Part shown: positions 1 to 64,000 of the stretch, one piece after another
Numbering within the stretch: the stretch's first letter is position 1
Layout of the letters: the number at the start of each line of letters is the position of its first letter
The notes under the pieces: generated by a model
What the model was told of the DNA's origin: nothing
Databases searched by the model: none
Seen by the model: the letters and a program-made list of their open reading frames with translations, nothing else
Assembly: GCA_017303905.1 (NCBI GenBank)
Contig: JAFLBH010000001.1
Location: 1,341,809-1,405,808, forward strand
Direction of reading: 5' to 3'
DNA: 64,000 nt
Source: Bacteroidota bacterium
GTDB lineage: Bacteria; Bacteroidota; Bacteroidia; B-17B0; Aurantibacillaceae
Program-made: the position numbers and the translations under genes

Positions 1-799
1 GCAAATGTTTCCATAATACAAGATTAAGCGACGCACCTCCATAAATTGAAAAACCAAATACATTCAGATTTCTCAATCCTGCCTGATCACCATAATAGGA
101 GCGAACGGGTTGTGGAATGATACTGCTATCTCCTTTTAATGTATTGTAATAAGCATTAGCAGTAACTATCCAGGTAAAAGAAGATTTGATTTGGCGATAG
201 CTCGAGCCATAGCAAGATTTAAAGGCAAAGCGTTTGTTATTGGAGAAATAGAGAAACTTCACTTTATGCAAAGTGCTTCGTATAGACGGATCGTTATAGT
301 ATTTTCCGGTTTGTCTAAAAGTTGTGTCGTAATTAAGCGTATTCTTTTCGTAAAAACCCTGATAGCGACGGTAAGAACCCTCCACAATCCATTTATTACC
401 TCCAATATTAAATCCAAAATTTAAGAATTTAGTTTCGCCCTTTTTGTCTTTGTCTTTTGGCGGTGTGCTTTTGTATCCGAAAGAAAGTGACAGTTTATCA
501 TAACTGATTTCTATACCATCTACCCAATTCGATTCTCCAATGTAATTTAAGTTAGATTTGCGCAAAGTGTCTTTTGTAAGGTATTGCACCATGTCTACAT
601 TATACCCTTTCGTAGAACCGTAGTAACCAACGATGATACTGGAATTGTATTTGGAAAAGTATAATGAATCGGGTGTGCGGGCTCTTTTTTCTTGAGGCTT
701 TTTTTCTTTAGCTGCAGGTTTGGGTTTCTCTTCCTTTTTAGTTTGGGAAACGGCAATGAATGAACAAAGAGTTAAAACTATTAAAAGTAGTTGTCGCAA
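1..799 (-). CDS. DUF4421 family protein, C-terminus cut by window edge
   Basis: The minus strand is open from a TTG codon at 799 to the window edge, about 266 residues. It begins with a signal peptide (LLLIVLTLCSFIAVSQ), then a charged K/E/P-rich stretch, then beta-rich sequence. The segment with RQIKSSFTWIV and YYNTLKGDSSIIPQ matches the core I associate with DUF4421, a Bacteroidota exported family thought to form an outer-membrane barrel. No ATG lies upstream of the signal peptide in this frame, so TTG at 799 is chosen; a second TTG at 838 would add 13 residues. It is divergent from the MscS gene with 38 bp between starts. Function unknown; family call fairly sure. Confidence 0.75.
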   Translation of the reverse strand, partial: MRQLLLIVLTLCSFIAVSQTKKEEKPKPAAKEKKPQEKRARTPDSLYFSKYNSSIIVGYYGSTKGYNVDMVQYLTKDTLRKSNLNYIGESNWVDGIEISYDKLSLSFGYKSTPPKDKDKKGETKFLNFGFNIGGNKWIVEGSYRRYQGFYEKNTLNYDTTFRQTGKYYNDPSIRSTLHKVKFLYFSNNKRFAFKSCYGSSYRQIKSSFTWIVTANAYYNTLKGDSSIIPQPVRSYYGDQAGLRNLNVFGFSIYGGASLNLVLWKHL

Positions 800-837
800 T
801 TTTAATTTAATTTTGTACCAAGATAAAAAATATTTCA

Positions 838-1644
838 ATGAATTTGGATAAATATATTGATAGGATCATACATGTGTTGGCTGAATTTACCCCTGTGGTA
901 ATATCGGCCTTATTGGTATTGCTAATTGGTTTATGGGTCATTAAACGTATTGCTATTTTTTCTCAAAGAGCTTTTGAAAAGCGAGATTTGGACGTATCAC
1001 TTCGTACTTTTTTGCGCAGTTTAATTTCAATTGGCTTAAAGATTATTTTAATTGTGACGGTGGCTGGTATGTTAGGAATCGGAACCGCTTCTTTTGTCAC
1101 TATATTAGGTGCTGCCGGTTTAGCTGTTGGTTTAGCCTTGCAAGGTTCACTATCTAATTTTGCAGGTGGAGTTTTAATTTTGATTTTTAAACCTTATAAA
1201 GTAGGAGATACTATAGAAGCGCAAGGACAAACGGGAGAGGTTACAGAGATACAGATTTTTAATACAATAATGATTACAACCGATGGAAGAACAGTCATAT
1301 TACCAAATGGCGCTTTATCGAACGGTACTATAGTTAACATTACACGCAATGGTTTTATACGTTTGGATATTCCGGTAAGTGTAGCAATGGAAAATGATAT
1401 TGAAAAAGTACGTTCTATTATTTATAATGTGCTCGACAAAAACGATATGGTTTTAAAATCGCCTTCGCCTATTATTTTAACACAACGTATTGCAGAGGGA
1501 GCGGTACACATTCAGGTAAGACCATATTGCAGTTATGATAACAGTACGATTGTGATTTCTCAAACGAATGAGGCATTAAAGGAAGAGTTCAAGAAGAATA
1601 GTATTTCCGGTGCCATTCAAACCAGATTTATTCATAACATTTAA
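838..1644 (+). CDS. Small-conductance mechanosensitive channel (MscS family)
   Basis: Inner-membrane channel that opens under membrane tension to release solutes during osmotic downshock. The 268 residues have three hydrophobic segments (roughly 18-38, 60-85 and 88-120). The pore helix is glycine/alanine-rich (GAAGLAVGLALQGSLSNFAGG) and is followed by the signature FKPYKVGDTIE, then the beta domain with TDGRTVILPNGALSNGTI. Length fits the minimal MscS type such as E. coli MscS (286 aa). Its stop codon directly abuts the stop of the convergent permease gene, with no base between them. Confidence 0.95.
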   Translation: MNLDKYIDRIIHVLAEFTPVVISALLVLLIGLWVIKRIAIFSQRAFEKRDLDVSLRTFLRSLISIGLKIILIVTVAGMLGIGTASFVTILGAAGLAVGLALQGSLSNFAGGVLILIFKPYKVGDTIEAQGQTGEVTEIQIFNTIMITTDGRTVILPNGALSNGTIVNITRNGFIRLDIPVSVAMENDIEKVRSIIYNVLDKNDMVLKSPSPIILTQRIAEGAVHIQVRPYCSYDNSTIVISQTNEALKEEFKKNSISGAIQTRFIHNI

Positions 1645-2886
1645 TTATTCGAAGCGCAAGCTTTCGATAGGATCCAGTTTTGAGGCGCGTTTTGCAGGAA
1701 AAAACCCGCTTACTAAGCCAACGAAAATACAAATTATTACACCGCTGATGATCCAAAACCATGGTACAAAAAATCCTGTGTCGAGTGCCATGCCTATCAC
1801 ATTGCCTATTATAATTCCAAGGATAATTCCTATTAATCCGCCCATCACGCAAATCACAACACTCTCAATTAAGAATTGATTTTTAATGGCGGATGGTGTT
1901 GCGCCTAATGCCTTTCGGATACCGATTTCTCGCGTACGTTCTGTAACGGATACCAGCATGATATTCATTAAACCAATCGCAGCACCCAGTAAAGTGATAA
2001 TACCAATAATCGTTGCGCCAAGTGTCACGGTTTGTAAATTATCAATTAGCATAGTTGCCAATCCATCCGATTTGGTGATTTCAAAATCTTCTTCCTCCGT
2101 AGCACTTACTTTCCTCACTTTTCTGAATAATCCTGTTGCTTCTCCAATGGCAATTTCCATAAGCCATGGAAATTTTGAAATAACACTGATAGTAAAACTC
2201 ATATCCGGTCGACCGAAATATTGACGCGCATTCATAATAGGGATAATACAAACTTTATCACCGCCAAAGCCCATGCTGCTGCCTTTACTTTTTAAAATGC
2301 CAATCACTTTATATTTTCCTCCGCCAATAGAAATGGTTTTATCTAATCCTTTAATTCCTTTTGGAAATAAAGTATGGGCCACTTCACTGCCCAGCAATAC
2401 CAGACTGCTGCCACTTAAAATTTCCTGCGCCGTAAAATTCCTTCCTTCCTGTAATTCATAACCTGAAGTTTCCAAATAATTTTCATCGGCTCCAAACACC
2501 TGAATGTTTGGATTGGTTTTTTTGGAAGCATATTTTAAGCGGGCATTAAAGGAAGCCATGGTAGAAACCGAAGTAATGCCGGGAAAATCAAATTCTTCCT
2601 TAAACCGCATTGCCTCCTTAAAGGTTATCGACCTAAAAACTTTTGGTCGTTTTCCGCCTTTGCCAACCCGCATACTGGTACCTCTGTTACGAATGGTAAA
2701 GGTATTGGCGCCCATACTGGTAAAATTGCTGTTAATGCTTGATTTGATGGCGTCAATGGCAGATAGAATACCAACTAATGCCATAATTCCGATGGCAATA
2801 ATCAACATGGTGATGATAGCCCGCAGTTTATTGGATTTGATAGCATTTAAGGCTATTTCGGTATTTTCTCTCAGTAATAAGGCCAC
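1645..2886 (-). CDS. ABC transporter permease, MacB/FtsX type
   Basis: Inner-membrane permease subunit of a MacB-like ABC exporter. The 413 residues show an N-terminal membrane helix (about 22-45), a large periplasmic MacB-type core domain (about 50-240), and a C-terminal FtsX domain with three membrane helices containing TERTREIGIRKALGAT, the typical cytoplasmic loop. MacB-type exporters move lipoproteins, peptides or drugs out of the periplasm with a separate ATPase and adaptor. Neither is next to this gene, so partners must lie elsewhere. Divergent from aconitase across a 144-bp gap. Confidence 0.92.
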   Translation of the reverse strand: MALLLRENTEIALNAIKSNKLRAIITMLIIAIGIMALVGILSAIDAIKSSINSNFTSMGANTFTIRNRGTSMRVGKGGKRPKVFRSITFKEAMRFKEEFDFPGITSVSTMASFNARLKYASKKTNPNIQVFGADENYLETSGYELQEGRNFTAQEILSGSSLVLLGSEVAHTLFPKGIKGLDKTISIGGGKYKVIGILKSKGSSMGFGGDKVCIIPIMNARQYFGRPDMSFTISVISKFPWLMEIAIGEATGLFRKVRKVSATEEEDFEITKSDGLATMLIDNLQTVTLGATIIGIITLLGAAIGLMNIMLVSVTERTREIGIRKALGATPSAIKNQFLIESVVICVMGGLIGIILGIIIGNVIGMALDTGFFVPWFWIISGVIICIFVGLVSGFFPAKRASKLDPIESLRFE

Positions 2887-3030
2887 AGCAAAGCAAAGGT
2901 AAGCTTAGCTCGCCATATTTATTAACCGTTTATCAAAAAAAGGGAGTTTTTTTCAATGGATTATCCTCTATTTTTTATAAATTCGTACCTCTCTTTAAAC
3001 GATTATTAACTAACCAAAAAACAATATCCT

Positions 3031-5298
3031 ATGGCTTTTGACATTGATATGATTAAGAAGGTTTATGCAAATATGCCTTCACGTATTGAAGCCGCCCGCA
3101 AAACTTTGGGTCGCCCTTTAACTTTAGCAGAAAAAATTCTTTACTCGCACTTAGATGCAGCGTTCGAAGTAAAAAACTACCAACGTGGTAAAGATTATGT
3201 GGATTTTAATCCGGATCGTGTTGCGATGCAAGATGCAACAGCTCAGATGGCATTATTGCAATTCATGCAAGCCGGTCGTCCGAAGGTAGCTGTTCCTTCT
3301 TCAGTACATTGCGATCACTTAATTCAGGCTAAAGCAGGTGCAAAAGCCGATTTAGACAGAGCTAAAACTGAAAGTGAAGAAGTGTTTAACTTTTTAGCTT
3401 CAGTATCTAATAAATACGGCATCGGTTTCTGGAAACCGGGAGCAGGTATTATTCACCAGATTGTATTGGAAAATTATGCGTTTCCGGGTGGTATGATGAT
3501 TGGTACAGACTCTCACACGGTGAATGCCGGTGGTTTAGGTATGATTGCGATTGGTGTTGGTGGAGCAGATGCTTGTGATGTAATGGCAGGCTTACCATGG
3601 GAATTAAAAATGCCAAAATTAATTGGTGTTAAGTTAACCGGTAAATTGAATGGTTGGGCAAGTGCAAAAGATGTTATTTTAAAAGTAGCAGGTATCCTCA
3701 CCGTTAAGGGTGGTACAGATAAAATTATTGAGTATTTCGGTGAAGGTGCGATTAACTTAAGTTGTACCGGAAAAGGAACAATTTGTAACATGGGTGCTGA
3801 AGTTGGTGCAACTACTTCTACATTTGGTTATGATGATAGCATGAGTCGCTATTTAAAAGCTACAGGTCGTGCTGATGTGGCTGCTTTAGCAGACGGCATT
3901 AAACAACACTTAACAGGCGATCCTGAAGTGTATGCTGATCCTAAAAAATATTTTGATGAAGTAATTGAAATTAATTTATCGGAATTAGAGCCGCATGTAA
4001 ATGGTCCGTTTACGCCGGATTTAGCAACTCCAATTTCTAAATTAAAAGAAGAGGCTGTAAAAAATGGTTGGCCATTAAAAGTAGAAGCGGGATTAATCGG
4101 TTCTTGTACTAACTCTTCTTATGAAGATATCGCACGCGCAGTTTCTATCGCAAAACAAGTAAAGGCAAAAGGATTAAAGTCTAAAGCAGGATTTATGATT
4201 AATCCGGGCTCAGAGCAAATCCGTTATACAATTGAGCGCGATGGTTTCTTGAATGTATTCGATGAGTGCGGTGCTGTAGTATTTACAAATGCTTGCGGAC
4301 CATGTATCGGTATGTGGGATCGTATGGGCGCTGAGAAGCAAGAGAAAAATACAATCGTTCACTCTTTCAACCGTAACTTCGCTAAGCGTGCTGATGGTAA
4401 TCCAAATACCTATGCATTCGTTGCGTCTCCTGAAATCGTTTCAGCATTAGCTATTGCAGGTGATTTAGGATTCAATCCAATCACTGATACTTTAACCAAT
4501 GAAAAAGGAGAAAAAGTAAAATTAGATCCACCAACCGGTGATGAATTACCTTCAAAAGGATTCGCTGTTGAAGATGCAGGATATCAAGCTCCGGCTGCTG
4601 ATGGAAGTGGAGTAAAAGTTCTTGTGGATGCTGCATCTAAGCGTTTACAATTGTTAGATCCATTCTCAGCTTGGGAAGGTGTGGATTTAAAAGGTTTGAA
4701 GTTATTAATTAAAGCAAAAGGTAAGTGTACAACCGATCATATCTCAATGGCCGGACCATGGTTAAAATTCCGTGGACACTTAGATAATATTTCGGATAAC
4801 ATGTTGATTGGTGCGGTGAATGCATTCAATGAAAAAACAGATTCAGTGAAGAATCAGTTAACCGGTGCTTATGAAGGCGTTCCAAAAGTTCAACGTCAGT
4901 ACAAAGCAAAAGGTATCGGAAGTATTGTAGTAGGTGATGAGAATTACGGAGAAGGTTCTTCACGTGAACATGCCGCTATGGAGCCTCGTCATTTAGGTGT
5001 ACGTGCTGTATTAGTAAAATCTTTCGCGCGTATTCACGAAACTAATCTTAAGAAACAAGGTATGTTGGCATTAACGTTTGCAAATACTGCCGATTACGAT
5101 AAGATTAAAGAAGATGATGTAATTGATATCACAGGATTAACGTCTTTTGCTCCGGGTGTACCGTTAACTATCACATTAACGCATGCTGACGGCAGTAAAG
5201 ATGAGTTTAAAGTAAATCATAGCTACAACGCTCAGCAAATTGAGTGGTTTAAGGCGGGAGGAGCTTTAAATATCATTCGTGCAAGTGTAAAAGCTTAA
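3031..5298 (+). CDS. acn: Aconitate hydratase, mitochondrial type
   Basis: Converts citrate to isocitrate through cis-aconitate in the TCA cycle, in the cytoplasm. The 755 residues match the mitochondrial-type aconitase used by many Bacteroidota rather than the longer AcnA/IRP type. The three 4Fe-4S cysteines are Cys359 (in [10 protein letters not shown]), Cys422 and Cys425 (in [11 protein letters not shown]), with the same 63- and 3-residue spacing as eukaryotic ACO2. The swivel domain follows, with [19 protein letters not shown]. The ATG has an A-rich leader (accaaaaaacaatatcct) and no Shine-Dalgarno site. A hairpin terminator follows at 5321, so it is probably monocistronic. Confidence 0.97.
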
Positions 5299-5320
5299 TA
5301 TAAGATTACTATAATCTTGA

Positions 5321-5350
5321 AAGCCGCCTTGAACAAGGGCGGCTTTTTTA
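5321..5350 (+). terminator. Rho-independent terminator after acn
   Basis: Stem AAGCCGCC (5321-5328) pairs with GGCGGCTT (5338-5345) around a 9-nt loop and runs into a T tract. It ends the aconitase transcript 23 bp after the stop codon. Confidence 0.88.
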
Positions 5351-5363
5351 GTATATTTATATT

Positions 5364-8012
5364 ATGAAAATCAGAATTGCAATTATTTTATGCTTTGTAG
5401 CAGGATTTGGTTTACAAGCGTTTTCTCAATCATTTATTAAAAACACACAGCAGCGTCCTTTATCATTTAAGGAAATGCAATTGCAATTTGATGACTACAA
5501 AAAGAAAAACGATTTAAGTAAGGTAAAGGGTTGGAAAAATTTTAAGCGTTGGGAAAATGAAATGCAACTGCATACCGGTAGTAATGGTGAGCCTTCCCAT
5601 TTCGATACCTATGTGAACGAAATTGTGAATGAAGCGAATTTAAAGGAACAACAAGCTTTATCTGCTCCGTCTGTTTGGTCGCCATCCGGTCCGAATGTTT
5701 TGCCCAATAACTTAACAGGCTATATGGAAAACGGTATCGGGCGAATTAATTGCATCGCATTTCATCCAACAAATACCTCTACCTATTTTGTAGGAGTAGC
5801 TCAAGGCGGATTATGGAAAACAACCAATGATGGCGCAAGCTGGACGCCATTAACCGATAATCTTCCAATAACACGCATCAGCGATATAAGTATCGATCCT
5901 TCCAATCCGAACACCATGTATATTTCTGTTTGCGATTTTGAATACATTGGTTTCGGTTTATTCTTGAATGGACGTAAACGTCATACGCATTATGGATTGG
6001 GTGTATATAAAACAACCGATGGAGGTTTAACCTGGTCGCCAACCGGCTTAACGTATCAGTTAACAAATGGTGATGAATCTCTTATCCGAAAAATTTTAAT
6101 TAATCCTACAAACACATCTGAGTTATTAGCGTGTGGAGTAAACGGTATGCACAAATCAACTAACGGTGGTACAACATGGACAAAATTACTGGACTCTTTG
6201 TTTTGGGATATGGTGCAAGATCCAATTAATCCGAATGTTGTTTACGCTGCTACCGGATGGGTGTTGAACTCCAATCAGGGCGATGCGGCAGTTTATAAAT
6301 CTACCAACTTTGGAAATACATGGGTGAAATTAAATACAGGTATTCCCGCAACAGGAAGTGTGCAACGTGTAAAATTGGCTATTGCTCCAAGTGATAATAA
6401 TTATATCTATGCTTTGTGTGTCGATAATCAAAATGGTTTATATGGATTTTATAAAAGTACCAATGCCGGTACAAGCTGGACGTATATTCCTCCTTCATTG
6501 AATGTATTGGATGGAAATCAAGGTACCGGTAGTGGCGGGCAAGGAAATTACGATTTAGGTTTTGTTGTGAATGCAACGAATAGAAATACCGTTTATGTGG
6601 GTGGAATTAATTTATGGGGTTCAACGGATGGTGCAGTAAGTTTTGACCCTATAGCTCATTGGACAACATCATACGGACCAACTATTCATGGTGATATTCA
6701 TTATATAGACAGACAAGCGTCAACCGGAAGATATTTTGTATGTAGTGATGGTGGTGTTTATAGAACATCAAATATGGTGATGGGAAATTTCTCCACTAGC
6801 TTCACTACTAATTGGGCGAACTTAAATAACGGTATGCAGATAACTTCCTTCTATCGTTTATCCAGTTCAAAAAACGTGGCAGGACGTTTATGTGCTGGTG
6901 CGCAAGATAATGCTACATTTTATTATAAGAGTGGAGCATGGACAACTATTTTCGGTGGCGATGGAATGGATAATTATTTAGATCCGAATAATAATAATAA
7001 TGTTTTTGGTGCAAGTCAGTATGGTAATTTCTGGGAGAGTAGTAATAATGGTAATTCAAGTAGTTATCCAAACACAAATCCGAATAGTGAAGCAGCTGAG
7101 TGGGTAACGCCGATAGTAGCTGATTATTCCAATCCTGGTGTATTGTATATCGGGAATGAAAACGTTGTGAAATCGACCGATAACGGACAAACCTGGAATA
7201 CCTTGACAAGCATGCCCGGCACAAACTCTTCTGAGATTTCTGCCTTGGCAGTTTCTAAAACAAATAGTTTAGTATTGTATGCGGCGAGAAGAGTGCGTTA
7301 TGAGTTTTCGGTTCCCGGTGCGATTTTCAAAACAACAAATGGTGGTACATCCTGGACTAACATCACTGCAGGTGTTCCTGATAGTTTGTATTACACGGGA
7401 ATTGAAGTTAATGAAACCAATAGTAACATAGCTTATTTATGTTTAGCAGGATTTAGTGCCGGAAGAAAAGTGTACATGACAACTAACGGTGGCAGTACAT
7501 GGACAAATATTTCCTATAACCTACCAAATTTACCGCTGAATTGCATTAAGCAAATTCCGGGGACAGGAAATATCATGGTAGCGAGTGATATTGGAGTTTA
7601 TGTTTTATATAACGGTACAACAACCTGGGTGAATAACAGTGCAGGTTTGCCAAACGTAATCGTTAGTGATATCGAGTTTAATCCTGCAATCAATAAAGCC
7701 TATGTGTCAACATTCGGAAGGGGTATTTGGGAAACGAGCTTAAGTATTTTAACGGGCGTAAAATCTTTTGAAGAGAATATTCTATCCTTCAATTTATTTC
7801 CATCGGTAAACAATGGAAACTTTACTTTAAGCCTGAATGAAAAAGCAGAAGAAGCAAAAGTTGAAATCATCAACGTAATGGGACAAGTTGTTTTCCAAAA
7901 GCAATTACAAAATCAGGAAACTTCTTTAAGTCTGAATTTACTGGCCGGCGCTTATTACGCAAGAATAACACAAGGAGAAAAAGTGGGCGTAAAGAAATTT
8001 ATTGTACAGTAA
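5364..8012 (+). CDS. Secreted BNR-repeat propeller protein with T9SS sorting domain
   Basis: An 882-residue exported protein. It has a signal peptide (about 1-21, ending LQAFSQ), then a long beta-propeller region with many BNR/Asp-box-like motifs (GGLWKTTNDGASWTPL, GVYKTTDGGLTWSP, MHKSTNGGTTWTKL, IFKTTNGGTSWTNI), as in VPS10/sortilin-like and sialidase-like propellers. A type A sorting domain ends it (about 805-882, starting FNLFPSVNNGNFTL, with VEIINVMGQVVFQK, final KKFIVQ). The sorting domain directs passage through the T9SS and attachment or release at the surface. Substrate unknown; no catalytic motif is evident. A few bases separate it from the acn terminator, so it has its own promoter. 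Confidence 0.92.
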   Translation: MKIRIAIILCFVAGFGLQAFSQSFIKNTQQRPLSFKEMQLQFDDYKKKNDLSKVKGWKNFKRWENEMQLHTGSNGEPSHFDTYVNEIVNEANLKEQQALSAPSVWSPSGPNVLPNNLTGYMENGIGRINCIAFHPTNTSTYFVGVAQGGLWKTTNDGASWTPLTDNLPITRISDISIDPSNPNTMYISVCDFEYIGFGLFLNGRKRHTHYGLGVYKTTDGGLTWSPTGLTYQLTNGDESLIRKILINPTNTSELLACGVNGMHKSTNGGTTWTKLLDSLFWDMVQDPINPNVVYAATGWVLNSNQGDAAVYKSTNFGNTWVKLNTGIPATGSVQRVKLAIAPSDNNYIYALCVDNQNGLYGFYKSTNAGTSWTYIPPSLNVLDGNQGTGSGGQGNYDLGFVVNATNRNTVYVGGINLWGSTDGAVSFDPIAHWTTSYGPTIHGDIHYIDRQASTGRYFVCSDGGVYRTSNMVMGNFSTSFTTNWANLNNGMQITSFYRLSSSKNVAGRLCAGAQDNATFYYKSGAWTTIFGGDGMDNYLDPNNNNNVFGASQYGNFWESSNNGNSSSYPNTNPNSEAAEWVTPIVADYSNPGVLYIGNENVVKSTDNGQTWNTLTSMPGTNSSEISALAVSKTNSLVLYAARRVRYEFSVPGAIFKTTNGGTSWTNITAGVPDSLYYTGIEVNETNSNIAYLCLAGFSAGRKVYMTTNGGSTWTNISYNLPNLPLNCIKQIPGTGNIMVASDIGVYVLYNGTTTWVNNSAGLPNVIVSDIEFNPAINKAYVSTFGRGIWETSLSILTGVKSFEENILSFNLFPSVNNGNFTLSLNEKAEEAKVEIINVMGQVVFQKQLQNQETSLSLNLLAGAYYARITQGEKVGVKKFIVQ

Positions 8013-8061
8013 CTATTTATTTCCCGCAGATTTCGCAGACACTTCATTTACGTAAATAGAT

Positions 8062-8085
8062 GTCTCGACTACGCTCGACATGACA
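8062..8085 (+). repeat. Partial copy of dispersed repeat family 1
   Basis: The sequence gtctcgactacgctcgacat followed by gaca matches the right half of the element at 39578-39660 and, inverted, the element at 9245-9320. It lies in the short intergenic gap after a T9SS gene. Confidence 0.7.
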
Positions 8086-8126
8086 TCCTCTTGGAATTGA
8101 ATTTCTCCGAGTCTCTGTGATAAAAA

Positions 8127-8519
8127 TTACTTTACAATAGGCATTTCATTCTTTTCCCACTTCATAAAACCGCCTTTTAGATCAATAATTTTTTTGAAGC
8201 CCATTTTTTTCATTTTGCGCGAAGCTAAAGGGCTGCGATGTTGCGTTTCGCAATACATGTAAATGGTTTTATTGTGATCCAATTTTCGGATACTATCGTT
8301 AAACCAGGAATGAAAATAACTTACGTTAATCGCATTTGACACGTGGCCGTTGCGGTATTCTTTGGGTGTACGTACATCCACTAGCAAATAATCGGAAGCG
8401 GATTGAAGTGATGACTGAAACTCTTCACAACTTAATTCATTATACGAAAAGTTTTTGCCGTGCTTCCAGGCGTTGCAGGAAGTCAGAATAAAAATGAAAA
8501 GCAGAATAAAAATTCGCAT
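8127..8519 (-). CDS. Rhodanese-like domain lipoprotein
   Basis: A single rhodanese domain follows a lipoprotein signal peptide (MRIFILLFIFILTSC; lipobox LTSC), so it is probably anchored in the periplasm. Conserved motifs are VDVRTPKEYRNGHVSNAINV and the active-site loop YCETQHRS with the catalytic cysteine, then GFKKIIDLKGGFMKWE. Rhodaneses carry sulfane sulfur as a cysteine persulfide; the physiological acceptor is not evident. I chose the ATG at 8519 because it gives a standard lipoprotein signal; an ATG at 8537 would add six residues. Confidence 0.9.
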   Translation of the reverse strand: MRIFILLFIFILTSCNAWKHGKNFSYNELSCEEFQSSLQSASDYLLVDVRTPKEYRNGHVSNAINVSYFHSWFNDSIRKLDHNKTIYMYCETQHRSPLASRKMKKMGFKKIIDLKGGFMKWEKNEMPIVK

Positions 8520-8562
8520 ACGCAAAAATAGAGGCATTCAATTAAATAGAGAATGATTTACA

Positions 8563-9132
8563 TCAATCTACATCCGTAACCCCACCGCTCACGATAAATT
8601 TCATAGTTTCAGCAGCATCAGCATGTATAGGTTTGATCTGCGAAGGAGAAACTATTACTAAGCGACCGGAAAGAGAATAAGAGTAAGGTAAATAAACAGA
8701 AACTTTATCCTGAATGCCGAGGTCTTTTAAATCTTCATGCGTTACGAAACCAATCTCCTCGATGTTTGCCTGTGGATTGGTCATAACCAAAACAGGTTTA
8801 TTAAATTTCTTTTTATTCCCCATAAACGCGTTGGTGAAATCTTTTAGCGGAGAATAAATATGACGAATAAAGGGCGCGTGTTCTAATTTATCTTCCACGT
8901 AACTAAAAAATCCTTTAAATACGAAAGAAGAAGCAAGAACGCCCATCAAAAAAATAAAAGCTAAAGTAAAAAGCAATCCGAGAAATGTGTTCAGTGCCGG
9001 ATAATCTGTAATTCCGATTTGTGAAAAGATAGCCGTGAAGAAATCAAAAATCTTCACCACAATTGTAACCGTTATGATGAATGGAATGAATAAAATCAAT
9101 CCCTGTATGAAGTAAGATAGAAAACGTTTCAT
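8563..9132 (-). CDS. DUF502 family membrane protein
   Basis: About 189 residues starting MKRFLSYFIQGLILFIPFI, with two hydrophobic segments (about 8-30 and 50-78) and a soluble C-terminal part with FIRHIYSPLKDF, VLVMTNPQ and GFVTHEDL, matching DUF502. The family is an inner-membrane protein of unknown function. An in-frame ATG at 9195 exists, but the extra 21 residues would be translated across a near-perfect palindrome at 9157-9177 and do not resemble the family, so the start at 9132 is preferred. Confidence 0.9.
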   Translation of the reverse strand: MKRFLSYFIQGLILFIPFIITVTIVVKIFDFFTAIFSQIGITDYPALNTFLGLLFTLAFIFLMGVLASSFVFKGFFSYVEDKLEHAPFIRHIYSPLKDFTNAFMGNKKKFNKPVLVMTNPQANIEEIGFVTHEDLKDLGIQDKVSVYLPYSYSLSGRLVIVSPSQIKPIHADAAETMKFIVSGGVTDVD

Positions 9133-9156
9133 GTTGCTGTTTTTCTTTTGTGTCAC

Positions 9157-9177
9157 GTGTAATAGCTTAGCTATTAC
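9157..9177. promoter_or_regulatory. Palindrome upstream of the DUF502 gene, possible operator
   Basis: Arms TGTAATAGCT (9157-9166) and AGCTATTACA (9168-9177) are perfectly complementary around a single T. It sits 25 bp upstream of the DUF502 start, where an operator could lie. No T tract follows, so it does not look like a terminator. Regulator unknown. Confidence 0.45.
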
Positions 9178-9196
9178 ATATAGTAAAGTTACCAAA

Positions 9197-9226
9197 CAAA
9201 AATCCCCGCTTTAGAGGAGCGGGGAT
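9197..9226 (-). terminator. Rho-independent terminator after the deoxyhypusine synthase-like gene
   Basis: On the minus strand ATCCCCGCT (9226-9218) pairs with AGCGGGGAT (9210-9202) around CCTCTAA and is followed by a T run. It ends leftward transcripts from the 9342-10328 gene. Confidence 0.85.
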
Positions 9227-9244
9227 GAATTATAAACAAGCTGT

Positions 9245-9320
9245 TGTCAGGTCGAGCGAAGTCGAGACCACTTAGCCTCACTTCTCGACTCCTCCCGATA
9301 GCTATCGAGACGAAGTGACA
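9245..9320 (-). repeat. Dispersed repeat family 1, full copy
   Basis: Read on the minus strand this begins TGTCACTTCGTCTCGATAGC and ends CTCGACTTCGCTCGACCTGA. The same order of parts occurs at 39578-39660 on the plus strand, and a half copy is at 8062. It contains nested short palindromes (CCCGATAGCTATCGGGA in the better-preserved copy). No protein can be read through it. It lies between a terminator and the next gene's stop codon. Confidence 0.75.
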
Positions 9321-9341
9321 TCTGGTTTTAAAGCGACATTT

Positions 9342-10328
9342 TTACCATCCAAGTATCCAGCTAAAAATTAGCGGCGCCACAATGGTAGCATCACTTTCTA
9401 CAATGAATTTAGGTGTATGGATGTCTAGTTTTCCCCAGGTTATTTTTTCATTCGGAACAGCACCTGAATAAGAACCGTATGAGGTAGTAGAGTCAGAAAT
9501 CTGACAGAAATACGACCAGAATGGAATGTTTTCCATTTCCATATCCTGATATAACATTGGCACTACACAAATCGGGAAGTCACCGGCAATACCACCGCCA
9601 ATTTGGAAGAAACCAACACCTTTACCTTCTGAATTTTTTACATACCAATCTGCTAACCATGCCATGTATTCGATACCACTCTTCATGGTGGTTGCTTTAA
9701 TTTCACCTTTAATTACATAAGAAGCGAAAATATTTCCCATAGTACTATCTTCCCATCCCGGTACTACAATTGGTAAATTCTTCTCAGCTGCTGCTAACAT
9801 CCAGCTGTCTTTAGGGTCGATTTCGTAATACTGTTTTAATTCGCCGCTATTTAAAATCTTGTACATGTATTCGTGAGGGAAATAACGCTCTCCTTTTTTA
9901 TCGGCGTCACTCCAAATTTTATGAATATGTTTTTGTAAACGACGAAACGCTTCTTCTTCCGGAATACAAGTATCTGTTACACGGTTGTAATGATTTTCCA
10001 ATAAATCCCACTCATCTTGTGGTGACAAATCGCGGTAATTTGGAACACGTTTATAATGGCTATGCGCCACTAAATTCATAATATCTTCCTCCAGGTTAGC
10101 GCCTGTGCAAGAGATAATATCGATTTTTCCCTGGCGGATCATTTCCGCTAATGATTTGCCTAACTCGGCAGTACTCATGGCACCGGCAAGGGTAACCATC
10201 ATTTTACCGCCTTCGGTTAAATGTAATTCATATCCTTTAGCGGCATCCACAAGGGCTGCGGCATTAAAATGCTTATAGTGGTGTTCGATAAACTTCGAAA
10301 TCGGACCTTTATTTGCTGCTGTACTCAT
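9342..10328 (-). CDS. Deoxyhypusine synthase-like NAD-dependent aminobutyl transferase
   Basis: 328 residues matching the deoxyhypusine synthase fold along the whole length: LAGAMSTAELGKSLAEMI, DIISCTGANLEED, the NAD-site region GWEDSTMGNIFA, FQIGGGIAGDFPICVVP, and SGAVPNEKITWGKLD. Lys300 in the WGK motif aligns with the lysine that forms the aminobutyl imine in eukaryotic enzymes (human Lys329). Bacteria lack eIF5A, the eukaryotic substrate. Bacterial homologues are generally linked to polyamine chemistry such as homospermidine formation from spermidine or putrescine. Cytoplasmic; apparently monocistronic with its own terminator. The fold call is firm, the reaction is inferred. Confidence 0.88.
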   Translation of the reverse strand: MSTAANKGPISKFIEHHYKHFNAAALVDAAKGYELHLTEGGKMMVTLAGAMSTAELGKSLAEMIRQGKIDIISCTGANLEEDIMNLVAHSHYKRVPNYRDLSPQDEWDLLENHYNRVTDTCIPEEEAFRRLQKHIHKIWSDADKKGERYFPHEYMYKILNSGELKQYYEIDPKDSWMLAAAEKNLPIVVPGWEDSTMGNIFASYVIKGEIKATTMKSGIEYMAWLADWYVKNSEGKGVGFFQIGGGIAGDFPICVVPMLYQDMEMENIPFWSYFCQISDSTTSYGSYSGAVPNEKITWGKLDIHTPKFIVESDATIVAPLIFSWILGW

Positions 10329-10436
10329 AATGATAAAATAGATAAATTTTGAGGTACAAAGCTAATAAAATAGGGGAGATTTGAGAGTGGGAAGAATTAA
10401 CAAATAATTAAGAGTAAATGAAGAAAACTGACCAAA

Positions 10437-10499
10437 CTAATCAAAAAACAACCAGGTCAATCCAAATCTAAACGCTCTGTCGGGTTGGTAGTAGCCGGG
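10437..10499 (-). repeat. 63-bp direct repeat, detached copy of the porin gene 3' end
   Basis: Matches 14083-14145 at 62 of 63 positions, in the same orientation. The block encodes the last 20 residues of the Porin_10 protein (starting PGYYQPDRAFRFG) plus its TAG stop. Here it is cut off from any gene: sequence upstream of the CCCGG edge is unrelated to the porin. Confidence 0.9.
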
Positions 10500-10519
10500 T
10501 TTATATTAATAATTTATGG

Positions 10520-10564
10520 TAGACCGCAAAAAAGCATTCAGAAAAATCGGAGGATTATATATTT
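10520..10564 (+). pseudogene. Inverted gene remnant, left copy
   Basis: Read in frame this gives (stop)TAKKHSEKSEDYIF. It is 34 of 45 identical to the minus-strand block at 13971-14015 (YTPDWHSEKAENYVY), with no gaps; several of the changes keep the residue type (Asn/Asp, Tyr, Ile/Val). Both copies point inward at the propeller gene. It could also be the terminal inverted repeat of a decayed mobile element. Confidence 0.5.
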
Positions 10565-10741
10565 GGCAAAAGGAGAAAGTGAAAGAATGATTTGTATTAA
10601 AGAATTAAATATTTGTTCGAATCACTCTCCCTACCACTGGAAGGACTAAAAGCGATTTTAGTACCCACAAACCCAAGAATCTGAATCTTTTTACAAAGCG
10701 GATAGGGTTCTGCTCGCAGAGTTGTTCTCTGGCAAGTGAAA

Positions 10742-13735
10742 CTACTGTTTGATTATCTTTGTGACGGTCTCGTCAATCTTCAAAAAATAAATTCCATTAG
10801 CGTAAGAAGAAAGATCAATTTCATTTTTTTCTTCAATATTATTCTTTTCTAAAATAACTTCTCCTATTGAATTTATAACTTTTAAGTGTTTTTTGGTTTT
10901 CGAAACAACCACTAGTTTTCCATTAGTTGGGTTAGGATAAATTTGACTTTTAAAATCAGTATTCATCTCTTTTATTCCAATACAAGGATCAACATATTGA
11001 ATTACAGTCGCTGTATTTACACAGCCTTGTAGACTTGTTCCGGTCACGGTGTAAACAGTTGTGACGCTTGGAGAAACTGGAAGATTATCGATAGTGTCAC
11101 CTGTATTCCAGGTATAAGTGCTTGCACCGTTAGCAGGTAAATTAGCTGTACCTTGAAATGGCGGCCCGCAAATAACAGAATTTGTAGAATAGACGCTCAA
11201 TATAGGCAATGAATAAACTGTAACGGCAGAAATGGCGGGTACTAGCGCATCACACCCCAAGACACTTGTGCCAAAAACCGAATATGAAGAAGTACCCGAA
11301 GGTGATACAATAAAATTACCACCGGATATAGTATACGTATTCGCACCTGATGGTACAATAGTAAAACTCTTTCCAGTACAAATACTACCGCTATTTGCAC
11401 TAATTGATGGTGCTGAATTCACAACCACATTACTGATTGCAGGCGTTGAAGATTTACATCCTAAGGCCGATGATCCTGTTACAGAATAAGAGCTAGTGAT
11501 TATTGGAGATACGATTGAGCTTCCAGAAGAGTATGTATAAGTAATGGCGCCGGAAGGAGTAAGTGTGAAACTTTTTCCTTGACAAATTGTGCCGCTATTT
11601 ACAGAAATAACAGGCAAAGGATTTACGCTTATACTCGATATCGCAGGTGTATTAGAAACGCAACCAAAAGCGCTTGTTCCACTAATTGAATAGGTTGTAT
11701 TAACAGTTGGTGTTACTATATTACTACCACTTGAAAAAGTATAAGAAGCCGCACCGCCAGGCGTAATAGTAAAACTTGAACCAATGCAAATATTTCCATT
11801 AGTGGCGGTAATTGTCGGAGTTGGTCTAACGGTTAAGCTTGCTACAGCTGAAGAAGTGCTTACGCAACCTAAACTACTGGTACCTGATACAAAATAGGAA
11901 GTTGTAATACTTGGCGATACAATTGCGGAGCCGCCGGAAAAAGTGTAAGTATTAGCTCCTGAAGGAACAAAAGTAAAAGTTTGACCGGCACAAATTGTAC
12001 CGCTGCTGACAACAATAGTTGGTGTTGGATTTATGGTAACATTAAAAACAGACGTTTGACTTGTACCACATGCATCAGTGACATTTACTGTAATACTTCC
12101 TGAATTATTACTTGGTGTATAATTCACAACATTTACGGTACTTGTACCCGTCCATCCACCTGGCGCGGTCCAGGTATAATCGAAAGCGCCAGCAACTGGC
12201 GCAACGCTAAAGGATTGTATGCCGCTCCCAAAACAACTTACAGAAGGGCCAGTTATGCTACCAATTAAGGGTAGAGAACATACATTAAATTTTTCGACAT
12301 AAACATCCGAGCTACCGGAAACAGAATAATTAAAAACTGCCGGACTTGGATCAAAATCCACAACAGGAGATGTAAATATTCCGGTCAGATAAATATTTCC
12401 AGATGGATCAGCGGTTATATCTTGTCCATGTTCATTAGATGTGCTTCCAATTCTTTTAGACCATACGAAAGCTCCGGATGAATCAAGTTTGTGAATAAAT
12501 ATATCAGCAAATCCTGCACTTATCATATTATTGACTCCTGGTCCCGGATCAAAATCTATAGTGCTTGTAAATTGTCCTGTTAGATATAGATTTGCATTTG
12601 CATCGAGCCAAACAGCATTACCACATTCCGAACCAGGTGAGCCCATTCTTTTAGCCCAAATGAAATTTCCATTCCCATCTAATTTGTTCACGTAATAATC
12701 CTGTGCTCCAAATTGAGTAGGGGTATAAACGCCCGGCCCCGGATCCATATCAACAATCAACTCAACATATCCACAGGTATAAACACAACCCGCAGCATCA
12801 ACATCCATTCCGAAAGGTACGTCCCAATTCGTTGAACCAAATTTTCGAGCCCATAGAAAATTTAAACCTGGATCCAATTTCATAATAAAAGCGTCGAATT
12901 GCCCGGCCGAAGCTAAAGTGTAAGTTCCCGGTCCTGGATCAAGATCAACAGTTTGTGTTATAATTCCTGAAAGAAAAACATTGCCCGTCGCATCATTTCG
13001 AATTGTATAAGCTTCAGTAGTTCCAGGGGATGCACCAATCGATGTAGCTAATAAAAAAATTCCTGAAGGGTCTAACTTAGAAACAAATGTACTCGAATTG
13101 ATACTTGCTGTTAATGTATATACAGATGGCCCTGGATCAAAGTCTGCGGTGTTTAAAAAAGCTCCTGTAGTCAAAACATTTCCTGAACCATCTATAATGA
13201 TCGAATTGGCTTTATCGTAACCAGTTCCGCCCATTTGGTTTGCCCAAACAAAATTTCCGGAAGCATCAAGTTTAACCACAAAAACATCATAACTTCCAAA
13301 TGAAGTCATTGTATATGTTCCGGGTCCTGGATCAAAATCTGCAGTACCGCTAAATGTCCCTGTTGCATAAATGTTTCCCGCGGCATCGACCGCGCAATCC
13401 AGAGCTTTATCATTAGAAGTTCCGCCAAGTTGTTTTGACCAAATAAAATTTCCGGCCCCGTCAAGTTTATTAATATAAGCATCACCTGTTGTGCCTCCAT
13501 TCATTGTATATGTTCCGGGTCCTGGATCAAAATCAACAGTACCACTAAAAGATCCAGCTGAATACACATTACCTGATGCGTCTACAGCTATGCCCCAGGC
13601 TTGTTCTGTTGATGGACCACTAATTTTCTTAGCCCATTGCATAGTAACTTGACAAAACAATGAAGGGTTTAAAAAAATAAAAAATAAGAAATAGTAAGGA
13701 AAAAATCTTTGGCTGTAAAAGTATTTATATTCCAT
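10742..13735 (-). CDS. Secreted SBBP beta-propeller and Ig-like protein with T9SS sorting domain
   Basis: A 997-residue exported protein with a signal peptide (about 1-29, ending NPSLFCQ). Seven SBBP repeats follow (about 35-460), each with a DFDPGPG-like turn and a KLD...GNFIW strand, consistent with one seven-bladed propeller. Next come a PKD-like domain (about 470-555) and five Ig-like repeats of about 70 residues with two cysteines each (PTIVVSSGTICAG, PTITATNGNICIG, and so on). The type A sorting domain ends SSYANGIYFLKIDETVTKIIKQ. The Ig-like units are related to those of the giant adhesin. Likely a surface protein of unknown ligand. It lies inside the rearranged island. Confidence 0.92.
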   Translation of the reverse strand: MEYKYFYSQRFFPYYFLFFIFLNPSLFCQVTMQWAKKISGPSTEQAWGIAVDASGNVYSAGSFSGTVDFDPGPGTYTMNGGTTGDAYINKLDGAGNFIWSKQLGGTSNDKALDCAVDAAGNIYATGTFSGTADFDPGPGTYTMTSFGSYDVFVVKLDASGNFVWANQMGGTGYDKANSIIIDGSGNVLTTGAFLNTADFDPGPSVYTLTASINSSTFVSKLDPSGIFLLATSIGASPGTTEAYTIRNDATGNVFLSGIITQTVDLDPGPGTYTLASAGQFDAFIMKLDPGLNFLWARKFGSTNWDVPFGMDVDAAGCVYTCGYVELIVDMDPGPGVYTPTQFGAQDYYVNKLDGNGNFIWAKRMGSPGSECGNAVWLDANANLYLTGQFTSTIDFDPGPGVNNMISAGFADIFIHKLDSSGAFVWSKRIGSTSNEHGQDITADPSGNIYLTGIFTSPVVDFDPSPAVFNYSVSGSSDVYVEKFNVCSLPLIGSITGPSVSCFGSGIQSFSVAPVAGAFDYTWTAPGGWTGTSTVNVVNYTPSNNSGSITVNVTDACGTSQTSVFNVTINPTPTIVVSSGTICAGQTFTFVPSGANTYTFSGGSAIVSPSITTSYFVSGTSSLGCVSTSSAVASLTVRPTPTITATNGNICIGSSFTITPGGAASYTFSSGSNIVTPTVNTTYSISGTSAFGCVSNTPAISSISVNPLPVISVNSGTICQGKSFTLTPSGAITYTYSSGSSIVSPIITSSYSVTGSSALGCKSSTPAISNVVVNSAPSISANSGSICTGKSFTIVPSGANTYTISGGNFIVSPSGTSSYSVFGTSVLGCDALVPAISAVTVYSLPILSVYSTNSVICGPPFQGTANLPANGASTYTWNTGDTIDNLPVSPSVTTVYTVTGTSLQGCVNTATVIQYVDPCIGIKEMNTDFKSQIYPNPTNGKLVVVSKTKKHLKVINSIGEVILEKNNIEEKNEIDLSSYANGIYFLKIDETVTKIIKQ

Positions 13736-13754
13736 TTTTAGAAAGCGTTTTGTT

Positions 13755-14039
13755 TTATTCTATGATTATCTTTTTTATAAGTGATCTAATCTGCACAAAA
13801 TAAACTCATGACTTTTCTTTACTTAGATTTATTTGTATTTTGTTATTTTCAATTTTTGATTGATAAATAAGTGATCCTAATAAACTATAAAGAGATATAT
13901 TATTTCCATGAATCGAGCCAAGGATACTACGTGGAATCGAACTCGATTTAACAGATTCAATCATAATCAAATATACGTAATTCTCCGCTTTTTCTGAATG
14001 CCAATCTGGGGTATACCGCAGATTCTCAGTCGTGGCAAT
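13755..14039 (-). pseudogene. Decayed T9SS sorting-domain remnant with in-frame TGA
   Basis: The minus-strand frame is open from 14039 to a TGA at 13806-13808 and continues in the same frame to a TAA at 13755. The residues before the stop (NISLYSLLGSLIYQSKIENN, then KIQINLSKEKS) and after it (VYFVQIRSLIKKIIIE) line up with the end of a type A sorting domain, where a Gly normally precedes the aromatic strand (GIYFL, GVYIV in intact copies here). The TGA therefore probably replaced GGA. No start codon or upstream body remains. An ATG at 13964 would give only 52 residues. Confidence 0.6.
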
Positions 14040-14040
14040 C

Positions 14041-14080
14041 TACCTCCCCCCTCTCTACCGTAGGGAGGGGCAGGGGGTGA
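14041..14080. repeat. GC-rich imperfect palindrome after the porin gene
   Basis: The sequence ctcccccctctctacc followed by gtagggaggggcaggggg forms an imperfect hairpin just beyond the porin stop codon. It contrasts with the AT-rich surroundings and resembles intergenic palindromic elements. It may also act as a terminator, but no T tract follows in the leftward direction. Confidence 0.55.
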
Positions 14081-14082
14081 GT

Positions 14083-14145
14083 CTAATCAAAAAACAACCA
14101 AGTCAATCCAAATCTAAACGCTCTGTCGGGTTGGTAGTAGCCGGG
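14083..14145 (-). repeat. 63-bp direct repeat, copy within the intact porin gene
   Basis: This is the 3' end of the porin gene, including its TAG stop, and the intact partner of 10437-10499. The two copies bracket about 3.6 kb. Confidence 0.9.
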
Positions 14146-15972
14146 CACAAAATTGTAATTGCTACCCATGAGTCCGTACAATGCATTCTCCACTTTTACA
14201 AAAAATTGTACCGGACGAATACGCGCGTTTAAGAATACATCTACAAAAGGATATTCGCCCACTGATTCGCGGTTTTGCAAATAGTACATATTATACGCCG
14301 GCATATAAGCATAGGCTTTAAACGAAGTGAAGTACTCGGCTTGCGCACCAATTTGTAATTGTAAATTGTTTTTAAAGAGATTGCCGGTGTAATACAAACT
14401 ACCTAAGGCACGTAAAGGCGCTAATCGTACAATCGATTCTTTATTGGTTGTTTGGTAAGTAAGATTTAAACCAATGCCTAAGTGCTTAAATAACACTTTA
14501 GAAAAATTTAAATTGTAAGCCCAATTACTAATTTCAACATTGGCTTGTTTAGGAAGCATGGTGCTATCCATATAAATTAAATGAGAGGTGTTTTGCCATA
14601 AAATGGAAAGTCCTAATCCGCTTATTTCGTTTTTAAAACCAAGTTTGGTTTGAAACAATCCTGTTTGTTTAAAGTTGTTGTTCCATCTGAAGTTGTTGCT
14701 GTAATTGTAATTGTATAAATAATCCGGATGGCGAAGTTCAGAAGCGATTTTTAAAAAGAGGTGTGTGCTTTTGTTGGTTGCATTTCCATTGTCATCGGCG
14801 CGTAAAGTAAGAGAAGATATCCACTCTGCTTTATAGTCACTCTGATAAACACCACTTACAACACTTGAATAATTTAATTCTGAGTTTATTTTTTTGTTTC
14901 TGTTAAATGCCGTACTGTCTTTGTGTTTGATGGTTTTGTTGAAGTACAATGAAACGTGTGCCAAATTATTTTGAAATATGCTATCGAAGAATTGATGTAG
15001 TACGGCATACTCGTTGCTATATCCAATCGAAGCACTCAGCCCGACTTCATTTAATTTAAATGTGTAATTAATGCGGTTATTGAATTTTCTTAAATGTGTG
15101 CTGTCGTTAGTTTGTACCGTATCTAAATATACAGTATTGTAGAAGTTTTCATAGCCAATTCCGTTATCCAGATACCAATAATAGTTTCCGGTGTAGTTAA
15201 ATTTATAATCGATGTAATGCGATATTTTTGTAGAATCTCTTTTATTTAAACGAAACCAGGGATTGAAATTAAAATCGGCTGTTTTATTTTCGCGTTTGGC
15301 ATTGCTGAGGTTCACATCCAACAAATCTTTTCCGATTAAAATATTTTCTTCAATGAGTGTATCGTATTTGATACCGCCGTTTTCCTGATTCTTTACTTTG
15401 TTATAGAGGAAGTAAGAATAAAATCCAAAGCGTTTTTTCGCGTTGGTATAATGTGTAGAGCTGTAAAAATTATTAACGAAAGTTTGTTGTTTGTTGTAAA
15501 AACCTAACGATCCAAAGCGGTTAAACTTTACTGTAATATTTAAATTCTTTTTAGTTGTATGCGAGAACAATAAACGGAATGTTTGTTCTTGTTTGCTTCC
15601 TGCAAATCCTGATAAGGAGGCAAATGGGCCTTTGCTTACATAGTAATTCACTTGCTGTGGCGAAATCACACTGATACCAAACGGCATTTGATAATAATGC
15701 AAGCCTAAGTCTCTTTGCTGATATTGCAATAAATAATTGGGTTGCGGTAATCCTAAATTGCCCGAATAGTTTCTTGGTGTATAGTTATGAAGATTAGTGG
15801 CTGAGGTATCGGGATAGGCGCTGCTAAAATCTTTGCTCAGTAAGTTTTCACCGTTTGATTTTGATGAGATGTATTCTTTGTCGGTACTGTATTTGGTTTG
15901 TGCAGGCAATATGAAATGTGCAAGCAAACTGCTTATCACTATCAGTAATTGTTTTATGCCTTTACGATACAA
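14083..15972 (-). CDS. Putative porin (Porin_10 family)
   Basis: A 629-residue outer-membrane protein with a signal peptide (about 1-24, ending LLAHFILPAQ). The body is aromatic-rich alternating beta sequence with motifs of Porin_10: NLGLPQPNYLLQYQQRDLGL, YYVSKGPFASLSGFAGSKQE, YNKQQTFVNNFY and NGGIKYDTL. It ends in an aromatic strand (FRFGLTWLFF plus D), as barrels usually do. Family function is inferred from fold only. The patatin gene lies 11 bp upstream and probably shares the transcript. Its last 63 bp are duplicated at 10437. Confidence 0.88.
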   Translation of the reverse strand: MYRKGIKQLLIVISSLLAHFILPAQTKYSTDKEYISSKSNGENLLSKDFSSAYPDTSATNLHNYTPRNYSGNLGLPQPNYLLQYQQRDLGLHYYQMPFGISVISPQQVNYYVSKGPFASLSGFAGSKQEQTFRLLFSHTTKKNLNITVKFNRFGSLGFYNKQQTFVNNFYSSTHYTNAKKRFGFYSYFLYNKVKNQENGGIKYDTLIEENILIGKDLLDVNLSNAKRENKTADFNFNPWFRLNKRDSTKISHYIDYKFNYTGNYYWYLDNGIGYENFYNTVYLDTVQTNDSTHLRKFNNRINYTFKLNEVGLSASIGYSNEYAVLHQFFDSIFQNNLAHVSLYFNKTIKHKDSTAFNRNKKINSELNYSSVVSGVYQSDYKAEWISSLTLRADDNGNATNKSTHLFLKIASELRHPDYLYNYNYSNNFRWNNNFKQTGLFQTKLGFKNEISGLGLSILWQNTSHLIYMDSTMLPKQANVEISNWAYNLNFSKVLFKHLGIGLNLTYQTTNKESIVRLAPLRALGSLYYTGNLFKNNLQLQIGAQAEYFTSFKAYAYMPAYNMYYLQNRESVGEYPFVDVFLNARIRPVQFFVKVENALYGLMGSNYNFVPGYYQPDRAFRFGLTWLFFD

Positions 15973-15983
15973 AGGATGTGATT

Positions 15984-17015
15984 TTAAAACTTATCAAAGA
16001 AATGTTCTTCTACATCAAAAGTGGATTTTAAACCAACTTGTTTGAAATCTGTTTCTAACCACTGCGATGCGATTTCTCTTCCTTTTTCTTTTAACTGCAA
16101 TAGAAATTCCCAAGACGTATTCATCTTGCTACTGTAGCTAAGCTGACTTAATGCATCATACCCCGAAATGGTGTGAACAAAAATCTCGCGGTTGGCTTTA
16201 TCGTCAATTCGTAAAATACCATTACGCAGCAGTTCGTTTCGGTAGTGAATTAATTTCATTTCGTTAATTAAACTACTGTTAAATGAAATTTCATTCACCC
16301 TGTCAGCAATGTCGCGAGCGGTTGTAGGCACCGAATTAATATTGATAGAATTAATTTTAATTAATACCACATCATGAATGTTTGTGTTGGTAATAAGAGG
16401 AAAAATGGGAGGGTTACCCATATAACCACCGTCCCAATAATACTCACCATTAATTTCTACAGCTTGAAATAAGAATGGTAAACAAGCGGATGCTAAAACC
16501 GAATCAACGGTAATATCTTTATTTGTAAAAATTTTAGCGCGATTTGTTTTTACGTTGGTAGCGCAAATAAATAATTTCTTTTTGTTATATAAATGCAACT
16601 CTTCAAAGTCAACTAAATCATTCAATATATCACGAAGCGGATTATAATTGAAGGGATTGAAATTGTAAGGCGACATAAACTGGGTCATGGCATTAAACCA
16701 TAAGTACCCAGGAGAATTGTAAATGTCTCCTTTACCAAAAAATTGATCCATCACACCCGGCTTAAATAAAAAGCTTCCGCTGTTAGCAATCTTAAGCCAC
16801 AACTGTTCCATCAATTCTTTTGCTTTTGGCGGACCGCCTACATGTAATCCATAAGCACACACAACGGCATTTACTGCACCTGCACTAGTCCCGCACATAG
16901 CATCAGCAACAATTTCATCAACTTCTAATAAGCGATCGAGTACACCCCAGGTAAAGGCGCCATGAGCGCCTCCGCCTTGTAAAGCAATTCCAACGTTTTT
17001 GATTTTTTTAGTCAT
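15984..17015 (-). CDS. Patatin-like phospholipase
   Basis: 343 residues with the patatin catalytic set: oxyanion loop GIALQGGGAHGAF near the N-terminus, nucleophile elbow GTSAG, and catalytic Asp in WDGGYMGNPP. There is no signal peptide, so it is cytoplasmic or membrane-associated. Family members hydrolyse acyl chains from phospholipids. It is the first gene of a two-gene unit with the porin, and a TATATTTG box lies 23 bp upstream. Confidence 0.95.
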   Translation of the reverse strand: MTKKIKNVGIALQGGGAHGAFTWGVLDRLLEVDEIVADAMCGTSAGAVNAVVCAYGLHVGGPPKAKELMEQLWLKIANSGSFLFKPGVMDQFFGKGDIYNSPGYLWFNAMTQFMSPYNFNPFNYNPLRDILNDLVDFEELHLYNKKKLFICATNVKTNRAKIFTNKDITVDSVLASACLPFLFQAVEINGEYYWDGGYMGNPPIFPLITNTNIHDVVLIKINSININSVPTTARDIADRVNEISFNSSLINEMKLIHYRNELLRNGILRIDDKANREIFVHTISGYDALSQLSYSSKMNTSWEFLLQLKEKGREIASQWLETDFKQVGLKSTFDVEEHFFDKF

Positions 17016-17037
17016 TCCAACGAGTTCAGTACATGGT

Positions 17038-17045
17038 CAAATATA
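17038..17045 (-). promoter_or_regulatory. Candidate -7 box for the patatin-porin unit
   Basis: TATATTTG on the minus strand matches the Bacteroidota TAnnTTTG consensus, 23 bp before the patatin start. No clear -33 TTTG is visible. Confidence 0.5.
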
Positions 17046-17087
17046 CAGTATAAAAGCTAATAAAATGGAGTTAGCCTTTTCTGTTAA

Positions 17088-19301
17088 CTATTTTTTGGGA
17101 ATTTCTTTAAATTTTGTTACGATAAATTCAGTTCTTCTGTTTAAAGCATGATCCTCTTCTGTACAATTAGAGGTTAATTTACCTTCACAAGCACAGCCAT
17201 TTAAAAGTTTGGTCTCACCATATCCTTTACCTGTAATGCGGGTTCGAGGAATTCCTTTGCTGGCGATATAGCTTGCGCTTGCTTTTGCACGCGCCATAGA
17301 AAGAGCCATGTTAGATTTTGCAGCAGCGCGACAATCTGTATGTGAGCCTAACTCAACAGTCATTCCCGGATATTCCTTCATAATGGCTACAACTTTATTT
17401 AATTCGGCAGCCGCCACCGGTGTGATTTTTGATTTTCCTAAATCAAAGTATATTGGTTTGATATCGATTAATTTTGCTAAATCCATACCCACCATTACTT
17501 TTCCAATGTTTAAGTCAATAAGTTCGTTTAATTTAATCTCGCCCGGTTTAGAAATGGTATGATTGAAATCAATGGTTTTTGTAACATAACCGGTTTTTTC
17601 CAACGTGATTTTGAAATTTAACTTGTCCCCAACCTTGTTTCCTTTAAGTGGTTTCCTGTAATCACCGGTCGCCGCTGTTGTGTATGTGTCGAAGTCGCTA
17701 TTCGTGTTTGTGTTTTTGATGGTGATTTTCACATCTCCTAATGCTTCTTTCGTTTTAGCATCCAAAACAAAAGCTAATAAAGATAAATCAGGATCTTTTT
17801 CCATTAACATAACTTTGTCAAACTCATCTTTGTCTGACATTTTGGTTGATAAAGAATCGTTCGCGTCAAAATATTTTTCTTTACTCGCTAACAAATTATA
17901 TTGAGTGTCTTCTTCGATGAAATAAGTGTATTCACCTTTTTCATTTGTAGTGATGGAGTCGTTATTGATTTTAACTTTTGCATAAGGAACAATGGTTGTG
18001 TCGGAATCTTTGTCGCGGGTTTTGATGATGACATCTTTTCCACGCTTCACTTCCCGTAAAACTGTAAAGGCGTAAATGTCATCGTCCATATTTCCACTTT
18101 TTCGGTTTGAACTGATAAAGCCGGTTTTCATGTCATCGCTGAATACAATTCCGAAATCATCATAAGAGCTATTCATTGGTATACCCATATTGTATACCTT
18201 ACCTAATGAACCATCAGTCTTAATTTTAATTTCATAAATATCTAATCCGCCAATTCCGTCATGTCCGTTTGATGAAAAATAAAATAAGTTATTTGGTGCA
18301 ATGTAAGGGAACATTTCGTTGCCTTTAGTATTTACTTTTTCGCCCATGTTAACTGGAGTTCCCCAAACGCCTGAAGCGTCTTTTTTACTATACCAAATAT
18401 CTAATCCGCCAAATCCACCCGGCATATCAGATGCAAAATACAATGTGCTGCCGTCATCCGATAAAGAAGGATGTGCGCAGTTATACGTGTTATTGTTGAA
18501 TGGCATTGGCGAAACACGTTCGAATCCGTCAATATTTAAAACAGCTTCGTAAATTTCTAGTTTGTAATTTTTATCTCCACCGGCATTTTGTTTCGATGCG
18601 TTTCTCGTAAAAATTAAAGTCATTTTGTCTTTACTAAAACAAATCGGACCATTATTAAACTTAGAATCTAAATCACGCATGAATTTTTGCGGTTTCATGT
18701 ATTGACCATTTCCATCACGTTCTGTGGCATAAATAGTGTAATAGTTTTTATCTGTCCAACCGTGTTCGTGTCGGATCCATTGGGTATTATTGCGAGATGA
18801 GGTAAATACTAAAATACCTTGTGCAAAAAAAGCAGGTGAAAAATCGTTTTCAGGTGAGTTAAAGTTTACCGAATCAATTTTATAGGCATCAGCATTTTTT
18901 GCATAAGTCTGCATATTGGTAATTGCCTTTACCAAAATTTTTCCACGTTCATCAGCCGAATATTCTTCGAATAATTTTTTGGCTTCTTCGTAACGACCTA
19001 ATTCCATTAAGGCTTGTCCATAATAGAATTTCTGATTGGCGTCAGCGTTTCCTTTTTCAACTAATTTACCATAGCATAACGCTTTTCCCTTCGTATTGTT
19101 GGTTAATCGATAACAGTCGCCCAGTTTTGCTAATACAATCGTGTTGTTACTGTCTTTCTTAAATACTTTTTCGTATTTAGGAATCGCTTCAGCGTACGAT
19201 TGACTATCGTAAAGTTTATTGGCTTTAAGCATTAACCCTTCTTGCGCAATAACGAAAGAGGAAAATGCAACGGCTGATAATGCTAAAAATATTTTTTTCA
19301 T
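17088..19301 (-). CDS. PorE-like OmpA family protein (TPR, PD40, CRD, OmpA)
   Basis: 737 residues: signal peptide (about 1-19), TPR-like helices (about 25-135, with YGQALMELGRYEEAKKLFEEY), PD40/WD40-like propeller repeats (about 150-420: FSPAFFAQGILVFTSSR, HPSLSDDGSTLYFASDMPGG, FPYIAPNNLFYFSSNGHDG), carboxypeptidase-regulatory-like beta domains (about 430-590), and an OmpA peptidoglycan-binding domain (about 615-730, with IYFDLGKSKITP, LGSHTDCRA and NRRTEFIV). This order is that of PorE, a periplasmic T9SS protein that anchors to peptidoglycan. Located 8 bp after the PorP/SprF gene, so it is part of the adhesin cassette; it may be a cassette-specific paralogue rather than the core PorE. Confidence 0.9.
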   Translation of the reverse strand: MKKIFLALSAVAFSSFVIAQEGLMLKANKLYDSQSYAEAIPKYEKVFKKDSNNTIVLAKLGDCYRLTNNTKGKALCYGKLVEKGNADANQKFYYGQALMELGRYEEAKKLFEEYSADERGKILVKAITNMQTYAKNADAYKIDSVNFNSPENDFSPAFFAQGILVFTSSRNNTQWIRHEHGWTDKNYYTIYATERDGNGQYMKPQKFMRDLDSKFNNGPICFSKDKMTLIFTRNASKQNAGGDKNYKLEIYEAVLNIDGFERVSPMPFNNNTYNCAHPSLSDDGSTLYFASDMPGGFGGLDIWYSKKDASGVWGTPVNMGEKVNTKGNEMFPYIAPNNLFYFSSNGHDGIGGLDIYEIKIKTDGSLGKVYNMGIPMNSSYDDFGIVFSDDMKTGFISSNRKSGNMDDDIYAFTVLREVKRGKDVIIKTRDKDSDTTIVPYAKVKINNDSITTNEKGEYTYFIEEDTQYNLLASKEKYFDANDSLSTKMSDKDEFDKVMLMEKDPDLSLLAFVLDAKTKEALGDVKITIKNTNTNSDFDTYTTAATGDYRKPLKGNKVGDKLNFKITLEKTGYVTKTIDFNHTISKPGEIKLNELIDLNIGKVMVGMDLAKLIDIKPIYFDLGKSKITPVAAAELNKVVAIMKEYPGMTVELGSHTDCRAAAKSNMALSMARAKASASYIASKGIPRTRITGKGYGETKLLNGCACEGKLTSNCTEEDHALNRRTEFIVTKFKEIPKK

Positions 19302-19309
19302 ATTATTAA

Positions 19310-20263
19310 TTAAAAATAACGTGGTGTAACAATTTTCTTTCCTTTATAAGTAAAAGTATATCCTAATGCAATCTCGTGTGAACCCTGTGAATACTTTTGG
19401 ATTTTAGTTAAAGCGTAATCATACGAATAAGAGAAAACAAATTGAGGACCTAATTGAACGCCAAGCAAAATTGAAGCATCAGAGTTACTTCGGTAAGACA
19501 ATCCTGCCCAAATCATTTCTTTTATTAAAAAGTTCGCATTAATGTCAAATTCAACCGGTGCATTTTGTACGGCTTTTACCATTAATTGCCCTTTTAGTTT
19601 TAAGCTTTCAGCTAAATCAAATAGGCGACCTACAGTTAAATAATAATGGAATTTGGAAGGATCCATTTTTACAATTTTAGTAGCATTACCTGAAGCATCA
19701 AATAAAACACGATCATCAATCATACGAGGAATGGAAATGCCTGCATACATTTTTTTATCACTCCAATAAGCGCCGAAACCAAAATTTGGTGCTAACATAC
19801 TCGGTGAGTTTTGTGAAAGCTGAATGTCACCTGACTCTGTTGTTTTTAACTCGGAAAACTTATTTACCTGGTTGTGAATACCACCCATTAAACCTAATGC
19901 CAAATTACTGTTGGCGCTTGTTTTAATGCGGTACGCATAGCTTAAATAAACTAAATTACGGTTAAGTACTCCGATCTTTTCATTCAGGAAGCTTAATCCA
20001 ATACCCATTTTATTTCCCATCATTGGTCCGTGCATGGAGAATGTAGTTGTTATTGGTCTTCCCGGAAAATTAAGCCATTGCTGACGATGTAAGGCTGTTG
20101 CTGATAAAGCATCGCGACTGCCGGCATAGCCCGGATTGATAAACATTTCGTTAAACATGTACTGTGTAAACATGGCATCGTATTGTGCCTTGGTGTCCAC
20201 AACGTTAGTTAACAAAAGTAAACCAACACATGCTGCTTTGATGATATTTTTACTTGCTTTCAT
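19310..20263 (-). CDS. PorP/SprF family type IX secretion outer-membrane protein
   Basis: 317 residues with a signal peptide (about 1-26) and the family's N-terminal signature QYDAMFTQYMFNEMFINPGYAGSRD; the rest is barrel-like. SprF-type proteins help deliver a particular giant adhesin, such as SprB, to the surface and are usually encoded directly after it. That is the arrangement here: 20 bp after the 3384-residue adhesin and 8 bp before the PorE-like gene. I infer that this protein serves that adhesin. Confidence 0.94.
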   Translation of the reverse strand: MKASKNIIKAACVGLLLLTNVVDTKAQYDAMFTQYMFNEMFINPGYAGSRDALSATALHRQQWLNFPGRPITTTFSMHGPMMGNKMGIGLSFLNEKIGVLNRNLVYLSYAYRIKTSANSNLALGLMGGIHNQVNKFSELKTTESGDIQLSQNSPSMLAPNFGFGAYWSDKKMYAGISIPRMIDDRVLFDASGNATKIVKMDPSKFHYYLTVGRLFDLAESLKLKGQLMVKAVQNAPVEFDINANFLIKEMIWAGLSYRSNSDASILLGVQLGPQFVFSYSYDYALTKIQKYSQGSHEIALGYTFTYKGKKIVTPRYF

Positions 20264-20283
20264 ATTTTTAAATATCTTTTTTA

Positions 20284-23200
20284 TTAATACTGTAATACAA
20301 CAAATCCATTGACAGGTTTTATGTCACCATTCTTGAACTCAAGAATGTAATAGTAAGTTCCTTGAGGTAATTTTTGATTGCCTAAAGTTCCGTTAACGTT
20401 TGGCGTACCGTTCCATGTATTATCATAATTATCTTTTACGTAAACTTTATTACCCCAACGGTTAAATACGGTTAAGGTGGCTTCCTTACCTTTTAAACCT
20501 TTAATAACGAATAAGTCGTTTTTACCATCGTCATCCGGTGTGAAACCTTCAGGGATGAATAACTCAGTATCTTCAATAATTAATACGGTTGGTTTATTGT
20601 CAACCGGCTCGTTCCAAACACCATTACTATTCGTGTCAGGATTGTTGCCTGAATTAGAAGTGTCACTAACGGCTACCGAATTACTGCCAAGTGCGGATCC
20701 GATGGCGTAGTTACTGATTACGGTCACAGTATCAGGGAATACATTAATTGTGAAGATAATGTTACTTGTTGTGCCAGGTGCCATTACGCTGCTTGCCGGT
20801 ATGATCAGATTCGCATCTGAGTTTCCGTTGTAAGCACTGTTGGCAGTTAAGCTACCTGATGCAGTTGGACCACTCTTGATTGTGTAAGTAGCAGGATTTT
20901 TAATAGTGGTTCCGAATAAACTATCCTTCACTACAACATTCTTCAATGTATCGTTTCCTAGATTATGAACAGTAATTGTGTAAGTAATATCGTAACTGCC
21001 ATCGCCTAACGGACCATTTAAACTTCCTTCTTTTGTTAATCCAAAGAATTGGAATGGAGCTAAGTTTAAAGGAGTAGGAACGTTGTTGTTAGTAGGATCT
21101 CCGTCTAAGTCAGGATCTGTATCTAATCCAACTTGAGATGAGTCTGTAACAATTGTTGAAGCTGTTCCACCAACAGCCGCACCTAGAACACTGTTGTTAA
21201 ATGTTCCGAATACGCCATTTGGAATCACATTAACAGTAAACACAATTGTGTCTGTTTGTCCGATTGGTAATACACTGGTCAATGTATTTGTTAAGGCTGT
21301 TGAAGTAGATCCGTTAAATGCAGGGTCTATTGTTAAACTCGAACCTGTGCTTGTAATTACCGGTGCCGAAACTACGGAGAATGCAGTCGGTGCGGGGAAG
21401 GTAGCACTTAAATTCTCAGTCAATAATACATTGTTTAATTGAGAAAACCCGGTGTTCTTCACTACTACTTTATAAGCTACGTCGTAAGAACCATTCGCGT
21501 TTAAGGTAGTTGAGCTTACAGCTTTAGCAATTCCTAATGAGTTGTTTACTGAGCAATCAATTGGAATTAATACTAATGTAGTGTCTTTGAAGCATCCGTT
21601 AATGCCAAATATTCTTATTGTATACGGTGTGTTTACTAATGGATTCGATAATGTATTTGTAATAATTCCGGATACAGGTATAACTGTTGCAGTTGCATAA
21701 CTTGCGGTTCCTGTATATGTAACACCTGCAACAAAATCATATTTATCCGTGATTACAAAGTTTCCTAAAGTTATTGTTCCATCGTTGTTGGTTACAGAGC
21801 CGGTACAAGTTGCAGGAGTGATAGTTGCAGTAACAGGTACAAACGTATCTGTAATAGCTGCTACCGAATCTAATTTGGTACAACCTGATAATGGATCAAA
21901 TGCGTTTACATAATACCAACCACCTGTTGTTACTGTGAAGCTAGTCGCGTTTGAAGTAAAGCTTGATGGGCCGGTCCAGGTATAGGTTACACCACTCACA
22001 GTTGAAGTAACTGCAATTGTAACTGTATTACTTAAACAGGTGATTGTTCCCGTTGAAGTTAATGTTAAAGTTGGACCAGCTGTGTTAGTAGCAACTGATG
22101 TAGTTGCTGTAGTTATACAACCGTTAGATAAATCGGTTACAGATAAAGTATAAACGCCACCTGCAGTAATTCCGGTTGGATTTTGCACGTTAGACGTATA
22201 TGAAGCAGGGCCGTTCCAGAAGTAGCTAATGTTCGTAGAAGTGGAAACTCCGGTTAAACTTGCGGTAGTTGTTAAGCAAGTAATTGTACCGGTGCTGCTT
22301 GCTACTACGCCAGCAGGACTTGGAGAAACATTGATTGTTACAAATGCAGTGTCAGGCGAACAACTTCCATTTACACCGATTACAGAATAAGTAGTGGTTG
22401 TTGTTGGCGTAACAACTACAGTAGCTCCTGTTAATCCTCCGGGAATCCAAGTGTAAGACAATGCGCCTGCAGATGTCAACGTAGCACTGTATCCGCTACA
22501 CAATGTATTGCTTGAAGCTACAGCGGTAACAGTTGGGTTAGTTAATACGCTAACTGTAATTATCGCATTAGATGTACATCCAAATGAATTTGTACCATCA
22601 ACAGTATAAGTTGTAGTTACAGTTGGAGATACTACAGTTGTAGAACCGCTAAGTGCACCAGGATTCCATGTATACGTTGATGCGCCATTTGCAGTCAATG
22701 TTACGTTTCCTACAACACAAATTGAAGTAGGCGTTGCGCTTGCTGTAATTGTAGGTGTATTAACCACAAGTGATAGGGTTCCTGAATTTGAACAACCATT
22801 TACGTCAGTACCACTTATCGTATAAGTTGTAGTTAAAGTTGGATTTACAACAACTGTTGTTCCTGTTAATGAGCCAGGCATCCACGAATAAGTTAAAGCA
22901 CCTGATCCGGTTAAGGTAGCTGAAGCGCCACTACAAATTGCAGTTGGTGAACTAACTGCCGTAACTGTAGGTAAGGTGTTAACCGTTAGAGAAACAGTTC
23001 CTGTGTTTGTACAAGCGCCATTACTTCCTGTTACAGTATAAATAGTTGTAGAAGTTGGTGTAACAACAACTGATGTTCCTGTTAAGGTACCAGGCATCCA
23101 TGTATAAGTGGTAGCGCCGTTTCCTGTTAAGGTAGCCGAGCTTCCGGCACAAACTGCTGTAGCTGAACCAACAGCTGATACAGTTGGGATGTTTAATACG

Positions 23201-26200
23201 TTAAGAGTGATTGTTCCTGCTCCTGTACAACCTAAAGTATTTGTACCTGCAATTGTATAGGTAGTTGTAACAGTAGGATTCACCACTGCAGTACTTCCTG
23301 TTGTTGCAATTGGTAACCAGGTATAAGTGTTAGCACCAGACGCGGTAAGTGTTGCCGTTCCGCCAATACAAATTGAAGTTGGAGATGCAATAGCTGTAAT
23401 TGTCGGTGTATTTACATTAACCAGTACGGTTCTTGTTCCTGCGCAAATGCCTCCATTTGTTCCGGTTACTGTATAAATTGTTGTAACGGTAGGAGAGGCA
23501 ACTACTGTTCCTCCGGTAACCGCCATTGGCATCCAAGTATAGGAAGTAGCTCCTGTAGCCGTTAAAGTTGTTAATCCGCCGGCACATAATATTGTTGGGC
23601 TTGCCGTTGCATTGATCGTTGGAGATGGAAGAACAGTTATGCTAATTGTTCTTGTATTTGTACAAGATCCATTAGCTCCTGAAACAGTATAAGTAGTATT
23701 CACACTTGGGGTTACTACAACTGTTCCGCCAGATAATGCACCGGGCTGCCATGTGTAAGTAGTAGCACCGGTTGCCGTTAGAGTAGCAGATGTTCCACCA
23801 CATATTGTACTTGATGAACTTGCAACAGTAACAGTAGGAGTTGTGGTTACATTAACAGTTACTGTTTTTGTACCAATACAACCCGCGGCGTTAATTCCAC
23901 TTACGGTATAAGTTGTTGTGGTGCTCGGACTAACTATCGCGTTACTTCCTGTTGTAGCAATCGGCATCCATGTATATGTTAAAGCACCGCTTGCTGTAAG
24001 TGTTGCTGTGCTGCCGCTACAAATAGTAGTTGGAGTAGCAGTTGCATTTATAGTTGGGGTGTTTACGTTTAAAAGTACGGTTCGGGTAGCATTACATAAG
24101 CCGCCGTTGTTTCCGGTCACCGTATAGATAGTTGTAGCGGTAGGACTGGCAACAACTGTAGCTCCAGTTAATGAACCAGGCATCCATGTATATGTTGTAG
24201 CGCCACTTGCGGATAATGTTGTTTGACCTCCTGCACAAATTGTTGTAGGAGAAGCAATCGCAGTAATAGTAGGCGAAGGTAAAACAGTAATACTAATTGT
24301 TTGCGTATTAAAGCAATTTCCATTCGCTCCGCGAACAGTATAGGTTGTACTTGTTGTTGGAGTAACAACAACAGTTCCTCCTGTTAGTGGTCCTGGTGTC
24401 CAAGTATAGTTCGTTGCGCCGGTAGCAGTTAAGGTAGCTGATGTTCCTGAACATAAGGTGCTAGAAGAAGTAGAAGCTACCACTGTAGGAGTTGTGTTAA
24501 CGATTAAATTAACAGTGCGTGTTGTAGTACATCCTGCACCGTTAGCTGCAGTAACAGAATAAACCGTAGTAACACTTGGAGAAACAATCACTGTGTTTCC
24601 TGTAACTGCCGGCGGCATCCAGGTATAACTTAAAGGTGGTCCGAATGCGAATGCAACTAAAGTGGCAGTTGAACCACTACACATTGCAGTTGGATTAGCA
24701 ACAGCGTTAAAGTTTGGACCTGCAATAACATTTATAGTATATGTTCTTGTTGCGCTACATCCCGCGGCAGAAGTTCCGGTAACTGTATATATAGTTGTTA
24801 CTGTTGGAGAAACTGCAACAGCAGAACCTGTTAAACTTCCCGGCATCCAGGTATATGATGAAGCACCGTTAGCTGTAAGGGTAGTTGTAGTGAAGCGACA
24901 GATTGTTGTAGTAGGGCTACTAACCGTTATGGTTGGATTAGGATTAACGTTTAGGGTAATTGTACGAGTAACTGCACAAGCACCGTTAGCACCGGTTAAT
25001 GTATAAGTAGTAGATACAGTAGGAGTCACAACAACAGTTGAGCTGGTAGAACCTCCCGGTATCCAAGTATAATTAGTAGCACCAAACGCAGTTAAGGTAG
25101 CACTGTTTCCAATACAAAGAGCAGTTGGTGTACTGGTTGCGAATAGAGTTGGAGTAGGGTTTGCAATAATTGAAACCGTTCCCGTTGAACTACAGATTCC
25201 GTTACTGCCGGTTACTGTATATGTTGTGTTACCTGTAGGAGTTACAACCACAGGATTTGTAGTTAAGTTGCCCGGATTCCATGTGTATGATGATGCGCCC
25301 ACAGCACTCAGCGTAATAGTGTCTCCAATACAAATATTCGTTCTGCTTGCGCTTGCTAACACGGTAGGCCCTGTAAATACAGTAATATCAATGGTGTTAG
25401 TTCCTACACAAGAGCCATTAGAACCTGTTAAGGTATAGGTTGTGTTTGTAGTTGGTGTAATAACTATACTCGATGTGGTTAATGAACCCGGCATCCATGT
25501 ATAAGTGGTAGCACCGCTTCCTGTTAAGGTTGCAGAGTTGCCAGAGCAAACAGCTGTTGAAGTAGCTGCAATGTTTATTGTTGGAATTGGAGCCACAGTT
25601 ACAGTTAATGTGCGCGTGTTGCTACAAGTTCCGATGGCACCTCTAACAGTATAGGTAGTGGTCGTACCAGGAGTAACTGTTACAGTTGAGCCATTTAATC
25701 CGCCCGGATTCCAAGTATATGATGCAGCCCCTGATGCAGTTAATGTTGCTGTACCTGTTCCGCAAATCAAAGTCGGACTTCCAGAAGCTGTAACGGTTGG
25801 AGTAGGATTTACAATTAATGAAAGCGTAGTGCTTGATGAACAAGTTCCATTTGTTCCTATTAAAGTATATGTTGTGTTTGAAGTAGGACTCACAACAACG
25901 CTTGATGTTGTGAAACCTCCAGGATTCCAAGTGTAGCTGGTTGCACCACTAGCAGAAAGCGTAGCGCTTTGTCCTGAACAAATTGCAGTTGAACTGGAAG
26001 TGGCAACCAAAGTTGGGTTTGGATTAACTGTTAAAGAAACCGTATTTGTATTGGTACAATTTCCGTTGGCTCCTGTTACAGTATATATTGTTGTAGCGGT
26101 TGGGGTAACTACAATAGTGCCTCCGGTTACATTTCCAGGTAACCAAGTATAAGTGGTAGCGCCGGTAACTGTTAGTGTTGCTGAATTTCCTGCACAAACT

Positions 26201-29200
26201 GCGGTTGGTGAACTTGCAGCGGAAATTGTTGGTGTGGTTGTTACCACTAAATTAACTGTTGTGTTAGAACTACAGAATCCGTTAAAGCCGGTTACAGTGT
26301 AAATAGTAGTTGATGCCGGAGTTACTGTAACTGTTCCGCCAGATAAAGATCCTGGCATCCAAGTGTACGAAGTTGCACCGCTCGCGCTTAAAGTTGAACT
26401 TGTGCCTGAACAAATATTTGTTGGTGATGCAGAAGCTGTAACAGTAGGATTGTTATTTACTGTAATAGTAATCGTATTAGTTGAAGTACATCCTGTGTTA
26501 TCTCCGGTAACTGTATAAGTTGTGGTGATTGTAGGCGATACGGCTACTAAACTTCCGGTTAAACTTCCCGGCATCCATGAATAGGTTGTGGCGCCGCTTG
26601 CAGTTAACGATGAAGTACTTCCAACGCATATCGATGATGAAGAAGCAGTGATGTTAACGGTAGGTGTCGGACTAACAGTTACAGTTAATGTTGTATTATT
26701 TGAACAGCCTAATGCGTCAACACCTCTTACAGAGTAGGTGGTAGTTGCACCCGGACTCACAACTGCCGGATTCGTTAATATTGTACCAGGATTCCAAGTA
26801 TAGGAAACAGCACCTGAGGCAGTCAATGTTGTTGTGACTCCTAAGCAAATTCCGGAAGGAGAAGCGGTAGCTGTTATTGTTGGTCGTGGGTTAACTGTAA
26901 TTGTGATCGTATTGGTTCCTGAACAGCTTCCGCTCGTACCTGTAACAGTATAAGTAGTTGTTAGGGTAGGGTTCACAACCGTTAGAGAACCAGTTAATGC
27001 ACCCGGATTCCAAGTATATGTTGTAGCGCCTGTTGCAGTTAATGAAACAGATTGGCCGGCGCAGATTGTATTCGAAGAAGCTGATGCTAAAACTGTAGGA
27101 GTTGTGTTTACGGTAAGAGAAACAGTTCTTGTGTTGGTACAAGAACCATTCGCGCCGGTAACTGTATAAACAGTTGTTGAAGATGGACTCACTGTTGTTG
27201 TGGCTCCGCTTAATCCTCCCGGATTCCAAGTATAAGTTGTTGCGCCGCTTGAAGAAAGTGTTGCGGTTTGACCCGAACATATAGCTGTAGGCGATGAAGT
27301 AGCTGTTATGGTAGGAGTTGTAGTAACTGTTACAGTCACAACAGCTGTATTAGAACATGAACCGGTTAATCCGGTTACTGTATAAGAAGTAGTAGTTGTT
27401 GGACTTACTGTTATAGTACCACCGGTTAAAGAGCCTGGATTCCATGTATAAGAAGTTGCTCCAGTTACCGTTAAGGTACTTGAGTTGCCGGAACAAATGC
27501 TGGATGAGCTGGCGCTTGCTACTAATGTAGGAGTGCTGCCAACCGTTACTGAAATAGTTTCTGTATCAATACAAGTTCCATTGGCGCCGGTAACTGTATA
27601 TGTTGTAGGTACTGCCGGAGAAACAACAACTGCGCTTCCTGTTAGAGAGCCCGGCATCCATGTATATGTAGTTGCACCTGTTGCTGTTAGGGTAGCGTTA
27701 TTTCCACTACAAACTGTTGTTGCGGTACTGCTTACGTTAACGGTAGGAGTGGTGTTAACCGTTAGATTAACAGTGCGTGTAACCGAACAACTACCACTGG
27801 ATCCGGTTACAGAATATACTGTTGTTGAAGTAGGATTCACAACAATGGAAGAAGTGGTTAAAGAACCCGGCATCCAAGTATAGCTTGTAGCACCACTTGC
27901 AGATAAGGTAGAAGAAGCTCCTGAACAGATTGAAGTTGGAGAGGCAGTCGCAATAACTGTTGGTGATGGATTAACAGTAATAGTTATTGTTTCTGTATCA
28001 GTACAAGAACCGTTAGCTCCTGTTAAAGTATAAGTTGTTGTAGATGCCGGAGAAACAGAAACGTTGGCACCTGTTAAAGAGCCGGGATTCCATGTATAAG
28101 TTGTAGCTCCACTCGCACTTAAAGTGGTTGAGTTGCCGCTACAAATAATTAATGAGCTGGCAGAAGCAGCTACGGTAGGTGTTGTTACTACGTTTACGGT
28201 TATAGTGCGACTTGATGAACAACCTGCAGCACTTGTTCCGTTAACTGTATATGTTGTTGTTACACCCGGTGTAACTGTTACGGCCGATCCTGTTAATCCT
28301 CCTGGGTTCCAGGTATAGGTTGATGCGCCAGATGCACTCAACGCAACTGTAGCACCACTACCTGAACAAATTGATGTTGGCGTAGCTGTAGCATTAATTG
28401 TTGGTGTCGGATTTACTAATAAGGTTACAGTTCTGGTATTTGTACAACCGCCATTTGATCCGGTTACTGAATAAGTTGTGGTAATAGTTGGCGAAACAGA
28501 TACGTTAGCACCGGTTAAAGAACCCGGCATCCATGTATAGGTGGTTGCGCCTGATGCCGATAAAGTAGCGCTGCTTCCTGCACAAATTACTGTTGGAGAA
28601 ACAGAAGCTGTAACTGTAGGAGTGCTGTTAACCGTTAGAGAAATAGTACGCGTATTAGTACACGATCCATTAGATCCTGTAACGGTATATACCGTTGTTA
28701 CAGTTGGCGAAACTGAAACGTTAGCACCGGTTAAAGAACCCGGCATCCAAGTATAAGTAGTAGCGCCTGTTGCGGATAATGTTGCCGTACTTCCAACGCA
28801 AATGGCAGTTGGACTACTTGTGGCGTTAACAGTTGGAGTTGTGTTGACTACTAACTGAAGTGTGCGTGTTCCGGTACAGGATAAAGTGTTCGATCCAATT
28901 ACTGTATATGTGGTGGTTGATGATGGAGAAACTACCACTGCGCTACCTGTTAATGCACCGGGATTCCATGTATAGGTTGATGCGCCGGAAGCTGTTAAGG
29001 TGGCGCTTCCGCCAACGCAAATTGAGGTTGGAGAACTCAATGCTGTAATCGTTGGTGTTGGTCCAACCGGAATGGTTAATGTGGTTTGTCCTATACATCC
29101 ACCGGTTGAACCGAGAATCGTATAGGTCGTGGTTGTCGTAGGACTCAATGCAACTACACCTCCCGCTATTCCGCCGGGATTCCACGTATAAGTTAATGCA

Positions 29201-30438
29201 CCGGTGGCGACTGCGTTTGCAGAGTTGCCCGGACAAATTGTTCCCGAAAGATTAAACGCATTAATAGTAGGGGCTGTGCCGACCGTTATACCAATGGTTG
29301 TTGATGCTGTACAAGCTCCGCTTAATCCGAATAAAGTATAAGTTGTGCTTACTGTAGGTGAAACCGCTAAAGTTGAACCCGTAAAGTTTCCGGATGGAGT
29401 CTGCCATGTATAGGATGTGGCACCTGAACCGGTTAATGTTACAGATCCTGGAGCACAAAAAGTACTGGAAGAAGCAGATGCAGTAACAGTAGGATTCCCA
29501 ACCACTACTTGAACAGTTGATGTTCTTGTTCCTCCGCAATAATTTAATGATGCAGTATAGGTACTGGTAGTGGTCGGACATGGCGCGGCTGTTAATCCGG
29601 ATGCGGTGAATCCACCGGGGCCTGCCCAGTTAACGCTAAAGCTTGGTGCAGCTGTTGGAACAAATCGCCATGATTCGTTAATAGCGGTCCATGCAGTTAA
29701 TGTATTACGAGTAGGTGGTGCAGTAAATACTGTAGCATTGGCGTTTTGAATACCAATTAATCCGCGACCATTATTCCATGACATACACGCGGTACTGTTT
29801 ACAATGTTTACAGCTATTTGATTAGAACCTTCATAAAGAGCAATCTGAAAAGAAGAAACCGGAGATCCGCATGAAAATAAAGTGACACCACTCCAATAAA
29901 CAACGAAAGCGCGGCATGGCGCAACACCTGTCGTATAAGTACGAACAACTCCTCCCGGAAATGGATCATAATCGCGATAAGCACCACAAATCGTTCTACC
30001 AGGATGCTCAACAAGATTCGGGAGAATTTGGGTTGTAACCCATGATTCAAACGTATTAGCTCGGGAAAGATCAAAAGTAATTTCTCCATTCGATCCAACA
30101 CATAATTTTTTATAGGTTTGTCCGTAAAAACAGAAGTCAAAACCAATACTGATAGAATCACTCCACAAATCATCAGAAGACGTTGCAAAAACGTTGGAAC
30201 CTCCAACATAAGGATGGGTTGAATAACTTACCGAGGCAACAGAATAACTGGTAGTAGCATTACCCGGCGCCACAACGCTGGCTGTTAAGTTAGCACAGTT
30301 GCCCGAGCAAACGGTGGTTGACGGACCGGTTGCAACTTGAGCGTTAATACTTGGGTTAATACATTGAGAAGCTCCAAATTTTGGAAGCAAAAGAAGCAAC
30401 ACAAAAAATAAAAAATAAAACTTAAAAAAACGATTCAT
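20284..30438 (-). CDS. Giant SprB-like repeat adhesin with gliding-motility C-terminal domain
   Basis: A 3384-residue surface protein. Signal peptide about 1-24. A unique N-terminal region (about 25-315) includes WSDSISIGFDFCFYGQTYKK and GSNGEITFD, resembling nidogen-like surface domains. Residues 316-2707 are 33 tandem Ig-like units of 72-73 residues, typically starting PTVTA and carrying GATTYTW.PG.LTG, VSPT.TTTYTVTG and two conserved Cys. Two more divergent Ig-like domains follow (about 2708-2870), then two DUF11-like domains (SYDVAYKVVVKNTG; SYDITYTITVHNLG). The C-terminal domain of about 90 residues (LFIPEGFTPDDDGKNDLFVI ... VFNRWGNKVY ... GTYYYILEF) is the CHU_C/type B T9SS signal. Likely a filamentous adhesin for gliding, attachment or biofilm. 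First or second gene of its cassette. Confidence 0.95.
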   Translation of the reverse strand: MNRFFKFYFLFFVLLLLLPKFGASQCINPSINAQVATGPSTTVCSGNCANLTASVVAPGNATTSYSVASVSYSTHPYVGGSNVFATSSDDLWSDSISIGFDFCFYGQTYKKLCVGSNGEITFDLSRANTFESWVTTQILPNLVEHPGRTICGAYRDYDPFPGGVVRTYTTGVAPCRAFVVYWSGVTLFSCGSPVSSFQIALYEGSNQIAVNIVNSTACMSWNNGRGLIGIQNANATVFTAPPTRNTLTAWTAINESWRFVPTAAPSFSVNWAGPGGFTASGLTAAPCPTTTSTYTASLNYCGGTRTSTVQVVVGNPTVTASASSSTFCAPGSVTLTGSGATSYTWQTPSGNFTGSTLAVSPTVSTTYTLFGLSGACTASTTIGITVGTAPTINAFNLSGTICPGNSANAVATGALTYTWNPGGIAGGVVALSPTTTTTYTILGSTGGCIGQTTLTIPVGPTPTITALSSPTSICVGGSATLTASGASTYTWNPGALTGSAVVVSPSSTTTYTVIGSNTLSCTGTRTLQLVVNTTPTVNATSSPTAICVGSTATLSATGATTYTWMPGSLTGANVSVSPTVTTVYTVTGSNGSCTNTRTISLTVNSTPTVTASVSPTVICAGSSATLSASGATTYTWMPGSLTGANVSVSPTITTTYSVTGSNGGCTNTRTVTLLVNPTPTINATATPTSICSGSGATVALSASGASTYTWNPGGLTGSAVTVTPGVTTTYTVNGTSAAGCSSSRTITVNVVTTPTVAASASSLIICSGNSTTLSASGATTYTWNPGSLTGANVSVSPASTTTYTLTGANGSCTDTETITITVNPSPTVIATASPTSICSGASSTLSASGATSYTWMPGSLTTSSIVVNPTSTTVYSVTGSSGSCSVTRTVNLTVNTTPTVNVSSTATTVCSGNNATLTATGATTYTWMPGSLTGSAVVVSPAVPTTYTVTGANGTCIDTETISVTVGSTPTLVASASSSSICSGNSSTLTVTGATSYTWNPGSLTGGTITVSPTTTTSYTVTGLTGSCSNTAVVTVTVTTTPTITATSSPTAICSGQTATLSSSGATTYTWNPGGLSGATTTVSPSSTTVYTVTGANGSCTNTRTVSLTVNTTPTVLASASSNTICAGQSVSLTATGATTYTWNPGALTGSLTVVNPTLTTTYTVTGTSGSCSGTNTITITVNPRPTITATASPSGICLGVTTTLTASGAVSYTWNPGTILTNPAVVSPGATTTYSVRGVDALGCSNNTTLTVTVSPTPTVNITASSSSICVGSTSSLTASGATTYSWMPGSLTGSLVAVSPTITTTYTVTGDNTGCTSTNTITITVNNNPTVTASASPTNICSGTSSTLSASGATSYTWMPGSLSGGTVTVTPASTTIYTVTGFNGFCSSNTTVNLVVTTTPTISAASSPTAVCAGNSATLTVTGATTYTWLPGNVTGGTIVVTPTATTIYTVTGANGNCTNTNTVSLTVNPNPTLVATSSSTAICSGQSATLSASGATSYTWNPGGFTTSSVVVSPTSNTTYTLIGTNGTCSSSTTLSLIVNPTPTVTASGSPTLICGTGTATLTASGAASYTWNPGGLNGSTVTVTPGTTTTYTVRGAIGTCSNTRTLTVTVAPIPTINIAATSTAVCSGNSATLTGSGATTYTWMPGSLTTSSIVITPTTNTTYTLTGSNGSCVGTNTIDITVFTGPTVLASASRTNICIGDTITLSAVGASSYTWNPGNLTTNPVVVTPTGNTTYTVTGSNGICSSTGTVSIIANPTPTLFATSTPTALCIGNSATLTAFGATNYTWIPGGSTSSTVVVTPTVSTTYTLTGANGACAVTRTITLNVNPNPTITVSSPTTTICRFTTTTLTANGASSYTWMPGSLTGSAVAVSPTVTTIYTVTGTSAAGCSATRTYTINVIAGPNFNAVANPTAMCSGSTATLVAFAFGPPLSYTWMPPAVTGNTVIVSPSVTTVYSVTAANGAGCTTTRTVNLIVNTTPTVVASTSSSTLCSGTSATLTATGATNYTWTPGPLTGGTVVVTPTTSTTYTVRGANGNCFNTQTISITVLPSPTITAIASPTTICAGGQTTLSASGATTYTWMPGSLTGATVVASPTATTIYTVTGNNGGLCNATRTVLLNVNTPTINATATPTTICSGSTATLTASGALTYTWMPIATTGSNAIVSPSTTTTYTVSGINAAGCIGTKTVTVNVTTTPTVTVASSSSTICGGTSATLTATGATTYTWQPGALSGGTVVVTPSVNTTYTVSGANGSCTNTRTISITVLPSPTINATASPTILCAGGLTTLTATGATSYTWMPMAVTGGTVVASPTVTTIYTVTGTNGGICAGTRTVLVNVNTPTITAIASPTSICIGGTATLTASGANTYTWLPIATTGSTAVVNPTVTTTYTIAGTNTLGCTGAGTITLNVLNIPTVSAVGSATAVCAGSSATLTGNGATTYTWMPGTLTGTSVVVTPTSTTIYTVTGSNGACTNTGTVSLTVNTLPTVTAVSSPTAICSGASATLTGSGALTYSWMPGSLTGTTVVVNPTLTTTYTISGTDVNGCSNSGTLSLVVNTPTITASATPTSICVVGNVTLTANGASTYTWNPGALSGSTTVVSPTVTTTYTVDGTNSFGCTSNAIITVSVLTNPTVTAVASSNTLCSGYSATLTSAGALSYTWIPGGLTGATVVVTPTTTTTYSVIGVNGSCSPDTAFVTINVSPSPAGVVASSTGTITCLTTTASLTGVSTSTNISYFWNGPASYTSNVQNPTGITAGGVYTLSVTDLSNGCITTATTSVATNTAGPTLTLTSTGTITCLSNTVTIAVTSTVSGVTYTWTGPSSFTSNATSFTVTTGGWYYVNAFDPLSGCTKLDSVAAITDTFVPVTATITPATCTGSVTNNDGTITLGNFVITDKYDFVAGVTYTGTASYATATVIPVSGIITNTLSNPLVNTPYTIRIFGINGCFKDTTLVLIPIDCSVNNSLGIAKAVSSTTLNANGSYDVAYKVVVKNTGFSQLNNVLLTENLSATFPAPTAFSVVSAPVITSTGSSLTIDPAFNGSTSTALTNTLTSVLPIGQTDTIVFTVNVIPNGVFGTFNNSVLGAAVGGTASTIVTDSSQVGLDTDPDLDGDPTNNNVPTPLNLAPFQFFGLTKEGSLNGPLGDGSYDITYTITVHNLGNDTLKNVVVKDSLFGTTIKNPATYTIKSGPTASGSLTANSAYNGNSDANLIIPASSVMAPGTTSNIIFTINVFPDTVTVISNYAIGSALGSNSVAVSDTSNSGNNPDTNSNGVWNEPVDNKPTVLIIEDTELFIPEGFTPDDDGKNDLFVIKGLKGKEATLTVFNRWGNKVYVKDNYDNTWNGTPNVNGTLGNQKLPQGTYYYILEFKNGDIKPVNGFVVLQY
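23188..23838 (-). repeat. Three-unit higher-order repeat, copy B
   Basis: Residues 2201-2417, Ig-like units 27-29. It matches units 24-26 in order: 27 resembles 24 (ends TISITVLPS), 28 resembles 25 (VVASPT, short linker VNT), and 29 resembles 26 (MPIATTGS versus LPIATTGS). Exactly 651 bp. Confidence 0.8.
23839..24489 (-). repeat. Three-unit higher-order repeat, copy A
   Basis: Residues 1984-2200, Ig-like units 24-26, exactly 651 bp and directly adjacent to copy B. The shared quirks (VLPS ending, VNT linker one residue short, PIATTGS core) do not occur together elsewhere in the array. Confidence 0.8.
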
Positions 30439-30469
30439 AGCGACTATGATTTAAATGAAATAAATGCTT

Positions 30470-30937
30470 TTATTTTAGGCGAGTTTCAAGATTGTCAAAA
30501 AGGTGTGGGTCTTTTGTGTTAAGTGCTTTTACTTTTTGATTTTCAGTATTGCTCAGGTAAGTATCCGCTTCGTTAATAGGTTGTGGAGATTGGAAGAATT
30601 TTCTTTCTTTCTCAGTAAAAATCAAATATTCAAGAGATGTTTTTGAATTAGTTTTTAGAAAGTCTGTACATTTTTTTCTTATTGCAAACGCTAAATCGGC
30701 ACTTTTTTTAGGATCGGTTTCGAACGACGCAACCGAAGCTATTTGAAGCATTAACAATTCCTTAATTGTTGTTTCTGCAGCTACGTCAGTTAAATTAATA
30801 CCGTGCTTTTGAACACTTCGAATGGCAATGTCATTCTCGTTTATAAATGATTTCAGAATAGAAGCATCCTGAGATTTAAGGTTAAAAGCAAAAACCAGAA
30901 AAAAACCGGTTGTAAAAAACTGCACTAACTTCTTCAT
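30470..30937 (-). CDS. Small secreted protein of unknown function upstream of the adhesin
   Basis: 155 residues from MKKLVQFFTTGFFLVFAFNLKSQ, a clear signal peptide; an upstream ATG at 30994 would add 19 residues that do not look like a signal start. The mature part is helical and charged (ASILKSFINENDIAIRSVQ, KKSADLAFAIRKKCTDFLK, FTEKERKFFQS). I do not recognise the family. It ends 31 bp before the adhesin start on the same strand, so it is probably the first gene of the adhesin cassette and may aid its export or assembly (inference). Confidence 0.75.
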   Translation of the reverse strand: MKKLVQFFTTGFFLVFAFNLKSQDASILKSFINENDIAIRSVQKHGINLTDVAAETTIKELLMLQIASVASFETDPKKSADLAFAIRKKCTDFLKTNSKTSLEYLIFTEKERKFFQSPQPINEADTYLSNTENQKVKALNTKDPHLFDNLETRLK

Positions 30938-31190
30938 ATTTAAAAAATAGAATGCAAAAATTAACATTTTTTTGTTAATAAAAAAATTAAACAAGGGAAG
31001 TAAAGTATTAAATAAATTGCCTGAATTACAAATTACTGATATTTAGGTGCATAGGTTGTTTTTAGAACCAGAATAAATTAGGGAAGTGTACCATATAAAG
31101 GTTGATTTGTTGCGTCGGGGTCTAAAAGATAGGTTTAGCCAATAAATTTTAATTCGTATAATGTCTAAAAACTTAGCGTTATTTTAATTG

Positions 31191-31198
31191 TACATTTG
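31191..31198 (+). promoter_or_regulatory. Candidate -7 box for mutL
   Basis: TACATTTG matches the Bacteroidota TAnnTTTG consensus and ends only 6 bp before the mutL ATG, so the transcript would have almost no leader. Confidence 0.5.
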
Positions 31199-31204
31199 CG
31201 GTTT

Positions 31205-33028
31205 ATGAGCAATATTATTTCCCTTTTACCCGATCATGTAGCTAATCAGATTGCAGCCGGTGAGGTCGTGCAACGACCGGCTTCGGTGGTTAAGGAATTG
31301 CTCGAAAATGCCATAGATGCCGGTGCTACCCAAATAAAACTCATTGTAAAAGATGCCGGTAAAAGCCTTATTCAGGTTATTGATAACGGAAAGGGAATGA
31401 GTCCTTTTGATGCGCGTTTATGTTTTGAGCGGCATGCTACGTCTAAAATTAAGAATGCTGATGACCTTTTTAATATTCATACTAAAGGATTTAGAGGTGA
31501 AGCCTTGGCTAGTATTGCTGCTGTTGCTCAAGTTGAACTTAAAACCCGCCAACAACTGGATGCTGTTGCGCAGTTAATCGAAATCGACGGCGGAAAATTT
31601 GTTCAGCAAAGTGAATGTCAGGCGCCGGTTGGTACTTCATTCAGCATTAAGAATTTGTTTTTTAATATTCCGGCACGACGAAATTTTTTAAAGGAAGATA
31701 GCACCGAACTCCGTCATATCATTGAAGAATTTGAACGTGTTGCGCTACCACATTACAACATTCATTTTATATTATACAGTAATAATAATGAGTTGTTTAA
31801 TTTACCGGCTGCAGGTTTAATTCAACGCATCATGGGATTATTTAGTCATAATCTCAATCAAAAGTTAGTTCCAATTGAGCAAAGTACAGATGTGGTGAAA
31901 ATTTCGGGCTATGTTGGAAAACCGGAAACAGCCAAAAAGAAAAGAGGCGAACAATACTTTTTTGTAAATAACCGATTTATAAAAAGTCCGTATTTAAACC
32001 ATGCAGTTTATGAAGCTTACCGCGAGTTAATTGCAAGTGATGCTCACCCGACGTATTATATTTTTTTAGAGGTAGATCCTAAAACAATTGATGTAAATAT
32101 TCATCCTACAAAAACAGAAATTAAATTTATCGACGATAAAACTATTTATGCTTTATTACACAGTTCAGTGAAACGTGCCTTGGGTAAAGCGAATGTAGGA
32201 CCAAGTTTGGATTTTGAAGCGGAGATGAGTTTTAATCTCGATGCGCCAACACATAACAAAACAATTACGCAACCAACCGTGAGTGTTAATCCGGACTATA
32301 ATCCATTTAAAACAAAATCCTTTTCCGGTGGTAATTCATCTGTAAATACTTCCAATAAAAAAAATTGGGAAGCCTTGTACGACGGATTTAAAAATTCAAA
32401 TGAAGAGTTACCCGAACAAACCACATTTAGCAATGAAACGGCCGAATTGAATAATGAAACAGTAATCTATAAAGCGTTTCAGTTGTCGGGTAAATATATT
32501 GTAACATCATTCGGACAAAACGCTGTGTTGATTGATCAACAAAGAGCGCACGAACGCATTTTATACGAGCATTTCCTGAATATTAAAGAACAAAATCCTA
32601 ACTCCGTTCAACAAATGTTGTTTCCTATTCACATGGAGTTAAGTAATAACGATTTTGTTTTAATACAAGGATTAAAATCTGAGTTTAATGTTTTGGGTTT
32701 CGATTTGGAGCCATTCGGGAAAAACAATATTGTCATTAACGGAACGCCGGCAGAATTAGGCGAGCTAAATGCCCAACAAATGATTGAAGGTATTTTAGAA
32801 AGTTACAAGCTTAATTTGCTCGATAAAAAAATTGACATGCACGATAATTTATGCCGCGCTTTAGCAAAAAACACGTGCATTAAATACGGAAAGTTTCTTG
32901 ACGATACAGAAATGCAAACCATCATTTCACATCTGTTGAATTGTAACGAACCTTTGTACAGTCCTAATGGAAAACCGGTGATGATGGAAGTTGAAAAGGA
33001 AGAAATTGAAAAGTTTTTTAAACGGTAA
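31205..33028 (+). CDS. mutL: DNA mismatch repair protein MutL
   Basis: 607 residues. The N-terminal GHKL ATPase has HVANQIAAGEVVQRPASVVK, ELLENAIDAGA, VIDNGKGM and GFRGEALASI. A linker (about 335-425) leads to the C-terminal dimerisation domain. In that domain the endonuclease motif DQHA(X)2E(X)4E reads DQQRAHERILYE, and the usual CPHGRP-like motif reads SPNGKP, so metal-dependent nicking may be lost or weakened. MutL couples MutS mismatch recognition to strand removal. The ATG at 31205 is used; a TTG three codons earlier lies inside the promoter box. It heads a plus-strand run with two rhomboid genes (2-bp gap to the first). Confidence 0.97.
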   Translation: MSNIISLLPDHVANQIAAGEVVQRPASVVKELLENAIDAGATQIKLIVKDAGKSLIQVIDNGKGMSPFDARLCFERHATSKIKNADDLFNIHTKGFRGEALASIAAVAQVELKTRQQLDAVAQLIEIDGGKFVQQSECQAPVGTSFSIKNLFFNIPARRNFLKEDSTELRHIIEEFERVALPHYNIHFILYSNNNELFNLPAAGLIQRIMGLFSHNLNQKLVPIEQSTDVVKISGYVGKPETAKKKRGEQYFFVNNRFIKSPYLNHAVYEAYRELIASDAHPTYYIFLEVDPKTIDVNIHPTKTEIKFIDDKTIYALLHSSVKRALGKANVGPSLDFEAEMSFNLDAPTHNKTITQPTVSVNPDYNPFKTKSFSGGNSSVNTSNKKNWEALYDGFKNSNEELPEQTTFSNETAELNNETVIYKAFQLSGKYIVTSFGQNAVLIDQQRAHERILYEHFLNIKEQNPNSVQQMLFPIHMELSNNDFVLIQGLKSEFNVLGFDLEPFGKNNIVINGTPAELGELNAQQMIEGILESYKLNLLDKKIDMHDNLCRALAKNTCIKYGKFLDDTEMQTIISHLLNCNEPLYSPNGKPVMMEVEKEEIEKFFKR

Positions 33029-33030
33029 TT

Positions 33031-33888
33031 ATGATTTATTCTCAAGAATTCAGGCCGCGTAGTTTTAATACGCTTCCGCCTGTCATAAAAAATCTGCTTT
33101 TCATTAATATTTTAATGTTTATTGCCACTCAGGTTTTTCGTGAGAGTTTAGGAATTGATTTGGTTAAGATACTTGGATTGCATTTCATCACCGCGCCCGA
33201 TTTCAAACCTTATCAATTCGTTACTTATTTATTTATGCACGGTAATTTAGCGCACTTGTTCTTTAATATGTTCGCGGTGTGGATGTTTGGTTCAATTCTT
33301 GAAAATGTATGGGGACAAAAACGTTTTTTGATTTATTATTTAATTACAGGATTTGGCGCCGGATTAATTCAATACCTTGTTTTTTATCTTCAAATGGCAC
33401 CCTTTCTGGATACTTTAAATTTGGTGCAGAGCAATTTAACGGTTAATACTTTCGAAGAGTTGGTTAATACATCAAGTTTTCAAAGTAAATTCTCATATGA
33501 GTTCATGTTTCAGTATGATGCATTTGCCCGCGAGTATAATATAGCTCTACAGGATAATCCGGCTAAAGCTTTGAGTTTAGCCTCTCAGTTTTTAATTGAT
33601 TTCAAACACCAATATTTGAATTCTCATGTTGTAATCGGAGCATCAGGTTCTCTTTTCGGAATTTTGATAGCTTTTGGTATGTTATTCCCGAATACGATGA
33701 TAAGTCTTTACTTTATTTTTCCTGTTAAAGCTAAGTGGTTTGTAATAGGATATGGTGCTATGGAACTGTTTAGGGGAATATCTAATAATCCTGGCGACAA
33801 CGTAGCCCATTTTGCACATTTAGGCGGAATGTTATTTGGTTTCATTATGATCATGATTTGGAAAAAGAACCGTAACCACTTTTATTAA
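33031..33888 (+). CDS. Rhomboid family intramembrane serine protease
   Basis: 285 residues, six or more membrane segments. The rhomboid core is complete: HGNLAHLFFNMFAVWMFG, nucleophile Ser205 in IGASGSLFG, and His263 in AHFAHLGGMLFG. A soluble-looking insert of about 70 residues (about 125-195, starting LDTLNLVQSNLTVNTFEEL) lies before the catalytic helix. It cleaves membrane-spanning substrates within or near the membrane; substrate unknown. It follows mutL by 2 bp, and its TAA overlaps the next gene's ATG (TAATG). Confidence 0.94.
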   Translation: MIYSQEFRPRSFNTLPPVIKNLLFINILMFIATQVFRESLGIDLVKILGLHFITAPDFKPYQFVTYLFMHGNLAHLFFNMFAVWMFGSILENVWGQKRFLIYYLITGFGAGLIQYLVFYLQMAPFLDTLNLVQSNLTVNTFEELVNTSSFQSKFSYEFMFQYDAFAREYNIALQDNPAKALSLASQFLIDFKHQYLNSHVVIGASGSLFGILIAFGMLFPNTMISLYFIFPVKAKWFVIGYGAMELFRGISNNPGDNVAHFAHLGGMLFGFIMIMIWKKNRNHFY

Positions 33889-34706
33889 TGACTTTTTGGA
33901 GCAACATAAAAAGCACCTTCGAACAGCAGAGTAAATTAACGGTACTAATTGTACTGAATGTCGCTATTTTTCTCACTGTAAATTTAGGTATACACATTGC
34001 GCACATTAATCTGCTCCCTTATTTAGGACTTAACGCAATTGCCGAGGAGTTTATCTATAAATTCTGGACTTTATTCACTTATATGTTTACTCATGAAGGC
34101 TTGATGCATGTTGTGTATAATTTGATCTTATTATTCTTTTCCGGACAAATTTTTTATTCCATCCTTGGCGAAAAAAGGCTTATATATGTTTATATAATGA
34201 GCGGTTTAGCCGGCGGATTAATCTTTATGCTTTTAGGTTTCTTGGCACCCGAAGCGTTATTTGGACATATTCTAATTGGTGCCTCAGCCGCTGTCATGGG
34301 AGTTGTTGCAGTGGTTGCCATTTACGCCCCTAACTTGCCGGTTAATGTGTTTATGCTGATAGAAATTCCGTATAAGTACTTCGCAATTATCGTATTTGTC
34401 TTAAGCACTTTAATTGATTTTTCGATTAATACCGGCGGAAAAATTTCTCACATCGGCGGTGCTTTATTTGGCTTGTTTTATGGATATTCTCTAAAAAAAG
34501 GCAACGATTTATTCAATCTTTCTGTCTTCAAAAGGAGCAATAAAAATCTAAAAGTTGTGCATCGGTCTCAGCAAACTAGCACGAAATCAGGACAATCCGA
34601 TGAAGCAGCGCTCAACAAACTTTTAGATAAGATTTCTAAAAGTGGATACGACAGCTTAACCAAGCAGGAAAGAGACGAATTATTTAAGCTATCCAACAAA
34701 AAATAG
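33888..34706 (+). CDS. Second rhomboid protease with DUF6576 tail
   Basis: 272 residues. The rhomboid core has HEGLMHVVYNLILLFFSG, Ser133 in IGASAAVMG (Ala replaces the Gly usually after the serine) and His188 in ISHIGGALFG. A cytoplasmic tail (about 232-272: DEAALNKLLDKISKSGYDSL, then TKQERDELFKLS) matches the DUF6576 tail found on many Bacteroidota rhomboids. Translationally coupled to the first rhomboid by TAATG. Probably an active protease; the G-to-A change in the GxSG motif deserves note. Confidence 0.92.
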   Translation: MTFWSNIKSTFEQQSKLTVLIVLNVAIFLTVNLGIHIAHINLLPYLGLNAIAEEFIYKFWTLFTYMFTHEGLMHVVYNLILLFFSGQIFYSILGEKRLIYVYIMSGLAGGLIFMLLGFLAPEALFGHILIGASAAVMGVVAVVAIYAPNLPVNVFMLIEIPYKYFAIIVFVLSTLIDFSINTGGKISHIGGALFGLFYGYSLKKGNDLFNLSVFKRSNKNLKVVHRSQQTSTKSGQSDEAALNKLLDKISKSGYDSLTKQERDELFKLSNKK

Positions 34707-34748
34707 CTTTTGATATTAAAAGTTTTTTTCTAATTTAATACCCCCTTT

Positions 34749-36323
34749 ATGAGGAAGAGAACTTTATATATCATTCTGGTTTTATTTGGATTTTCACTTT
34801 CTGTTTTCAGTCAGCAAGGTAAGGCCGATGTAGAAGATGCTGATGAGCATTATAAGCATGGCAATTACATTATGGCTTTGCCAATTTATCGAGATATTTT
34901 AAAGAAAGAAAAAAACAATCGCAAGGTTCAGTTTAAACTGGCCATGTGTTATTTAAATACCAATTACAATCGTACCGAAGCGATCAAACATTTGGAATCA
35001 ATTACTGAAGATCCCAAGTGTGATGAAGAGGCTTGGTTTCAATTAGGTCGCGCTTATCACCAAGCAGGAAAGGTAGATGATGCAATCATAGCATTTAATA
35101 AATTTAAGCAATTAGCTCCTAAAAAATTTGTGGAAGAGGTTGCACGAAATTTAGAGATGTGCAACAACGCGAAGATTTTTATGGAGAATCCGGTAAATGT
35201 TGCGTTTACGAATTTAGGTAAGGAAATTAATTCTGAAGATCCGGATTATTATCCATTCGTAAGTTCTGATGAAACATTTATGGTGTTTACTTCACGTCGC
35301 AAAGAAAATATAGGCGGAAAGAAAGTGGAGGTTGACGGCTATCATCCAAGTGATATTTGGTTTAGTAAAGTGGAAGCCGGTAAATGGACCAAAGCAACAA
35401 ATCCCGGAAACATTATTAATGGTGCTTTAGATGAACAAGCTGTTTGGATGAAGCCGGATGGTTCTGAAATGATGGTCTATTTAGATCACATCGAAAAATT
35501 TGGTGATTTGTATCTATCGAAAAGAAATGCCGGTGGTGATTTCATGAAATGGAAACCATTACCAAATGCAGAATTGATTAATGAAAAAATTGAAACATCC
35601 GGTTGTTTTGGTCCGGATGGTAACGTTATCTTTTTTGCGCGCCGCGACAAAGTAGAATCTAAAAACGATATTTATTCATGCCGTAAATTACCAAACGGTA
35701 AATGGGGTATGCCTTACAAATTACCGGATGAAATTAATACACCTTATAATGAGGATTTCCCTTCACTTTCTCCGGATGGTTTAACGCTGTATTTTGCATC
35801 TGAAGGACATAACAGCATGGGTGGTTATGATTTGTTTAAATCAACTTATAATCCGGAAAACAATACTTGGAGTAAAGCTGTGAATTTGGGTTTTCCAATC
35901 AATTCAACGACGGATGATAGAAGCATTAGTATTACTTCCGATAACCGTGCCGCTTATATTAGCACGTGGAGACCGGGAAGTTTTGGTGATTTAGATATTT
36001 ACCGAATTCGTTTTAACGACAACGAACAAATCGTTAGGATTTTTACCGGAAAAATTTCGTTAAGCGATACTATTTATAAACGTACTTCAACGATTGTAAC
36101 TATCATTGCAAAAAACGTTGCCAATAACGAAGAGTTTACTTTTGTGCCTAATTCTAAAACAGGAAAATATGTTGTGGCTTTAGGTGCGGGAACGTATAAA
36201 TTGTCTATTCATGCAATCGGCTACGAAGTTTTAACCGAAGAGATGGTTATTTCCGATATCGGAAAAATTGAAATTGAGAAAAATGATAAGAATTACGTCC
36301 TCACGCGAAAGGCCAAAAAGTAG
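34749..36323 (+). CDS. Exported TPR and PD40 propeller protein lacking an OmpA domain
   Basis: 524 residues: signal peptide (about 1-21, ending SVFSQ), TPR helices (about 28-140, with AWFQLGRAYHQAGKVDDAI), then PD40 repeats (about 165-430: DYYPFVSSDETFMVFTSRR, FPSLSPDGLTLYFASEGHN, DDRSISITSDNRAAYIST) and a small C-terminal beta domain (about 435-520). The order mirrors the first two-thirds of the PorE-like protein at 17088, but with no peptidoglycan-binding OmpA domain. Likely periplasmic; role unknown. The last 41 bp overlap the next gene. Confidence 0.85.
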   Translation: MRKRTLYIILVLFGFSLSVFSQQGKADVEDADEHYKHGNYIMALPIYRDILKKEKNNRKVQFKLAMCYLNTNYNRTEAIKHLESITEDPKCDEEAWFQLGRAYHQAGKVDDAIIAFNKFKQLAPKKFVEEVARNLEMCNNAKIFMENPVNVAFTNLGKEINSEDPDYYPFVSSDETFMVFTSRRKENIGGKKVEVDGYHPSDIWFSKVEAGKWTKATNPGNIINGALDEQAVWMKPDGSEMMVYLDHIEKFGDLYLSKRNAGGDFMKWKPLPNAELINEKIETSGCFGPDGNVIFFARRDKVESKNDIYSCRKLPNGKWGMPYKLPDEINTPYNEDFPSLSPDGLTLYFASEGHNSMGGYDLFKSTYNPENNTWSKAVNLGFPINSTTDDRSISITSDNRAAYISTWRPGSFGDLDIYRIRFNDNEQIVRIFTGKISLSDTIYKRTSTIVTIIAKNVANNEEFTFVPNSKTGKYVVALGAGTYKLSIHAIGYEVLTEEMVISDIGKIEIEKNDKNYVLTRKAKK

Positions 36324-37014
36324 CTTGGGTAGGTTAATTAAAATATCGCTTTTATTCTTTTATTCTTTTACTGTTTTTTCTTTCAATCCTCCTGCAGTAA
36401 AAATCCCTCCTTATGCTTATCAAATTGCGTTGCTGAAATATAATGGCGGTGGTGACTGGTACTCAAATCTTGAGACGTCTTTACCAAATTTAATTAAGTT
36501 CTGTAATGAGAATTTAAAAACCAACATAAATCCCGAACAAGCCATCGTGGAAGTCGGAAGTCAGGAAATTTTTAATTATCCCTTCGTACACATGACCGGT
36601 CATGGCAATGTTATTTTTTCAACGCAGGAAGCTGAAAATTTACGTAATTATTTATTGGCCGGTGGATTTTTACACATTAGTGATAATTACGGCATGGATC
36701 AATTCGTGCGTACGCAAATGAAAAAAGTATTTCCCGAATTGGATTTTATCGAATTACCATTCAATCACCCAATCTATCATCAGAAATTTAGTTTTGATAA
36801 GGGTCTTCCTAAAATTCATGAGCATGACGACAAAGCACCAAAGGGATTTGGATTAATTTATAATGGTCGTCTCGTTTGCTTTTATGATGTGGAGTGTGAC
36901 TTGGGTGATGGTTGGGAAAGTTTCGAAGTGCACAAGGATAGTGAGGAAACACGACAAAAAGCACTCAAGATGGGCGCCAATATAATTTCTTACGCCTTTA
37001 CGCTTAAGAATTAA
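36283..37014 (+). CDS. DUF4159 domain-containing protein
   Basis: 243 residues from an ATG at 36283; a TTG at 36268 gives five more. A hydrophobic segment near the N-terminus (LIKISLLFFYSFTVFSF) suggests export. The DUF4159 core includes IALLKYNGGGDWYSNLETSL, HMTGHGNVIFSTQEAENLRNY, GGFLHISDNYGMD and a C-terminal LGDGWESFEVHKDSEETRQK. The family has a glutamine-amidotransferase-like fold without the catalytic set; function unknown. It overlaps the upstream gene by 41 bp, which supports coexpression. Confidence 0.88.
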   Translation: MIRITSSRERPKSSLGRLIKISLLFFYSFTVFSFNPPAVKIPPYAYQIALLKYNGGGDWYSNLETSLPNLIKFCNENLKTNINPEQAIVEVGSQEIFNYPFVHMTGHGNVIFSTQEAENLRNYLLAGGFLHISDNYGMDQFVRTQMKKVFPELDFIELPFNHPIYHQKFSFDKGLPKIHEHDDKAPKGFGLIYNGRLVCFYDVECDLGDGWESFEVHKDSEETRQKALKMGANIISYAFTLKN

Positions 37015-37108
37015 CCCGCTCATGTCGTTAATAATCCGTCAGCCATTTTCTCAAAATATATTTATGATAAGCTGTAACTTTAGCTTTGGTTAAAACGTTG
37101 TATGTAGG

Positions 37109-39571
37109 ATGCGCCAATTTTTTAAGATTTTATTTTTCTTTGCTGTAGTTATTGGGCACGCTCAATCTTATACACTTTCCGGTAAGCTTACCGATTCGAA
37201 AGGCGCTGCATTGCCATTTGCTTCAGTTATCATTAAAGGAACTACTATTGGCACGAATAGTAATGCCAACGGATTATTCACCTTAAGATTAAATAAAGGG
37301 TCTTACGAAATTATTTTTCAATCCATCGGTTACAAAAAAGTAATCAAGACTGTGGAGATGAATTCCGATCTCACTTTAAACATTGTTTTGCCGGCAGATA
37401 ATTACGAATTAAAAGAAGTTCAGATTAAAGCTGGTGAAGATCCGGCTTACGAAGTGATACGTCAAGCTATTAAGAAAAGAAAGTTTTACCTTAATCAAAT
37501 CAATTCATATACCTGTCGCGCTTACATTAAAGGTTTGCAGCGTTTAAATGAAATTCCAAAAAATCTTGGTAAGCTTTTAAAAATCACCATGGGCGAAAAT
37601 CCTATCGACTCCTCCATGCTCGGTGTTATATATTTAAGTGAGAGCGAGAGTAAGTACCATTACCGTAAACCGTCGGACGAAAAAGAAATTATGTACTCCA
37701 GTAAAGTGAGCGGCGATAACAAAGCGTTTAGTTTTAATCAGCTTAGCGATATGAAATTTAATTTTTACGAAAATTTGGTTTCGATTGACGGCTTGAGCGA
37801 CCGACCATTTATTTCACCTATTAACGAAAACGCATTTTTATCCTACCGCTATAAATTGCTTGGAACTATGTTCGAAGATGGTAAGATGATTAATAAAATT
37901 GAAGTGATTCCAAAACGGAAAACAGATCCTTGTTTTCATGGTGTTATTTACATAGTTGAGAATACCTGGCGTATTCATAGTGCCGATATGTATTTAACCA
38001 AGGATGCCAAAATAGATTTTGTAGATACACTTGAAATAAAACAATTACACGCTCCGGTGCGCGGTGATAGTATATGGATGCCGGTATCTTTTAATTTCGG
38101 ATTTAAGTTTAAGTTTTTAGGTTTCAGAGGTAACGGTTATTACAATGCAGTCGTTTCAGATTATGAGATTAATCCAACCTTCCCTAAAAAGTTTTTCAAA
38201 AATGAAATTTTAAAAGTGGAAGATGATGCTAATAAGAAAGATACTTCTTATTGGAAAGATAACCGTCCTATTCCTCTAACAAAGGAAGAAATAGATGATT
38301 ATAGAAAGAAAGACAGTATATCTAAAGTTACTGGATCAAAGCAGTACAAAGATTCGGTTGATAAACAGTTTAATAAGTTTAAAATTCAATCATTGATTCT
38401 CGGTTATAATTACCGGAACACATTTAAGAAAATTAATTTTAGTACTACAGGCTTACTTACCAGTGGTGTTCAATATAACACAGTAGAAGGCGTTAATGCC
38501 AGCATGAATTTTAATTTTTCAAAGGAATACGAAAACTTTAAGAATCATACTATTTCTGCGAGTATACGTTATGGATTTACCAATTTGTTGTGGGGAGGAA
38601 AAGTAGGCTGGAGTTATTTGCAGGATCCGCGCAAGTTTCAGCAGTTTGCTGTATATGCTCAATCAATGGTAAATCAGTTTAATGGTTCTAATCCGATTTC
38701 GGAATCCATGAACTCCATTTACTCCTTGTACTTAAACGATAACTTCATGAAGTTGTATAAGAAAACGTCTTTGCAGCTTTATTACAGACGAGAATTAATT
38801 AATGGTCTTTATTTTTACGGAACAATTGAATATGCAGAGCGCGCTCCATTACGAAACACATCTGATTTATTAATCAAGGATAACACAGAGAAATTATTTA
38901 CCAGCAACGATCCTTTGCACATAACTTCCGATGACTCATCTTTTACCGTAAACAATTCTTTGGTGGTTGATTTGGTTTTCAGAATCCGTTTTAAACAAAA
39001 ATATTATACAGTTCCTTATCGTAAAGTTATTTCCGGTTCTAAATATCCGCGCATTAATATTGGGTATAAAAAAGCAATACCGGGTTTAAATACTTCAGCC
39101 GATTATGATTTAGCAAGTATTCAAATGGATGATAACATTCAGTTAGGGTTGTTTGGAACGTTCTCATATCGCGCTATGGCGGGTTACTTCCTCAATAATA
39201 AAACCATGTACTTTATGGATTACAAACACTTTAATGGTAATCAAACGGTATTGGCCAACCAAAGTTATTTGAGTTCATTTAAATTATTGCCATACTATAC
39301 CTATAGTACAAAAAATTGGTTTGCCGAAGCGCATGGCGAACACCACTTTAACGGATTTATCTTTAATAAAATCCCTTTGCTAAAAAAGGCGCGTATACAA
39401 GAAGTGGTTGGCGGACATGTTTTATTTAATGATAAAATGGATCAGTATTACGAATTGAATTTTGGTATCGAAAAAATATTGCAAATCATTCGTTTTGATT
39501 ATGCATTGGGTTACGGACCATACGGTAAATTTAATCACGGGTTCTTAATAGGAATTGACGCAGAATTTTAA
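37109..39571 (+). CDS. Outer-membrane DUF5686/carboxypeptidase-regulatory-like protein
   Basis: 820 residues: signal peptide (about 1-18), a CarboxypepD_reg-like beta domain (about 20-105: TLSGKLTDSKGAALPFASVI, then GSYEIIFQSIGYKK), then the DUF5686 region with long aromatic beta strands to the C-terminus (final LIGIDAEF). The early part has a helical segment EVIRQAIKKRKFYLNQINSY, common in this family. It resembles TonB-receptor relatives but lacks a plug domain. Probably an outer-membrane barrel of unknown substrate. Confidence 0.88.
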   Translation: MRQFFKILFFFAVVIGHAQSYTLSGKLTDSKGAALPFASVIIKGTTIGTNSNANGLFTLRLNKGSYEIIFQSIGYKKVIKTVEMNSDLTLNIVLPADNYELKEVQIKAGEDPAYEVIRQAIKKRKFYLNQINSYTCRAYIKGLQRLNEIPKNLGKLLKITMGENPIDSSMLGVIYLSESESKYHYRKPSDEKEIMYSSKVSGDNKAFSFNQLSDMKFNFYENLVSIDGLSDRPFISPINENAFLSYRYKLLGTMFEDGKMINKIEVIPKRKTDPCFHGVIYIVENTWRIHSADMYLTKDAKIDFVDTLEIKQLHAPVRGDSIWMPVSFNFGFKFKFLGFRGNGYYNAVVSDYEINPTFPKKFFKNEILKVEDDANKKDTSYWKDNRPIPLTKEEIDDYRKKDSISKVTGSKQYKDSVDKQFNKFKIQSLILGYNYRNTFKKINFSTTGLLTSGVQYNTVEGVNASMNFNFSKEYENFKNHTISASIRYGFTNLLWGGKVGWSYLQDPRKFQQFAVYAQSMVNQFNGSNPISESMNSIYSLYLNDNFMKLYKKTSLQLYYRRELINGLYFYGTIEYAERAPLRNTSDLLIKDNTEKLFTSNDPLHITSDDSSFTVNNSLVVDLVFRIRFKQKYYTVPYRKVISGSKYPRINIGYKKAIPGLNTSADYDLASIQMDDNIQLGLFGTFSYRAMAGYFLNNKTMYFMDYKHFNGNQTVLANQSYLSSFKLLPYYTYSTKNWFAEAHGEHHFNGFIFNKIPLLKKARIQEVVGGHVLFNDKMDQYYELNFGIEKILQIIRFDYALGYGPYGKFNHGFLIGIDAEF

Positions 39572-39577
39572 TTAACG

Positions 39578-39660
39578 TGTCACTTCGTCCCGATAGCTAT
39601 CGGGAGGAGTTGAGAAGTGAATAAAATACAAATAAGGTCTCGACTACGCTCGATCTGACA
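39578..39660 (+). repeat. Dispersed repeat family 1, full copy
   Basis: Begins TGTCACTTCGTCCCGATAGC and ends CTCGACTACGCTCGATCTGA. It shares both halves and their order with the inverted copy at 9245-9320 and its right half with 8062-8085. The perfect palindrome CCCGATAGCTATCGGG lies within. Located between two coding genes, directly after a stop codon. Confidence 0.75.
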
Positions 39661-39671
39661 AAAAGAAGAAT

Positions 39672-40988
39672 ATGAAAAAACTATTTTTATTAATTATTAC
39701 AGTATTGACTTTGAAGGCAAAGGCAATCGACTATCCAATAAAATCGACTGTATTGGATAACGGATTAAAAGTAATTGTGTGTGAGAAAAACACCAATCAA
39801 ATGGCACAAGTGGAAGTTTGGTATCGTGTTGGAAGTAAAGACGAGTGGGATGGAGTACGCGGCATGGCTCACATGTTCGAACACATGATGTTTAGAGGTT
39901 CAAAGAATTTTAGCGGCGAAGGTGATATTTACATCAAACTCATTGAAAAGATGGGAGGAAATGTAAATGCCTATACCACTTTTGACAGAACAGTTTATCA
40001 CCAAGAAGTGCAATCGCAACATGTAGATAAGGTTTTGGAAATGGAAGCCGATCGCATGGCGAATTTAATTTTAGACCAAAAAGTATTGGATACCGAGCGT
40101 GAAGTCGTTGGTGAAGAGTTGAGGTTAGGTCAGAATAATTGGTATCAGCGAATGATGTCGGAGCGATACAAATATTTATATCCTAAGAACCATCCTTACC
40201 AAATTGATGTGATTGGAAATCTAAATGAAATTACAGCGTTTACAACAAAACAATGTCAGGATTTCTATGATAAGTATTACAGTCCTAATAATGCTTTCAT
40301 TGTTGTTACCGGTAATGTAAAAGCAGAAGATGTTTTTGCTTATGCTAAAAAACATTTTGGGAGCATCAAAAAACAATTGCCGTTAAACGATAAAAAGCCG
40401 GAGCCGGATATTTTTAATCACGTTATTGAAAAGGAAGAAATGTCGGTGGATTTTCCGGTGCAAATTTATTCTTATATCATTCCATCACCGGCATTCGGAC
40501 ATAAAGACTATTATGCGTTTAATTTATTAACGGAATTATTATTTAGTAATTCAAATTCATTAGTAAATACAAGCGTAGTAAGTGAAGGGAATCTTGCTTA
40601 CCAGATTGTTCCTTCAGCCGATGAATCTAGAATGTATAATAACTACGCCACATTTGATGTGGTAATGCAAGCCGCCATGGGAAATGCGAAAGTGAAAAAG
40701 GTTATTAATAAAGAAATTAACGACATTATAGTGGATGGTCCGGAGCAAGAAATAATCGATAACTATATTTCAAACTTGGAGGCACAAGAAGCATTTGCCA
40801 AGTACTCGAACAACAGTATTGCTTATGAATTGGGTTTCGCCGAATATTATTATGAAGATTATACTAAGTACAATGCTAAAATGGAGGCGTATAAAAAGAT
40901 AAAGGCAGATGATTTAAAAATTATCGCGCAAACGTATTTTAATCCCGAGAAACTGAAAGTTATTAATATCAAACCTATAATGGAATAA
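39672..40988 (+). CDS. M16 family zinc metallopeptidase, catalytic subunit
   Basis: 438 residues with a signal peptide (about 1-18), so probably periplasmic. The inverted zinc motif HxxEH is intact (His67, Glu70, His71 in AHMFEHMMFRGS), followed downstream by the conserved acidic helix VLEMEADRMANL. It pairs with the next gene, which starts 2 bp after its stop and lacks the motif, the usual M16B arrangement of one active and one inactive subunit. Substrates are probably peptides; unknown. Confidence 0.94.
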   Translation: MKKLFLLIITVLTLKAKAIDYPIKSTVLDNGLKVIVCEKNTNQMAQVEVWYRVGSKDEWDGVRGMAHMFEHMMFRGSKNFSGEGDIYIKLIEKMGGNVNAYTTFDRTVYHQEVQSQHVDKVLEMEADRMANLILDQKVLDTEREVVGEELRLGQNNWYQRMMSERYKYLYPKNHPYQIDVIGNLNEITAFTTKQCQDFYDKYYSPNNAFIVVTGNVKAEDVFAYAKKHFGSIKKQLPLNDKKPEPDIFNHVIEKEEMSVDFPVQIYSYIIPSPAFGHKDYYAFNLLTELLFSNSNSLVNTSVVSEGNLAYQIVPSADESRMYNNYATFDVVMQAAMGNAKVKKVINKEINDIIVDGPEQEIIDNYISNLEAQEAFAKYSNNSIAYELGFAEYYYEDYTKYNAKMEAYKKIKADDLKIIAQTYFNPEKLKVINIKPIME

Positions 40989-40989
40989 T

Positions 40990-42342
40990 ATGAAAAGGAT
41001 TTTATCTATACTGACAATAATATTGATTTCCGTTCAAATGTTCGGACAGGAAATTCCAACACTGGAGACCTATACATTAAAGAACGGACTCAAAATATAT
41101 TTAATGCAATACGGGAAGATTGACGCAATTAATGTGAAGTTGATGGTGAATACCGGTGAAAAAAATGAAGTGCCGGGGCAGCAAGGATACGCTGAAATTA
41201 CAGCGGAGATGTTATTGCGCGGAAACGCTAAGTATACGCAGCAGCAACAAAGTGATATGGCCTTTAAATTAGGAGGTGAGTTATCCGCGGCTTCAGGTAA
41301 AGATTATACAACCGTTAACGCGAATTGCTTGAGTAAAAATTTTGATGCCATGATGGATTTATTCAGCGCGGCGATTATGTTACCAAAGTTTGATAAAGAA
41401 AAATTAGATATGATGATTTCCGGTTTAATCGATTATAACATGCCGGCTAAAATGGATATTTCTGATTTAGCGGATGTGTTTAGTGATTATTTCGTATATG
41501 GAATTTCTAATCCGCTAGGAAGAAATTATTACAAAGCACAGTTGCAGCTCGTTACTCCGGATAAAATAAAAGAGTTTCATGCTTTTAATTTCACGCCAAA
41601 AAACTCATCAGTAATTGTGTGTGGCAAATTTGATGCAACTAATGTTAAAGCAATTGTAGAAAAATATTTTGGCGGCTGGCAATCAACTTTTGGTGAGGTA
41701 AATGGTGTAGCGTTGGATTTTCCGCAAATAAAGAAGAAGGAAATGGCTTTTATAAATAGAAGTCGCGCGACGCAATGCGCTTTAAGCTGGACGAAAATTG
41801 CACCTTCTGTAAAGGATAAGGATTTAATTGCGTTTACTGTTGCCAATCGCATTTTTAATGTGGTGTTGTTTTCTGAAATCCGTGAGAAGGGCGGAAAAAC
41901 CTATTCCATAGGCAGCTCGCATGAAACCTCTCGCTTTTCAAATTTGTTTCAAGTAGGTTGTTCAGTAAGAAGCGATGAGATGCTGAATACGATTAATTTA
42001 TTCGATAAGACATTGCTAAATTTTAATCAGGCTGCTGTTACTCAAGAAGAATTTGAAAGAGCCGTACGAGCCATTAAAATTGACATCATGAGCGCGGAGA
42101 TGCCGGCTAATGTTTCATCGTTATATAATCCTGTGATTTACGATTTTAATAAGCGTAAGAATTATCTGACGGATTTGGATGCGGTTAAAATGGAAGATGT
42201 ACAAAAGGTTATAAAGAAGTACTATACATCAGATTCTTATAAGTTAGTTATTGCGGGAGATGAAACTGTTGTGGCATCGCAATTATCGTCTATAAGCGGC
42301 TTAATTAAATTGAAGCCTTCCGACATAGAAAAAGATAATTAA
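40990..42342 (+). CDS. M16 family peptidase-like, non-catalytic subunit
   Basis: 450 residues with a signal peptide (about 1-19, ending SVQMFGQ). The M16 fold is recognisable (GQQGYAEITAEMLLRGNAKY in place of HxxEH; REKGGKTYSIGSSHETS in the C-terminal half), but no zinc ligands remain. It most likely forms a heterodimer with the preceding active subunit and closes the peptide chamber. Its TAA overlaps the stop of the convergent CHAT gene by a shared TTAA. Confidence 0.92.
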   Translation: MKRILSILTIILISVQMFGQEIPTLETYTLKNGLKIYLMQYGKIDAINVKLMVNTGEKNEVPGQQGYAEITAEMLLRGNAKYTQQQQSDMAFKLGGELSAASGKDYTTVNANCLSKNFDAMMDLFSAAIMLPKFDKEKLDMMISGLIDYNMPAKMDISDLADVFSDYFVYGISNPLGRNYYKAQLQLVTPDKIKEFHAFNFTPKNSSVIVCGKFDATNVKAIVEKYFGGWQSTFGEVNGVALDFPQIKKKEMAFINRSRATQCALSWTKIAPSVKDKDLIAFTVANRIFNVVLFSEIREKGGKTYSIGSSHETSRFSNLFQVGCSVRSDEMLNTINLFDKTLLNFNQAAVTQEEFERAVRAIKIDIMSAEMPANVSSLYNPVIYDFNKRKNYLTDLDAVKMEDVQKVIKKYYTSDSYKLVIAGDETVVASQLSSISGLIKLKPSDIEKDN

Positions 42343-45300
42343 TTCCCTAGTAACACAAATGCGGCCCAATAATAAGGGTGTGGATATTTTTTACGCACCT
42401 CCGCTTGTGCTTTTTTGAAGGCCGGAGAAATGTTTTCGCGACTTGGATTCATTGACCAGTTTTTATAAAACTCACTCATCAGTATTTGAGTAGCTTCATC
42501 ATCCACTACCCATAAACTCATGATGAGATTTTTTGCACCTGCAATGTAAAAAGCGCGCTGCAATCCAAATACACCCTGGTTATTCATGTCAACCCCTAAT
42601 CCCGTTTCGCAGGCAGAGAGTACCACTAAATCTGTATTGTATAAATTAAGTAAAGAAGCTTCGTACGCCGTAAAAATACCATCTTGATCTTTGTAAATGT
42701 TTACGGTATCGCGTGCTACCACTGACGCACCGGCCATCATGATACCTGAGCGTAGAAGTGGATTGGTTTTTAATTTTGTTGTTTCAAATCCTAAGATGCT
42801 TTTATCTACGTTATCCATGACATCCTTTAAAAAGAAACCGTGTGTAGCGATGTGCAATACTTTGGGCGATTGTACTTTTTTCAATTGCGCCTCCGTGGCG
42901 AATTTATCAATGTAAACTTTTGTTTGCCATTTGTTTTCTTTCAAGGAAGACGAGATATTATCTACTTCGGTTTGAGTTCCCGGAAGTGCGGGTAATTCCG
43001 AAAAACCAAATCGGTTCACAGCTAATGGTGTGGAAATTTTTACTTGTGTTTTTTCTGATTTAAAATCATACTCATAATCAGGGTTACCAAACAAAATAGC
43101 GGAATTAGTTTTGTTAATACTAGCTTTATCCAGAATATTGCTAAGATTCGGAACTAAGGTAAGGTTTACCTGATCTAACACATAGGATCTGGTTATTGGC
43201 TCCTGTAACGAGTATAAATTAATCTGATTAAATACGCCATCAGTTGAAACATAAAGTTTAGCGATGCTTGTTAAATGAGAGGCAATCGGTTTCCAAAAGC
43301 GTTCATATGACTTTAAATCTTCTTTTCTGTTCTCTATTTGCTCTCTGTAAAAATCAATATAGTCTGATTCAAATAACTCCGAGTTTTTAAAAGTAATAGC
43401 GATTGGTGCCGTAGAATTTTTGTTGACAAACAACGCTACATATTCAAGAACACTTGTTGTATCGGATGTATTATTGTAACGGCGGAGTATGCTTAGGGCA
43501 CCTTCGTTGTTTTGTAATTTGTCTTTAATGTCTTTAAAACGTATTTGTTTCCTTTCGGTAAATAAATTGGTTTTGCTTTTTAGTTCTTGCTCCAGCTTAG
43601 CCGCTTGTTGTTCCAACTCAGCCATGTTCCAATAGCTGTTTTGAAAATCCAGATCGCGAAACGCACCGGATAAAAGTTGTTTGGTATTAAGCCATTTATT
43701 ATAGGTGTTAACGAGAGCCGTATCATTACTGCTTAAGATAGCTTTGCGTGTGTTGATGCTGCGATTTAGCGGCAATGATTTGATGAATAATTGATAATCA
43801 TAACATGCTGTTAAGAGGGCACTGTGGTTTTCATTTGGGAAAGCTTTAATGAAAGCGAATACAAAACTGGTGAATTCATCAAAACGCCCTTCCAGTAGTT
43901 GGTAATAGGAATTTTGTTCATCCTCACTCATGCTTTCAAAAAATTTGTCGAATTGCTCTTTATAATTATCAAGGGATTGAATAAAGAGGCCTTTCGAATT
44001 TTGAAAATCATTCATCTTCCATTTTACCACCGCAAGATTATACACGCCATCCGTATAATCAATGTGTTTTTCACCAAATTTCTTTTTTAGAATGTCATTT
44101 GATTTTTCAATGCACTCAATCGCTTGCTTGTAATTATTCTGACGGAAATAAACAATACCGAGACTACGTAAATAGTAAGCGTAACGTTCGTTGTCTTCTC
44201 CGGTCATTTGCTTCATGATTTCCAGTGAACGCAATTTTATTTTTTCCGCTTCTTTATAACGCTTTTGTTCAGCGTAAACAGTTCCTAAGCTGTTAATGCA
44301 ATTAGCGTAGTAAGGATGGTATTCGCCTAATACCTCCTTATAAATATCTTTTGCCTCAAGCAAATATTTTTCGCCGCCATCGTAATCGTATTGGTCAATA
44401 TGCACCAAAGCCATATTACTTAAAGCATTGGCATAATTAACGTGTTTGGTGCCTACTGAGTTTTTTCTGATTTCAATTACTTCCAATAATAAATCGAAAG
44501 CTTGTTTATACCTTCCGAGCATCCGGTACAAATCAGCTTTGTTGCTTAGTGAGTTCGTGTAGTCAGGCACAAAATCTAGTTTCAGTTTTTTGTAAATGGC
44601 CGTGCAATTATCAAAAGACTCTTCAGCTTTCTGAAATTCAGAAATAGCTTTATAGCAAAGTCCAAGGTTATTGTAAATAGTCGCTGAGGATAAATCATCA
44701 TTCCTGCTGAATTTTTTTGAAAGTTCAAGTGCTTTATTCTGAAGTTTAATAGCTTCATCGTAATTGGCTAAATGTCGGTGTGCTTCCGCTGTATTATTAA
44801 TAATGGTAATATAATCGGCTGTATCAATTGGATTTAAAGAAGCGTGGATTTTCATTAGTTTCTCAAATATTTCAAGTGCTTTAGTGTAATCACCGTAACC
44901 CTCATTGATGCGCGCATCGTTATTCAGACAGATAAGATATTCGCGGTCTTTCTCGCCATTCATGGTTTTGAAGTAATACAATAAAGCATCGTTATACATT
45001 TTCGCTTCGTTGTATTTCCCCATTTCCACATACATTTCTGCGAGCACTTTAAACCGCATGGTGTATTGTATACTGCTTTGTCCGTATACAGCCGCTAAGG
45101 TTGGTAAAGATTTTATGAAAAGCGGTTCCGCTGTTGTGTAGTATCCGACATGATTATATAAACAAGCTAAATCATACTGGTAGAAGGCACGGTAAATGGT
45201 GTCGTTAATTTCCTTGGTGATATCAATCGCTTTGTTGAAGAGTTGAATGGCCTCAGGGTATTTCTCTTCCTTAAAAGCATTAGAGCCTAAATAATCGTAT

Positions 45301-45491
45301 ATAATCGACTTCTCGATTTTATTTGACTCTAAATCTTTTTCATGTTTCTTTAAAAAGGAATTTAATTCTTCGTTAGAAAACGATTCACCGTTATCAATTC
45401 TTTTTTGAATAGGTTCCCAAGCTTTCGCGAAATTCTGCGTGTAAGCATTGAGTGATAAAAAAGTAATTAGAAAAAAGATAATCTTATTCAT
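42339..45491 (-). CDS. Exported TPR protein with C-terminal CHAT (caspase-like) protease domain
   Basis: 1050 residues: signal peptide (about 1-18, ending LNAYTQ), about a dozen TPR-like repeats (about 45-520; for example YAYYLRSLGIVYFRQNNYKQ), a helical coil region (about 540-700), and a CHAT domain (about 750-1050). The catalytic pair is present: His884 in HIATHGFF and Cys961 in LSACETGLG. CHAT is a clan CD cysteine peptidase fold related to caspases and separase. The signal peptide places it in the periplasm or beyond, unlike the cytoplasmic TPR-CHAT of CRISPR systems. Its ATG overlaps the dusB stop (TAATG), so it is translated from the dusB message. Confidence 0.93.
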   Translation of the reverse strand: MNKIIFFLITFLSLNAYTQNFAKAWEPIQKRIDNGESFSNEELNSFLKKHEKDLESNKIEKSIIYDYLGSNAFKEEKYPEAIQLFNKAIDITKEINDTIYRAFYQYDLACLYNHVGYYTTAEPLFIKSLPTLAAVYGQSSIQYTMRFKVLAEMYVEMGKYNEAKMYNDALLYYFKTMNGEKDREYLICLNNDARINEGYGDYTKALEIFEKLMKIHASLNPIDTADYITIINNTAEAHRHLANYDEAIKLQNKALELSKKFSRNDDLSSATIYNNLGLCYKAISEFQKAEESFDNCTAIYKKLKLDFVPDYTNSLSNKADLYRMLGRYKQAFDLLLEVIEIRKNSVGTKHVNYANALSNMALVHIDQYDYDGGEKYLLEAKDIYKEVLGEYHPYYANCINSLGTVYAEQKRYKEAEKIKLRSLEIMKQMTGEDNERYAYYLRSLGIVYFRQNNYKQAIECIEKSNDILKKKFGEKHIDYTDGVYNLAVVKWKMNDFQNSKGLFIQSLDNYKEQFDKFFESMSEDEQNSYYQLLEGRFDEFTSFVFAFIKAFPNENHSALLTACYDYQLFIKSLPLNRSINTRKAILSSNDTALVNTYNKWLNTKQLLSGAFRDLDFQNSYWNMAELEQQAAKLEQELKSKTNLFTERKQIRFKDIKDKLQNNEGALSILRRYNNTSDTTSVLEYVALFVNKNSTAPIAITFKNSELFESDYIDFYREQIENRKEDLKSYERFWKPIASHLTSIAKLYVSTDGVFNQINLYSLQEPITRSYVLDQVNLTLVPNLSNILDKASINKTNSAILFGNPDYEYDFKSEKTQVKISTPLAVNRFGFSELPALPGTQTEVDNISSSLKENKWQTKVYIDKFATEAQLKKVQSPKVLHIATHGFFLKDVMDNVDKSILGFETTKLKTNPLLRSGIMMAGASVVARDTVNIYKDQDGIFTAYEASLLNLYNTDLVVLSACETGLGVDMNNQGVFGLQRAFYIAGAKNLIMSLWVVDDEATQILMSEFYKNWSMNPSRENISPAFKKAQAEVRKKYPHPYYWAAFVLLGN

Positions 45492-46483
45492 TACTCCTGA
45501 TTTTGTAATTCAAATTTTGCAGGAACAGATTCTAATATTTCAAGTATGTCATTGAGTGCATCGGTGGTAACGAGTTTCATGCGTGTGTCTTTAAAGTGCG
45601 GTATGCCTTTAAAATAATTGGTGTAATGCGGACGCATTTCTAGGATACCTTGTCGCTCGCCTTTCCATTCAACCGATTTTAATAAATGTGTTTTACACAC
45701 TTCAACACGATTGTGAATGGTTGGAGCGGGTAGGTGAGAGCCGGTTTTAAAGTAATGTTTGATCTCGTTAAAAATCCAAGGATAACCAATGCTGGCGCGG
45801 CCTATCATGATGCCGTCTACTCCGTAGGTGTTGCGGTATTCCAACGCTTTCTCCGGCGAATCAATATCACCATTTCCGAAGATGGGAATTTTGATGCGTT
45901 GATTGTTTTTTACTTCTGCAATATATTTCCAGTTAGCGGAGCCCTTATACATTTGTGCGCGTGTACGACCGTGAATAGTGAGTGCTTGTATACCAACATC
46001 CTGTAAGCGTTCGGCCACCTCCATAATATTAATCATGCTGTCATCCCAACCTAAGCGTGTTTTTACCGTTACCGGAAGTTTGGTAGAATTAACCACCGCT
46101 TTCGTTAAACGCACCATTAAGTCAATGTCTTTTAATACACCGGCGCCTGCGCCTTTGCATACCACTTTTTTAACCGGACAACCAAAATTGATATCGACGA
46201 TATCGGGATTGGTAGCGTCGACTATTTTCGCGGATAGCGCCATCGCTTCTTCGTCGCCGCCAAAAATTTGTATACCAATGGGGCGTTCGTATTCAAAAAT
46301 ATCGAGTTTCTTTTTGCTTTTTATAGCGTCGCGGATTAAACCTTCGCTGCTTATAAATTCGGTGTACATTAAATCGGCCCCATATTGTTTACACACATAG
46401 CGAAAGGGCGGGTCACTCACATCTTCCATGGGAGCGAGTAGGAGAGGGAATTCTCCCAGTTCAATATTTCCGATTTTAACCAA
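45491..46483 (-). CDS. dusB: tRNA-dihydrouridine synthase DusB
   Basis: FMN-dependent enzyme that reduces uridines in the tRNA D-loop. 330 residues from a TTG at 46483, which gives the family start (L/M)VKIGNIELGEFPLLLAPMED; an in-frame start at 46552 would add 23 hydrophobic residues not seen in the family. The catalytic cysteine lies in DINFGCPVKKVVCKGAG; FMN-binding motifs TVKTRLGWDD, TIHGRTRAQMYKG and PIFGNGDI are present. It runs into the CHAT gene by a TAATG overlap. Confidence 0.95.
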   Translation of the reverse strand: MVKIGNIELGEFPLLLAPMEDVSDPPFRYVCKQYGADLMYTEFISSEGLIRDAIKSKKKLDIFEYERPIGIQIFGGDEEAMALSAKIVDATNPDIVDINFGCPVKKVVCKGAGAGVLKDIDLMVRLTKAVVNSTKLPVTVKTRLGWDDSMINIMEVAERLQDVGIQALTIHGRTRAQMYKGSANWKYIAEVKNNQRIKIPIFGNGDIDSPEKALEYRNTYGVDGIMIGRASIGYPWIFNEIKHYFKTGSHLPAPTIHNRVEVCKTHLLKSVEWKGERQGILEMRPHYTNYFKGIPHFKDTRMKLVTTDALNDILEILESVPAKFELQNQE

Positions 46484-46651
46484 GGCTGTAAAGGTACAAA
46501 ATAAGCCGCAGATTGCGCAGAGGAACAGGGTTAAGTCTGCGAAAATCAGCAAAATCCGCGGGAACGATTAAAAATTTGTTAATCCCGTATGGAAATTAAG
46601 CTTCCTTAACATCTCTATTTAAAGACAAAGGATAAAAAGATAAATCTTTGA

Positions 46652-47269
46652 ATGATGGTAAAAAAGGGAATAGTTTGTTTACTGAGTAGCGTTGTATTGA
46701 ATGCGGCCGCTCAAAATCAGGTGCAACAGTTTTATTCGAATACGAATTTAGCCAATCAGGCCTATGTTCAGCAGCGAGCAAATCCAGTTTTAGCATCCAA
46801 TGTTTCTAATATCAATAAAGCGAATGCGGTAAAGGTGAACGTTACCAATTCAAATAAAAGAACAACTGCTAATCAAACTGTACAACGAAGACCGGTGCAG
46901 CAAAATGCGCAGAGAAATGTGAATCCGCCTGTTCAAATTCAAAATGAGGACATTCAAATTCAAACGAATGTTTCCGATAATAATGTGGGGAATGAATTAA
47001 ATAATTTTGAAGTGATACAAATTCAGCACTTGTCAAATGTTGCGGTTCCCGCAATTCCTCAAATGGGTAATGCCGGAATGGAATTAAAACTACCGAAAGT
47101 GAATTTAGGGGTGAGTAGAAAGAAAGTAAAGTCAGGCTCTTCTCATCATTCAAAAAAGAAAATAGTTCTAATTAAAAATAAAATCAAGAAGGCAAATCGA
47201 AAATGGTGTACAAAATTGGAAGGGAAGAAGAAACTAAGGTTGAAAGTAGATAGATGTTTCAACTGGTAA
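46652..47269 (+). CDS. Basic secreted protein of unknown function
   Basis: 205 residues with a signal peptide (about 1-21, ending VLNAAAQ). The middle is low complexity, rich in Asn, Gln and Val (NQVQQFYSNTNLANQAYVQQ; PVQIQNEDIQIQTN). The last 50 residues are strongly basic (SGSSHHSKKKIVLIKNKIKK, WCTKLEGKKKLRLKVDRCF). The two C-terminal cysteines may form a disulfide. No family recognised. Could bind nucleic acid or acidic polymers at the surface, a guess from charge alone. Confidence 0.7.
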   Translation: MMVKKGIVCLLSSVVLNAAAQNQVQQFYSNTNLANQAYVQQRANPVLASNVSNINKANAVKVNVTNSNKRTTANQTVQRRPVQQNAQRNVNPPVQIQNEDIQIQTNVSDNNVGNELNNFEVIQIQHLSNVAVPAIPQMGNAGMELKLPKVNLGVSRKKVKSGSSHHSKKKIVLIKNKIKKANRKWCTKLEGKKKLRLKVDRCFNW

Positions 47270-47344
47270 TTTTTTACAATGTTATCTTTTTTTTCATTCA
47301 TTCTTTATGATATTAATCAAGGAAAATCATGATTGATTAGATAG

Positions 47345-47372
47345 TTGAGTTCAAGCTTGTCGGGTACATTTG
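47345..47372 (+). promoter_or_regulatory. Candidate Bacteroidota-type promoter for the 47395 gene
   Basis: TTG at 47345 and TACATTTG at 47365-47372 approximate the -33/-7 consensus, with a 17-nt spacer. The -7 box ends 22 bp before the ATG. Confidence 0.5.
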
Positions 47373-47394
47373 AACCAAATTAAAACCCACAACT

Positions 47395-49113
47395 ATGAAA
47401 AAGTATCTACTATCCCTAATGGCTGCCTTCACAATCACTGCGCATGCGCAGATGGATTCACGAGCAGCAGTTAATGAACAACAAGCAAGCAAAGCCACTA
47501 AAAATGTAAAAGTGGCACCTGGTGGTGTTGAAAATCGGAATAGCGAGCAAGTTGATTTGCACGCCAATAACAAAACAGAATCACCACAGTATTTTAATGA
47601 TGTTATCATTGAGAACTCTACATTGGATCAAAGAAATGTAAGAATTACAGCAGCCTTTAACGGTTGGTTGTACAGCGCATATTCAACTTATAATTCAACT
47701 AATAACTCAGGAGGTATTACATTCCGACGTTCTAAAAACGGAGGAGTTACCTGGACTACCATTTCTCAATACACTGTAAGCAACGTTCGTTACAATGTGT
47801 TCGATATAGTAGTGGCAGGAACAGACACAAACAATCTAGTATTATTTAATGTTGGTGTAAATAATAACGTAACTTCCGGTACGCATTTTTTGTTTTTTGA
47901 TAAGTATAATGCAACTACCGGTACGTTCCTAGGTAATTGGGGAACAGGAATAAATTATGGTACACGTAAAGTTTATGATGCTGCTATTGCATCAGACTAT
48001 AAGTTCCCGGCTTTTGGAGCATCGCCTTATAGCATCGGAGTAGTTTATTCTGTTTATGGCAGCCCTAGAGATTCTGTTATTTTCGTTTGTTCTACCAATG
48101 GAGGAACAAGTTTAAATGTTCGTCAGCCATTATTTGCGACGAGTGGTTTCGGTCGCCATGTTTCTTTAGATTATGGCAGAAGTTCCTCTTACAATAATGG
48201 ACGTTACTTCGCAACATGGGAGCGTTTAGCAACAACCAATGCACGCAATGCGAATATTTATGTGGCTAGAAACGTGTCTACTATTAATGGTACTTGGACT
48301 GCGCCAAAAAATCTTGACTCTCTGAATTCTGGAATGTTAGGTGTTTGTCGCCGACCGGTAATTGCAGTGCAACATAATAACGTAAATAATGATAGCGGAA
48401 ACGTAGCTGCAATTGTTTTAGTTGAGCGTGATTTCGGTGGATCAGGAACAGATTATGATATTTTAGGATTCCATAATCATAGAGCCGCAACTAACTCGAA
48501 CTGGGCACGCTTTGATGTGGTAAACACTGGAGCAACTTATGATATGCAACCTCATGTTGTATTTGATCCGGGTAACAATAATTTCCTTGCAGTTTATTAC
48601 GACTCAACAGGAAGTAAATTACCATATAAAGTAAATAGCATGAATATGTCTGCTCCTAATACATGGGGAACTGTAACCGGACAATACAATGATTTAACAA
48701 CCAATTTAAAGCAAGCATGGCCTCGTGTAGATATTAGCCCTCCTGCGGTTAAAACTGTTCACGTCTGGAACTCAGAAGGTGCGGCAGGTAAAGGTGTGGC
48801 ATTATTTGACGCAGAATACTTAGTAACTGCTTTTAAAGATGTATACGAGCCGGTAATTACCAGCGATATTTATCCAAACCCTGCGTCTTCATCATTTAAT
48901 TTGTCATTACAATTGAAAAATGCGAATGATGTAACTATGGAAATTTACGATGCAAAAGGCCAGTTAATGAAACAAGAAGTGTACAATAACCTTGGTTCTA
49001 ATGCAGAGGTGAAAACCATCAATATTGACGACTTAGCAAACGGAGTTTACATTGTTAAATTAACTTCAGAAAAAACTAGCGTAAGCAAGAAATTAGTGAA
49101 AGCAGCTAATTAG
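47395..49113 (+). CDS. Secreted sialidase-like propeller protein with T9SS sorting domain
   Basis: 572 residues: signal peptide (about 1-18, ending ITAHAQ), a beta-propeller-like region with one clear Asp-box-like motif (FRRSKNGGVTWTTISQY) and a second weaker one (VCSTNGGTSLNV), and a type A sorting domain (about 490-572: SDIYPNPASSSFNLSLQL, VTMEIYDAKGQLMKQEVYNN, LANGVYIVKL). No sialidase catalytic Arg triad can be assigned by eye. Likely a secreted or surface-bound protein. It ends at a terminator shared with the convergent obg gene. Confidence 0.9.
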   Translation: MKKYLLSLMAAFTITAHAQMDSRAAVNEQQASKATKNVKVAPGGVENRNSEQVDLHANNKTESPQYFNDVIIENSTLDQRNVRITAAFNGWLYSAYSTYNSTNNSGGITFRRSKNGGVTWTTISQYTVSNVRYNVFDIVVAGTDTNNLVLFNVGVNNNVTSGTHFLFFDKYNATTGTFLGNWGTGINYGTRKVYDAAIASDYKFPAFGASPYSIGVVYSVYGSPRDSVIFVCSTNGGTSLNVRQPLFATSGFGRHVSLDYGRSSSYNNGRYFATWERLATTNARNANIYVARNVSTINGTWTAPKNLDSLNSGMLGVCRRPVIAVQHNNVNNDSGNVAAIVLVERDFGGSGTDYDILGFHNHRAATNSNWARFDVVNTGATYDMQPHVVFDPGNNNFLAVYYDSTGSKLPYKVNSMNMSAPNTWGTVTGQYNDLTTNLKQAWPRVDISPPAVKTVHVWNSEGAAGKGVALFDAEYLVTAFKDVYEPVITSDIYPNPASSSFNLSLQLKNANDVTMEIYDAKGQLMKQEVYNNLGSNAEVKTINIDDLANGVYIVKLTSEKTSVSKKLVKAAN

Positions 49114-49130
49114 AAAAGTACAGAATAAAA

Positions 49131-49162
49131 AAAGCCCCCGCAATATTGCAGGGGCTTTTTTG
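49131..49162. terminator. Bidirectional terminator between a T9SS gene and obg
   Basis: The stem AGCCCCCGC / GCAGGGGCT flanks a short AATATT loop, with an A run on the left and a T run on the right, so it can stop transcripts from both sides. It fills the whole gap between two convergent genes. Confidence 0.9.
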
Positions 49163-50170
49163 TTATCCATTAATTTCTTTCCACAACAAGTCTTTCAATT
49201 CCTGAATGTTCTTGCCACTGGCTGAAGAGAAGAAAATATAAGGCACTTTGTGTTTGCCTTTCATGCGTTTCTTTAAGTCTTTTTCCAACTCCTCAATCAA
49301 TTCATCATCGATGGTGTCGCATTTGGTAATGCCTAAAACGCGTTTTTTGTATAATAACTCCGGATTGAATTCTTCTAATTCATTTAAAAGAATTTTATAC
49401 TCTTCGTAAATATTGTTACTCTGACAACTTACCATAAATAACAGAATAGAGTTACGCTCAATGTGTCGTAAAAAGCGTAAGCCTAAACCTTTTCCTTCGT
49501 GTGCTCCTTCAATAATTCCCGGAATATCGGCCATCACAAAACTTTTGTAATCGCGGTATTTTACAATTCCTAAATTCGGAACAAGCGTAGTAAACGGATA
49601 ATCGGCAATCTCAGGTTTAGCGGCTGATACTACAGAAAGCAAAGTTGATTTACCAGCGTTCGGAAATCCAACTAAACCTACATCAGCTAATACTTTTAAT
49701 TCTAAAATTTTCCACTCTGATCTTCCTTCTTCACCCGGTTGCGCATAACGTGGTGTTTGTTTGGTGGAGGTTTTAAAATGCGCATTCCCCAATCCGCCTC
49801 TTCCTCCGGGAACAATAATTACTTCTTGTCCGTCTTCAGTGATTTCAAATTCTATCTCACCGGTTTCCGCATCACGCGCCACTGTTCCTAAAGGAACTTC
49901 CAAAATTTCGTCTTTACCTTGTTTTCCAAATGAATTGGCACTCGAACCATTCTGACCTTCTTCAGCAATAACATGCTTGCGGTATTTTAAGTGAATTAAA
50001 GTCCAGAGTTGTTTGTTGCCCCGTAAAATGATGTGTCCGCCACGTCCGCCATCACCGCCATCCGGTCCGCCGAATGCAGTAAATTTATCACGGTGAAAAT
50101 GCACAGAGCCTGCTCCGCCTTTTCCGCTGCGACAACAAATTTTTACGTAATCAACAAAGTTAGTATCCAA
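49163..50170 (-). CDS. obg: GTPase Obg
   Basis: 335 residues. The Obg fold (about 1-155) is glycine-rich: [45 protein letters not shown]. The G domain has GFPNAGKST (P-loop), [12 protein letters not shown] (switch I), [16 protein letters not shown] (G3) and TKCD (G4). It has no clear C-terminal OCT domain, as in many Bacteroidota. It takes part in 50S ribosome assembly and stringent control. It forms an hpt-adk-obg group, with a 55-bp gap after adk. Confidence 0.96.
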
Positions 50171-50225
50171 GGTAGTTCGTAGTTATTAGTTCTTAGTTCG
50201 AAGAATTAGTATCCCTCTTTCTCAA

Positions 50226-51281
50226 TTATTTTTTCTTTCCCGATTTTTTCTTCGCTGCTTTTTTAGGAGCTGTTTTCTTTTTTGCTTTAGGCGCGACTTT
50301 CTTTTTACTAACGGTCTTCTTATTGCTCTTTTTTGCAGGTTTAGCAGCTTTCTTTTTAGCGATAGGCTTTTTTGCCGCTTTTTTCTTTGGTGCTGATTTC
50401 TTCACCACTTTCTTTGCAGCCTTCTTCTTAGCTGGTTTTGCTTTTTTAGCCGGTTTTGCTGCAGTCTTTTTCTTCGCCGGTTTTGCGGTTGATTTTTTAG
50501 CCGGTTTAGCAGCCGGTTTTGATTTAGCCGGAGCTTTTGTAACAACTTTCACCGGTTTAGTTTCGGCTTCGTCTTGTCCTGACGTTTTTCTTACTTCTTC
50601 AATATCGCGTGCTAATTCCGGAGAAATTTCTGTGGCTTCTTCAAAATCATTCACGGTTAAATCCAAATGCTCAATGTCGTTTTCCAATTGCGTTAATTCA
50701 ATTTCCGCTTCAATAAATACCAAGCGCGTTACGATATCGTTAAAAATTCCGTCAATCGTTCCGATTCCATTGATGGAGTGAAACTTTCCTTGCTCCGAAT
50801 AATATTCTTTTAACGGTAAAGTTTTGTTGTTGTATTCGTTAATGCGATTACGAATAATACTTTCATTTTGATCATCCGCACGTCCGGATTGTTTACCACG
50901 CTCTAATAAACGTTTGGTTAATTCTTCATCGTTTACTTCTAAAGCAATCATTGCGCTAATGGCTGTGCCTTTTTTCTGTAGCAAATCATCCAAAGCTTCA
51001 GCCTGTGCTTTTGTACGGGGAAATCCGTCAAAAATAAATCCATTGGCATTCGGATTCGCATCCACTTTGTTTTCAATCATGCCAATTACAATTTCATCGC
51101 TTACTAATTCACCACGATCCATTATTGCTTTGGCCTGCAAACCAAGCTGCGTGCCATTACTGATTTCATTACGCAATAAATCACCGGTAGATAAGTGAAC
51201 CAATCCGTACTTATTGATTAAGTTTTGTGATTGAGTGCCTTTGCCTGCGCCCGGAGGGCCAAATAAAACGATGTTTAACAT
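50226..51281 (-). CDS. adk: Adenylate kinase with histone H1-like C-terminal tail
   Basis: 351 residues. Residues 1-190 are a standard short-type adenylate kinase: P-loop GPPGAGKGT, LSTGDLLRNEI, DGFPRTKAQAEAL, LLERGKQSGRADDQNESI. It interconverts ATP + AMP and 2 ADP. An acidic helical linker follows (about 195-243: EIELTQLENDIEHLDLTVND), then about 108 residues of Lys/Ala/Pro repeats (AKPAKKSTAKPAKKKTAAKP and similar), like the tail of histone H1 or of bacterial AlgP/HU-tail proteins. The reading frame is continuous with no sign of frameshift. The tail probably binds nucleic acid or polyphosphate (inference). Between hpt (21 bp upstream) and obg. Confidence 0.95.
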   Translation of the reverse strand: MLNIVLFGPPGAGKGTQSQNLINKYGLVHLSTGDLLRNEISNGTQLGLQAKAIMDRGELVSDEIVIGMIENKVDANPNANGFIFDGFPRTKAQAEALDDLLQKKGTAISAMIALEVNDEELTKRLLERGKQSGRADDQNESIIRNRINEYNNKTLPLKEYYSEQGKFHSINGIGTIDGIFNDIVTRLVFIEAEIELTQLENDIEHLDLTVNDFEEATEISPELARDIEEVRKTSGQDEAETKPVKVVTKAPAKSKPAAKPAKKSTAKPAKKKTAAKPAKKAKPAKKKAAKKVVKKSAPKKKAAKKPIAKKKAAKPAKKSNKKTVSKKKVAPKAKKKTAPKKAAKKKSGKKK

Positions 51282-51302
51282 GGTGTTTGGGTTTTAAATT
51301 AT

Positions 51303-51836
51303 TTATGCAATTACTAAAATGTCTTTTAAATTTCTTCCTAATCCGTCGTAATCTAATCCGTATCCTACAACAAAATCATTCGCGATCTCTATTCCCACAT
51401 AATCTATTTTTATATCTTTTTTATATACGCTTGGTTTGAAAAGTGCTGTAGCAATTTTGAAACTCTTTACTTTTTTATCTTTTAACATGGAAGTTAGTTT
51501 TTCAATAGTGTTACCGGTATCCACGATATCTTCAATAACAACAACCGTTCTTCCTTCTATATTCTGATTTAATCCGATTAACTCATTTACTTTTCCGGTG
51601 CTTTCGGTGCCATGATACGAAGCCATTTTTACAAATGAAATTTCACAAGGAATTTCAATCTGTTTCATTAAATCAGCAGCAAACATAAAGGAGCCGTTCA
51701 ATACTGCAATAAACAATGGCAGTTCGTTTTTTAAATCGGTATTAATTTGTTGCGCCACTCTTTTAACGGCCACTTCAATTTGTTCCGAATTAATATAGGG
51801 CTTAAACTGCTTATCTTTTAAGGTCACTATCGACAT
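51303..51836 (-). CDS. hpt: Hypoxanthine phosphoribosyltransferase
   Basis: 177 residues. The PRPP-binding motif VVVIEDIVDTGNTIEKL is intact, with FIAVLNGSFMFAADLM near the N-terminus and the C-terminal DFVVGYGLDYDGLGRNL purine-pocket segment. It salvages hypoxanthine and guanine to IMP and GMP. First gene of the hpt-adk-obg group. A TATATTTG box lies 9 bp upstream of its start. Confidence 0.95.
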   Translation of the reverse strand: MSIVTLKDKQFKPYINSEQIEVAVKRVAQQINTDLKNELPLFIAVLNGSFMFAADLMKQIEIPCEISFVKMASYHGTESTGKVNELIGLNQNIEGRTVVVIEDIVDTGNTIEKLTSMLKDKKVKSFKIATALFKPSVYKKDIKIDYVGIEIANDFVVGYGLDYDGLGRNLKDILVIA

Positions 51837-51844
51837 AGGGGTAA

Positions 51845-51852
51845 CAAATATA
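51845..51852 (-). promoter_or_regulatory. Candidate -7 box for hpt
   Basis: TATATTTG on the minus strand, 8 bp before the hpt ATG. It lies back to back with the box for the divergent TsaC/Sua5 gene within a 39-bp gap. Confidence 0.5.
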
Positions 51853-51863
51853 GGCTTTTTTGC

Positions 51864-51871
51864 TAATTTTG
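51864..51871 (+). promoter_or_regulatory. Candidate -7 box for the TsaC/Sua5 gene
   Basis: TAATTTTG matches TAnnTTTG and ends 4 bp before the ATG, which suggests a near-leaderless transcript. Any -33 element would fall inside the hpt control region. Confidence 0.45.
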
Positions 51872-51875
51872 CGCC

Positions 51876-52823
51876 ATGGCTTCCATTGGTAAAAGCATAG
51901 AAACTGCCTCTGATTTTCTAAAAAAGGCGCAATTGGTAGCCATTCCCACCGAAACGGTATACGGTTTAGCAGCTAACGCCCTTGATTCCACGGCGGTTGC
52001 AGGGGTTTTTGAGGCTAAAAACCGCCCTGTTTTCGACCCACTTATAGTGCATACTCATTCGGTTTTAAAGGCTCATGATTATGTGAAGTCGATACCTGAA
52101 CCGCTTTTAAAATTGGCAAATGCTTTTTGGCCCGGCCCTTTAACTCTGTTATTGGAGAAAAAAGCGCTGGTTCCTGATTTGGTAACTTCAGGTTTAGATC
52201 GCGTGGCTATTCGTGTTCCGAATCATGCTTTAACATTGGAGTTATTAAGATCTATTGATTTTCCTTTGGCTGCACCAAGTGCCAATCCTTTTGGTTATGT
52301 GAGTCCAACTACACCTGAACATGTCAACAAACAATTAGGTGATAAAGTTGCTTATATTTTGGATGGAGGTCCGTGTGAAGTAGGAATTGAATCGACGATT
52401 ATAGGAAAGGAAGAAAATGAAGTGTGTGTGTATCGCTTAGGAGGCTTGGCTATAGAAGAGATTGAGAGAATTGTAGGAGAAGTGAAATTGAAAATAAATT
52501 CATCAAGTAATCCTGCTGCACCCGGACAATTAAAAAGTCATTATGCGCCCATGAAGCAATTGATTTTGGGAAGTGTGAAAGAGAATCTAAAATTATATAA
52601 AAACGCAGCGGTAATTTATTTTGGAGAGAAAAATTTTGAGAGTGCGCATGCCGATTACAATTTATCGCCAACAAAAAATTTAAAAGAAGCAGCTGCTAAT
52701 TTATTTTCTGCATTACGCATGATGGATGAAAGTAAAGCAGATGTTATTTTATGCGAGTTGTTGCCTGAAGAAGGATTAGGCCGTGCTATTAATGATAGAT
52801 TGAAAAGAGCTTCCGTAAAATAA
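51876..52823 (+). CDS. Threonylcarbamoyl-AMP synthase (Sua5/YrdC type)
   Basis: 315 residues. The YrdC domain (about 10-200) has AIPTETVYGLAANAL, FEAKNRPVFDPLIVH, RVAIRVPNH, APSANPFGYVSPTT and STIIG. The C-terminal Sua5 domain (about 210-315, with AAPGQLKSHYAP) makes it the longer Sua5 form. It makes threonylcarbamoyl-AMP from Thr, bicarbonate and ATP, for t6A37 in ANN-decoding tRNAs. Divergent from hpt. Confidence 0.95.
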   Translation: MASIGKSIETASDFLKKAQLVAIPTETVYGLAANALDSTAVAGVFEAKNRPVFDPLIVHTHSVLKAHDYVKSIPEPLLKLANAFWPGPLTLLLEKKALVPDLVTSGLDRVAIRVPNHALTLELLRSIDFPLAAPSANPFGYVSPTTPEHVNKQLGDKVAYILDGGPCEVGIESTIIGKEENEVCVYRLGGLAIEEIERIVGEVKLKINSSSNPAAPGQLKSHYAPMKQLILGSVKENLKLYKNAAVIYFGEKNFESAHADYNLSPTKNLKEAAANLFSALRMMDESKADVILCELLPEEGLGRAINDRLKRASVK

Positions 52824-52839
52824 TTTTTTTCTTAATTAA

Positions 52840-53256
52840 GTGGAATTGAAAGTAAAAAAATATCCATTAGCTACACTTGAATACGATGAGCAAAAAAATA
52901 TTTTGTATTATAGGGTAGAGCAAGATCAGGTAGTTGAAGAATACGAAATAAAGGAAATGCTAAAGTATGTTGAGGAATTTATGGGACCAAAACATCATTA
53001 CGCGGTGATAGATTTTGGCGGTAACCTTTCATCATCCCCTGAGGCGAGAAAGGCGTATGCAGATTCTCCATACATTAATAAGTGGCGTATAGCAGATGCG
53101 TTTTTAGTTCAATCGCTTGGCGTACGCATCATGGCCAACTTTTTCATTAAGGTTAACAAACCGAAAGTGAATACTAAACTTTTTACTGATGAAAAAGAAG
53201 CGGTGAAGTGGCTGGAGGGCTTAGCTAAGTCGGAGAAGAAAAACAATACAGTTTAA
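52840..53256 (+). CDS. DUF7793/SpoIIAA-like domain protein
   Basis: 138 residues from a GTG at 52840. The fold is STAS-like, with VEEYEIKEMLKYVEEFMG, YAVIDFGGNLSSSPEARKAY and a C-terminal NKPKVNTKLFTDEKEAVKWL, resembling the DUF7793/SpoIIAA-like group in Bacteroidota. No signal peptide, so cytoplasmic. Function unknown. It follows the Sua5 gene by 16 bp and overlaps the convergent ftsK stop by 4 bp (TTAA). Confidence 0.75.
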   Translation: MELKVKKYPLATLEYDEQKNILYYRVEQDQVVEEYEIKEMLKYVEEFMGPKHHYAVIDFGGNLSSSPEARKAYADSPYINKWRIADAFLVQSLGVRIMANFFIKVNKPKVNTKLFTDEKEAVKWLEGLAKSEKKNNTV

Positions 53257-55922
53257 TTGCCCTTAATCTTCTGCATGATCTGTTCTAATTGTGCCATGTC
53301 TTTACACAATACTTCACGGGCTTTGGAGCCTTCAAACGGACCAATTATTCCTGCAGCTTCCAATTGATCAACAATTCGTCCCGCGCGGTTATAACCTAGT
53401 TTTAATTTACGTTGTAAGAAAGAAGCGCTGCCTTGCTGAAACTGCACTACTAATTTGGCGGCTTCATCAAACATTTTATCTCTTTCACTTAAGTCTACAT
53501 CTTCTTTTCCGCCATCGCCTTCTTCGCCCACATATTCAGGTAACATAAAGGCGCTAGGGTAAGCACGCTGATTACCGATAAACTCTGTAATTTTTTCTAC
53601 TTCCGGTGTATCTACAAATGCACACTGTATACGGATTAAATCATTTCCTGTACTTAAGAGCATATCACCTCGTCCGATTAATTGTTCGGCTCCGCCTGCA
53701 TCTAAAATTGTACGTGAATCGATTTTGCTGGTTACTCTAAATGCAATTCGTGCCGGGAAGTTAGCTTTGATAGTTCCTGTAATAATATTTACACTCGGAC
53801 GTTGTGTTGCGATGATTAAATGAATTCCAATCGCACGTGCTAGTTGAGCCAAACGTGCAATAGGCGTTTCCACCTCTTTACCGGCCGTCATGATTAAATC
53901 CGCAAATTCATCTACGACAAGAACGATGTATGGTAAATATTTATGGCCGTCGTTTGGATTTAATTTGCGCTGAATGAATTTAGCATTGTACTCCTTAATG
54001 TTTCTTACTTGCGCATCCTGCAATAAAGCATAACGGTTATCCATTTCGATACACAAGGAATTTAAAGTGTGAATTACTTTTGTGTTATCGGTGATAATCG
54101 CATCTTCCGAATTTGGAAGTTTCGCTAAGAAATGACGTTCAATTTTATTGAAGAGGGTTAACTCTACTTTTTTCGGATCTACTAATACAAATTTAATTTG
54201 AGCCGGGTGTTTTTTATAAAGTAAAGAAACCAATACTGCGTTCAGTCCAACTGATTTACCCTGGCCGGTAGCTCCCGCCATTAATAAGTGCGGCATTTTA
54301 GCTAAGTCGGCAATGAAGATTTCGTTACTGATGGTTTTTCCTAACGCGATTGGTAAATCAAAAGTGGAATTATTGAATTTCTCGGAAGCTAAAATGTTAC
54401 GCATCGGTACCATCTCCGGATTTTGATTTGGTACTTCAATACCAATGGTTCCTTTTCCCGGAATAGGGGCAATGATACGAATGCCCAATGCAGCCAAACT
54501 TAATGCGATGTCATCTTCTAAGTTTTTAATTTTAGAAATACGTACCCCGGCAGCAGGAATGATTTCATATAAGGTAACAGTAGGACCAACGGTTGCCATG
54601 ATTTTATCAATCTCAATTCCGTAATTTTTAAGTGTAGCGATGATGCGGTCTTTGTTGGCGACTAATTCTTCCTGATTAACTTTTGAATGCTGATTGCCGT
54701 AATCGTTTAATAAATCGTAATGCGGGAATTGATAATGTCCTAAATCTAAAGTGGGATCATATTCCCCAAACTCTTCTACCAGTTGAGCCGCTTTATTTTC
54801 ATCTTCCAGAATTTCTTCTTTCGGTCCGGTTTGAATCGCAAACTCCGGCTCTCCTTCTTTTTCGGGCGTGATGATTTCAGAAGATTCGGTATTTAATTCA
54901 ATTGCTTTAACTTCTTCTTTTAATTCCTCAACTACAGGTTCAGCTATTTTTTCATCTGCTTTAACAGGCTCTGCAATTTTTTCTTCAACAGGCTTCTTAA
55001 TTTCGAAGTTGAGCATTTCAGCTTCTTCCTCTGCAGAAAGTTGCTCTTCTTTATTTTCTACCACCGAAAAAACAGGTCCTTTTACTTCTTCCTGAATTTC
55101 ATTTTCTTTTTCGATATCATTCTGAACTTCTTCCTGTGTTTTCTTTGGTAAATTAAAGTTGAGGTTAATGCTTAAAACTAAAAACGTAAGCATGGAAAAT
55201 CCTAACAGGGCTAATAATCCAACGCTGCCAACATAGTTTGAAATTTCTTGATTTAGCACATAACCAAATCCTCCGCCAAGGAAAAACCATTTATCGTGAA
55301 AAATGAAAGCTAACACCAGAGATGACCATACCATTAAAAACAACCATTTAGCATTGAATGCTTGTGGTTTGATGTACGATTTGCTTAATAATTTTTCTAA
55401 ACCGTAAATCGTTAGTACCGGTACAAAAATAAATGAAGGCGCGCCAAACCATTTATGCATGAATTGATGAGAAACCAGTGCGCCTAATTTTCCCAGCCAG
55501 TTTTTGATTTTAGTATCCGGGTTAAATAATTCGGATAATGGTCCCATTACTTTATCCTGATCCACATCCCAGGTAAAGAAATAAGAAATAAAAGCAATGC
55601 AGAGATAAGAAGCGAAAAGAATAAGGCTGAGTCCTAAGATTTTTTTTGTGCGTTCGTTTTGATAAACATCCACCACTTTTTGAAAGCGGTCGGCTAAAGT
55701 AATTTTCGGTGCTTTTTCTTTTTTCTTGGCTTTTGGTTTAACGGTTTCTTCCGCTACTGTTTCTTCTTCCTCTTCTTCGGTTTTGCGAGGTTTATTTTTT
55801 CTAGTGCTTGGCTTTTTTTCGAGCTTAGGTTCTTCAATATCATGTAGGGGATTTTCCTCCTCGGGTGTGGTAACTTCAAACACGGGATTATCCCTGAATT
55901 TATTTTTGCGTTCAGCGGCCAT
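53253..55922 (-). CDS. ftsK: DNA translocase FtsK
   Basis: 889 residues. A charged cytoplasmic N-terminus (about 1-85, rich in E and K) leads to four membrane helices (about 97-260), an acidic Glu-rich linker (about 265-400), and the motor. The motor has the alpha domain (YGIEIDKIMATVGPTVTLYE), Walker A GATGQGKSVGLNA at about residue 550, Walker B VLVVDEFADLIM, and ATQRPSVNIITG. The C-terminal gamma winged helix (GSASFLQRKLKLGYNRAGRI) recognises KOPS-like sites. It pumps DNA at the septum during dimer resolution. Downstream end overlaps the DUF7793 gene by 4 bp. Confidence 0.96.
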   Translation of the reverse strand: MAAERKNKFRDNPVFEVTTPEEENPLHDIEEPKLEKKPSTRKNKPRKTEEEEEETVAEETVKPKAKKKEKAPKITLADRFQKVVDVYQNERTKKILGLSLILFASYLCIAFISYFFTWDVDQDKVMGPLSELFNPDTKIKNWLGKLGALVSHQFMHKWFGAPSFIFVPVLTIYGLEKLLSKSYIKPQAFNAKWLFLMVWSSLVLAFIFHDKWFFLGGGFGYVLNQEISNYVGSVGLLALLGFSMLTFLVLSINLNFNLPKKTQEEVQNDIEKENEIQEEVKGPVFSVVENKEEQLSAEEEAEMLNFEIKKPVEEKIAEPVKADEKIAEPVVEELKEEVKAIELNTESSEIITPEKEGEPEFAIQTGPKEEILEDENKAAQLVEEFGEYDPTLDLGHYQFPHYDLLNDYGNQHSKVNQEELVANKDRIIATLKNYGIEIDKIMATVGPTVTLYEIIPAAGVRISKIKNLEDDIALSLAALGIRIIAPIPGKGTIGIEVPNQNPEMVPMRNILASEKFNNSTFDLPIALGKTISNEIFIADLAKMPHLLMAGATGQGKSVGLNAVLVSLLYKKHPAQIKFVLVDPKKVELTLFNKIERHFLAKLPNSEDAIITDNTKVIHTLNSLCIEMDNRYALLQDAQVRNIKEYNAKFIQRKLNPNDGHKYLPYIVLVVDEFADLIMTAGKEVETPIARLAQLARAIGIHLIIATQRPSVNIITGTIKANFPARIAFRVTSKIDSRTILDAGGAEQLIGRGDMLLSTGNDLIRIQCAFVDTPEVEKITEFIGNQRAYPSAFMLPEYVGEEGDGGKEDVDLSERDKMFDEAAKLVVQFQQGSASFLQRKLKLGYNRAGRIVDQLEAAGIIGPFEGSKAREVLCKDMAQLEQIMQKIKGN

Positions 55923-56020
55923 TATCCCATAAAGGTAGCCAGCAGCAGCGCATGCTTTGAGTTACTAAAATGAATGTTTTTAACCGTGGTTTGTTGAAGA
56001 GTAAGGGTAAAAATAAACCC

Positions 56021-56077
56021 TATAGTGGCGAGGTCCAATAGACTCGCCATCCCGGTTGGATTTGCTACCTCGGGACC
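56021..56077 (+). repeat. Hairpin repeat family 2, divergent copy
   Basis: GTGGCGAG ... CTCGCCATC forms the first hairpin as in the other two copies. The second half (ctacctcggga) is diverged. Confidence 0.55.
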
Positions 56078-56122
56078 CAACTAAAAAACGGAATTTTTTT
56101 AATCTGTGAGGGTTTTTTGGTT

Positions 56123-56169
56123 TGGTGGCGAGGCGCGCTCGCCATCGCGAGTAACACCTCGCGACACCA
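56123..56169 (+). repeat. Hairpin repeat family 2
   Basis: Two adjacent hairpins: GGCGAG-gcgcg-CTCGCC, then TCGCGAG-taacac-CTCGCGA. The copy at 56359 has the same two hairpins with changed loops (tttca; tacac), meaning stems are conserved and loops drift. Confidence 0.75.
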
Positions 56170-56241
56170 GTAAAAAAACAAAACCCCCAGCCCGAATTTT
56201 ACATGGTAAAAAACTGTGGGGGTTCTTTGGTTTGGCACCAG

Positions 56242-56315
56242 TGATCCCGCCGCGACTCGAACGCGGAACCGTCAGCTTAGAAGGCTGATGCTCTATCCAG
56301 TTGAGCTACGGGACC
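56242..56315 (-). tRNA. tRNA-Arg (anticodon TCT)
   Basis: On the minus strand the acceptor GGTCCCG pairs with CGGGATC (one G-T), discriminator A. The D-arm has AGCTCAACTGGATAGAGC. The anticodon stem TCAGC/GCTGA has loop CTTCTAA, giving anticodon TCT, which reads AGA/AGG. The T-arm CGCGTTCGAGTCGCG is complete. The 3' CCA is not encoded (CTG follows). Confidence 0.96.
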
Positions 56316-56358
56316 ATTATATTTATCTCGTACAACCGGCATTTAAGAATACTCAGTT

Positions 56359-56404
56359 GAGTGGCGAGGTTTCACTCGCCATCGCGAGTACACCTCGCGA
56401 CTAC
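56359..56404 (+). repeat. Hairpin repeat family 2, copy next to tRNA-Arg
   Basis: GGCGAG-tttca-CTCGCC then TCGCGAG-tacac-CTCGCGA. It is followed at once by CTACGGGACCA, which duplicates the terminal 11 bases at the 5' end of the tRNA gene (56306-56316). Confidence 0.7.
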
Positions 56405-56441
56405 GGGACCAATTTGTATAAAGAACTTTTTCCCTTAACCT

Positions 56442-56523
56442 TAACTCCTAACTCCTAACTCCTAACTCCTAACTCCTAACTCCTAACTCCTAACTCCTAA
56501 CTCCTAACTCCTAACTCCTAACT
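56442..56523 (+). repeat. 7-bp minisatellite (TAACTCC)n
   Basis: Eleven perfect tandem copies of TAACTCC plus a partial TAACT, about 110 bp upstream of the glycosyltransferase start. It lies outside any gene. Confidence 0.95.
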
Positions 56524-56631
56524 ATTATGGGGGCACAAATTTAGCAAAAGTATTTTACCAGCCAATTTATAATCAGCTTAAATTTAATACTCTACACCAC
56601 AATTATTTGGTATTTTAGGCGTTTTTATAAA

Positions 56632-58587
56632 GTGTTTGATCTTTCCGTCATAATTGTCAATTATAACGTTAAGCATTTCGTTGAGCAATGCCTGCATTCG
56701 GTATTGAATGCCTCTAAAAATCTGAAGGTAGAGGTGTTTGTGGTCGATAATAATTCTGTGGATGGCTCCGTACCCTTTATTAAGCAAAAATTTCCTCAGG
56801 TTAAGCTCATTGAAAATAAAGTTAATACCGGTTTTTCGGTGGCTAACAACCAGGCTATAAAGCAGTGCTCAGGTAAGTATGTTTTATTGCTAAATCCTGA
56901 TACCGTTGTGCAAGAAGATACGTTCGATAAAACCTTTGCGTTTATGGAACAGCATCCTGATGCCGGCGGATTAGGAATAAAAATGGTGGATGGAAAAGGA
57001 AATTTTTTACCGGAATCGAAACGTGGTTTACCAACACCGGCTGTAGCATTCTATAAGATTTTCGGTTTATCAAAGTTATTTCCTAACTCAAAAAAATTCG
57101 GACAATACCACCTGACCTATTTAGATAAAAATAAAAACCATCAGATAGATGTTTTAAGTGGTGCCTTTATGCTCATGCGTAAAGAAGCTTTAGATAAAGT
57201 TGGATTACTGGATGAAACATTTTTTATGTATGGTGAGGACATTGATTTATCCTATCGTATAACGCAAGGTGGTTATAAAAATTATTATTTCGCCGATTCG
57301 AGCATTATTCATTATAAGGGCGAGAGTACTAAAAAGAGCAGTGTTAACTACGTTATCGTGTTTTACAAAGCGATGGCAATTTTCGCTAAGAAACATTTTA
57401 GTTCGGGTAACGCGAGATTGTTCGATTTCTTGATTCATTTAGCCATTTTCCTGCGAGCCGGAATGGCAATCATAGCTCGTTTTATTAAACAGATTTTTTT
57501 CCCGGCTATCGATTTCGCTTTAATCCTGGCAGGTTTATATTTTATTAAAGATATCTACGAATCGGAATTTAAATTTACGGAAGGTTACTATTCAGAGCGG
57601 CTTACAAATTTTGCTTTCCCGGTTTATACACTGATTTGGATGTTCTTTAATTTTTTAAGCGGAGGTTATGATCGTCCGTTTAAAATTATAAAAATGATGC
57701 GTGGTGTTTTAGTTGGCACCGGTTTTATTTTGATCGTTTATTCCTTATTACCGGAAGATTATCGTTTCTCACGTGCGTTAATTTTATTAGGAACAGCTTA
57801 CACTGTAGTATTATACTTGATTACCCGAATCATCTACAACGCGGCTAACTTAAAGCAGTTTAAATTTAAAACCGAAGAAAAAAGTAAACGTATCATTATT
57901 ATTGGAAGTGAGGAGGAGTTTGATCGTGTATTCGGATTACTTAAAGAAACACGAATTAATGCCGGGTTTGTTGGTTTTGTAAGCAATAACGATAATGGAG
58001 TTAAACATCCGTATTACATTGGCAATTTTAATCAAGTGAATGAAATTGTAGATGTACATGTTATTAATGAAATTATTTTTTGTGCTAAGAATATCTCTTC
58101 GCAAAATATCATTGAAAAAATGTTAACGCTTGTAACAAAGGGCGTTGATTTTAAAATTGCTCCACCCGAAAGTTTATCCATTATCGGAAGTAATAGTATC
58201 GATACCGCGGGCGATTTATACGTCATTGATGTCAATAATGTGGGTAAGCCTGAGAATAAACGTAAAAAACGTTTGTATGATTTAATGGCTTCATCGGTTC
58301 TGTTTATCTTATCACCTGTTTTTATTTTTTTCCAGAAGAACAAACTCAATTTTATCGCTAATTGTTTTAAGGTGTGGTTAGGAATTTATTCGTGGGTTGG
58401 GTACGGTAAAGCACCGCGCAAAGATTTGCCGGAAATTAAACCCTCTGTGTTAACACCGGCGGATGCTCAAAATGGAGTGCTTTCTGATGATAAGATTAAT
58501 CTGTTGTTTTTATCCTACTCAAAAGATTATACAATAGAAAAAGATGTGAAAATTATGTGGACCAGCATTCGTTTGTTGGGGAACTAA
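56632..58587 (+). CDS. Glycosyltransferase family 2 fused to membrane and nucleotide-binding domains
   Basis: 651 residues from a GTG at 56632. The N-terminal GT-A domain (about 1-235) has SVIIVNYNVKHFVEQCLHSV, VVDNNSVDGS, LLLNPDTVVQED and FFMYGEDIDLSYRI, as in rhamnosyltransferase-like GT2 enzymes that use nucleotide sugars. Four or so membrane helices follow (about 270-410). A Rossmann-like domain (about 420-545: KRIIIIGSEEEFDRVFGLLK) and a YVIDVNNVGKPENKRKKRLYDL motif resemble the middle of WcaJ-type polyprenyl sugar transferases, but the catalytic sugar-transferase domain is missing. Likely works on surface polysaccharide at the inner membrane. Tail overlaps the next gene by 4 bp (CTAA). 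Confidence 0.9.
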   Translation: MFDLSVIIVNYNVKHFVEQCLHSVLNASKNLKVEVFVVDNNSVDGSVPFIKQKFPQVKLIENKVNTGFSVANNQAIKQCSGKYVLLLNPDTVVQEDTFDKTFAFMEQHPDAGGLGIKMVDGKGNFLPESKRGLPTPAVAFYKIFGLSKLFPNSKKFGQYHLTYLDKNKNHQIDVLSGAFMLMRKEALDKVGLLDETFFMYGEDIDLSYRITQGGYKNYYFADSSIIHYKGESTKKSSVNYVIVFYKAMAIFAKKHFSSGNARLFDFLIHLAIFLRAGMAIIARFIKQIFFPAIDFALILAGLYFIKDIYESEFKFTEGYYSERLTNFAFPVYTLIWMFFNFLSGGYDRPFKIIKMMRGVLVGTGFILIVYSLLPEDYRFSRALILLGTAYTVVLYLITRIIYNAANLKQFKFKTEEKSKRIIIIGSEEEFDRVFGLLKETRINAGFVGFVSNNDNGVKHPYYIGNFNQVNEIVDVHVINEIIFCAKNISSQNIIEKMLTLVTKGVDFKIAPPESLSIIGSNSIDTAGDLYVIDVNNVGKPENKRKKRLYDLMASSVLFILSPVFIFFQKNKLNFIANCFKVWLGIYSWVGYGKAPRKDLPEIKPSVLTPADAQNGVLSDDKINLLFLSYSKDYTIEKDVKIMWTSIRLLGN

Positions 58588-59933
58588 TTTTCTTCGCTGC
58601 TGAGTATTCTGAATTCCTTAGGTAAATAATTATTGACGCGTTTGTCTAATATTTTTGCCCAACCTAATCCCAGATTTTTATAACACATTAATTGAATTCC
58701 TTTCTGAGCTTCTAATTGCAGATTTTCTTTTTTAAGAAAAGCAATGGCTTGTTCGCGGTTTAGTTCAATCTTGGGCGTATTTTTATTAGTATAAAGACTT
58801 AATGCCAATTCATGATCGGGCAAAAAATCACGGTGTTTAAATTCCCCTAAAGTTGTTCCTGTTTTTTTAAAGTATAAGTGAGAACCGAAGGCATTTAAAA
58901 AATTATAGAGAGCGGTATTTACTAATTTAAAATTACTTTGGAATTTAAATACAGTATGAAAATCGTGGTATTCAAACTGATTTTGTAATTCAGTCAGTTC
59001 CTTTTTGCTCGCTTGTTCAAATATATTTTTTTTCGATTTGTTAGGATGTCCATGCGACACCCCTGTTTTACGAAGCACGGCACAAAAGAATCCTTCACTC
59101 TTCACACGATTAGGATAGAAACGGTAACCTGGCGATGATTCTATGATGTTCCATGCCTTATTTACCGGCAAAGAAACATATTCGAGTTCAAATTCCTTCA
59201 TCATCCATTCAACAACCGCCTCATCTTCTTCAACCGAATAAGAGCAAGTAGAATAAATTAAAATACCACCCGGTTTCAAACAGGAAATACTGTCGGCCAT
59301 AATTCTCTTCTGGCGTGTGCTGCAGAGATTCACATTATCTAAACTCCATTCTTGGATAGCTTCCGGTTGCTTTCTGAATAATCCGGAACCGCTGCATGGA
59401 ACATCAGCTACTACCACATCAAAAACATTTTCTAATTTCCCGATAACGGATGGGTCGCAATTCGTCACAGCAGTATTGCATGTACCCCATTTGCTGAGGT
59501 TGTAGGCTAATACATCAGCTCTGTTTTTAATAACTTCATTACTTATCAAAAAGCTATCATCGTTTATTAAACTGTTTATTAAGGTAGATTTTCCACCGGG
59601 AGCTGCACATAAATCTAAAACAGCTAAAGATTGGTTAAGGTCAACGGTATTTTTTAAAGCGAACTCCAAAAACATGGAACCCGCCTCTTGTACATAATAA
59701 CTACCTGCGTGGAAGAGCGGATCAAAAGTGAAAGAAGGTCTTTCGTTTAAGTAAAATCCGGTTTCGCACCAGTCCACTCGATGGTTAGTCTCAAAATCCA
59801 GGCTTGACTTTTTAAATGGATTCATCCGAATGGAGGTGATTTTTTCTCCGCTCTCATGCGTGTTCACAAAGGAGCTTTCGTCGAATCCCTTAGCGTTTTT
59901 GATGCTGTTTAAAAAAAGTGCAGGTAATTTCAA
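58584..59933 (-). CDS. RNA (cytosine-C5) methyltransferase, RsmB/RsmF/NOP2 family
   Basis: 449 residues. SAM motif DLCAAPGGKSTLINSLI, NCDPSVIG, catalytic motif IV ADVPCSGSGLFRK and motif VI STCSYSVEEDE with the second catalytic Cys. A C-terminal region (about 280-449) resembles the RsmF tail (AIAFLKKENLQLE; GLGWAKILDKRVNNYLPKEF). It methylates C5 of cytosine in rRNA or tRNA; exact target not evident. Convergent with the glycosyltransferase, sharing CTAA at the stops. Confidence 0.93.
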   Translation of the reverse strand: MKLPALFLNSIKNAKGFDESSFVNTHESGEKITSIRMNPFKKSSLDFETNHRVDWCETGFYLNERPSFTFDPLFHAGSYYVQEAGSMFLEFALKNTVDLNQSLAVLDLCAAPGGKSTLINSLINDDSFLISNEVIKNRADVLAYNLSKWGTCNTAVTNCDPSVIGKLENVFDVVVADVPCSGSGLFRKQPEAIQEWSLDNVNLCSTRQKRIMADSISCLKPGGILIYSTCSYSVEEDEAVVEWMMKEFELEYVSLPVNKAWNIIESSPGYRFYPNRVKSEGFFCAVLRKTGVSHGHPNKSKKNIFEQASKKELTELQNQFEYHDFHTVFKFQSNFKLVNTALYNFLNAFGSHLYFKKTGTTLGEFKHRDFLPDHELALSLYTNKNTPKIELNREQAIAFLKKENLQLEAQKGIQLMCYKNLGLGWAKILDKRVNNYLPKEFRILSSEEN

Positions 59934-59976
59934 GGTTTAATTTTTGTGCTACAAGTGTAATGAATAATTTAGCAGT

Positions 59977-60477
59977 GTGAACTCTGACATTCAAAAAATA
60001 TCCCCAAAAAAGTTAACACCACTTGTTGCCTTGGAAAAAATGAAAAATTGGTGTGCCTATCAGGAGCGCTCACAATTTGAGGTAAGAAATAAATTATTTG
60101 AGTATGGGATATTTAATGAGGAAGCTGAAAATATAATTTCTCAATTAATACAGGAAAATTTCTTAAACGAAGAGCGTTTTGCTTTAGCATTCGCCAGAGG
60201 AAAATTCAGAATTAAGCGTTGGGGCAGAATAAAAATAAAATTGGAACTCAAACAGCATAAGGTTAGCGAATACTGTATTAGTAAAGCCTTAAAGCAAATC
60301 GACGGCAACGAATATTTTGCTACCTTAGAAAAAATTATTGAAAAGAAAACCAAAGAAATAAGAGAGTCAAATAAAATTAAAAAGCAATATAAAATTATTA
60401 AGTATGCCATGTCGCGAGGCTATGAGCAGGATATAATAATGGACGCAATAAAAAAATTAGAAAACAATGAATCTTGA
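59977..60477 (+). CDS. recX: Regulatory protein RecX
   Basis: 166 residues from a GTG at 59977. Three RecX three-helix repeats: WCAYQERSQFEVRNKLFEYG, FLNEERFALAFARGKFRIKR with WGRIKIKLELKQ, and a third from VSEYCISKALKQI. RecX limits RecA filament extension. The gene overlaps the next one by 11 bp, suggesting translational coupling. Confidence 0.92.
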   Translation: MNSDIQKISPKKLTPLVALEKMKNWCAYQERSQFEVRNKLFEYGIFNEEAENIISQLIQENFLNEERFALAFARGKFRIKRWGRIKIKLELKQHKVSEYCISKALKQIDGNEYFATLEKIIEKKTKEIRESNKIKKQYKIIKYAMSRGYEQDIIMDAIKKLENNES

Positions 60478-61255
60478 TTTAAAAGGTAAAAAAGCCATTG
60501 TGTGCGGAAGTACACAAGGAATCGGAAAAGCAGTTGCAGTTGAATTAGCTAATTTGGGCGCAAGCGTTACTTTAGTTGCAAGAAATGAAGCCGCTTTAAA
60601 ACAAACCAAATCGGAGTTGAATACATCGGCCGGACAAATACATTCTTATATGTGTGTGGATTTTTCGGAACCGAATAAATTACGCGATTTGATGAATGCG
60701 TTTATGCAGCGTAACAATCCCATTCATATTTTAGTAAACAATACCGGTGGTCCGCCTTCTGGTCCGATTGTTTCTGCTAAAACCGAAGAGTTTGAATCGG
60801 CATTTACGAATCATCTTTTGTGTAATCACATTATGACACAGGCTTGCGTTGATGGAATGAAAATGGCGGGTTACGGTAGAGTCATAAATATTATTTCCAC
60901 TTCAGTAAAAGCACCGTTACCAAATTTAGGCGTGTCAAATACCATTCGAGCAGCAGTTGCTAGTTGGTCTAAAACCATGGCTAATGAGTTAGGTAAGTTT
61001 AATATCACTGTCAATAATGTGTTGCCAGGGGCTACTAACACCCAACGTTTAAAAACAATTATAACTAATAAAGCAACCAAAAACCATTTAGAGGTTAAGT
61101 CGGTTGAAGAGGAAATGATACATGAAATTCCGATGGGCCGATTTGCTGAAGCAAGTGAAATTGCGAACGCGGTTGCATTCCTGGCCTCACCGGCAGCATC
61201 TTACATTAACGGCATAAATTTACCGGTGGATGGCGGCCGAACTCCTTCACTTTAA
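60467..61255 (+). CDS. SDR family oxidoreductase with altered catalytic residues
   Basis: 262 residues, classical SDR Rossmann fold: cofactor loop VCGSTQGIGKAVAVELA, VNNTGG (variant of NNAG), catalytic Ser in IINIISTSVK, C-terminal INGINLPVDGGRTPSL. The YxxxK tyrosine and lysine are replaced: the segment reads VSNTIRAAVASW, with Asn and Arg. This SxxxR-like pattern marks a recognisable SDR subgroup whose chemistry may differ. Similar to FabG-like reductases; substrate unknown. It overlaps recX. Confidence 0.88.
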   Translation: MNLDLKGKKAIVCGSTQGIGKAVAVELANLGASVTLVARNEAALKQTKSELNTSAGQIHSYMCVDFSEPNKLRDLMNAFMQRNNPIHILVNNTGGPPSGPIVSAKTEEFESAFTNHLLCNHIMTQACVDGMKMAGYGRVINIISTSVKAPLPNLGVSNTIRAAVASWSKTMANELGKFNITVNNVLPGATNTQRLKTIITNKATKNHLEVKSVEEEMIHEIPMGRFAEASEIANAVAFLASPAASYINGINLPVDGGRTPSL

Positions 61256-61286
61256 ATGCTTTTAACATTCACTTGTTTACAAGTTC

Positions 61287-61316
61287 AAACCGCCCATCAG
61301 AGGCGGTTTCTTTTTT
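61287..61316 (+). terminator. Rho-independent terminator after the recX-SDR unit
   Basis: Stem AAACCGCC (61287-61294) and GGCGGTTT (61302-61309) around CATCAGA, followed by CTTTTTT. A separate small palindrome ACTTGT-tt-ACAAGT lies just before it at 61271-61284. Confidence 0.92.
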
Positions 61317-61384
61317 GATTTAGTTTTGCTAGTACCGAATTTTGCACTATTTTAACATCTCGTTTCATCTGAGACGAGGTTACT

Positions 61385-61402
61385 GCTAAATAAGTATTTA
61401 GC
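61385..61402. promoter_or_regulatory. Palindrome upstream of the TSP3/EF-hand gene
   Basis: Perfect 8-bp arms GCTAAATA and TATTTAGC around AG, 37 bp before the start codon. Position fits an operator or a hairpin in the mRNA leader. No T tract follows. Confidence 0.4.
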
Positions 61403-61438
61403 GGTAAAATAGCGTAAAAACAATTTAAACAATACTAA

Positions 61439-62698
61439 ATGAAAACAGTATTATTTTCTAGTTTGATGTGCGTTGCAGTTGCGGCAACGGCTCAATTCGG
61501 TATTAATGCAGGAGTGAATGCATTAAAATTTACAGGCGACGTTGGTAAACAACGTAACACGCATTTCTTTAACGATGCACGCATGGGTTATAATCTCGGT
61601 GCTGAATATCGTGTCGGAAAAATTTTGGGTGTTGGCCTGAATGGAATGTATGGTAAGTTGCAGGGTAGCGACTTCAGTAAGGAATCTCACCGCAATTTTA
61701 TGTCAACTGTTATTGGCGGAGAACTTAATGTGACGGCTTATTTCGATCGCATGAAAGACACATCGCCGGTAGCTTCGCCATTTATCTCGGTTGGTTTAGG
61801 CTTCTTAAAGTTTGATCCGAAAGGCGATATAACGGATGCTAACGGAATAAAATATAATTATTGGTCAGATGGTTCTATTCGTGATTTGCCCGAATCGCCT
61901 GCAAACGATCCTTACGCTATCGTTATGCAACGTGATTATACCTATGAAACACAATTAACCGATTCGGCAGTAAACTACAAACGCAACACCTTGTATTTGC
62001 CAATCAATTTAGGAATTAAGTTTAATGTAGATTATCGCATCAGTGTAAAAGTGGCTATGAATTATAATTTGGCATTTACTGATTACATCGATAATTATAA
62101 AAACGGCGGTAACGATAGTTGGATGGGAGCGAATGTATCGGTAAACTATTCGTTAAACAAAAAACCTAAATCTCCTTACGATGGTGTAGATTTTAAGGCG
62201 ATTGACAATAGTGATTATGATACCGATGGAATCGTTGACTTAAAAGATAATTGTTTAGGAACACCAAAAGGAGCGAAGGTAGGTAACGAGGGTTGTGCAG
62301 TAGATACGGATATGGATGGAACTCCGGATTACATGGACAACGAACCAAACACAAAACCGGGTGCACTTACAGATGGTTATGGTGTAACGATTAATGAAGA
62401 AGATTATGCTGCGCGTCAGTTAGAATGGGATTCTTTAGCTACTTCACGTAGCGGAGGGTTTAATGAAATGCCAAGTTTAGATTATTTAAAGCAAGTTGAA
62501 ACGAAGGGAAAGGAAATAAAAGAAAAGTCAGGTAAGACAGCGTCTATACCTGCCGAATTGAAATCGGCCGACGTCAATAATGACGGGTACATCTCGGCGG
62601 ATGAAATTCGAAAAACAATCGATATGTTCTTCGAGGGAGAATCCGACTTCAATGTTGAGAGAATAAATCGATTGATCGATTTCTTCTTTGAACAATAA
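61439..62698 (+). CDS. Outer-membrane barrel protein with TSP3 and EF-hand calcium motifs
   Basis: 419 residues: signal peptide (about 1-19, ending AVAATAQ), an eight-strand-like barrel (about 20-240: FGINAGVNALKFTG, GYNLGAEYRVGKILGVGLNG, LPINLGIKFNVDYRISVKVA), and a C-terminal soluble part. This holds thrombospondin type 3-like acidic repeats (about 258-305: DYDTDGIVDLKDNCLGTP, DTDMDGTPDYMDNEP) and one EF-hand (about 380-395: DVNNDGYISADEI). OmpA-like proteins often have TSP3 repeats before an OmpA domain, but there is none here. Probably a calcium-responsive envelope protein. The next gene starts 7 bp later. Confidence 0.88.
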   Translation: MKTVLFSSLMCVAVAATAQFGINAGVNALKFTGDVGKQRNTHFFNDARMGYNLGAEYRVGKILGVGLNGMYGKLQGSDFSKESHRNFMSTVIGGELNVTAYFDRMKDTSPVASPFISVGLGFLKFDPKGDITDANGIKYNYWSDGSIRDLPESPANDPYAIVMQRDYTYETQLTDSAVNYKRNTLYLPINLGIKFNVDYRISVKVAMNYNLAFTDYIDNYKNGGNDSWMGANVSVNYSLNKKPKSPYDGVDFKAIDNSDYDTDGIVDLKDNCLGTPKGAKVGNEGCAVDTDMDGTPDYMDNEPNTKPGALTDGYGVTINEEDYAARQLEWDSLATSRSGGFNEMPSLDYLKQVETKGKEIKEKSGKTASIPAELKSADVNNDGYISADEIRKTIDMFFEGESDFNVERINRLIDFFFEQ

Positions 62699-62705
62699 AT
62701 AAACT

Positions 62706-64000
62706 ATGATAAAATACCTTTTAGTAGCAATCAATTCAATAGCGCTGTTTTTTTACAGCATCTTTTTTGAAAACGGGCCGGTAACAGTTAAGGGAAACTT
62801 CCCGGCAAGTATGAAACCAGGAACGGAAGTAACAGCCGAACTGATTGTAAACAAAGGTAGCCTTGGCGGCTTTGCTAAGCTGCAGGTAGAAGTGCCGGAA
62901 GGCATGTCAGTAAAAGAATCCGACAATAAAGGAGCAACTTTCTCTTTTGCTTCCGGTATTGGTAAATGGATCTGGACAGGAGTGCCATCCGATGCCGAAT
63001 TTACTATCAAATTTGTATTAGTGGCCGATGCCGCTGCCAGCGGAGCTAAGTCTATTGCTGCAAAATTCTCCTATATCGAAAACAATAATAAGCAAGTGGT
63101 AGAAATGCCGGCCGTGGAAGTGATGGTTGGTGATGGAAATGCTGTGGCAAAAACCGAAACGCCTACAGAAACAAAAACCGAAACTCCGGCAGTAACGGAA
63201 ACACCAAAAACAACAGAGCCTGCTAAAACAGAAACTCCAACAGAAACTGCAAAAACAGAAACTCCAACAGAAACTAAAACCACTGAAACTGCTAAAACCG
63301 AAACAAAGGCTCCTGAAACAACAAAAACTCCTGAACCTGTTTCGGCCGAAGAACCAAATAGTTTAGTGAGTGCTGTAAGAACTATAACTAAAGGTGCAAA
63401 TAATGGCGAATGGAATGTGAATGTGAAAATCAAAAAAGACGGTATCAAAGGATTCGCTCGCTACAGCGATAATTTACCGGAAGGTTTTTCTGCTAAATCA
63501 GATAAAACAAATGGTAGCTCATTCTCAGTTGCTGATAATCGTATCAAATTTGTATGGGTAAATGTTCCTGAAACAGAAGAATTAGAAATCTCTTATGTGT
63601 TAAGCGGAACTCTTAAAACAGATGTAATGATGGAAGGTGAATTTTCTTATTTAGAAAGCAATCAATCTAAGTTCTATAAATTACCATTCGAAAAATTACC
63701 GGCATTTGAAGAAACTACCACTCCGGTTACAACCGAAACAAAAACCGAAGCACCTGTAGTAACTACGGAAACTAAAACAGAAACGCCTGTAACTACCGAG
63801 ACTAAAACCGAAACTCCCGTGGTAACTACCGAAACAAAAACCGAAACACCGTCTGCTACTACCACTCCAACGGAAACTGCAAAAACAAACAGTAATATTT
63901 CTTATTGTGTGCAAATCGGAGCCTACACAAATGTTAATGTAACGTCTTCAAAATTGGCGGCCATGTACAAAATTTCAGAAAGCATACGCAGCGAAATGGC
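62706..64000 (+). CDS. Repeat protein with TETKTETP linkers and C-terminal SPOR-like start, cut by window edge
   Basis: Open from the ATG at 62706 to the edge, about 431 residues. A short hydrophobic N-terminus (IKYLLVAINSIALFFYSIFF) may be a signal anchor. Two homologous beta domains follow (about 20-138 and 225-338), both with a GFAKLQVEVPEGMSVKESDN-like pattern (second copy GFARYSDNLPEGFSAKSDKT). They are separated and followed by low-complexity linkers of TETKTETP type (about 139-217 and 338-395). The last residues seen (SYCVQIGAYTNVNVTSSKLA) look like the start of a SPOR domain, which binds denuded septal peptidoglycan. It starts 7 bp after the TSP3 gene, so they probably share a transcript. 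Confidence 0.8.
   Translation, partial: MIKYLLVAINSIALFFYSIFFENGPVTVKGNFPASMKPGTEVTAELIVNKGSLGGFAKLQVEVPEGMSVKESDNKGATFSFASGIGKWIWTGVPSDAEFTIKFVLVADAAASGAKSIAAKFSYIENNNKQVVEMPAVEVMVGDGNAVAKTETPTETKTETPAVTETPKTTEPAKTETPTETAKTETPTETKTTETAKTETKAPETTKTPEPVSAEEPNSLVSAVRTITKGANNGEWNVNVKIKKDGIKGFARYSDNLPEGFSAKSDKTNGSSFSVADNRIKFVWVNVPETEELEISYVLSGTLKTDVMMEGEFSYLESNQSKFYKLPFEKLPAFEETTTPVTTETKTEAPVVTTETKTETPVTTETKTETPVVTTETKTETPSATTTPTETAKTNSNISYCVQIGAYTNVNVTSSKLAAMYKISESIRSEM

Follow-up and report, generated by a model that had tools for sequence, protein, structure and literature searches.

Gene content and organization of the cassette

The window (the whole stretch of 64,000 nucleotides analysed here) comes from the genome of an uncultured Bacteroidota bacterium (G000; 3.95 Mb in 6 contigs, 99.99% complete). 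Four open reading frames on its minus strand span positions 17088-30937, with intergenic gaps of 31, 20 and 8 bp; the genes, coordinates, lengths and gaps given in the original prediction were re-derived exactly from the open reading frames. In the order of reading, the features are:

30470..30937, minus strand: secreted helical protein of 155 residues, hereafter the small protein (signal peptide, AF2 model)
20284..30438, minus strand: adhesin of 3384 residues with a type B T9SS C-terminal domain and about 34 Ig-like repeats (domain matches)
29569..30381, minus strand: N-terminal 'head' of the adhesin, about residues 20-290, common to all partners of the small protein
20284..20556, minus strand: CHU_C / TIGR04131 type B sorting domain, adhesin residues 3295-3382 (domain matches)
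19310..20263, minus strand: PorP/SprF-family outer-membrane carrier, 317 aa (TIGR03519; tail ...GKKIVTPRYF)
17088..19301, minus strand: PorE-like periplasmic protein, 737 aa (TPR, PD40 propeller, CarboxypepD_reg, OmpA)

The adhesin has a mass of 334 kDa and Ig-like repeats of ~72 residues each, and its C-terminus matches TIGR04131 with 45 bits (cut-off 35) and CHU_C with 84.5 bits, identifying a type B sorting domain. The carrier (257 bits against TIGR03519, cut-off 90.6) is encoded directly downstream of the adhesin, after 20 bp, and is adjoined in turn, 8 bp downstream, by the gene for the TPR-propeller-OmpA protein. Seven genomes, the window genome included, have the complete four-gene order; its conservation in at least six others (G002, G007, G035, G008, G033 and G020), which the original prediction had proposed looking for, supports the reading of the four genes as one cassette. 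A search ahead of the small gene gave no consensus Bacteroidota promoter, and generic promoter and terminator scans remained at shuffle level.

Directly after the PorE-like gene (window 14083-17015, minus strand) lie genes for a patatin-like phospholipase (343 aa) and a Porin_10 protein (629 aa). A same-sized pair occupies this position after the PorE-like gene in G002 and G007, and the putative operon may therefore be longer in this genus. Another gene on the same strand (window 10742-13735) encodes a protein of 997 residues in which SBBP propeller repeats are combined with a type A T9SS sorting domain, and thus a second T9SS cargo close to the cassette. On the plus strand (window 34749-36323), a 524-residue PorE-like protein with TPR and propeller regions, and no OmpA match, is encoded near mutL, a position kept in G006, G004 and G003.

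The small protein belongs to no named family

The signal peptide of the small protein ends before an invariant Gln23, the likely start of the mature chain, and the sequence contains neither a lipobox cysteine nor a T9SS C-terminal domain; an upstream TTG start would give a product of 174 aa. Its AF2 model (pLDDT 90, pTM 0.82) consists of helices at residues 2-47, 52-70 and 76-97. The gene is single-copy in G000. By profile search we identified relatives at the protein level in 32 places, spread over 28 of 87 genomes from this bacterial family, which establishes the 155-aa open reading frame as a real gene. The original prediction had recognized no family for this protein, in agreement with the absence of any Pfam or NCBIfam match above cut-off and of any PDB match; sub-threshold Pfam and NCBIfam matches to the small proteins (e.g., MmeI_Mtase, E 0.03) were treated as noise. 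PDB fold searches yielded no usable match for the model of the small protein (best E 2.3) or for that of the adhesin head (best E 0.3), and PDB sequence-profile searches found nothing. L096|6, a product of 163 aa encoded between two adhesins, was considered as a further member, as was L119|3, and both were ruled out by sequence. Also dropped were a match in G051 (E 0.0018), as chance, and one in G159 (3.7e-4), which falls at the start of a 482-aa transport-type protein.

Cassette-type small genes are paired with head-bearing adhesins in all evaluable cases

One of the 32 small-gene places is truncated by the end of its contig. In the 31 evaluable places, without exception, the next gene lies on the same strand, starts within about -53 to +40 bp of the small gene, and codes for an adhesin that has the same N-terminal head. 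In the co-occurrence test suggested in the original prediction, the small protein of this branch is found only with such adhesins (31/31). The converse does not hold. Head adhesins without a small gene are present both in a lolA-adjacent lineage of ~800-1270 residues (represented in the window genome at C3:384639, and in G006, G002, G001, G004 and others) and in genus g3. The small protein implies the head, but the head does not imply the small protein; the head without a small gene at C3:384639 rules out that every head adhesin needs one, and any help that the small protein gives is not universally needed. The head adhesin at this site, the second in the genome (L125:5622-11956; G000 C3:384621-390955), has 1048 aa and a head 54% identical to that of the cassette; it follows a LolA-like gene, stands in tandem with another type B adhesin, and has no small gene, PorP or PorE-like neighbour.

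Small-head pairs are accompanied by both PorP and PorE in seven genomes, by PorE only in L094, and by neither in L096, L217, L226 and L227. That the small protein serves the carrier or anchor side (PorP or the PorE-like protein) would fit the complete four-gene order in those seven genomes, as well as a PorP gene directly upstream of a more distant relative in G270 (see below). Given the five loci in which no PorP adjoins the pair, and the several without PorE, we regard this as improbable: a dependence on PorP or PorE is ruled out by the pairs that lack either, and the small protein is tied to the adhesin, not to the anchor.

We compared a tree of 27 small proteins with one of 28 heads. In each, a mutL-linked lineage is separated from a second, paralogous lineage, and both contain the close pairs G000/G006a, G020/G101, G068/G083, G065/G079 and G008/G023. 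The deep nodes of the small-protein tree are weak, and G008/G023 and G006b change place between the trees, so that congruence is good but not complete. By branch length, the small protein evolves about twice as fast as the head. At a syntenic locus (G000 C1:1543-1553k), where the flanking proteins are 92-99% identical to those of G006 C19, G006 carries a small gene and a head adhesin and G000 carries neither; the pair is absent as a unit, by either loss or gain. In three other genomes of the genus, a small gene and a head adhesin follow similar ~500-residue genes.

A wider family of small helical proteins in Bacteroidia

A class-wide search with the cassette profile gave weak matches in G129 and G331. 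A profile made from these two alone retrieved members in 19 genomes outside the family and, reciprocally, cassette small proteins in G023 and G028. Comparison of the mature-region profiles gave a probability of 96.5% and a score of 60 (the best of 60 column-shuffled controls reached 15), at an identity between cassette and wider-family members of only about 12%. The small protein forms a divergent branch within a larger Bacteroidia family of small helical proteins, and the mature helical core is common to both.

At four loci (L317, L318, L319 and L320), the wider-family gene immediately follows a ~1670-residue PorU2-type gene that has a PorV2-type gene upstream; scores over the cut-off were tested and obtained for PorU2 in L317, L319 and L320, and for PorV2 in L318 and L319. 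L315 has a partial PorU2. The order PorV2-PorU2-small gene is repeated in several Bacteroidia families (L317, L319, L320), and our literature search found no paper that names PorU2 together with type IX secretion. Elsewhere, the small gene immediately precedes a head adhesin (G042, from another family), is flanked on one side by a PorP gene and on the other by a type B adhesin (G270), or lies upstream of a gene that is followed by a CHU_C fragment (G351). Some members have no evident T9SS link, adjoining PBP4 in G331 and G253 and other genes elsewhere, so the link, counted over related genomes that are not independent samples, is recurrent but not universal.

These contexts bear on two further explanations of the pairing. 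The small protein might be a structural partner displayed with the adhesin, as a tip or head subunit, instead of a transient periplasmic helper. The strict pairing with the head domain and the congruent paralogue split of the two proteins would be expected of such a partner, but the small protein has no T9SS C-terminal signal and its wider family adjoins PorU2/PorV2 where there is no head adhesin, which makes this explanation unlikely. Still a little less probable, in our judgement, is that the small protein merely neighbours the adhesin by co-inheritance and performs housekeeping in the envelope without any bearing on the adhesin, as its fast evolution, the wider-family members beside PBP4 or other genes, and the heads that occur without it might suggest: adjacency in 31 of 31 cases extends over two paralogous loci and several genomic sites, small gene and head adhesin are jointly absent from the syntenic locus, and adjacency to a head adhesin recurs independently in another family (G042).

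The carrier and the PorE-like protein suggest probable static anchoring

The best NCBIfam matches of the PorE-like protein are CHU_0125_OmpA (451 bits, cut-off 620) and PorE (NF052230; 342.5 bits, cut-off 600). As it falls below the PorE cut-off and scores higher against the CHU_0125 family, 'PorE-like' is the appropriate term. No cysteine is present near the end of its signal peptide, and hence no lipobox of the kind expected of a PorE lipoprotein. Its OmpA domain aligns with PDB entry 6TOP (1.7e-12), attributed to the study of the PorE C-terminal domain by Trinh et al. 2020, and keeps the HTD and NxxLSxxRA peptidoglycan-contact motifs; it is predicted to be of the peptidoglycan-binding type, as in PorE.

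In the whole genome we counted 18 PorP/SprF genes, about 50 CHU_C domains and some 20 PorE-like proteins. According to open reading frame maps, 9 of the 18 PorP genes adjoin a PorE-like gene, and six of these nine have the adhesin-PorP-PorE order of the window (the window itself; C2:363k; C3:6k; C1:308k; C1:1728k; C1:1711k). A cassette-bound PorE-like protein, which the original prediction had singled out as a sign of a private export and anchoring route, is thus not unusual, and the arrangement has already been described in F. johnsoniae. The core porE that the same prediction had asked after probably exists separately, since a stand-alone, full-length candidate at C1:1509217 scores better (509 of 600 bits). 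The trio of adhesin, carrier and PorE-like protein is therefore a known arrangement; the new part is the 155-residue protein, a consistently linked component from an undescribed family.

Two models of anchoring have been proposed, static with PorE and mobile without it (PMC9143113). PorE and PorP of P. gingivalis form a complex with PG1035, a type B protein, and in F. johnsoniae six porP-like genes adjoin porE-like genes, whereas sprB/sprF do not (PMC9143113). In a 2025 study, Fjoh_3952, whose operon includes a PorE-like gene, formed static foci, and F. johnsoniae substrates without such a gene moved (PMC12618676). SprF requires a Cys-X-Cys tail for its disulfide with GldK and for movement (PMC12635249). 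The carrier of the window lacks this motif: its tail, GKKIVTPRYF, has no cysteine, and it and its seven orthologues (8/8) all end in a cysteine-free (T/S)PRYF. Among the 18 carriers of the genome, none has Cys-X-Cys in the last 40 residues.

A gliding system like SprB/SprF, in which the carrier would ride a GldJ/GldK track and the adhesin would move, has in its favour the type B C-terminal domain with PorP/SprF downstream, a T9SS translocon SprA over its cut-off, and a GldJ-like protein beside another PorP at C1:1193891. Against it stand the cysteine-free tails of all eight orthologous carriers and the absence of Cys-X-Cys near the ends of the genome's own carriers, the adjacent PorE-like gene, unlike the arrangement of mobile F. 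johnsoniae substrates (PMC9143113, PMC12618676), and a GldJ match below cut-off (380 of 458 bits). We judge it to have a small chance of being right. The label 'SprB/SprF-style' in the gliding sense is not supported, because a carrier without the Cys-X-Cys tail and a neighbouring PorE-like gene are both features of static, not mobile, type B systems in the literature. From published models together with the sequence, we infer that the cassette is static and wall-anchored rather than of the SprB type.

Five other paralogous carriers of the genome (L106, L107, L108, L114, L117) end in a single-cysteine motif (CPRL, CPSF, CPVFM, CDRY), possibly a variant of the SprF cysteine tail, and several of these adjoin PorE-like genes. 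At L108:6241-9047 (G000 C1:1192.7-1195.5k), a PorP/SprF gene has the GldJ-like gene (380 bits, cut-off 458) directly behind it, which makes this site a candidate locus for a mobile carrier.

Comparison with known systems and proposed role of the small protein

The closest counterpart by gene order is Fjoh_3952-Fjoh_3951-Fjoh_3950 of F. johnsoniae, which encodes a type B substrate, an SprF-like shuttle and a PorE-like protein, and for which static wall anchoring is the literature model (PMC12618676); the available text of that study reports no upstream small gene of this family. The P. gingivalis PorE-PorP-PG1035 set likewise combines a type B protein with PorP and PorE; the complex was shown there (PMC9143113), and its PorE is a lipoprotein, unlike the PorE-like protein of the window, which is without a lipobox and under the PorE family cut-off. 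SprB/SprF (sprC-sprD-sprB-sprF) resembles the cassette in having a giant repetitive type B adhesin followed by a carrier, but differs in the Cys-X-Cys tail missing from the window carrier, in the PorE-like gene present here, and in the upstream gene. The unnamed small open reading frame downstream of PorV2-PorU2 in other Bacteroidia is homologous to the 155-residue protein and has different neighbours.

By their signal peptides, all four products are predicted to enter the periplasm via Sec. On the published models, the PorP/SprF carrier would collect the adhesin C-terminal domain at the SprA translocon and stay bound in the outer membrane. The PorE-like protein could tie the carrier to peptidoglycan via its OmpA domain, and the adhesin would thereby be fixed and not dragged along a gliding track, as the literature and the missing Cys-X-Cys tail suggest. 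The small protein, whose synthesis presumably just precedes that of the adhesin, is most likely retained in the periplasm, which is the simplest reading of a signal peptide without a T9SS signal. There it might bind the N-terminal region of the adhesin and keep the giant chain export-competent until the C-terminal signal is made; binding to the head would make sense because this part leaves Sec first and the export signal comes last. The most likely role of the small protein is thus that of a putative helper that assists the adhesin in the periplasm. That chaperone-like proteins of the periplasm take part in the T9SS is shown by SkpA, a general helper (PMC10994853). The helper model is weakened by F. 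johnsoniae type B fusions, which were secreted from constructs with only the C-terminal domain and the carrier, the cargos being small (PMC12618676).

Taken together, we consider it about evenly balanced whether the full reading is right, in which the locus is a static T9SS cassette that anchors a type B adhesin to the wall and adds a putative helper specific to this adhesin. A broader possibility, to which we give appreciably less than even weight, is that the small protein stands for an undescribed but widespread group of T9SS accessory proteins in the periplasm, with each member devoted to a particular cargo or attachment module that it escorts or folds before export; on this tentative view the cargos would be head-bearing giant type B adhesins here, and in other settings either PorU2/PorV2 modules or different type B adhesins. 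The accessory factors known for the T9SS, SprE and SkpA among them, act generally, and a small protein that is inherited together with a single class of giant cargo would be a first indication that periplasmic help can be cargo-specific here. It would bear on the way in which a chain of more than 300 kDa is kept in the periplasm while its export signal is still to be made, and the definition of the family and its contexts makes the helper idea testable in any cultured bacterium that has a member.
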